Shown: positions 1-32,073 of the stretch, piece by piece | How positions within the stretch are numbered: the stretch's first letter is position 1 | Layout: each line of letters starts with the position of its first letter | Origin: Candidatus Puniceispirillum sp. | GTDB taxonomy: Bacteria > Electryoneota > RPQS01 > DYHQ01 | NCBI GenBank assembly: GCA_020724065.1 | Contig: DYHQ01000010.1 | Span: 1-32,073 of the forward strand | Length of the DNA: 32,073 nucleotides | Direction: 5' to 3' | Translations under genes and position numbers: made by a program | The notes under the pieces: generated by a model | Seen by the model: only the letters and a program-made list of their open reading frames with translations | Told to the model about the DNA's origin: nothing | The model's database searches: none

Positions 1-1
1 G

Positions 2-685
2 GGCACGATTGAAGAAGTGAATCCCACGATTATCCGCCAGGCTATTCCGACTTCGGCGGCACGAAAACTTTGCGACCTGCTCACAGGCGTCGTTGAGAAC
101 GGAACCGCGCAGGCTGCTGCGATCCCAGGCTGGCGCGTTGCAGGGAAAACGGGGACGGCCCAGAAAATAGATCATGCGAAGCACCAATATTACAAAGACC
201 GCTTTATCTCGTCTTTCGTTGGTTTCGTCCCGGCGGACGCTCCCTGCTACTTGATGCTCGTCGTCATGGATGATCCGCGTGGCGACTATTACGGCGGACA
301 GGTCGCCGCGCCCATCTTCCGCGATGCGATGACTCGCATCTTGGAATCCTTCCCTCCCACTCCGACGGAACCGCTCTTTGCCCCAAGCACCGCTCATGCA
401 ATGGAAGATCCCGGAAATCTCAAAGAACCTTCCAGAGAACGGAGCTTATCATCCCAACCTTCTAATATGGATTTGGAGGTCGCTTTCGCTGAAGAGGTCA
501 AGACAGGTTTCATCAGAGTACCGCCAGTCGAGGGTCTTTCGCTGCGGGGCGCCATTCGGGAATTGACCTCTCGCAATCTTGCTTTTGACATCTCGGGAGG
601 CACCGAGATAGTCTACCAGAGTCCATCGGCCGGAAGTTTGGTGCCCGTCGGCACGGTCTGCTACCTCCTTGGTTTGAATGATTAA
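2..685 (+). CDS. ftsI: Penicillin-binding protein transpeptidase C-terminal part (FtsI/SpoVD-like) with C-terminal PASTA domain; 5' truncated by window edge
   Basis: Frame is open from base 2; KTGTAQK (KTG box) in GWRVAGKTGTAQKID, FVGFVPADAPCYLMLVVMDDPRGDYYGGQVAAPIF typical of class B PBPs; C-terminal VPPVEGLSLRGAIREL...VYQSPSAGSLVPVGTVCYL looks like one PASTA repeat; followed by murE. Confidence 0.9.
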   Translation, partial: GTIEEVNPTIIRQAIPTSAARKLCDLLTGVVENGTAQAAAIPGWRVAGKTGTAQKIDHAKHQYYKDRFISSFVGFVPADAPCYLMLVVMDDPRGDYYGGQVAAPIFRDAMTRILESFPPTPTEPLFAPSTAHAMEDPGNLKEPSRERSLSSQPSNMDLEVAFAEEVKTGFIRVPPVEGLSLRGAIRELTSRNLAFDISGGTEIVYQSPSAGSLVPVGTVCYLLGLND

Positions 686-703
686 TCATGCAACGACACA
701 TTT

Positions 704-2185
704 TTGGAAACGCCGGTGGCAAGAAGGCTGACGCAACTTCTTGAAGGGCTCCCAGCTTATGAGCTTATCGGGCGGCGGGACCTGGAGATAAATGGCGTGT
801 TCTACGACTCGCGCCGAGTGGTTCCAGAATCGCTCTTTGTCGCTATCCCCGGATTCCAGCATCACGGCGCCGAATTTCTCTCTGAGGCCGTGACCCGCGG
901 AGCCATCGCCGTTGTTACCGAGCGACAGGTCGAGAAGCTGCCACATATTACCCAAATCGTTGTCGCGGATGCTCGAGAAGTCCTTGCTCTCCTATCGTGG
1001 AGTTTTGCCGGACATCCTGAAAAGCGACTGCGGCTATGCGGCGTCACAGGTACAAATGGAAAAACGAGTATCACTCACCTTCTGCGAGCGATGCTCGAAG
1101 CCGCGGGTAAGAAAACCGGTCTCATCGGCACTCTTACCTATGAATTCGGCAATCAAATACAACCCGCGTTGCGCACGACGCCGGAGGCCTCGGATTTGGC
1201 CGATTTGTTTACAGGAATGACCAAGAACGGCGCAACCCATTGCGTTATGGAAGTGACCTCCCATGCCCTGACTCTCAAGCGCGTGAAAGGATTGAGTTTC
1301 ACGGTGGCCGCGTTCTCGAACATTGGTCATGATCATTTGGATTTTCACGGAACCACTGAGAACTATCGCAGTGCGAAAGCCCTCTTGTTTGAAAACCTTA
1401 AGAGTGAGGCGACTGCTGTTATCAACATAGATGACGATTTTGGCAAGGAACTTATCCAGCGCACGCCCGCGAAGGTCCTGCGCTGTTCGTTACAGGAAGA
1501 GGCCGATGTGCAGACGACGAAAGTCTCTCTCAAACCGAGCGAGATGCATCTTGATTTGAGACTTCCGAATGATTCTTGGCATCTTCATTCATCACTCATC
1601 GGCCGATTCAATGCATCGAATGTGCTCATCGCGGCTGCGTGTGCCCACGCTCTGGGACTCGATGAAACAGAAGTGCAGAAGGGATTGGACGAAGTGCGCC
1701 ATATTCCGGGACGAATGGAAATGATTCGCGGAACGCAGCCGTTTCTTGTGGTCGTGGATTTCGCGCATACACCGGAAGCCTTGGCCAATGTCCTCGACAC
1801 TCTGCGCGCGTTGAAACCTGGACGGATTCTGGCTCTCTTTGGTGCCGGAGGTGACCGCGACCGCGGGAAACGACCTGAGATGAGTCGTGTCGTCTCCGAA
1901 AAGGCAGACGAGGTCTTTCTCACGAGCGATAATCCGCGGTCGGAGAATCCCGACGCAATTCTTGACGACCTGGAGGCCGGAGTTCTTCCGGGTGTACCGC
2001 ACTGCCGCAATGCAGACCGGCGGGCCACCATTCAAATGATCCTTCAAAAGGCTCGCCCGAAGGACTGCGTCTTGATCGCGGGCAAAGGCGCTGAGACCAC
2101 GCAAGAGATTCAGGGAATGAAATATCCCTTCGATGACCGCGAGGTCGTGCGCCGCGTTCTGAATGAAATGGGCTACGAAGCGTGA
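704..2185 (+). CDS. murE: UDP-N-acetylmuramoyl-L-alanyl-D-glutamate--2,6-diaminopimelate ligase
   Basis: GVTGTNGKTS P-loop, Mur ligase motifs, DNPRSENP (meso-DAP-type DNPR motif); TTG start proposed (the ATG at 688 is out of frame). Confidence 0.94.
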   Translation: METPVARRLTQLLEGLPAYELIGRRDLEINGVFYDSRRVVPESLFVAIPGFQHHGAEFLSEAVTRGAIAVVTERQVEKLPHITQIVVADAREVLALLSWSFAGHPEKRLRLCGVTGTNGKTSITHLLRAMLEAAGKKTGLIGTLTYEFGNQIQPALRTTPEASDLADLFTGMTKNGATHCVMEVTSHALTLKRVKGLSFTVAAFSNIGHDHLDFHGTTENYRSAKALLFENLKSEATAVINIDDDFGKELIQRTPAKVLRCSLQEEADVQTTKVSLKPSEMHLDLRLPNDSWHLHSSLIGRFNASNVLIAAACAHALGLDETEVQKGLDEVRHIPGRMEMIRGTQPFLVVVDFAHTPEALANVLDTLRALKPGRILALFGAGGDRDRGKRPEMSRVVSEKADEVFLTSDNPRSENPDAILDDLEAGVLPGVPHCRNADRRATIQMILQKARPKDCVLIAGKGAETTQEIQGMKYPFDDREVVRRVLNEMGYEA

Positions 2186-3561
2186 AAAGACTAACCTTCG
2201 GTTTCGCACAGCATCATGGCGGTGGCACCTTGAAAGGTTTGTCCCAGAAACAGCCCTTGCCGCCCATTTCCATTGACACGAGAACTCTGAAGCAGGGCGA
2301 GATGTTCTGGGCTCTGCAAGGGAAAAGGGATGGACAGGAATTCATCTTTGATGCTCAAGGCCGCGGGGCGAGCGCTGTGGTTGTCACCAAGCGTTGGTGG
2401 AAAGAAAATTCCGACGGAGCGCAAAGAATTCCGGCCGCTTGGATTGTTCCCGATACGCTTCATGCCTTGCAGTCCGTTGCGAAGGCATGGCGAAATGAAT
2501 TGGCCATTCCTTTGGTGGCTGTCACAGGCTCGAACGGAAAAACAAGCACAAAAGAGTTCATAGGACGAGCCCTTGGAACAAAATTCTCGGTTGGCACGAC
2601 CGTGGGAAACTTGAACAATCACATCGGTGTTCCTCTATCTCTCCTCTCTCTTCGGCCAGAGCACGAAATTGCGGTGATTGAGATGGGCGCCAACCACCCG
2701 GGCGAAATTGAGTTTCTCTGCAGTATCGCGACACCGACCGATGGCCTTATCACTTCTATCGGGCGCGCTCATCTCGAGGGTTTTGGGAACATTGAACAAG
2801 TTGCAGCCGCCAAGGGAGAGCTTTTCGATTTCTTGGCGGAAAGCGGGCGAGCCTTCGTGCCGCTCAGCGATGGTCGCTGCGTCCAAGCGTCTGAAAAAGT
2901 GAACCGGCGTGTGGGTTACGGCTTTGAACCACCGCCGGCCCATTGGAAAGAGATTTATTTTCAAGGCCTAAGACTTCAGTTGTCAGGGGATGCACGACCT
3001 ATTTTTCAGTTCATGGACACCGAAGTGCAGCTTCATCTTTCCGGCAGGTTCTGGGCGCGAGCCGCACTGGCGGCGCTGACGATTGCTGCCACTTTCGGCG
3101 TCGAACCTGCCCGCGCTGCCCAAGCCGTCGCGTCGTGGCAAGGTATTTCCGGTCGAACTCAATTAAGGAGACTTCACGATATGACCCTCATTGATGACAC
3201 TTACAACGCGAATCCTGACAGCATGCGCTCGGCCCTCGAACTTCTCTGTGATCTTTCGGGTCAACGGCATATCGCTGTTTTGGGAGACATGGGTGAGCTC
3301 GGCGCCCATGCAGAAGCGGAACACCGTCAGCTCGGCAAGGACATCGCCGGCTTGAGAATCAATAAGCTCTATTGTTTGGGGGCGCTCTCAAGCATGATGG
3401 CCGAAGAAGCCAGAAATGCCGGTACCGATGCCTGGCACACGGAGAAATCCGAGGAACTCATTGACCGACTGCGCAAGGACCTTGTTCGGGGCGACACGGT
3501 TCTCTTCAAGGCCTCGCGTTCTGTGGCCCTTGATGAAGTGATTAACGCACTGATGGTTTGA
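2182..3561 (+). CDS. murF: UDP-N-acetylmuramoyl-tripeptide--D-alanyl-D-alanine ligase
   Basis: AVTGSNGKTSTKEF, IEMGANHPGEI, DDTYNANPDSM, AVLGDMGELG; GTG start overlapping murE stop by 4 nt. Confidence 0.95.
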   Translation: MKRLTFGFAQHHGGGTLKGLSQKQPLPPISIDTRTLKQGEMFWALQGKRDGQEFIFDAQGRGASAVVVTKRWWKENSDGAQRIPAAWIVPDTLHALQSVAKAWRNELAIPLVAVTGSNGKTSTKEFIGRALGTKFSVGTTVGNLNNHIGVPLSLLSLRPEHEIAVIEMGANHPGEIEFLCSIATPTDGLITSIGRAHLEGFGNIEQVAAAKGELFDFLAESGRAFVPLSDGRCVQASEKVNRRVGYGFEPPPAHWKEIYFQGLRLQLSGDARPIFQFMDTEVQLHLSGRFWARAALAALTIAATFGVEPARAAQAVASWQGISGRTQLRRLHDMTLIDDTYNANPDSMRSALELLCDLSGQRHIAVLGDMGELGAHAEAEHRQLGKDIAGLRINKLYCLGALSSMMAEEARNAGTDAWHTEKSEELIDRLRKDLVRGDTVLFKASRSVALDEVINALMV

Positions 3562-4685
3562 GAGTCATGCTTTATCACCTTCTTTTTCCCTTGCGCGAAT
3601 ATTTTTCTGCGCTCAATCTCTTTCGGTACATTACCTTCCGAGCCGCAGGGGCCGCCGTCACGGCTTTGCTCATCTCGTTCCTCGTCGGTCCGGCGCTGAT
3701 TCGCGCGCTAAGAAAGCGCCAAATTCAGGAAGCGATTCGCGCGGATGGCCCGAAAACGCATTATTCCAAAGAGGGCACGCCAACGATGGGCGGATTGATG
3801 GTCCTCGTTGCCGGTGCCATCCCTACGCTTCTCTTTGTGAACCTCACAAACTTCTATGTGATTTTGGCCCTCGTAGCCTTTCTCTGGATGGGACTGTTTG
3901 GCTTTTGGGACGACTATCTAAAAGCCATCCAAAAGAAAAAGAAAGGACTCGTCGCACGCTACAAAGTGCTGGGACAGGTCTCGCTTGGCCTTGCCATCGG
4001 TCTCTTTGTTCTGAGCTTCCCGTGGCTCTTCGGGGAGAATTTCGAGGCCAATGTCACCGCGACGACGACTCCCTTCTTGAAAGATGTCATGTTTAATTTC
4101 GGCATCTTCTATGTTTTGATGGTGATTCTGGTTATTACGGGAACATCGAATGGCGTCAACCTGACGGACGGACTTGACGGGCTTGCGATTGGCGTGTGCG
4201 CAATTTCGGCGGCGGCTTTCGCGCTGATGAGCTATGTCACCGGGCATGTGAAATTCAGTGATTATCTCAATATCGTTTATCTCGAAGGGGCCGGCGAGCT
4301 CGCTATCTTCTGCGCCGCTCTTTTTGGAGCGTGTCTTGGTTTCCTTTGGTTCAACGCTCATCCAGCTCAAGTTTTCATGGGGGACACCGGGGCTTTGGCC
4401 TTGGGCGCAGCCATCGGCACCATGGCGATCTTGGTGAAGAAAGAATTTTTTCTCATTGTCATCGGCGGCGTCTTCGTGGCCGAAGCCGCGTCCGTGATTC
4501 TTCAGAGATACTATTACAAATATACAAAAGTCAGATTCGGCACAGGCCGCCGCGTTTTCCGCATGGCGCCTTTGCATCATCACTTTGAGGAGCTCGGCTG
4601 GGCGGAATCCAAAGTGGTTGTGCGCTTCTGGATTGTGCAGATTCTGCTCGTTCTGGTCAGTCTGACCATGTTCAAGGTTCGCTGA
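3558..4685 (+). CDS. mraY: Phospho-N-acetylmuramoyl-pentapeptide-transferase
   Basis: DGPKTHYSKEGTPTMGG, NGVNLTDGLDGLA, MGDTGALALG, PLHHHFEELGW; multi-TM. Confidence 0.96.
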   Translation: MRVMLYHLLFPLREYFSALNLFRYITFRAAGAAVTALLISFLVGPALIRALRKRQIQEAIRADGPKTHYSKEGTPTMGGLMVLVAGAIPTLLFVNLTNFYVILALVAFLWMGLFGFWDDYLKAIQKKKKGLVARYKVLGQVSLGLAIGLFVLSFPWLFGENFEANVTATTTPFLKDVMFNFGIFYVLMVILVITGTSNGVNLTDGLDGLAIGVCAISAAAFALMSYVTGHVKFSDYLNIVYLEGAGELAIFCAALFGACLGFLWFNAHPAQVFMGDTGALALGAAIGTMAILVKKEFFLIVIGGVFVAEAASVILQRYYYKYTKVRFGTGRRVFRMAPLHHHFEELGWAESKVVVRFWIVQILLVLVSLTMFKVR

Positions 4686-4687
4686 AC

Positions 4688-6034
4688 ATGTTCTCTCTTG
4701 CCGGTCAGCGAGTGGTGATTATCGGAATGGCGCGCAGCGGAATCGGAGCCGCCAAGCTGGCCAAACGGCTCGGTGGACATGTGCTCGTGAGCGACGAAAA
4801 GCCGAAGGAAGATCTTATGGACGCTGTTTCAGTTCTCGACACGCACCGCATCGCGACGGAAACGGGCAACCACAAACGCGCGATGAACGAAGACTGGGAT
4901 TTGGCCGTGGTGAGCCCGGGCATCCCATCAAACCATGCGCTCCTCCACGATTTCGCACAACGAGCCATCCCCGTTTGGAGCGAACTTGAACTGGCCACTC
5001 GCGCATTAGGTTGCCCGTGGGTGGGAGTCACCGGCTCAAATGGAAAAACGACGACGACGCTCATGACCGCTGCGATCTTTCGCGAAAGCGGTCGGCAAAC
5101 AGAAGTCGCTGGCAACATCGGAATCGCTCTTTCGGAGCTTGCCGTTGACCTTCCCGTGCAGGCCATCGTCGTAGTCGAGGTTTCCAGCTTTCAGCTCGAA
5201 TTCTCTGCCACGGTCAAGCCAGCCGCTGCCGCTTTTCTGAATTTGAGCCCTGACCATCTGGATCGTCACGGAGATTTGAACACTTATATGAATGTGAAGG
5301 CTCGGCTATTTGCCAATCAAACCGTGGATGATGTTTTCGTTGCGAATTTTGACGACCCTTATGTGCGTGACATCGCCCAGCATGGCCGCGCTCAAATCGT
5401 GCCCTTCGGGTTTAATTTGGAGCGCGGGGTGACTCTTCGAGATAGCTGCATTGTCTACCAAAACGGCACCGAATGGCAGAATGTTCTGCCCGCCGCTGAC
5501 CTGCCTCTCCCCGGTCGGCATAATCTTGCGAATGCCATGGCCGCTGTGGGACTCTGTTGCAGTCTGGGCGTGAAACCGGACATCGCAGGAAGAGCGCTGC
5601 GCAAGTTTACTCCGGTGGAACATCGGCTCGAATTTGTGCGTGAACTTCGACAAGTTAAATACTACAACGACTCAAAAGCGACGAATGTTGATGCCACGAT
5701 TACGGCTCTTCAGAGTTTTCAGAATCCGATTCTCCTTATCGCCGGAGGTCGAGGCAAAGGCGGCGATTTTCATGCGCTGATGCCTTACCTGCGCCATGGC
5801 GTCAAAGGCCTCCTCGCTATCGGAGAGACTGCAGTGCAGCTCGAACGAGAATTAGGTGATATTGTGAAAACGCTGCAGGTAGAGTCGCTGCAGCGCGCCA
5901 TTGAAATGGCATGCACTCTTGCGCAGCCAGGTGACATCGTTCTTCTTTCCCCTGCGTGCGCATCGTTCGACCAATTTCGAAATTACGAGGAGCGTGGCCG
6001 AGTTTTCAAAACCTTCGTGAATGAACTGACATGA
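4688..6034 (+). CDS. murD: UDP-N-acetylmuramoylalanine--D-glutamate ligase
   Basis: GVTGSNGKTTTTL, LNLSPDHLDRHG, HRLEFV, YNDSKATNVDAT, LLSPACASFDQFRNYEERG. Confidence 0.96.
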   Translation: MFSLAGQRVVIIGMARSGIGAAKLAKRLGGHVLVSDEKPKEDLMDAVSVLDTHRIATETGNHKRAMNEDWDLAVVSPGIPSNHALLHDFAQRAIPVWSELELATRALGCPWVGVTGSNGKTTTTLMTAAIFRESGRQTEVAGNIGIALSELAVDLPVQAIVVVEVSSFQLEFSATVKPAAAAFLNLSPDHLDRHGDLNTYMNVKARLFANQTVDDVFVANFDDPYVRDIAQHGRAQIVPFGFNLERGVTLRDSCIVYQNGTEWQNVLPAADLPLPGRHNLANAMAAVGLCCSLGVKPDIAGRALRKFTPVEHRLEFVRELRQVKYYNDSKATNVDATITALQSFQNPILLIAGGRGKGGDFHALMPYLRHGVKGLLAIGETAVQLERELGDIVKTLQVESLQRAIEMACTLAQPGDIVLLSPACASFDQFRNYEERGRVFKTFVNELT

Positions 6035-7206
6035 TTCCACATCGTATCATGCAGAGCGAGCGGGAAAACTGTAACGAGGGCAGCGGCGGATTTGACTTGC
6101 CTCTTGTCCTGTTCGTCGGGATTCTGCTCTTTGCCGGTGCGATGCTCGTCATGTCCTCTTCGGCAGCGGTAGCCTGCGCCAAGGAAAACTACACGCTTTC
6201 GATTTTTCTCAAGCATGTGATGCGCATGGGGGCCGGAGTCGGTTTGATGATTGGCCTCACTTTCTATGACTACCATCGCCTTGAGAAGATTGCAACGCCG
6301 CTGATCGTCACGACGCTCGTGCTATTGGTCTTGGTGCTTTTTTGGCCATTGAAGTCGGGTGCAAGCTCTCACCGCCAACTCTTCTTGTGGTCTCTGAATC
6401 TTCAGCCCGCCGAGGTCGCAAAATTCGCGTTTGTTCTCTACTTGGCCTATTATCTCTCATATTGGCGCGTTGATCCTTCTTCAGGTATTGATAAGCATCT
6501 CCTATTGCGCTGCCTCTTGCCGATAGGTTTCGGTATCGGACTGATTCTCTGTGAAACCAATCTTTCAATGGCCGTCATCATTCTTGTCGCCGCATTTGCG
6601 ATGCTCTTCCTGGCTGGAATCTCCATGAAGATTCTTGGGGCAATCATGCTGGCCGCTTCTCCGGTATTGGCATTCGTCGCCTGGGCCATTCCCTACACCC
6701 ACGCTCGATTGGTCGGTTATTGGACGACCCTTCTTGAGCCATCGCAAGCTGGCTTTCACACCCGGCAATCCCTCATTGGTCTGGGAAAAGGAGGAATGTT
6801 TGGACACGGGCCCGGTCAATCCACATGGGCTTACTCGCACCTGCCTATCCCTCACAAGGATTCCATCTTCAGCGTTCTCGGTGAAGAGCTCGGTTTTTTG
6901 GGTTGTGTGGCGCTTCTGGTCATCTTTGCGTTCTTCTTCTGGCGAGGGATGAAAATTGCCAGAAACTCTCCCGACCCATTCGGGTATTACCTTGCTCATG
7001 GAATCCTGCTTGTCATTGCGTGCACATTCTTCATCAATGTGGGAGTGGCGGTCGGCCTTCTCCCTCCCACCGGCCAACCTCTCCCTTTCGTCAGCTACGG
7101 AGGTTCATCGCTGGTCATGTCGCTCGCTGCGGTGGGGATTCTTCTCAACATATCACGCCAAGGCGTATGTTCAAATGATCACACATTGGAGCCATCTTTT
7201 CTGTGA
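6031..7206 (+). CDS. ftsW: Lipid II glycosyltransferase/SEDS protein FtsW
   Basis: Multi-TM SEDS protein; GLGKGGMFGHGPGQS, LPIPHKDSIFSVLGEELGFLG, LPPTGQPLPFVSYGGSSL; overlaps murD by 4 nt. Confidence 0.94.
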   Translation: MIPHRIMQSERENCNEGSGGFDLPLVLFVGILLFAGAMLVMSSSAAVACAKENYTLSIFLKHVMRMGAGVGLMIGLTFYDYHRLEKIATPLIVTTLVLLVLVLFWPLKSGASSHRQLFLWSLNLQPAEVAKFAFVLYLAYYLSYWRVDPSSGIDKHLLLRCLLPIGFGIGLILCETNLSMAVIILVAAFAMLFLAGISMKILGAIMLAASPVLAFVAWAIPYTHARLVGYWTTLLEPSQAGFHTRQSLIGLGKGGMFGHGPGQSTWAYSHLPIPHKDSIFSVLGEELGFLGCVALLVIFAFFFWRGMKIARNSPDPFGYYLAHGILLVIACTFFINVGVAVGLLPPTGQPLPFVSYGGSSLVMSLAAVGILLNISRQGVCSNDHTLEPSFL

Positions 7207-8339
7207 CCGTGCCGAAAAAGCGAGACGATCTCCGCGTGATGATCGCAGGTGGAGCAACGGGAGGACACATCTTTCCGGCTATCGCAATTCATGAAGCACT
7301 GGCGGCTTCATTGAAAGAACGAAGAATTCGCGTCCTATTCATGGGGACTCGTCGGGGTCTTGAAGCCCGACTTCTTCCCCGGTTGGGGCTGCCCCTGAAG
7401 TTCCTCTGGATATCGGGATTCGTGGGCAAGAGCCCGTTGCGAAAACTTCTGACCATTGTTCAGGTCGTTATAAGTTTCTTTCAGAGCGCGATTTTTCTCA
7501 TGTCCTTTCGCCCTCATGTCGTGGTTGGTACGGGAGGTTTCGTAGCAGGTCCAATTCTCGCTTGTGCGCAACTTCTGGGCTTCCCCACTCTACTGCAGGA
7601 ACAGAATGCATTCCCCGGACTGACGACGAGGCTCTTGGCACGTTCTGCAAAAAAGGTTTGCGTTCATTTCCCTGAGACAATCGCGAGGCTGCCTCGTCCC
7701 GAACGCGTTCATGTGACAGGAAATCCCGTGCGCCATTTTCTGAAAAAGGTCGAGCCGAAACAGGCACGAGACTTCTGGGGATTGGACTCTGAGCGACCGG
7801 TCCTATTCGTTCTTGGCGGCAGTCTCGGCGCCCGTACGATCAACAACGCGCTGGCGGACGCTCTGCCGAAAATTCTCGAACAAGCGAATGTCATTTGGCA
7901 GACCGGACGAATGGATTTGCGCGAAAAAGCGAACCGTGCCCACTGGGATGATGCGATAGCTTCGCACCGATTGATTGTGCGGGAATTCATTGACGAAATG
8001 CCGATGGCCTATGGAGCGGCGAGCATGGCCCTGTGTCGCGCGGGAGCGATGACTCTATCTGAACTTGCGCTGGTCGGGCTTCCGGCGATTCTGGTTCCCT
8101 TCCCTTTTGCGGCCCATCAGCATCAAGATTGGAACGCTCGCGCTTATGAGAGCACCGGTGCTGCCTTGCGCATTCCAGACGCTGAGCTCACCGGCGAAAG
8201 CATGTGTGATGCGGTCTTGCCGCTTCTGGCTGAGCCGTTGCGCTTGGAGAGAATGGGAGCCGCGATGCGGACTTTCTCAAGACCGAACGCCGCGACGGAT
8301 ATCGCCAAAATGATTTGCGAATTGGGAGGCGTTTCATGA
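7203..8339 (+). CDS. murG: UDP-N-acetylglucosamine--N-acetylmuramyl-(pentapeptide) pyrophosphoryl-undecaprenol N-acetylglucosamine transferase
   Basis: MIAGGATGGHIFPAIAI, GTRRGLEARLLP, GGFVAGPI, EQNAFPGLTTR, FVLGGSLGARTIN, CRAGAMTLSELALVGLPAILVPFPFAAHQHQ. Confidence 0.96.
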   Translation: MTVPKKRDDLRVMIAGGATGGHIFPAIAIHEALAASLKERRIRVLFMGTRRGLEARLLPRLGLPLKFLWISGFVGKSPLRKLLTIVQVVISFFQSAIFLMSFRPHVVVGTGGFVAGPILACAQLLGFPTLLQEQNAFPGLTTRLLARSAKKVCVHFPETIARLPRPERVHVTGNPVRHFLKKVEPKQARDFWGLDSERPVLFVLGGSLGARTINNALADALPKILEQANVIWQTGRMDLREKANRAHWDDAIASHRLIVREFIDEMPMAYGAASMALCRAGAMTLSELALVGLPAILVPFPFAAHQHQDWNARAYESTGAALRIPDAELTGESMCDAVLPLLAEPLRLERMGAAMRTFSRPNAATDIAKMICELGGVS

Positions 8340-9721
8340 TATCCTCTCTACCCTTCCGGCGCGTCCGCCATGTTCACATGACGGGTATTGGTGGCTCCGG
8401 AATGAGCGGCATCGCTGAAGTCCTCCTTAACCTGGGCTTTCGCGTCACCGGCTCGGATCTGCAAGCGACCGATGTGACCGCCCATTTGGCGGCCTTGGGC
8501 GCTGACATAAAGATTGGGCATCGTGAGACAAATGTCGAAGGGGCGCATGTTGTCGTCTTTTCTTCGGCGGTCCGCCCCGAAAATGTCGAATTGCGTGCCG
8601 CACGAGAGAGCCGCATTCCCATCATCAGCCGTGCGGAAATGCTTGGCGAGCTCATGCGGATGAAATTCGGGATCGCCGTAGCAGGAACGCACGGAAAGAC
8701 GACGACGACCTCGATGATTGGAACCATTCTGCAAGATGCGGGTTTGGATCCCACTCTCATCGTTGGCGGCATTATCCGAACGCTTGGGTCGGGGGCTCGG
8801 CTTGGCAGCAGTGCGTTTCTCGTGGCGGAAGCCGATGAGTTTGACCGCTCGTTTTTGAAGTTGTTCCCCACTCTGGCCGTAATCACGACCATTGAAGCCG
8901 AACACTTGGACACCTATTTGGGACTTGAAGAAATTCAAGATGCTTTTGTGGAATTCGCCAATCACCTTCCTTTCTATGGCTCGGCGATTGCCTGCGGCGA
9001 CGATGCTGGCATCTTGCCGATTATTCCCCGACTTAAGCGTCCGGTTGCCACCTATTCCATCGTGGGGGACGCTGATTATGTCGCCTCGGAACTGGAATTC
9101 GACACGACAAAGAGCCGCTATCTGCTGCATCAGTATGGCAAACCTGTGGTGAAGGTGCAGCTCCAGGTGCCGGGAGCGCATAATGTGGCCAACTCTCTTG
9201 CCGCTCTCGCGGTTGCTGCCGAGGTGGATATTCCTTTGGACGCTGCGGCAAAATCCCTGGCGAGTTTCACCGGTGTGCGGCGGCGTTTTGAGATTTGTGG
9301 CGAAATCGGCGGCGTGCTTGTCGTCAGCGATTTCGCTCACCACCCGACCGAAATCCGAATGACGATTGAAACAGCGCGGCGAGGTTGGAAACGCCGTTTG
9401 GTCGTTCTCTTTCAACCGCATCTGTTTACGCGCACGCGGGATTTCGCTGAGGAATTCGGCAAGGCCCTCGCGAGTGCCGACATTGTTCTCGTTGCCGACA
9501 TCTATCCCTCTCGGGAGAAGCCGATTCCGGGGGTCACGGGACGGTTAGTGGCGGAAAGCACGCGTGCCGCGGGATGCAGGCAGGTCTACTTCTGCGCTGA
9601 GCGCGCTGCCGTTGATGAGACCCTCACGAAAATCCTACGTGAGGGAGACCTTTTGATTGTGATGGGAGCCGGAGATATTTGGAAAGTAGCCGAGGAGTTC
9701 CGTGCACGAGGAAATTCGTGA
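8336..9721 (+). CDS. murC: UDP-N-acetylmuramate--L-alanine ligase
   Basis: HMTGIGGSGMSGIAEVL, AGTHGKTTTTSM, EADEFDRSFL, DFAHHPTEI, FQPHLFTRT; ATG at 8336 forms an ATGA overlap with the murG stop and is preferred over the track start at 8315. Confidence 0.95.
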   Translation: MISSLPFRRVRHVHMTGIGGSGMSGIAEVLLNLGFRVTGSDLQATDVTAHLAALGADIKIGHRETNVEGAHVVVFSSAVRPENVELRAARESRIPIISRAEMLGELMRMKFGIAVAGTHGKTTTTSMIGTILQDAGLDPTLIVGGIIRTLGSGARLGSSAFLVAEADEFDRSFLKLFPTLAVITTIEAEHLDTYLGLEEIQDAFVEFANHLPFYGSAIACGDDAGILPIIPRLKRPVATYSIVGDADYVASELEFDTTKSRYLLHQYGKPVVKVQLQVPGAHNVANSLAALAVAAEVDIPLDAAAKSLASFTGVRRRFEICGEIGGVLVVSDFAHHPTEIRMTIETARRGWKRRLVVLFQPHLFTRTRDFAEEFGKALASADIVLVADIYPSREKPIPGVTGRLVAESTRAAGCRQVYFCAERAAVDETLTKILREGDLLIVMGAGDIWKVAEEFRARGNS

Positions 9722-10643
9722 GCATTCTCTTCGGCAACTTCTGAGACAGGGCTTCTCTTTTGTACATGAATGGGAACCGCTTGGGCCCTGGACAACCTGG
9801 CGCATCGGCGGACCGGCGCGACTCTTTGCCGAGCCTTGTTCCGAGCAACAACTCCTGTCGCTATTTGAGATAGTCCGTGCTGAGCAGCTACCGTGGTTCT
9901 TCCTCGGGCTTGGTTCCAATGTGCTCGTCTCCGATAGCGGTTTCCCCGGTGTGGTGATACATCCTAAGGGCGAGTTTACGAGAATTGAGGTTCAGAACCA
10001 GACGGTTGCGGCGGGCCCCATGGCACGGCTTCTGGACGTGACTATCCTCGCCGCTCGTCATTCGCTTTCCGGAATGGAAGACCTTTGCGGCATTCCCGGC
10101 AGCATGGGAGGCGGCCTTTATATGAATGCAGGAGCCTTTGGCGGCCAGATTTCGGATACACTTGAGCGCCTTGAATTGCTTGAAGCCGACGGGTCTATTC
10201 AAGTCCTGAGGAGGGCGGACATTGATTTCGGCTACCGCACGGCTCCGCGGCTGCAGAACGGGATTATTCTGCGCAGTTGGCTTTCACTGCAGGACAGAGA
10301 CAAGCGATTGGTATGGACAGCCATGCGGAAAATGTGGCAGCGGCGCCGCGCAAGCCAACCTCTCGGAGTGCCTTCGGCGGGCTCGGTTTTCAAACGCCCA
10401 GCCGGAGACTTCGCAGGCAGGCTCATTGAAAGTGCCGGAGCCAAGGGGCTTCGTATCGGCGGGGCGGCCGTTTCGGAAAAACACGCCAATTTCTTCGTCA
10501 ATATGGGTGGCGCTACCGCGAGCGACATGGCGGCTCTCATCCGTAAAGTACGTCTCCTCGTCTATAAGAAATTCGGTGTACGACTTGAAACCGAGGTGAA
10601 ACCCGTTGGCTTCGCGAAAGATCCGTTCGTCATCGAGGGATGA
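9702..10643 (+). CDS. murB: UDP-N-acetylenolpyruvoylglucosamine reductase
   Basis: TTWRIGGPARLF, LGLGSNVLVSDSGFPGVVI, LCGIPGSMGGGLYMNAGAFG, PSAGSVFKRP, AGAKGLRIGGAAVSEKHANFFVN. Confidence 0.95.
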   Translation: MHEEIREHSLRQLLRQGFSFVHEWEPLGPWTTWRIGGPARLFAEPCSEQQLLSLFEIVRAEQLPWFFLGLGSNVLVSDSGFPGVVIHPKGEFTRIEVQNQTVAAGPMARLLDVTILAARHSLSGMEDLCGIPGSMGGGLYMNAGAFGGQISDTLERLELLEADGSIQVLRRADIDFGYRTAPRLQNGIILRSWLSLQDRDKRLVWTAMRKMWQRRRASQPLGVPSAGSVFKRPAGDFAGRLIESAGAKGLRIGGAAVSEKHANFFVNMGGATASDMAALIRKVRLLVYKKFGVRLETEVKPVGFAKDPFVIEG

Positions 10644-11433
10644 AGGCTCCCATGGTCAGAAGCGGAAATGGCAACGGCGCCTCGCCATCCTTGCGATGGC
10701 AGGGCTGTCATCGCTGCTGTGGGGGCCACCTGCCATCCGATGGGGAAAAGACTCCCTGACAGCCGCTTTTGGCAGCTATCGAGTGCACTCCCTTCGCGTC
10801 CTCGGAGCAAAACATCTTGATACGAGCGAGATTGCGAAGTTGTCCGGCATCGCAGAAGGCACTCCGCTCTTTCGTGTCAATCTCAAGTCGGCTTGCGAGA
10901 AGATTCGTTCACATTCGTGGGTTCGCTCGGCGATCGCGGTGCGCCGTTTTCCCGACACAATCGAACTGCGCATCACGGAACATGAACCCGTTGCCCTAAT
11001 CAATGCGCGTACGGTATGGGCAGTGACATCGGATGGTGTCCTGCTCCCGATGAGGCAATCAAAAAGAGGCTGGGATTTGCCCTTGTTGGGCGCTCGAGAT
11101 TTGCCCTCAGGATCTGGCGGGCATTTGCGCGACACCCTCGCCTGTGCTCTTCTGGCGCAATCGGTCGCCCTTCGGCACTGGACGCCGCGCGTGTGGAAGA
11201 ACCTTTCAGAACTCTTCTGGAGAAATGGCGAGATGTGGGGTGTGCTTCAAGAGGAGAACATCGAGATTCGACTGGGAAAGGGCGTGCAGGAAATCGGCTG
11301 GAAATCGCTGGAGAAACTCCTGATTCAACTCAAGGCTGCAAATAGATTGACTGATATTGAATCCATTGACTTGAGGTTCCATGGTCGCGTCATCGTGCGC
11401 TATAACCAATACGCACAAAGCAACGGAACCTAA
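10606..11433 (+). CDS. ftsQ: Cell division protein FtsQ/DivIB-like (POTRA domain); exact start uncertain
   Basis: Single N-terminal TM segment, POTRA-like YRVHSLRVLGAKHLDTSEIAKLSGIAEGTPLFRVNLKSACEKIRSHSWVRSAIAVRRFPDTIELRITEHEPVAL; position between murB and ftsZ. Confidence 0.88.
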   Translation: MASRKIRSSSRDEGSHGQKRKWQRRLAILAMAGLSSLLWGPPAIRWGKDSLTAAFGSYRVHSLRVLGAKHLDTSEIAKLSGIAEGTPLFRVNLKSACEKIRSHSWVRSAIAVRRFPDTIELRITEHEPVALINARTVWAVTSDGVLLPMRQSKRGWDLPLLGARDLPSGSGGHLRDTLACALLAQSVALRHWTPRVWKNLSELFWRNGEMWGVLQEENIEIRLGKGVQEIGWKSLEKLLIQLKAANRLTDIESIDLRFHGRVIVRYNQYAQSNGT

Positions 11434-11528
11434 TCCTTAGCAAGGCAGATCATCAAGACGAGAATCTTTCGCATTTCATTAGAACATAGAATTGAACTAA
11501 TCTTTCGTGAGGGAAAAGGAGCAGAACC

Positions 11529-12692
11529 ATGAATCGCTTTTCGTATGCAGATGAGCCCGAGAGCAAGCCGTTCCTGAAAGTGGTTGGAATTGGCAATGCC
11601 GGAGGTAACACAGTAAACTGGATGATTCACGAAGGTCTCCAGGGTGTCGAACTCGTCGCCGTCAACACGGATATTCAAGCCCTGGCCACGAGCCGCGCAC
11701 TGTATCGTGTTCAAATCGGCCGGACGGTCACCCAAGGCGGAAGCGCTGGATTTGACCCTGACATTGGCCGCAAAGCCGCTGAAGAAGACCGTGACACAAT
11801 CAGCCAGGCTCTCGACGGAGCTGATATGGTCATCCTTGTCGCGGGCATGGGCCGTGGAACAGGCCAGGGAGCGTCTCCCTTTGTGGCCGCGGTAGCCCGC
11901 GAGCGCCGTGCGCTGACCCTGGCGATCGTTACCAAACCCTTCGCTTTTGAAGGAAAAACACGGATGCAACAGGCAGAAACGGGAATTGAAATTCTGAGAG
12001 ACTGCGTGGATGCGATGATTGTGATTCCCAATCAGCTCCTTATCCGAAACATCGAATCTCAAACCTCTCTTGCCGAGGCCTTTCACCAAGTGGACAATTT
12101 CCTGCTCAAGGCCATCAAGGGCATAACGGATTTGGTCACCGTATCCGGACCGTGGAGTCTCGAAATGGCCGTCTTGCGCAAAGCGCTGACCCAGAAAGGA
12201 TCCATATCGCTGGGAATGGGAGCCGCACGCGGCGACCAGCGTGCCATTCAAGCCACGAAAGAGGCCATATCGTCTCATTTGTTGGAAGATATCTCGCTAC
12301 GCGGAGCCCATAACATCCTGGTGAGTTTCACGGGAGGCCAGGACATGACTTTTCGTGAGATTGACGATGCGACGAGAATTCTCTATGATGCGGCCGGCGA
12401 AAACGCCGACCTGCGTGTCAGCACCGTCGTGGGTCCGACCGTCAGTGAGGACATCTCGGTGACCGTCATCGCCACCGGTCTTAACGGACGCTCTAACTTG
12501 CGTCCCGACCTTCCCAGGGGGGTTACCGTTGACTCTGTTTCGAATGGCCGGAGACCACAGAAACCCTCGAAATACCCTGCGGCTCCTGTGCCTGTGATGG
12601 AAACGGTAAATGGAGAGAAACGACGCGTTGCCGTCGGTGAAGCGGAACTTCCCTTGAGCAATCTGGAAATCCCAGGCTTTTTGAAACAATAA
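11529..12692 (+). CDS. ftsZ: FtsZ-family protein with non-canonical GTP-binding and T7 (catalytic) loops
   Basis: Tubulin/FtsZ scaffold: VVGIGNAGGNTVN, NTDIQAL, IGRKAAEEDRD, GADMVILVAGMGRGTGQGASP, AIVTKPFAFEGKTRM, VIPNQLL, C-terminal LEIPGFLKQ; Shine-Dalgarno AAAAGGAG upstream of ATG. Confidence 0.92.
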   Translation: MNRFSYADEPESKPFLKVVGIGNAGGNTVNWMIHEGLQGVELVAVNTDIQALATSRALYRVQIGRTVTQGGSAGFDPDIGRKAAEEDRDTISQALDGADMVILVAGMGRGTGQGASPFVAAVARERRALTLAIVTKPFAFEGKTRMQQAETGIEILRDCVDAMIVIPNQLLIRNIESQTSLAEAFHQVDNFLLKAIKGITDLVTVSGPWSLEMAVLRKALTQKGSISLGMGAARGDQRAIQATKEAISSHLLEDISLRGAHNILVSFTGGQDMTFREIDDATRILYDAAGENADLRVSTVVGPTVSEDISVTVIATGLNGRSNLRPDLPRGVTVDSVSNGRRPQKPSKYPAAPVPVMETVNGEKRRVAVGEAELPLSNLEIPGFLKQ

Positions 12693-12721
12693 CGACTTCG
12701 GGAACGAGTCGAATCAGGCAG

Positions 12722-12760
12722 AACGGGGTTCGCAGCCAGACGGGTTGCGAACCCCGTTTT
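12722..12760 (+). terminator. Rho-independent terminator-like hairpin at the end of the dcw cluster
   Basis: Perfect 13-bp stem AACGGGGTTCGCA (12722-12734) / TGCGAACCCCGTT (12746-12758), 11-nt loop, T run TTTT, 30 nt after ftsZ stop. Confidence 0.85.
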
Positions 12761-12965
12761 GTAACCGGAGACTAACAAGACTCCATTGAACCTGAAGAGA
12801 GCCAAGGTTGTCAGGAAGCGAGAGAATCGTCGCGTCCTTCCAACGCCGTCGCTCAAGAGAAACCATTGCACTGATTTGCGTAGTGGATGGCAAGCTGCAA
12901 AAAACATCCTGCGGAGTTTCAAAAATCTTGCAATTCCACTTGCATAATTCAACTCACCCCGAGCC

Positions 12966-13000
12966 GCTTTCTCGACCCCAACTGCAGGGCCGAGAAAGGC
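12966..13000 (+). other. Stem-loop in intergenic leader
   Basis: TTTCTCG (12968-12974) pairs with CGAGAAA (12991-12997), inner CCC/GGG pairs; no T tail on + strand. Confidence 0.4.
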
Positions 13001-13185
13001 GAAAAACCAGCGTCTTCAAGAGAAGAATTGGAGGATTGCGACCGAGCCAATTCGCATAACCTTCCAGACCCATAGAGAGTCCCCATGATGGCACGCGTTT
13101 TGATATATAGGTAGCCGATGACAGACCTCTGAGGGCGATAGGGCAGAACCCGCGAGCCCTGATCCAGTTCCATGATGTGATAAGA

Positions 13186-13204
13186 CGCACCGACTTTCGG
13201 TGCG
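13186..13204 (+). other. Compact stem-loop directly upstream of the glycosidase-like gene
   Basis: Perfect 8-bp stem CGCACCGA / TCGGTGCG with 3-nt loop CTT, 24 nt upstream of the ATG at 13229. Confidence 0.5.
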
Positions 13205-13228
13205 GTGATATGAAGAGAATGCGCGACG

Positions 13229-15988
13229 ATGAGCCGACGAATTATTCGATGGATGTTTTTTTGCTTTGCCACGCTTCGATTTCTCGCCCCGCTTCATGCC
13301 GGCCTGCGTGATATCCTTCCTCCCCCTCAGCAAATGGGCCTCCTCAGTGATGAACCGATGCAAGTTCAAGGACCTCTCTATCTTATCGTGGCCAATAACC
13401 CGAGCGTTGAAGAAGCGAAAGTCGTGGCGGAAGCGGTGAGGCTTATCGAAAATGGCCTGCGCGTTTCTCCGGTTGTTGTGCCTGAGTCCGGTTATCAAGG
13501 TGAACGCCCGGCTCTTTGGATGGCGACTTCCGAAGAATGGCCTGCTCTCGAAGCGGCCCTCGATTCGGTGGAAATTCCCGCCATGTCCAATATGCCGCCT
13601 CCCGAAGGATACCATCTGTATGTGGAGTCTGACCGAATCCTTCTCTTGGGTCGAGATCTCAACGGACTTCGCTATGGACTTCTGTCGCTCTCGAAACTCA
13701 TGGCGTTCTTTGGCGGGCAGAGGACGATTGATCGAGTCTATATTCGGGATTGGCCGGATTTGCCTCGCCGGATTGTTACTTTCAATACAGCTCTCGAACC
13801 GGCGGGGGATCTGGACAGTCTTCTATCGCGTCTCCGGCTGGCCCACGACTATAAAATGAATGAAGTGGAATGGAACAACACCTACGCCGGCCGCGGCACC
13901 GATTGGAATCCCACTTACCTGTCGCGAGCCATCACCGCACGAGATTCCATCAAGGCCTTGGGGATGAAACTCTACATGTCTGCGGATCGCACAGGGGCGG
14001 TGGTTGATAACATGTGCTGGCAAGAAGGCATCCCGGTCCTTGGGCAGTCATTCGTCATCGCGGGCGACACGGCTCAGGCATCGCCGAATCCGCCACTCAC
14101 CGTCGTCAATCCAGGCTTCGAGGATTTTGTCAACAACCTATTTGTGGGATGGGGAAACAGTCAAGCCGGCTATCCGACGATTTCGCAAGACACGATTCAA
14201 AAACATGGAGGCCGGGGATCTCTCAAACTACAGTGGCCCGGACATCAGCAATCCAAGGTCTACCAATATCTGGCCATCCAGCCGAATCGGCTCTTCCGCC
14301 TCAGTTTCTGGTACAAAACCTCGGGCTACTCAGGACTGATTCGCGTCCTGTTCTTTCGCACCGAATGCAATGACCAGCAAGTCTTCCTTCATTACTTCAG
14401 GCCCTCGGCAACCAGCGAATGGACGCAGGTGAACTTGGAGGTTCACAGCTTGGTGTGCGACACTCTGCTCCTCTATTTCGGTGCGTGGCTGTGGAGCGGA
14501 GGCACCCTCTGGCTCGATGATTTTTCCATGCAGGAGATGAACCCTGCATGGATGCTGAGGCGAGACGATACGCCGCTTGCTGTCTATGAGGAACCCGGAC
14601 ACATTCCGCTGCAAGAGGGCCCGAGTGGCGACTTTGTTATTGAGGAAACCTACTCGCAGAGCTACGGTAACTGTTATGTGCACTACCCTCGAATCCGGCG
14701 CGTGCAAGGAGGACGCCTCGTCAATGGAGATCGGATTTCAATGGATTGGTATTGCGGGTATGCCTACCGAATCACTCCGCAAGAATACCGTCGAACGGTC
14801 TGCTTCAGCTTGCTCGAACCGCTGGCCTACTATCAACAGAAGGTATCGAATTGCGACAGCCTGTTTCATCCTGACGGATTCAAGATTCATATCAATGAAG
14901 TCCCAATTGCCAATTGGGATCCGTCCTGCACTTCCAGCGGGCTCACGCCGGCGGAGCTTCTCGGTTCGTATGTTCGCCAGATGTACAATATCATCCAAGC
15001 TCGGCGACCGGGAGCGCCCGTGCAGGTCTATGGCGATATGTTCGATCCGAACCACAATGCAAGAGACTGTCATTGGGCTGTGAACGGAACCTTGGCCGGT
15101 TCGCTTTCTGAGTTGCAGGGAATCCCTATCGCATTGCTGGGGCTCATCGGAGAGAAGGTTGACAGCAGCCTGAACTACTTCTCTCAACAGGGTTTTCCCT
15201 CGATTGCGGCTCACGGAGGAGGCGGGTTGCAGGTGGGCCTAATCGAGGCGGAGGCAGCTCGACTGCACAAGGGCGGGGGCTGTCAGGGTGCCAGTCTGTA
15301 TTCATGGTATTGGAGCGATTATGACTCTATTCCCGGTTTCGCGAGCATGACATGGAATCTCGGTCCCCACATCCTTCACAAACCGATTGTTTTTGCGGAT
15401 TCCGCCGCCACGGCGCACATCACCGCGGAAATCTATCCAGATCGGCAGCCACCGTACCTTCAAATCAGCCTTACTTTGGCACGCGTACAGTATCGCCTGC
15501 TGCCGGGCGGTTCATGGCAATCGGCGAATCTTGCATCACAAGGTGCTGATGTTTATGCAGCCGATATCAATCTCGCCGCTCCGGGAACCACGGGCATTGA
15601 ATACTATATCGAGGCAAAGGATTCGCGCAATCGCACCCATACTGCCCCCGCCGACGCTCCGTTCAGCACATTTTCTGCAGACTTCCCCAAATATGGCGGA
15701 GAGGAGCGCCTTGAGGCTTTGGAATCCCCCGTAGCCACGATCTCCGTTGCCGATGGACGACCCGTAGTCCGCTGGACGCCCGTAAAAGGCGCGACTTCCT
15801 ATGAAGTTCATACTGGTCCAGAGCCATTCTTTACGCCCAGTCCGTCCACCTTGCGTACGACCATTTCGGCGCCCGGCACGGTCTATGTCGAGATGACCTC
15901 TTTGTCCATGCTGCCGGAGCGCTTCTTCTATCGCATTGTCGCCAAAGACTCTCCCGTGCAAAAAGGCAACGCTTCAAATCCAAGATAG
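13229..15988 (+). CDS. Large secreted glycoside hydrolase-like protein (GH20/GH84-type N-terminal domain, TIM-barrel-like region with CBM-like insertion, C-terminal Fn3-like domain)
   Basis: Signal peptide MSRRIIRWMFFCFATLRFLAPLHA; PLYLIVANNPSVEEAKVVAEAVRLIENGLRVSPVVV...PEGYHLYVESDRILLLGRDLNGLRYGLLSLSKLM resembles the GH20b-type domain; VVNPGFEDFVNNLFVGWGNS...GRGSLKLQW...LRLSFWYKTSG...GGTLWLDDFSMQ resembles CBM4/9; VATISVADGRPVVRWTPVKGATSYEVHTG resembles Fn3. Confidence 0.7.
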   Translation: MSRRIIRWMFFCFATLRFLAPLHAGLRDILPPPQQMGLLSDEPMQVQGPLYLIVANNPSVEEAKVVAEAVRLIENGLRVSPVVVPESGYQGERPALWMATSEEWPALEAALDSVEIPAMSNMPPPEGYHLYVESDRILLLGRDLNGLRYGLLSLSKLMAFFGGQRTIDRVYIRDWPDLPRRIVTFNTALEPAGDLDSLLSRLRLAHDYKMNEVEWNNTYAGRGTDWNPTYLSRAITARDSIKALGMKLYMSADRTGAVVDNMCWQEGIPVLGQSFVIAGDTAQASPNPPLTVVNPGFEDFVNNLFVGWGNSQAGYPTISQDTIQKHGGRGSLKLQWPGHQQSKVYQYLAIQPNRLFRLSFWYKTSGYSGLIRVLFFRTECNDQQVFLHYFRPSATSEWTQVNLEVHSLVCDTLLLYFGAWLWSGGTLWLDDFSMQEMNPAWMLRRDDTPLAVYEEPGHIPLQEGPSGDFVIEETYSQSYGNCYVHYPRIRRVQGGRLVNGDRISMDWYCGYAYRITPQEYRRTVCFSLLEPLAYYQQKVSNCDSLFHPDGFKIHINEVPIANWDPSCTSSGLTPAELLGSYVRQMYNIIQARRPGAPVQVYGDMFDPNHNARDCHWAVNGTLAGSLSELQGIPIALLGLIGEKVDSSLNYFSQQGFPSIAAHGGGGLQVGLIEAEAARLHKGGGCQGASLYSWYWSDYDSIPGFASMTWNLGPHILHKPIVFADSAATAHITAEIYPDRQPPYLQISLTLARVQYRLLPGGSWQSANLASQGADVYAADINLAAPGTTGIEYYIEAKDSRNRTHTAPADAPFSTFSADFPKYGGEERLEALESPVATISVADGRPVVRWTPVKGATSYEVHTGPEPFFTPSPSTLRTTISAPGTVYVEMTSLSMLPERFFYRIVAKDSPVQKGNASNPR

Positions 15989-16010
15989 ACCCCTGCTCGC
16001 ATCGTCCTAC

Positions 16011-16043
16011 AAGAAAAATATCCAAGCCTATCGGCATGGATAT
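16011..16043 (-). terminator. Rho-independent terminator-like hairpin for the minus-strand arsenic/metal operon
   Basis: Minus strand reads ATATCCA-T-GCC-GATA-GGC-T-TGGATAT followed by TTTTCTT; 39 nt past the ArsP_2-like stop at 16082. Confidence 0.7.
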
Positions 16044-16081
16044 ACTTCTGAAGACTCGTGTCTGAGAAGATACTCCGCACA

Positions 16082-17104
16082 TTACCACTGGCCGAGCAGA
16101 CCGATGAGTCCTACGGCGAATCCCACGAGCAAGTTGATGGCTTTCACGACAACAAATCCTCTTCGAGAATGCGCCAACATCGGCAACATCCCATGACCAT
16201 CCTGAACGATGGAGCTGGCGAGCAGCACACTCAAGGGCACGATTCCCTTGGCATACATGGTCACGAAAATCAAATGAGGACCGGACTCGGGAATAATTCC
16301 AATAAGACAGGCCACGATTAGGACAGCCAACCGACCCTGCTGAATCCACGCTTCCATATCGGCATGCTGAGTCAGAAGCCTGGTGACCACCAATGCCCCC
16401 ATTGTCCAAAGAAAAATCCTCGGAACATGTTTCCGCGCCACATGCCTCCAAAGATGCTCCTCCAAGAAGTGATCCGAAACGGTCGTAACAATGAAAAGTC
16501 CGACAGCCGAGGATACTAACAATGTGATCCTGACCCAATCCTGTTCCGTGGAACCCACCCTTCCCACAAGAAGAGCAAAAAGAAAGAGGCCCAACGCCGC
16601 ACAGAGAGTCCCGCGAGCTAAAGTGCATTGCCTAAGCTGACTCAAAATGCGCGTTCCCGACCAAAAGGCCTCGATCTCCGCTTCATGCACTTCATAGCCC
16701 TCGCATCCCAACGCCTTGAGCGTCCCCGGCTTCTTAACCAGCCTGTCCACCAACCATCCCACGCAGAGGCCCAGCGCGAAGAGAATCGCCGTGATTTTCA
16801 GAGCGGTTCCGGGAAAGAGAGCAAACATGACGAAGGCTTCATCGCCGCTTGAGGCAATCATCGTGGTTACGATCGCGCCAAGAGTCATGATTCCGTGCGC
16901 ATAAAGAGAAACAACGGCGAAGGAACCCAGACATCCGGGCACGGCGCCCAGAAAAGCCCCGAGCAGATATTGGCCGAGGCGCATCCGAGTAAAGGCTTCA
17001 CGCCACTTGCCTGCCGTGAGGACATTGAGGTATTCGATCACGAGCATCATGACGAAAACGAAGCTCGTAATCATCACGCCTTCTTGAAGAACTTCAATGA
17101 CCAT
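16082..17104 (-). CDS. Putative multi-TM heavy-metal/manganese exporter, ArsP_2-like
   Basis: About 10 TM segments; GAFLGAVPGCLGSFAVVSLYAHGIMTLGAIVTTMIASSGDEAFVMFALFPGTALK and GIIPESGPHLIFVTMYAKGIVPLSVLLASSIVQDGHGMLPMLAHSRR. Confidence 0.75.
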   Translation of the reverse strand: MVIEVLQEGVMITSFVFVMMLVIEYLNVLTAGKWREAFTRMRLGQYLLGAFLGAVPGCLGSFAVVSLYAHGIMTLGAIVTTMIASSGDEAFVMFALFPGTALKITAILFALGLCVGWLVDRLVKKPGTLKALGCEGYEVHEAEIEAFWSGTRILSQLRQCTLARGTLCAALGLFLFALLVGRVGSTEQDWVRITLLVSSAVGLFIVTTVSDHFLEEHLWRHVARKHVPRIFLWTMGALVVTRLLTQHADMEAWIQQGRLAVLIVACLIGIIPESGPHLIFVTMYAKGIVPLSVLLASSIVQDGHGMLPMLAHSRRGFVVVKAINLLVGFAVGLIGLLGQW

Positions 17105-17148
17105 CCTTGCCCCCGTGTGGTAAGTTCTTCATAGATGTCATCATCTTC

Positions 17149-17829
17149 TCAGACATTCAAGTAAAGAATGTAAAGACCTGCCAGAGTAATAAAAGCACCG
17201 GAAATTCTTTTCGACCACACCGAGAAATTCATCACTCCTTTGGATTGCACCGCTTTCTCGACAAAACCTGTCGCTATTCCCGCCAGCACAATCAAGGCGC
17301 AGTGCCCGATTGCGTAGACAAAAAGGAGAACAACACCGTAGAGAATTTGGCCTTGGGTCGCTACAAACGCCAGAATAGCTACGAGCACTGGAGTGGCGCA
17401 CGGCGACGAGACGACGCCAAACAGCAAGCCAAGCAGAAAAGCTCCCAGTACTCCCCTGCGTTTGGGCTGAAGTTTCGAAGCAAAGGGAATATTGATGTCG
17501 AAAACACCTAAGAGGGACAGCCCCATAAGCACAGCCACTCCGGCCACAATCCAGTACCAAATGTGTCCTACATCACCCATCATCTGCCCCATCAGAGCCG
17601 CCAGAGCACCCAGAATGGTGAAAGTGATCGCCAATCCCAATGCGAAAAGCAGTGCATAAGTGACAGCGGCTTTCCGGTTTCCGCGCGAGTAGCCGCCGAC
17701 GAAGCCAATGACCGCAGGGATGACGGCTAATACACAGGGCGACGAGGCCGAGAGCAATCCTCCAAGAAACACAGCGAATACGGCGATGGAAGGATTCTGC
17801 TGCAAAACTTGGGCGATGTTGTCAATCAT
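17149..17829 (-). CDS. CcdA/DsbD-type transmembrane thiol transporter (ArsG-like candidate)
   Basis: 6-TM CcdA pattern: GLLSASSPCVLAVIPAVIGF...LGLLFGVVSSPCATPVLVAILAFV with paired SxPC motifs; ATG overlaps the upstream thioredoxin stop. Confidence 0.85.
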   Translation of the reverse strand: MIDNIAQVLQQNPSIAVFAVFLGGLLSASSPCVLAVIPAVIGFVGGYSRGNRKAAVTYALLFALGLAITFTILGALAALMGQMMGDVGHIWYWIVAGVAVLMGLSLLGVFDINIPFASKLQPKRRGVLGAFLLGLLFGVVSSPCATPVLVAILAFVATQGQILYGVVLLFVYAIGHCALIVLAGIATGFVEKAVQSKGVMNFSVWSKRISGAFITLAGLYILYLNV

Positions 17830-18224
17830 CTCACTCCCATGAGCTTCAGTTGAGATTCAATGTCTTCCCTGCCAAGAAATCCTTCATGGCGATAGACTTC
17901 TTTGCCGTTGACATCGAAGAAGATTTGCGTCGGAATCACGCGGATTCCATACCGCCGCCCCGCCGCCTTGTCTTCTTTCACATCAATCACAGTCACCTTG
18001 GCGCGGCCTGCATAGTCTCTTGAAAGCTCGGCGAGTATGGGAGCCATTTCTTTACAGGGCTTGCAGTATTTGCTTCCCAAATCCACTAACTCGGGAAGGC
18101 GAGATGTTGAAGCTGGAGGCTGAGTGCTCGGCAGTTTCAGAGTGGAGCTATTTTTTATGAGAATTATTCCCGCGACGGCAATACCAACCACCAAGAGAAT
18201 CGCGATACGCAACGATTTTCTCAT
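17826..18224 (-). CDS. Membrane-anchored/secreted thioredoxin-family protein
   Basis: N-terminal hydrophobic segment LRIAILLVVGIAVAGIILI, DLGSKYCKPCKEMAPILAELSRDY (CxxC), GIRVIPTQIFFD cis-Pro; MRKSLRIAIL start at 18224 preferred over the longer track ORF. Confidence 0.88.
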   Translation of the reverse strand: MRKSLRIAILLVVGIAVAGIILIKNSSTLKLPSTQPPASTSRLPELVDLGSKYCKPCKEMAPILAELSRDYAGRAKVTVIDVKEDKAAGRRYGIRVIPTQIFFDVNGKEVYRHEGFLGREDIESQLKLMGVR

Positions 18225-18247
18225 TCGTGTCTTTCTATTTCGTCTAT

Positions 18248-18284
18248 TCGCCGTCGAGCGTCTCCAGACCCACGATGGCGCCAT
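18248..18284 (-). repeat. Dispersed intergenic repeat, copy A
   Basis: Minus-strand ATGGCGCCATCGTGGGTCTGGAGACGCTCGACGGCGA matches + strand 26608-26644 at 32/37 positions, including 16 identical leading bases. Confidence 0.7.
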
Positions 18285-18341
18285 TGCAGCTCTGGAGAGC
18301 CACAACGGCGTATACCGAACATGGCCCCAATGAAAGCGGGG

Positions 18342-18590
18342 CTATGATTCCGTTAACCACTGCTTGACTTGTTCTCGCGAGGGGATCTTTCCGCTGCATT
18401 TCACCACGCCATCAATGACCACTCCGGGAGTCATCAAAACGCCGCGTTGAGCAATCAGGCTCGGCTCCTTGACCTTGGTCACGGCATAATCTTGGCCATC
18501 TCGGAGGCCAAGTTCGGTTGCAGCCTGCTGCACAATCGCATAGGTCTTCTCGCACCGGGAACAACCCGGACCCAGAACCTCGATAATCAT
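18342..18590 (-). CDS. Small thioredoxin-like redox-active disulfide protein
   Basis: MIIEVLGPGCSRCEKTYAIVQQAATELG...GVLMTPGVVIDGVVKCSGKIPSREQVKQWL; CxxC and cis-Pro; start at 18590 overlaps the preceding stop (ATGA). Confidence 0.88.
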   Translation of the reverse strand: MIIEVLGPGCSRCEKTYAIVQQAATELGLRDGQDYAVTKVKEPSLIAQRGVLMTPGVVIDGVVKCSGKIPSREQVKQWLTES

Positions 18591-19027
18591 TGTGATTCTC
18601 CTTTTTGCAGAAGCCGATGAATATCGTTCACTGTGATATCCCACTCCTGTCGGCCTCGTTCTCGTCCGGTTCGGTCGAGAAGCATCAAAACCGGCACCTC
18701 CCACACAGCGACAGAATCGGCTGCCAGCGTATCTGAATAGACATCTACAGTTTGATAGACGAAAGTGGAATTGCACTTCTGAATAGAATCACATAGAGCC
18801 AACGCTGCTTCGCACCGCGCCATGGTGCAACTGCAGGCAACCGACGCAAAATACAACCGGAAATACTGCTCATCCTGAAACTCGCGGTATTTTCCTTTCG
18901 CAGCCACTCCCTTCTCATTCTGATTGATACCTGTCTCGGCCTTGCCGCACCCGCACAGTAAGCTCAGAGACGCAAGAAGCAGAATCCAGCGGAAACCGAT
19001 ACACCCGTTACCCATAAAACGCTCCAA
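18587..19027 (-). CDS. Cys-rich lipoprotein, thioredoxin-like (ArsF-like candidate); start may be 19015
   Basis: Lipobox-like LLASLSLLCGC; YFASVACSCTMARCEAALALCDSIQKC; VWEVPVLMLLDRTG resembles a cis-Pro loop; position between permease and small thioredoxin. Confidence 0.6.
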   Translation of the reverse strand: MERFMGNGCIGFRWILLLASLSLLCGCGKAETGINQNEKGVAAKGKYREFQDEQYFRLYFASVACSCTMARCEAALALCDSIQKCNSTFVYQTVDVYSDTLAADSVAVWEVPVLMLLDRTGRERGRQEWDITVNDIHRLLQKGESQ

Positions 19028-20135
19028 AGATCATACCCACGATTGTTGACAACACGACGACCAGTACCACATATACAAATGTGCGGGCAAGGCCCATCAC
19101 TCGACAGAGAACTATCATACTGGGCAAGGAAAGAGACGGACCTGCAAGGAGCAATGCCAACACCGGTCCCTTGCCCATGCCCAAATCCATCAAAGCGCGT
19201 ACAATCGGCACCTCGGTCAAGGTCGAAAAATACATGAAGGCACCGAAAAGGGAGGCCAACAGATTACTACCGAGAGAATTGCCCCCGGCCCAGCGCTGAA
19301 TGGCGGATTCAGGCAGCAGCGCCTTGACCGCACCCGCAATGAACACTCCCACAAGCAGAATCGGGAAGATTTTCTTGAAAAGCCCCCAAGTCTCCCTCAT
19401 CCAATCCGCCACTTCGGAGCGCGAGTACCATCGAGCGACCATGTAGATGGTCAGGCCGAGGAGAACCAGCGCAGTCGCACCCGGCAGCCACTTTCCCGCG
19501 AATGTCACAAATAGTCTGTCATCCGGATTCCCAAAAGCTACATGGATAACGAATCCCATTGCTGATGCAGAAATTAGAAGTCCCACCATCGTGGCGAAAT
19601 AGATGCCCACTTGCCAGAGAGGATACCGCTTCTGTTCTGAAGAAAGAGGCCAATCTCCTTGCTCAGCATGAACCTTCTGCTCCGAGTGTCGAAACAAGAA
19701 AGCCATCGCGAGGCCGAGGACAATCGAAAAGGCGATGGCTCCCACGGCGCGCGCTGCGCCGATATCTAATCCCAATAGTCGCGCCGAGTACACAATGGCC
19801 AAAACATTGATTGCGGGGCCCGAATAGAGAAACGCTATCGCAGGCCCCAGCCCTGCGCCGCGCTGGCGAATGCCAGCGAAAAGAGGCAATATCGTGCAAG
19901 AACAGACGGCCAGAATCGCACCAGAGACCGAAGCAACTCCATAGGCCAACAGCTTGTTCGCGCGTACGCCAAAATACTTCAGTACGGCTTCCTTGCCGAC
20001 AAATACGGCAATCGCTCCGGCGATAAAAAATGCCGGTATCAGGCAGGTCAATACATGAGCCGACAGATATTCGAGAAGAGCCCTGAGGCCACTTTGAAGA
20101 ATTTCAACCATGACAGAAATCAACTCACCATACAC
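19008..20135 (-). CDS. ArsP_1/YraQ-type permease
   Basis: AVCSCTILPLFAGIRQRGAGLGPAIAFLYSGPAINVLAI and LTEVPIVRALMDLGMGKGPVLALLLAGPSLSLPSMIVL; multi-TM. Confidence 0.88.
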   Translation of the reverse strand: MYGELISVMVEILQSGLRALLEYLSAHVLTCLIPAFFIAGAIAVFVGKEAVLKYFGVRANKLLAYGVASVSGAILAVCSCTILPLFAGIRQRGAGLGPAIAFLYSGPAINVLAIVYSARLLGLDIGAARAVGAIAFSIVLGLAMAFLFRHSEQKVHAEQGDWPLSSEQKRYPLWQVGIYFATMVGLLISASAMGFVIHVAFGNPDDRLFVTFAGKWLPGATALVLLGLTIYMVARWYSRSEVADWMRETWGLFKKIFPILLVGVFIAGAVKALLPESAIQRWAGGNSLGSNLLASLFGAFMYFSTLTEVPIVRALMDLGMGKGPVLALLLAGPSLSLPSMIVLCRVMGLARTFVYVVLVVVLSTIVGMIFGAFYG

Positions 20136-20156
20136 AAAACTACCAAGCAGGCATTG

Positions 20157-20480
20157 TCACAACGACGCTCTAATATCATGGGCTCTCTCTTGAACAGACG
20201 ATAGCAATATCTCATCAATGAGTCCCAGAACTTTGAACACTCGCGGTTCCTTAATCCAGTAGTATATTGAGACACCTTCTTTGCGACATCCCAAAATTCC
20301 TGCATCCCGCATCTTCACCAAATGCCGACTGATGACCGATGGATCTTCCCTCATCATCGGATTGATTTCGCACGCACACCGCTCACCGTCTCTCAAGAAA
20401 TACAGAATCTTCAATCGGGTAGGCTGCGCAAGCACTTCAAGGAGTTGAGCCTCCAATTCGACCTTTTTCAGTTTAATCAT
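20157..20480 (-). CDS. arsR: ArsR-family transcriptional regulator
   Basis: LLEVLAQPTRLKILYFLRDGERCACEINPMMREDPSVISRHLVKMRDAGILGCRKEGVSIYYWI; CxC metal site in ERCACEI; winged HTH. Confidence 0.93.
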   Translation of the reverse strand: MIKLKKVELEAQLLEVLAQPTRLKILYFLRDGERCACEINPMMREDPSVISRHLVKMRDAGILGCRKEGVSIYYWIKEPRVFKVLGLIDEILLSSVQERAHDIRASL

Positions 20481-20489
20481 GAGGCTATT

Positions 20490-21542
20490 TCAAGCGAATT
20501 TCTTCTGTAACTTCAGGGCCACATGGACGAGGCTGATGAGAACCGGCACCTCGACCAGAGGACCGATCACCGCGGCGAATGCTGCGCCCGAATGCACGCC
20601 AAAGAGGGCAATCGCCACGGCAATTGCCAACTCAAAATTATTCGAAGCGGCGGTGAACGCGAGCGTTGCTGTCTTCGAATAGCCGGCACCGATCTTTTTT
20701 CCCATCGCAAATGACACGAAAAACATCAGTACGAAGTATAGAAGCAAAGGGATGGCAACTCGGACCACATTCAAGGGTAGCGTCAGAATTTTGTCCCCTT
20801 TCAGCGAAAACATCACGATGATGGTGAAGAGCAGCGCAATCAGTGTGATGGGGCTGATTTTCGGGATGAACTTTCGGTGGTACCACTCTTTGTTTTTCAC
20901 ACGGACAAGAACAAACCGCGTCAGAAAACCTGCGATGAATGGAATGCCAAGATAGACAAACACGCTTTTGGCAATCTGCCCGATGGTGACAGGCACTGCG
21001 CTTCCCACCAGACCGAAGAGCGGTGGAAGCACTGTGATGAAAACATAGGCATAGACGGAGTAGAACAGCACCTGAAAGATCGAGTTGAACGCGACAAGAC
21101 CCGCCGCGTATTCTGTATCACCGTGCGCCAGTTCGTTCCACACAATCACCATCGCAATGCAGCGCGCCAGCCCAATCAGAATCAAGCCAGTCATGTACTC
21201 CGGATAATCTCGCAGAAAGATTAGAGCCAGCGCGAACATGAGAATGGGCCCAATGACCCAATTCTGAAGGAGCGACAATCCAAGAATGCGCCAATTGCGG
21301 AACACTTCACCCAGTTCCTCATAGCGCACCTTTGCCAGAGGCGGATACATCATGAGGATCAAGCCGATGGCGATAGGAATGGAAGTCGTGCCAACGCTGA
21401 AGCGGTTGAGGAATGGAACCACACCCGGCATGGAATAGCCCAATAGCACACCTATAGCCATGGCGAGGAAGATCCACAAGGTCAAGAACTTATCCAATAT
21501 GGAAAGAGTTTTCCTTGGTCTAATGGCTACTTCATCGTTCAT
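20490..21542 (-). CDS. acr3: ACR3-family arsenite efflux transporter
   Basis: [100 protein letters not shown]. Confidence 0.94.
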
Positions 21543-21609
21543 TTGGCGCTCTGGAAGAGTCTCCTGCTCACAGCCTATTCGCGGCCGGAATGGATTGCCA
21601 TTTCTTTAC

Positions 21610-21662
21610 TGCATTATTGCGCAATGATGCACCAATATAACCAAAAGAAACGGGAAAGTCAA
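21610..21662 (-). promoter_or_regulatory. Sigma70-like promoter with overlapping palindromic ArsR-type operator for the acr3 operon
   Basis: Minus strand: TTGACT (21662-21657), 17-bp spacer, TATATT (21639-21634), followed by palindrome TGCATCATTGCGCAATAATGCA (21631-21610) with one mismatched position per half. Confidence 0.75.
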
Positions 21663-21704
21663 GAGCTTTTTCTTTGCCGCTTTTGGTCGAATCCGACCGT
21701 GGAT

Positions 21705-22103
21705 CTAAGATTCCGCCACACGCAAGCGGTTCAAGGCGCGCATCAGCGCCGCTCGGGCTCGCTCCATATCGGTACCCTCCGCCTCCTCCAATCTCTTCAG
21801 CGCTCGGTCGCGAGCTCGGCCCGCGCGCTCGACATCTATGGCCTCCTTTCGTTCGCAGGTTTCGGCCAGAAGAACAATTTGATTTTCGTGTCCTTCGAGG
21901 TATCCGCCGGAAACCGCAAAATCAAACGAGTTGTCCGATTCATCCACATGCAACTTCCCTATTCTCAGAGCGGCCATGATGGGGGCGTGCTCCGCCAGTA
22001 TCCCGAAATCACCCTCCAATCCTGGGGCGCGCAAATGAATGACCTCGGAATCGTAGACCCGTCCTTCCGGTGTGATGACCTCAAGCTTATAGCTGCGTGC
22101 CAT
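21705..22103 (-). CDS. atpC: F1Fo ATP synthase epsilon subunit
   Basis: YKLEVITPEGRVYDSEVIHLRAPGLEGDFGILAEHAPIMAALRIGKL; downstream of atpD. Confidence 0.93.
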   Translation of the reverse strand: MARSYKLEVITPEGRVYDSEVIHLRAPGLEGDFGILAEHAPIMAALRIGKLHVDESDNSFDFAVSGGYLEGHENQIVLLAETCERKEAIDVERAGRARDRALKRLEEAEGTDMERARAALMRALNRLRVAES

Positions 22104-22109
22104 GCTCGT

Positions 22110-23594
<1,485 letters not shown>

Positions 23595-24356
23595 TTATGC
23601 CGAGAGTGGTCCAAGGCGTTTCAGAATCTGGTCTCGCAATGCTTCCTGTCCGCGCGTCCAACGATGATCCAGAGTCAACCGGAAAATATCTCTCACCTCT
23701 TGTGTCAAACAATCGAGATGCTTCTCGACAAACGAAAAGACAAGGCCGCGCTGCTTTTTGCCGACGGTGCGCAGAGCGAAAACCAAATTGCGGCGAACAT
23801 AGTCGCTGTCATCCAACAGCAAGGGTTCCAAGAGAGAAAGCAAGCGCGGCCCGATTTCAGGATGTCGCAAAAAATAGCCCAGCAGTGCATTCGTCGTTGC
23901 CCGTCGCACGCGATAGTCCGCATCCCGAACCCACTGGCTCAACACCTCGAAACAGTAATCGAGATGGAAAGCCGCCAATCCTTCAAACTCACCGTGCGTA
24001 TCGAAGATATGGGCTGCATACTCCCGCACCTCCCAATTCTCATCGGCGGCCAGGTGGCGAGCAAGGTCCATCCAGGACGCTGGGTTGTAGCGCGCCAGTC
24101 GGGACAGAAGCACGCACGCCAGAGCACGCGTTGCCGGAAGTGATGAGCCGACCATACGCAGCACGATTTCAATGGCTGCAGCGGGCTCTTTTTCCAGAAT
24201 CGCCCCGACTTCATCTCCTAATTGCAGAAGCGGATGGAAGGGGTAGAGCTTCAACTCGCGAAGAAAGGGGTCCAACTCCTGCGCGACATCGAACGATGTG
24301 CTCCCATCCTTCGTGAGCCGACGAAAGAGCGCGACGACATCCTCAGTCGGGGTCAT
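23595..24356 (-). CDS. HEAT-repeat protein (AlkD/AlkC-like alpha-helical repeat)
   Basis: Repeats of WEVREYAAHIFDTH, YRVRRATTNALLGYFLRHPE, YVRRNLVFALRTVGKKQ; 4-nt overlap with upstream NYN gene. Confidence 0.7.
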   Translation of the reverse strand: MTPTEDVVALFRRLTKDGSTSFDVAQELDPFLRELKLYPFHPLLQLGDEVGAILEKEPAAAIEIVLRMVGSSLPATRALACVLLSRLARYNPASWMDLARHLAADENWEVREYAAHIFDTHGEFEGLAAFHLDYCFEVLSQWVRDADYRVRRATTNALLGYFLRHPEIGPRLLSLLEPLLLDDSDYVRRNLVFALRTVGKKQRGLVFSFVEKHLDCLTQEVRDIFRLTLDHRWTRGQEALRDQILKRLGPLSA

Positions 24357-24937
24357 AAGTCATCATGAAACGGGCCAGCCGTGCCATTTCCGAACTCGCG
24401 AGGCCGTTCGGTGCGCTCGATAAGGCTTCGCAGATCCTGCAAATCAATGTAGTGAGAGCCGACCGCCATGCGCAGCTCGGAGGCAATCCAGTTTTGAGTC
24501 GAAACGACACAGATGCGCTTACCGCGAGAACGCAAGAGTTCGAGGGCGCGTTCAAAATCGCCGTCCCCGGACAGCAGAATCGCCTTGTCATAATTCTCCA
24601 CGGTATTAAACATGTCCATGACGATTTCGATATCGAGGTTCGCCTTCTGAATGGTTTCGCCGGTTTCCGGGTCGAAAATCGTCTTCAGATGCTTCGTTCG
24701 CACCGTGTAGCCCGCATACGCTAAGAATCTCAGGAAATTCTCGTCCCGCGCCTCGGGGGCCGATTTGACTCCCATATACCAGAACGCATCGGCCAATTCG
24801 TCGTCGCCCTTCAGTGTCCTGAGGAGTTTCGCCGGGTCGAAAAACCACCCGAGCCCCTTTTTCTGCGTATAGAACATATTGGCGCCGTCAACAAAAATGG
24901 AGACGCGCAGCACTCGATTGTTCATCCCGGTACTCAC
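24353..24937 (-). CDS. NYN-domain (LabA/DUF88-type) putative nuclease
   Basis: VSIFVDGANMFY, KANLDIEIVMDMF, AILLSGDGDFERALELLRSRGKRICVVS: conserved acidic residues of the PIN-like NYN fold. Confidence 0.9.
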   Translation of the reverse strand: MSTGMNNRVLRVSIFVDGANMFYTQKKGLGWFFDPAKLLRTLKGDDELADAFWYMGVKSAPEARDENFLRFLAYAGYTVRTKHLKTIFDPETGETIQKANLDIEIVMDMFNTVENYDKAILLSGDGDFERALELLRSRGKRICVVSTQNWIASELRMAVGSHYIDLQDLRSLIERTERPREFGNGTAGPFHDDL

Positions 24938-24961
24938 TCTTTAGTCCATGAGGGAGCGAAT

Positions 24962-25819
24962 CTACTTCAATCCCTCGGCGCCCGACACGACTTCAAGCAA
25001 TTCCTTCGTGATAGCCGCCTGTCGAGCCTTGTTATAATGCAGTGTCAGAGTATCAATCAATTCAGCGGCATTCTCCGTCGCGTTTTCCATGGCAGTCATG
25101 CGCGCTCCCATTTCGGCGGCATAGGACTCTAGGAGCACTCGCCACAGTTGCACATTGACATACCGAGGAAGAATGGCATTCAGAATTTGCGAAACGGATG
25201 GCTCGTATATAAAATCCGAACGACTCTCGCCGACTTCAAATTCATCCGGCACAATCGGCAGAAGTTGCTCACAAATGACATATTGTTGAACCGCCGATTT
25301 GAATTCATTATACACCAGATAGACTCGATCCATCCCATGCTGTTCATAGCGACCGATGATAATCTCGCCCAGTTTCATTGCATGGCCAAAATTCAACTCG
25401 TTGAAGAAATTGGAGAGAGATGAAAGGATCCGTGCATCACGGCGAGTGAAAAACTCCGTTCCTTTCCTGCCCACCGTGATCAGGAAGAGTTCCGATTGCC
25501 CCTCTTCCTGCATGATCCTCTGCGCCTGCCGAACGATGTTCGTATTGAAGCTGCCGCACAATCCTCGATCTCCCGTGACCACAACGATGCCGACACTGCG
25601 AGCGGGGCGCATGTCGAGCAGAGGATGGAGGCTGCGGTCCGTGCGCGCCGCCAGATCTCGAATCACCTGACGCAGCTTCAGAGAATACGGTCTGGCTTTG
25701 ACGATATTCTCCTGCGCGCGCCGCAAGCGTGCGGCCGCCACCATTTTCATCGCCCGAGTAATCTGCTGTGTGGATTGAACCGAGGCAATGCGGCGCCGGA
25801 TTTGCTTCAGAGATGGCAT
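24962..25819 (-). CDS. atpG: F1Fo ATP synthase gamma subunit
   Basis: MPSLKQIRRRIASVQSTQQITRAMKMVAAARLRRAQ, VTGDRGLCGSFNTNI, RMTAMENATENAAELIDTLTLHYNKARQAAITKELLEVVSGAEGL. Confidence 0.97.
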   Translation of the reverse strand: MPSLKQIRRRIASVQSTQQITRAMKMVAAARLRRAQENIVKARPYSLKLRQVIRDLAARTDRSLHPLLDMRPARSVGIVVVTGDRGLCGSFNTNIVRQAQRIMQEEGQSELFLITVGRKGTEFFTRRDARILSSLSNFFNELNFGHAMKLGEIIIGRYEQHGMDRVYLVYNEFKSAVQQYVICEQLLPIVPDEFEVGESRSDFIYEPSVSQILNAILPRYVNVQLWRVLLESYAAEMGARMTAMENATENAAELIDTLTLHYNKARQAAITKELLEVVSGAEGLK

Positions 25820-25876
25820 TCCCGCTTCAATCCATGCAGTCCGCTAACATTTCGCTTGCATTTCTTATGGTCATCG

Positions 25877-26578
25877 TCAGGTCGGAATCACCTCGATAGG
25901 GCCAATCTGCAATTCTGCCCCTTGACCATGCAGGGGCTGACCGACGCGCTCAAGAGTCAATAACGCCAAACCCAGATGCATCTGGTCTATTTTCGCAGGA
26001 ACACGGCGCACAGCATAGAAGAGCCTCCTATCCAGCCAGAAACCCATCTTGTCAATACTCCGCTCATATTGAAGCGTGTATCTGTGATGCTCGCCCGGCG
26101 CCAATCTATCCCACGCTTCCGCTATGGCAGCAAAGACTTCCGCTTCGGATGCGCCGACCCGCAGAGCCATCCGCACGCAGAGTGCGCCTGCAAGCGTTCC
26201 GTTGGATACCGCTCCAAAAGCAGTAGCGCTGCGCATATCGCAGAGAAAAAATCCCGCCATCGCATCACGCAACACAAAGGGGTCGTTGTCCTGGCAGCGA
26301 ACTGCAAATTCAACTTCCAAAGTCAGCACCCCACTTTCCGGCACAGCGATGGGCTCTTTGCTGATTACCAAATGTTTGAAATCATCGAAAGGAGAAGCGT
26401 CCGCCTTGCGAGTGAACGGATTGACTCGCAGAATCAGCGTCTTCTCTCCAAAATCCATTTCAGCTCCAGGCTCCTCAAAACGCCAATGGCCTTCCGGCCC
26501 CGGACTCTCGAAAATCGCCCACTTGTCGCTCTGAAGCTCTTCCGCCGACCAATCTTCAAATATCATAGGCAAATCCAC
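25877..26578 (-). CDS. Conserved hypothetical protein, DUF6081-like (concanavalin-like beta fold suspected)
   Basis: FEDWSAEELQSDKWAIFESPGPEGHWRFEE...RVNPFTRKADASPFDDFKHLVISKEPIAVP...GEHHRYTLQYERSIDKMGFWLDRRLFYAVRRVP resembles DUF6081 by eye; start may be 26566. Confidence 0.5.
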   Translation of the reverse strand: MDLPMIFEDWSAEELQSDKWAIFESPGPEGHWRFEEPGAEMDFGEKTLILRVNPFTRKADASPFDDFKHLVISKEPIAVPESGVLTLEVEFAVRCQDNDPFVLRDAMAGFFLCDMRSATAFGAVSNGTLAGALCVRMALRVGASEAEVFAAIAEAWDRLAPGEHHRYTLQYERSIDKMGFWLDRRLFYAVRRVPAKIDQMHLGLALLTLERVGQPLHGQGAELQIGPIEVIPT

Positions 26579-26607
26579 GGTTTAGAATCGCTATCGTCGT
26601 TTCTATC

Positions 26608-26644
26608 ATGGCGCCATCGTGGGCATGGAGACCCGCGACGGGGA
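26608..26644 (+). repeat. Dispersed intergenic repeat, copy B
   Basis: ATGGCGCCATCGTGGGCATGGAGACCCGCGACGGGGA, 32/37 identical to minus-strand 18248-18284; lies in the gap between atpA and the DUF6081-like gene. Confidence 0.7.
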
Positions 26645-26681
26645 GCCGACCTTCAGGGATAAGACACAAGGACTCTCTTCC

Positions 26682-28193
26682 CTATTCAACAGAGAAAGCG
26701 GCCCGAAAATCCTCAACAAGCTTCTTGAGCTGCGTTTCGAGCTCTTCATCCAACTTCTTCCGATTGGCAATGGTCTTCAGCGTGCTTGCGCCATTCGAAC
26801 GGAAATAGCGCATCATCTCTGTTTCACACCGCTTCACCTGTGCCAATGGAATATGGTCGAAATAACCGTGAGTCGCCGCCCAAAGAATCGCCACTTGCTC
26901 TTCGACAGGCCATGGGGTGTGCTGCTCCTGCTTCAGGATTTCCACCAATCGCTCTCCGCGGGTAAGCTGCGCCTGAGTGGTTTTGTCCAAATCCGAACCG
27001 AACTTGGCAAAGGCAGCGAGTTCCCGATACTGCGCCAAATCCAGACGAAGCGAACCCCCAACTTGCCGCATCGCCCGTATCTGCGCATTTCCCCCGACAC
27101 GCGAAACCGAAATTCCCACATTAATTGCTGGGCGAATCCCCGAATAGAAAAGCTCGCTCTCAAGAAATATCTGGCCGTCTGTGATTGAGATGACATTCGT
27201 CGGAATATAAGCCGCCACATCACCCGCCTGCGTCTCAATAATGGGAAGCGCTGTGAGGCTCCCTCCCCCCAGACTATCCGTCAGTTTGGCCGCCCGCTCC
27301 AAAAGACGCGAATGCAAATAGAAAATATCTCCCGGATAGGCCTCACGCCCCGGCGGACGACGCAAGAGAAGCGAAAGCTGACGATAGGCCCAGGCATGTT
27401 TCGTTAAGTCGTCATAGATACAAAGCGCATGCCGACCATTGTCGCGGAGATGCTCGCCAATAGCGGCACCTGAATAAGGCGCCAAGAATTGAATCGGCGC
27501 AGGTTCGACCGCCGTCGAAGAGACGATAATCGTGTGCTCCATTGCTCCCGCGTCCTCGAGCGTCTTAATCACCTTGGCAATCGTCGAACCCTTCTGGCCA
27601 ATCGCCACATAGATGCAGACCACATCCGAGTTTTTCTGGTTGATTATTGCATCAATGGCGATGGCGGTCTTCCCTGTCTGGCGATCACCAATAATCAGCT
27701 CGCGCTGGCCGCGACCAATGGGAATCATCGCATCAATAGCCTTGAGGCCGGTTTGAAGAGGCTCTTTGACAGGCTGTCGCGTGATCACTCCGGTGGCCTT
27801 GCGCTCGACCGGATTGAATTTCGTTGTATTGATAGGCCCTTTTCCGTCCAGAGGAAATCCCAAAGGATTAATCACGCGCCCAAGGAGTTCATCTCCAACC
27901 GGCACCTCTACAATGCGCCGCGTGCGCTTGACCTCATCGCCCTCTTTAATTAGCGCATCGGAGCCAAAAAGCACGACACCAACATTGTCCTCCTCGAGGT
28001 TCATGACCATGCCAAAAACGCCATTCGGAAACTCCACGAGCTCACTCGCCATGACCTTTTCAAGTCCGTAGACACGCGCGATGCCGTCACCGACATAGAC
28101 GACCTGGCCGATTTCGTCCACGGCCTTTCCGGTACGAAAGCCGGCGATTTGTTCTCGCAGGATGCTGGTAATCTCTTCCGGTCTTATTTCCAT
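26682..28193 (-). CDS. atpA: F1Fo ATP synthase alpha subunit
   Basis: [104 protein letters not shown]. Confidence 0.98.
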
Positions 28194-28220
28194 CTCAACT
28201 CCGATTAAGCGAATAGGACT

Positions 28221-28763
28221 CTACCCTGCCGCGAGCGTCTGACGCATCTCGAGGAGCTTTCGCCGAAGGGAACCATCTTCAAGCCGATCCGGCCAACGCA
28301 CCTGCATACCACCGAGAAGCGACGCATCTACAAGCCAAGTAATCACGGGCTGCTTCTCCGTGCTCCCTTGAAGATATTCCGTTATCTTTTCCTTGAGGTG
28401 CGAATCCGGCTCAATAGCGGTCGTGACGGTTATCAAAATCTCGCGATGTTGCTCGCGCCACAGCACCTCAAACGCGGCGATGACTTCAGGAAGAATGGCT
28501 ATGCGTCGTTTGGCGAGCAGAACACCCAGAAATTGCTTCGTGACTTCGCTCAGCCGGTCGCCGAAAACAGTCTCCAGAAGCTTCTGTTTTTGAGTCAGTC
28601 CTGCCGTAGGCGCACTGAGAATCTCCCGGAACTCGGGCATCTGAACCTGCAACTCGCCCAAGAGCTTCAATTCAGCCCGAACTCTCTCCAGAGCATCTTG
28701 CTCCGTGGCCACTTTGAGAAGCGAACGCGCGTAGCGTTTGACTAAGGATCCCGAGTGCATCAA
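28221..28763 (-). CDS. atpH: F1Fo ATP synthase delta subunit
   Basis: VKRYARSLLKVATEQDALERVRAELKLL...REILITVTTAIEPDSHLKEKI...WLVDASLLGGMQVRWPDRLEDGSLRRKLLEMRQTL. Confidence 0.94.
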   Translation of the reverse strand: MMHSGSLVKRYARSLLKVATEQDALERVRAELKLLGELQVQMPEFREILSAPTAGLTQKQKLLETVFGDRLSEVTKQFLGVLLAKRRIAILPEVIAAFEVLWREQHREILITVTTAIEPDSHLKEKITEYLQGSTEKQPVITWLVDASLLGGMQVRWPDRLEDGSLRRKLLEMRQTLAAG

Positions 28764-29254
28764 ACCGTTTCCTCAAGACTATCACGGATCAGCTTCTCAT
28801 GGTCTTCTCGCGTGATGACACGACCTAACAGCCTCGAAGTCGCCTGCGCCGTCAAATCCGCCACATCTTCACGAAGCCGCTTACGCGCGGATTCCTCTTC
28901 ACGAGTAATCTCCGCTTTCGCGCGCTCCAGCATTTGTTGGGCAGCGGCCTTCGTCTGCACGATCTCTTCCGCACGAACCTGCGCGGCCGCCTCTTGTGCC
29001 TCTTGGATAATTCGGGTCGCTTCCTTCTTCGCTCCGGCAACCGTCGCTTCATATTTGCGAAGAAGGTGGCCCGATTCCTCCCGCTCTCGCCGAGCGGTCT
29101 CCAAGTCCCCTTTGATGGAGGCTTCGCGGTCCGCCAAGGCCTTCAAGATCGGCTTCCAGGCGAATTTTGACAAAACCCAGAGGAGAACGAGAAAGAGAAT
29201 AATCGTCCACAGAATTGACCCGGGATCCAAGCGAATGATGTTTTGCAGTCCCAT
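28760..29254 (-). CDS. atpF: F1Fo ATP synthase b subunit
   Basis: One TM segment LWTIILFLVLLWVLSKFAWKPILKAL followed by long charged coiled coil; ATGA overlap with atpH. Confidence 0.94.
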   Translation of the reverse strand: MGLQNIIRLDPGSILWTIILFLVLLWVLSKFAWKPILKALADREASIKGDLETARREREESGHLLRKYEATVAGAKKEATRIIQEAQEAAAQVRAEEIVQTKAAAQQMLERAKAEITREEESARKRLREDVADLTAQATSRLLGRVITREDHEKLIRDSLEETV

Positions 29255-29289
29255 GGGAGTGCCTCAGATTGTTAGCGCTGAAGGGGCCA

Positions 29290-29517
29290 CTACTTCAGAG
29301 AGATTAAGAGACAAATGACCGCATTGAAAAAAGCCACGCCTTCAATAAGGGCGGCGGAAATCAGCATCGCGGTCTGAATCTTGCCCGATGCTTCCGGTTG
29401 GCGGGCAATGCCTTCCATTGCACTGCCACCGATTCGACCGATTCCAAGCGCCGCCCCGAGAGTCACGAGTCCTGCTCCCAAGCCAGCCCCCATAATGCCC
29501 ATGGCCATTCCTTCCAT
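29290..29517 (-). CDS. atpE: F1Fo ATP synthase c subunit
   Basis: Two TM helices, GRIGGSAMEGIARQPEASGKIQ loop, AALIEGVAFFNAVICLLI with essential Glu. Confidence 0.95.
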   Translation of the reverse strand: MEGMAMGIMGAGLGAGLVTLGAALGIGRIGGSAMEGIARQPEASGKIQTAMLISAALIEGVAFFNAVICLLISLK

Positions 29518-29572
29518 ACTGTGCTCCTGTAGAAATGTGCTCTATCAACAGAATAAGATAAATTTCCCTGTC

Positions 29573-30478
29573 TCAATGCGATGGATGCATGCTCATGCCG
29601 ATAAAAACAGCGGAGAGAATTACGAAGATATACGCCTGCAAGAAGGCGACGAAGATCTCGAGGAGAGAAATCGCCAGAGCGCCCGCAATGGAAAGCGGCG
29701 CAATCAGCGGCGTGGCAATCAGACCCAAGAAGGCTGCAATCACCGCATGCCCGCCAAGCATATTGGCGAAGAGTCGCATGGTCAGCGCAAAGGGCTTCAC
29801 AAACAGGCCGATAATCTCAATGGGAAGAATAATCGGCACGACGAAAATGGGAACACCCGGTGGAATGAAGCTCCGCAGGTAGCCAATCGGCCCTTGCCTG
29901 AGGATACCCATCACAATCATAAGCAGAAGTGTCAGCGATGCCAAGCCCGCCGTCACATTGATGTTGGCTGTCGGACTGGCTCCCCACGGAACAAGCCCCA
30001 GTAGATTGCTGAAGAGAATAAAGAAGAAGAGGGTGAGGAAATAGGGCATGAACCGGTGACTTTCCTCTCCCAAATTCGGTCGAACCACTTCATCGCGAAG
30101 AAAAACAACAATCACCTCGAAGAAATTCGCCAAACCATGCGGCACCACTTGCCGCTTCCGATAGGCCGTGGCGATGAGCAGAATCAGCACCACCGCCGCG
30201 ATGAACATCATCAATACATGCTTCGTCACTCGAATCGAATATCCGGCAATGTAGAATTCCGGCAAGGGGATGTGAAAACCGAGAATTTCATAGTCCGGAG
30301 CATCCAGGAGATCATGCTTCAATGTTTCGACGACGGCGCTTTCCCCCCCTCCTTCGTGGCCTGCCGTTCCCGAAGCCATCGCAGGACAGAAGAATGCAGC
30401 GGGACAAAAATACGAAATCAACGCGGACGCAAGAAGCAGGAGATTGGGGCGGGAGCGTCGTGGCGGGATTCGTATCAT
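29573..30478 (-). CDS. atpB: F1Fo ATP synthase a subunit
   Basis: SNLLGLVPWGASPTANINVTAGLA, IEIIGLFVKPFALTMRLFANMLGGHAVIAAFLG, LEIFVAFLQAYIFVILSAVFIGMSMHPSH. Confidence 0.96.
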   Translation of the reverse strand: MIRIPPRRSRPNLLLLASALISYFCPAAFFCPAMASGTAGHEGGGESAVVETLKHDLLDAPDYEILGFHIPLPEFYIAGYSIRVTKHVLMMFIAAVVLILLIATAYRKRQVVPHGLANFFEVIVVFLRDEVVRPNLGEESHRFMPYFLTLFFFILFSNLLGLVPWGASPTANINVTAGLASLTLLLMIVMGILRQGPIGYLRSFIPPGVPIFVVPIILPIEIIGLFVKPFALTMRLFANMLGGHAVIAAFLGLIATPLIAPLSIAGALAISLLEIFVAFLQAYIFVILSAVFIGMSMHPSH

Positions 30479-30503
30479 TTTGGGAAGGCAGAAAACCTAT
30501 TGT

Positions 30504-30803
30504 CTAACTTGTCGGTTTTGAATAAAGGCGGTGGATACGACGCGTTGCCCACAAGATCTCAATGGCAAGCAAAACCACATAGCTAATCAGAAGAGCCCAC
30601 AAGAAGGGCCTGAGTGGAATCTCGACGAGTCGAATGACTGCCCAAATGCCCGCCATGCCCAGGAGTATTTTTACGCCGAATCCGATTCCCCATGCCTTCA
30701 AGAGCGACGACGGCCCCTGAGGAATCGCTCTGGCCAGAAGCACCCAGGCGGGCAGCGATATGAACGCCGCGAAGAGAATTCCGCCAGCCAGCGGCACAAT
30801 CAC
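30504..30803 (-). CDS. atpI: ATP synthase subunit I-like membrane protein
   Basis: GTG start at 30803 forms a GTGA overlap with the stop of the upstream gene; about four hydrophobic helices; position upstream of atpB. Confidence 0.65.
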   Translation of the reverse strand: MIVPLAGGILFAAFISLPAWVLLARAIPQGPSSLLKAWGIGFGVKILLGMAGIWAVIRLVEIPLRPFLWALLISYVVLLAIEILWATRRIHRLYSKPTS

Positions 30804-31033
30804 GGTGGCCCCTTTTCTTTTTTTCCGCCATTCTCCAATTCTCTGACCTTGCGCACTAAGTACCAGAAACTTCCCCCAAGTCCCCAAAAAACCCCGACCA
30901 AAGTAAAAAGCGGCTGCGTGTGCCACTTTTGGTCCAGCCACCGCCCGGCAAAGAAACCAAGCAAGACTGCGATCGTGAAGGTGAGGCCGATGTTGACGAA
31001 TACTGTCCAGCGCTCCCCAGAGCGAGCCTTCAT
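30800..31033 (-). CDS. atpZ: AtpZ/AtpI-like small membrane protein
   Basis: VNIGLTFTIAVLLGFFAGRWLDQKWHTQPLFTLVGVFWGLGGSFWYLVRKV, two TM segments typical of the AtpZ family. Confidence 0.8.
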   Translation of the reverse strand: MKARSGERWTVFVNIGLTFTIAVLLGFFAGRWLDQKWHTQPLFTLVGVFWGLGGSFWYLVRKVRELENGGKKEKGPP

Positions 31034-31042
31034 GGGGGAAGC

Positions 31043-31507
31043 TCAGAGCTCGGTCTGAGTCGCCTGTTCCAAAACAGAAGCAATCAGCGACGAGGCGGGC
31101 AGAGTGCTCAGCCTGTCACCCATGTTGCTCCGCCCGCAGAAGACGGCGCCCTCCACAATCACGAGCTTGGCGGCCAGGAGATCTCCATCCAAGCGCCCCG
31201 TGTTCTCAAGAGTAATCCTACCCCGAGCGGTCAGTGTCCCCTTCACACGGCCTGCCACAACGATGTGTTCGGCCTCGATATTGCCTTCGACGCTTCCCGT
31301 TGTTCCAATGGTGACCGTCTCGGGTGAAGAGATTTCGCCAACCACCGCGCCGTCAATGCGGATACTCCCTTTCGTCGTGACGGTGCCTCGAATTTCGGCA
31401 TCGTTGCCCAACAGCGTCGAGATCTCTCCCGTGGAATTGCGCCGGAGCTCATTTCCATTCCGTTTCACCATGCGATGTTTTCCTCCAAATATCATAGAGA
31501 TATTCAT
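31043..31507 (-). CDS. Bactofilin family cytoskeletal protein
   Basis: STLLGNDAEIRGTVTTKGSIRIDGAVVGEISSPETVTIGTTGSVEGNIEAEHIVVAGRVKGTLTARGRITLENTGRLDGDLLAAKLVIVEGAVFCGRSNM: bactofilin beta-helix. Confidence 0.93.
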   Translation of the reverse strand: MNISMIFGGKHRMVKRNGNELRRNSTGEISTLLGNDAEIRGTVTTKGSIRIDGAVVGEISSPETVTIGTTGSVEGNIEAEHIVVAGRVKGTLTARGRITLENTGRLDGDLLAAKLVIVEGAVFCGRSNMGDRLSTLPASSLIASVLEQATQTEL

Positions 31508-32073
31508 TCTCCCGCAAGGAAAGTTAATGGGTCAATCGGTTCATCCGCGCGCCATACCTCGTAGTGCAAATGCGGCGCTGAACTTCGGCCTGAGGTCCCC
31601 AAGAGAGCAATGGGCTCACCTTGTTCCACCTGCTGCCTCGCAGAAACAAGCAATGCCTCGTTGTGGCCATACAGGCTGAAATAGCCCGAACGGTGCACCA
31701 AGAAGACGAGATTGCCGTACAGATAAGTCCAATCGGCAAAAATCACAAGTCCTGACGCCGCGGCCACGACCGGCGTTCCCGACCGCGCGGCAATGTCAAC
31801 ACCCAAGTGCTGCCCGCCTATTCGACTACCTCGCTTCTGAAAGGTACGAGTCACATAGCCACGAACTGGGGGATAGGTCGGCAGCTCAGCCGGCGTGAAG
31901 AGGTGTTCTTGCATCCCGCGCAAGAAGGAAGGTTCAATGTTGGCCTCTGTCCAGGATTCCAGGGCGGCACTGCGGTAAGTCGCGCCGATTTGCATTCCCA
32001 GACCCGGCTGACTTGCCGGTTCCGACAGAGTATCGGGAAAACGCGCAAGGAGCGCCCGTCGAAGCTGTCCCTC
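31504..32073 (-). CDS. M23-family (LytM) peptidoglycan endopeptidase; N-terminus truncated by window edge
   Basis: GGQHLGVDIAARSGTPVVAAASGLVIFADWTYLYGNLVFLVHRSGYFSLYGHNEALLV...VEQGEPIALLGTSGRSSAPHLHYEVW; the frame stays open to base 32073; ATGA overlap with bactofilin. Confidence 0.92.
   Translation of the reverse strand, partial: EGQLRRALLARFPDTLSEPASQPGLGMQIGATYRSAALESWTEANIEPSFLRGMQEHLFTPAELPTYPPVRGYVTRTFQKRGSRIGGQHLGVDIAARSGTPVVAAASGLVIFADWTYLYGNLVFLVHRSGYFSLYGHNEALLVSARQQVEQGEPIALLGTSGRSSAPHLHYEVWRADEPIDPLTFLAGE

Follow-up and report, generated by a model that had tools for sequence, protein, structure and literature searches.

A dcw-encoded FtsZ that has lost its T7 catalytic loop in a lineage that has also lost ftsA

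The ftsZ locus

The window, a stretch of 32,073 nucleotides, is one contig (C34) of a MAG of 2.33 Mb in 168 contigs that is 88.7% complete and 0.6% contaminated. It carries a dcw cluster in the order PBP-murE-murF-mraY-murD-ftsW-murG-murC-murB-ftsQ-ftsZ (Table 1). The last open reading frame (ORF) of this series is FtsZ by a curated model (TIGR00065; 324.1 bits, against a cutoff of 295.2) and contains the domains Tubulin (PF00091) and FtsZ_C (PF12327), both above the Pfam cutoff. Its closest match is the FtsZ of G001 (CSMAG_2917, L032), which is the closest genome that we compared and belongs to the same family but a different genus; this sister FtsZ is canonical and shares 56% identity with the window protein. 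Both flanks of ftsZ are syntenic with G001, with ftsQ before the gene and a GH20-like protein after it. The initial annotation had called the ORF an FtsZ encoded in the dcw cluster, and the curated model, the domains, and the synteny confirm this. A CetZ, TubZ, or FtsZ-like (Tubulin_2) paralog was rejected, as the Pfam and NCBIfam matches were only to Tubulin, FtsZ_C, and ftsZ. We ignored an antisense ORF at 11430-12278, since a similar mechanical antisense frame is found in the sister gene.

Table 1. Features of the dcw cluster and of ftsZ in the window
Feature	Position	Strand	Remarks
Penicillin-binding protein of the dcw cluster (FtsI/SpoVD type), C-terminal part	17..685	+	Cut by contig end
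ftsW	6031..7206	+	Rate similar to sister
ftsQ, POTRA domain	10606..11433	+	Rate similar to sister
ftsQ-ftsZ gap, 95 bp	11434..11528	+	Position of ftsA in relatives; no detectable ftsA remnant
AAGGAG ribosome-binding site	11516-11521	+	7 bases before ftsZ start
ftsZ, 387 aa	11529..12692	+	T7 catalytic loop lost; ortholog by position and descent
T1 nucleotide loop GIGNAGGN	11589..11612	+	E. coli G20 to N; remainder normal for relatives
G-box GMGRGTGQGAS	11844..11876	+	G106R, T110Q, A113S; G103, G105, G107, T108, G109, G111 kept
T7 segment SLEMAVL, replacing NLDFADV	12156..12176	+	N207S, D209E, F210M, D212V, V213L
C-terminal tail ending LEIPGFLKQ	12594..12689	+	18/30 residues conserved with sister genus

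The gene downstream of ftsZ (13229-15988) encodes a 919-aa protein with a weak match to GH20 domain 2. It occupies the same place in the sister (L032, 7695-10487), and no such protein was seen near ftsZ in five outgroups of the order. Farther along, on the minus strand, positions 16082-21542 hold an arsenic-handling-like block (two ArsP-type permeases, a DsbD-like protein, a thioredoxin, an ArsR regulator, and an SBF-family, Acr3-like transporter), and positions 22110-30478 hold F1Fo ATP synthase genes (a, delta, alpha, gamma, and beta) broken up by DUF6081, NYN-domain, and HEAT-repeat proteins.

The T7 loop and the nucleotide-binding side

The GTPase site of an FtsZ subunit is complete only with the T7 loop of its neighbor. 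We compared the motifs of the window FtsZ with those of 89 aligned FtsZ sequences, which were drawn from whole-genome collections and include that of E. coli, and use E. coli numbering here. The catalytic motif NxDFxD is absent from the window protein, which reads SLEMAV at this site within the longer context GPWSLEMAVL. Of the 89 sequences, 100% have N207, D209, and F210, 99% have D212, and 98% have V213; the window FtsZ differs at every one of these five positions, with S, E, M, V, and L, respectively. The D209E change is conservative, whereas N207S and D212V are not. The reported replacement of the T7 Asn and both Asp residues by S, E, and V was therefore correct, and each of the motifs listed in the initial annotation (GIGNAGGN, NTDIQAL, GMGRGTGQGAS, TKPFAFEGKTRM, SLEMAVL, and IPGFLKQ) is present where it had been placed. 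The window protein is an FtsZ by descent but, judged by the defining catalytic motif, not an FtsZ GTPase. We found no description in the open-access literature of a bacterial FtsZ with natural T7 loss in an otherwise normal dcw cluster. Another FtsZ of the comparison, L019 (from G026), is changed around its motifs (GMGKGTGTGASP and GDWNLDFRDV) and keeps N207, D209, and D212.

On the nucleotide side, the G-box GGGTGTG reads GRGTGQG, and the other contact residues are kept. Those retained are N24, N43, T44, D45, G103, G105, G107, T108, G109, T132, E138, R142, and N165, as well as Q47, while the residues that changed are conserved at 100% (G20), 98% (G106), and 97% (T110) among the 89 sequences. 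The canonical G-box had been described as lost. Three of 13 residues are indeed substituted, but the description is overstated, because most nucleotide-contact residues are intact, as is G105, the ftsZ84 position. Furthermore, two other FtsZs with a canonical T7 loop (L019 and L060) naturally carry G106K, and we therefore played down G-box loss as a main cause. The first glycine loop had likewise been listed as altered; only G20N is unusual there, because GVGGAGGN is normal among relatives.

Lineage-specific change, loss of ftsA, and signs of selection

The T7 substitutions are specific to this lineage: G001 keeps a fully canonical FtsZ, relatives have the canonical NxDF (with D212 in 99%), and the altered state is known from one genome only. 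We performed relative-rate tests with G001 as the sister and five genomes of the same order (G002-G006) as outgroups. The maximum-likelihood (ML) branch of FtsZ was 0.805 in the window lineage and 0.145 in the sister, that is, 5.6 times longer, and Tajima's test between the two gave a P value of 7e-9. Among FtsZ sites invariant in the outgroups, 56 were changed only in the window lineage and 7 only in the sister. The branch ratios of PBP, MurE, MurF, MraY, MurD, FtsW, MurG, MurC, MurB, and FtsQ ranged from 0.7 to 1.4 with no significant difference, and the rate of MreB was equal in the two lineages. FtsZ is the sole dcw protein, among those tested, that has sped up in the window lineage. Since ten dcw proteins are clock-like and MreB evolves equally, a generally high rate or error load can be discounted for both the genome and the contig. 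The earlier idea of a divergent lineage narrows to a single genus-level branch, as the sister genome is canonical.

The initial annotation had overlooked a further change adjoining ftsZ. G001 has ftsA between ftsQ and ftsZ, and in the relatives of the order in which both genes are readable, it is directly upstream of ftsZ. In the window lineage, this locus is contiguous and syntenic, and ftsA is cleanly missing from it. No match to FtsA passing 1e-30 was found in the window's assembly, an 88.7%-complete MAG; one of two weaker FtsA-type matches proved to be MreB, with MreC following it, and the other PilM, both names resting on sequence and neighboring genes and not on a family scan. We searched 39 genomes of the phylum, 37 of which encode FtsZ, and among these 37, FtsA was lacking only in the window's genome and in G009, where a contig end cuts the gene short. 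Neither FtsZ nor FtsA was found in the assemblies of G008 and G024 (80% and 91% complete); this absence is probably due to a missing dcw contig, with true loss possible. SepF is absent from the whole order, and none was found in the window's assembly; at 88.7% completeness, this assembly yielded neither membrane tether gene, FtsA or SepF.

The window FtsZ nevertheless appears to be still under selection, with its fold and C-terminal partner-binding peptide kept. The ftsZ frame is open, an outcome seen in 2 of 200 runs when neutral decay of the sister gene was simulated to 75% identity, and differences from the sister gene amount to 0.32, 0.24, and 0.61 at the three codon positions, highest at the third. 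Of the residues invariant in the order, 117/167 are kept: 2/9 in the T7 loop, 31/51 in the C-terminal domain, 34/45 and 23/27 in the N-terminal parts, and 5/6 in the C-tail. Losses are concentrated in the T7 loop (7 of 9 sites, versus 43 of 158 elsewhere; Fisher P = 0.003). The C-tail is most like that of the sister. Since neither FtsA nor SepF is detectable in the genome, the retained C-terminal peptide suggests a different partner. An AlphaFold2 model has an intact FtsZ fold with a pLDDT of 85.8, although the model was built on an alignment of canonical relatives and leans towards the canonical fold. Foldseek matched it to B. subtilis and S. aureus FtsZ, including crystals of S. aureus T7-loop mutants with GDP or GTP, which makes nucleotide binding without hydrolysis physically plausible. 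We predict that the window FtsZ folds, and GTP binding is probable.

ZapA, FtsX, DivIC/FtsB, FtsQ, FtsW, and MreB are all present in the assembly. MinC is uninformative because it is weak or absent across the order, the sister included. For ZapA, the ML branches (0.323, versus 0.086 in the sister) conflict with Tajima's test (P = 0.79). The E. coli FtsZ residues that contact ZapA are N73, K141, E219, and R258 (PMC12754632). These are N, K, E, and R in the sister and are all changed in the window FtsZ; that ZapA is kept while its contact positions have changed fits better with a canonical FtsZ elsewhere in the genome.

A proposed GTPase-deficient scaffold and alternative explanations

In S. aureus FtsZ, the residue that positions the catalytic water is D210 (E. 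coli D209), and N208L, D210N, or D213N is enough on its own to suppress assembly (PMC8936486). E. coli FtsZ D212G forms static rings in vitro (PMC7320174), and another report cites it as functioning in E. coli division (PMC4383033). With N207, F210, D212, and V213 lost and D209 replaced by Glu, the window FtsZ should be without useful GTP hydrolysis and would consequently not treadmill, and its assembly may be weak at most. The proposal of a slow or GTPase-dead FtsZ is well supported as far as it rests on the T7 loop and the S. aureus single mutants, but weak as far as it rests on the G-box, since the nucleotide pocket is mostly kept. Our best reading of the sequence is that the window FtsZ would be a real, selected, GTPase-deficient protein that arose in the same lineage as the loss of FtsA.

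As an explanation of the whole, we tentatively favor a vertically inherited dcw FtsZ that serves as the sole, GTPase-deficient scaffold in a cell that has lost FtsA, although we consider it slightly less probable than an even chance. After the split from the sister genus, the dcw FtsZ lost the T7 residues with which it completes a neighboring subunit's GTPase site, and in the same lineage, before or after this change, ftsA was removed from its place downstream of ftsQ. The most likely role of FtsZ would then be that of a static or weakly assembling scaffold, and the divisome would no longer rely on an FtsA-anchored, GTP-driven FtsZ. Septal wall synthesis by FtsQB and FtsW/PBP might be placed by other factors, for which ZapA, FtsEX, and MreB are candidates. 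The fuller claim, that a peptidoglycan-walled bacterium divides with a single non-hydrolyzing FtsZ and without FtsA or SepF, using it as a non-treadmilling static scaffold attached by its tail to another partner, is possible but doubtful; loss of three T7 residues might abolish assembly altogether.

The likelihoods that we attach to the favored explanation and to its rivals are judgements and not computed values. Because the evidence comes from a single MAG that is 88.7% complete, a canonical ftsA-ftsZ pair in the unassembled part of the genome is a serious rival, which we regard as rather unlikely yet substantial. The hidden pair would run division, and the dcw copy would be a GTPase-dead regulator, a capping or dynamics-damping subunit whose GTP-bound, well-kept top face joins a filament end while its altered T7 loop and bottom face block further addition. 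Incoming monomers have been proposed to join filaments via the GTP-bound top face (PMC8936486), and the losses in the window FtsZ are indeed concentrated in the T7 loop and C-terminal domain, with the GTP face better kept. About 11% of the genome is missing; ZapA, FtsX, FtsB, FtsQ, and FtsW are present, with no significant acceleration of FtsQ, FtsW, or (by Tajima's test) ZapA; and retention of ZapA alongside loss of the ZapA-contact positions counts for a second FtsZ and against a sole scaffold. The search for a second FtsZ that the initial annotation had proposed found none in the 88.7%-complete assembly, nor was FtsA found there; every other FtsZ-bearing genome of the phylum also has FtsA, save for the one gene cut by a contig end, and relocation of both genes would be unusual in itself. 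The sole-scaffold explanation, for its part, has to accept that the altered state comes from one incomplete genome from which a second ftsA-ftsZ could be missing and that the conservative D209E change might leave some activity.

This residual activity is central to another reading, which we think quite improbable, in which the protein is still an active GTPase of altered chemistry, with E209 as the catalytic acid and a different membrane tether replacing FtsA. Glu at this position retains a carboxylate, the residues E138, R142, N43-T44-D45, and Q47 are kept, and Candidatus Thiosymbion oneisti offers an example of naturally low GTPase activity in an FtsZ (PMC8953583), albeit one with conserved catalytic residues. 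However, the losses extend to N207 and D212, the equivalent single mutants of S. aureus FtsZ each suppress assembly, and the order has no SepF. Somewhat less improbable, but still unlikely, is that FtsZ is a decaying relic drifting to loss while division follows another route, for example one led by MreB, as proposed for Chlamydia. The strong acceleration of FtsZ, the loss of ftsA, the presence of a normal MreB, and the existence of FtsZ-less bacteria (PMC4164004) are compatible with decay; the open frame, the ribosome-binding site, the 117/167 order-invariant residues and C-tail that are kept, and the clustering of lost sites in T7 instead of an even spread argue against it. An assembly or binning artifact, such as a chimeric contig or an error-ridden sequence, we rejected as barely credible. 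The MAG is fragmented and no other genome shows the state, but both flanks are syntenic with the sister, the closest match is the sister FtsZ, the C-tail is sister-like, and the dozens of changes are in frame and often multibase, with T7 codons that differ from the sister at many bases. The initial annotation had allowed that canonical relatives together with a sequencing or assembly error would overturn it; the relatives are canonical, but the open frame and the 56 versus 7 changed sites speak against error.

Among known systems, bacterial FtsZ (TIGR00065), as represented by the G001 copy, is the closest in locus, domains, predicted fold, most nucleotide-pocket residues, and C-terminal peptide; the window FtsZ differs from it in the loss of the T7 loop, a five- to sixfold faster branch, and the lack of an ftsA partner gene. 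The nearest natural precedent for an FtsZ with no recognizable T7 loop is that of Nitrosopumilus maritimus, which lacks both the GTP-binding motif and the T7 loop, does not polymerize, and belongs to an archaeon thought to divide by Cdv (PMC3684127). In contrast, the window FtsZ does not combine the two losses, as its GTP motif is mostly kept, and its host has a bacterial dcw cluster. The E. coli laboratory mutants D212G and D212A, which have little GTPase activity and form static filaments (PMC7320174, PMC4383033), share the loss of D212; they are single engineered changes in the presence of FtsA, whereas the window FtsZ is changed at N207, D209, and D212 alike, in the absence of FtsA. The low GTPase activity of Ca. 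Thiosymbion oneisti FtsZ is likewise natural (PMC8953583), but its catalytic residues are conserved, unlike those of the window FtsZ. The FtsZ-less Planctomycetes and Chlamydiae (PMC4164004) illustrate how division might eventually dispense with FtsZ dynamics, although they lack ftsZ altogether and the window retains an intact ORF with a kept tail.

Whether septation needs GTP hydrolysis and treadmilling by FtsZ is debated, and the evidence comes largely from model species carrying point mutations. A natural experiment on this need is offered by a lineage that has lost both the catalytic loop and the FtsA anchor, next to a sister genus in which the two are intact. If a hidden canonical pair exists, the window would instead encode, within the dcw cluster, a bacterial FtsZ turned filament regulator. 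As a separate observation, the genomes G016, G021, and G027 encode extra, distant FtsZ-like proteins (E values of about 2e-4 to 1e-11) beside a canonical FtsZ.
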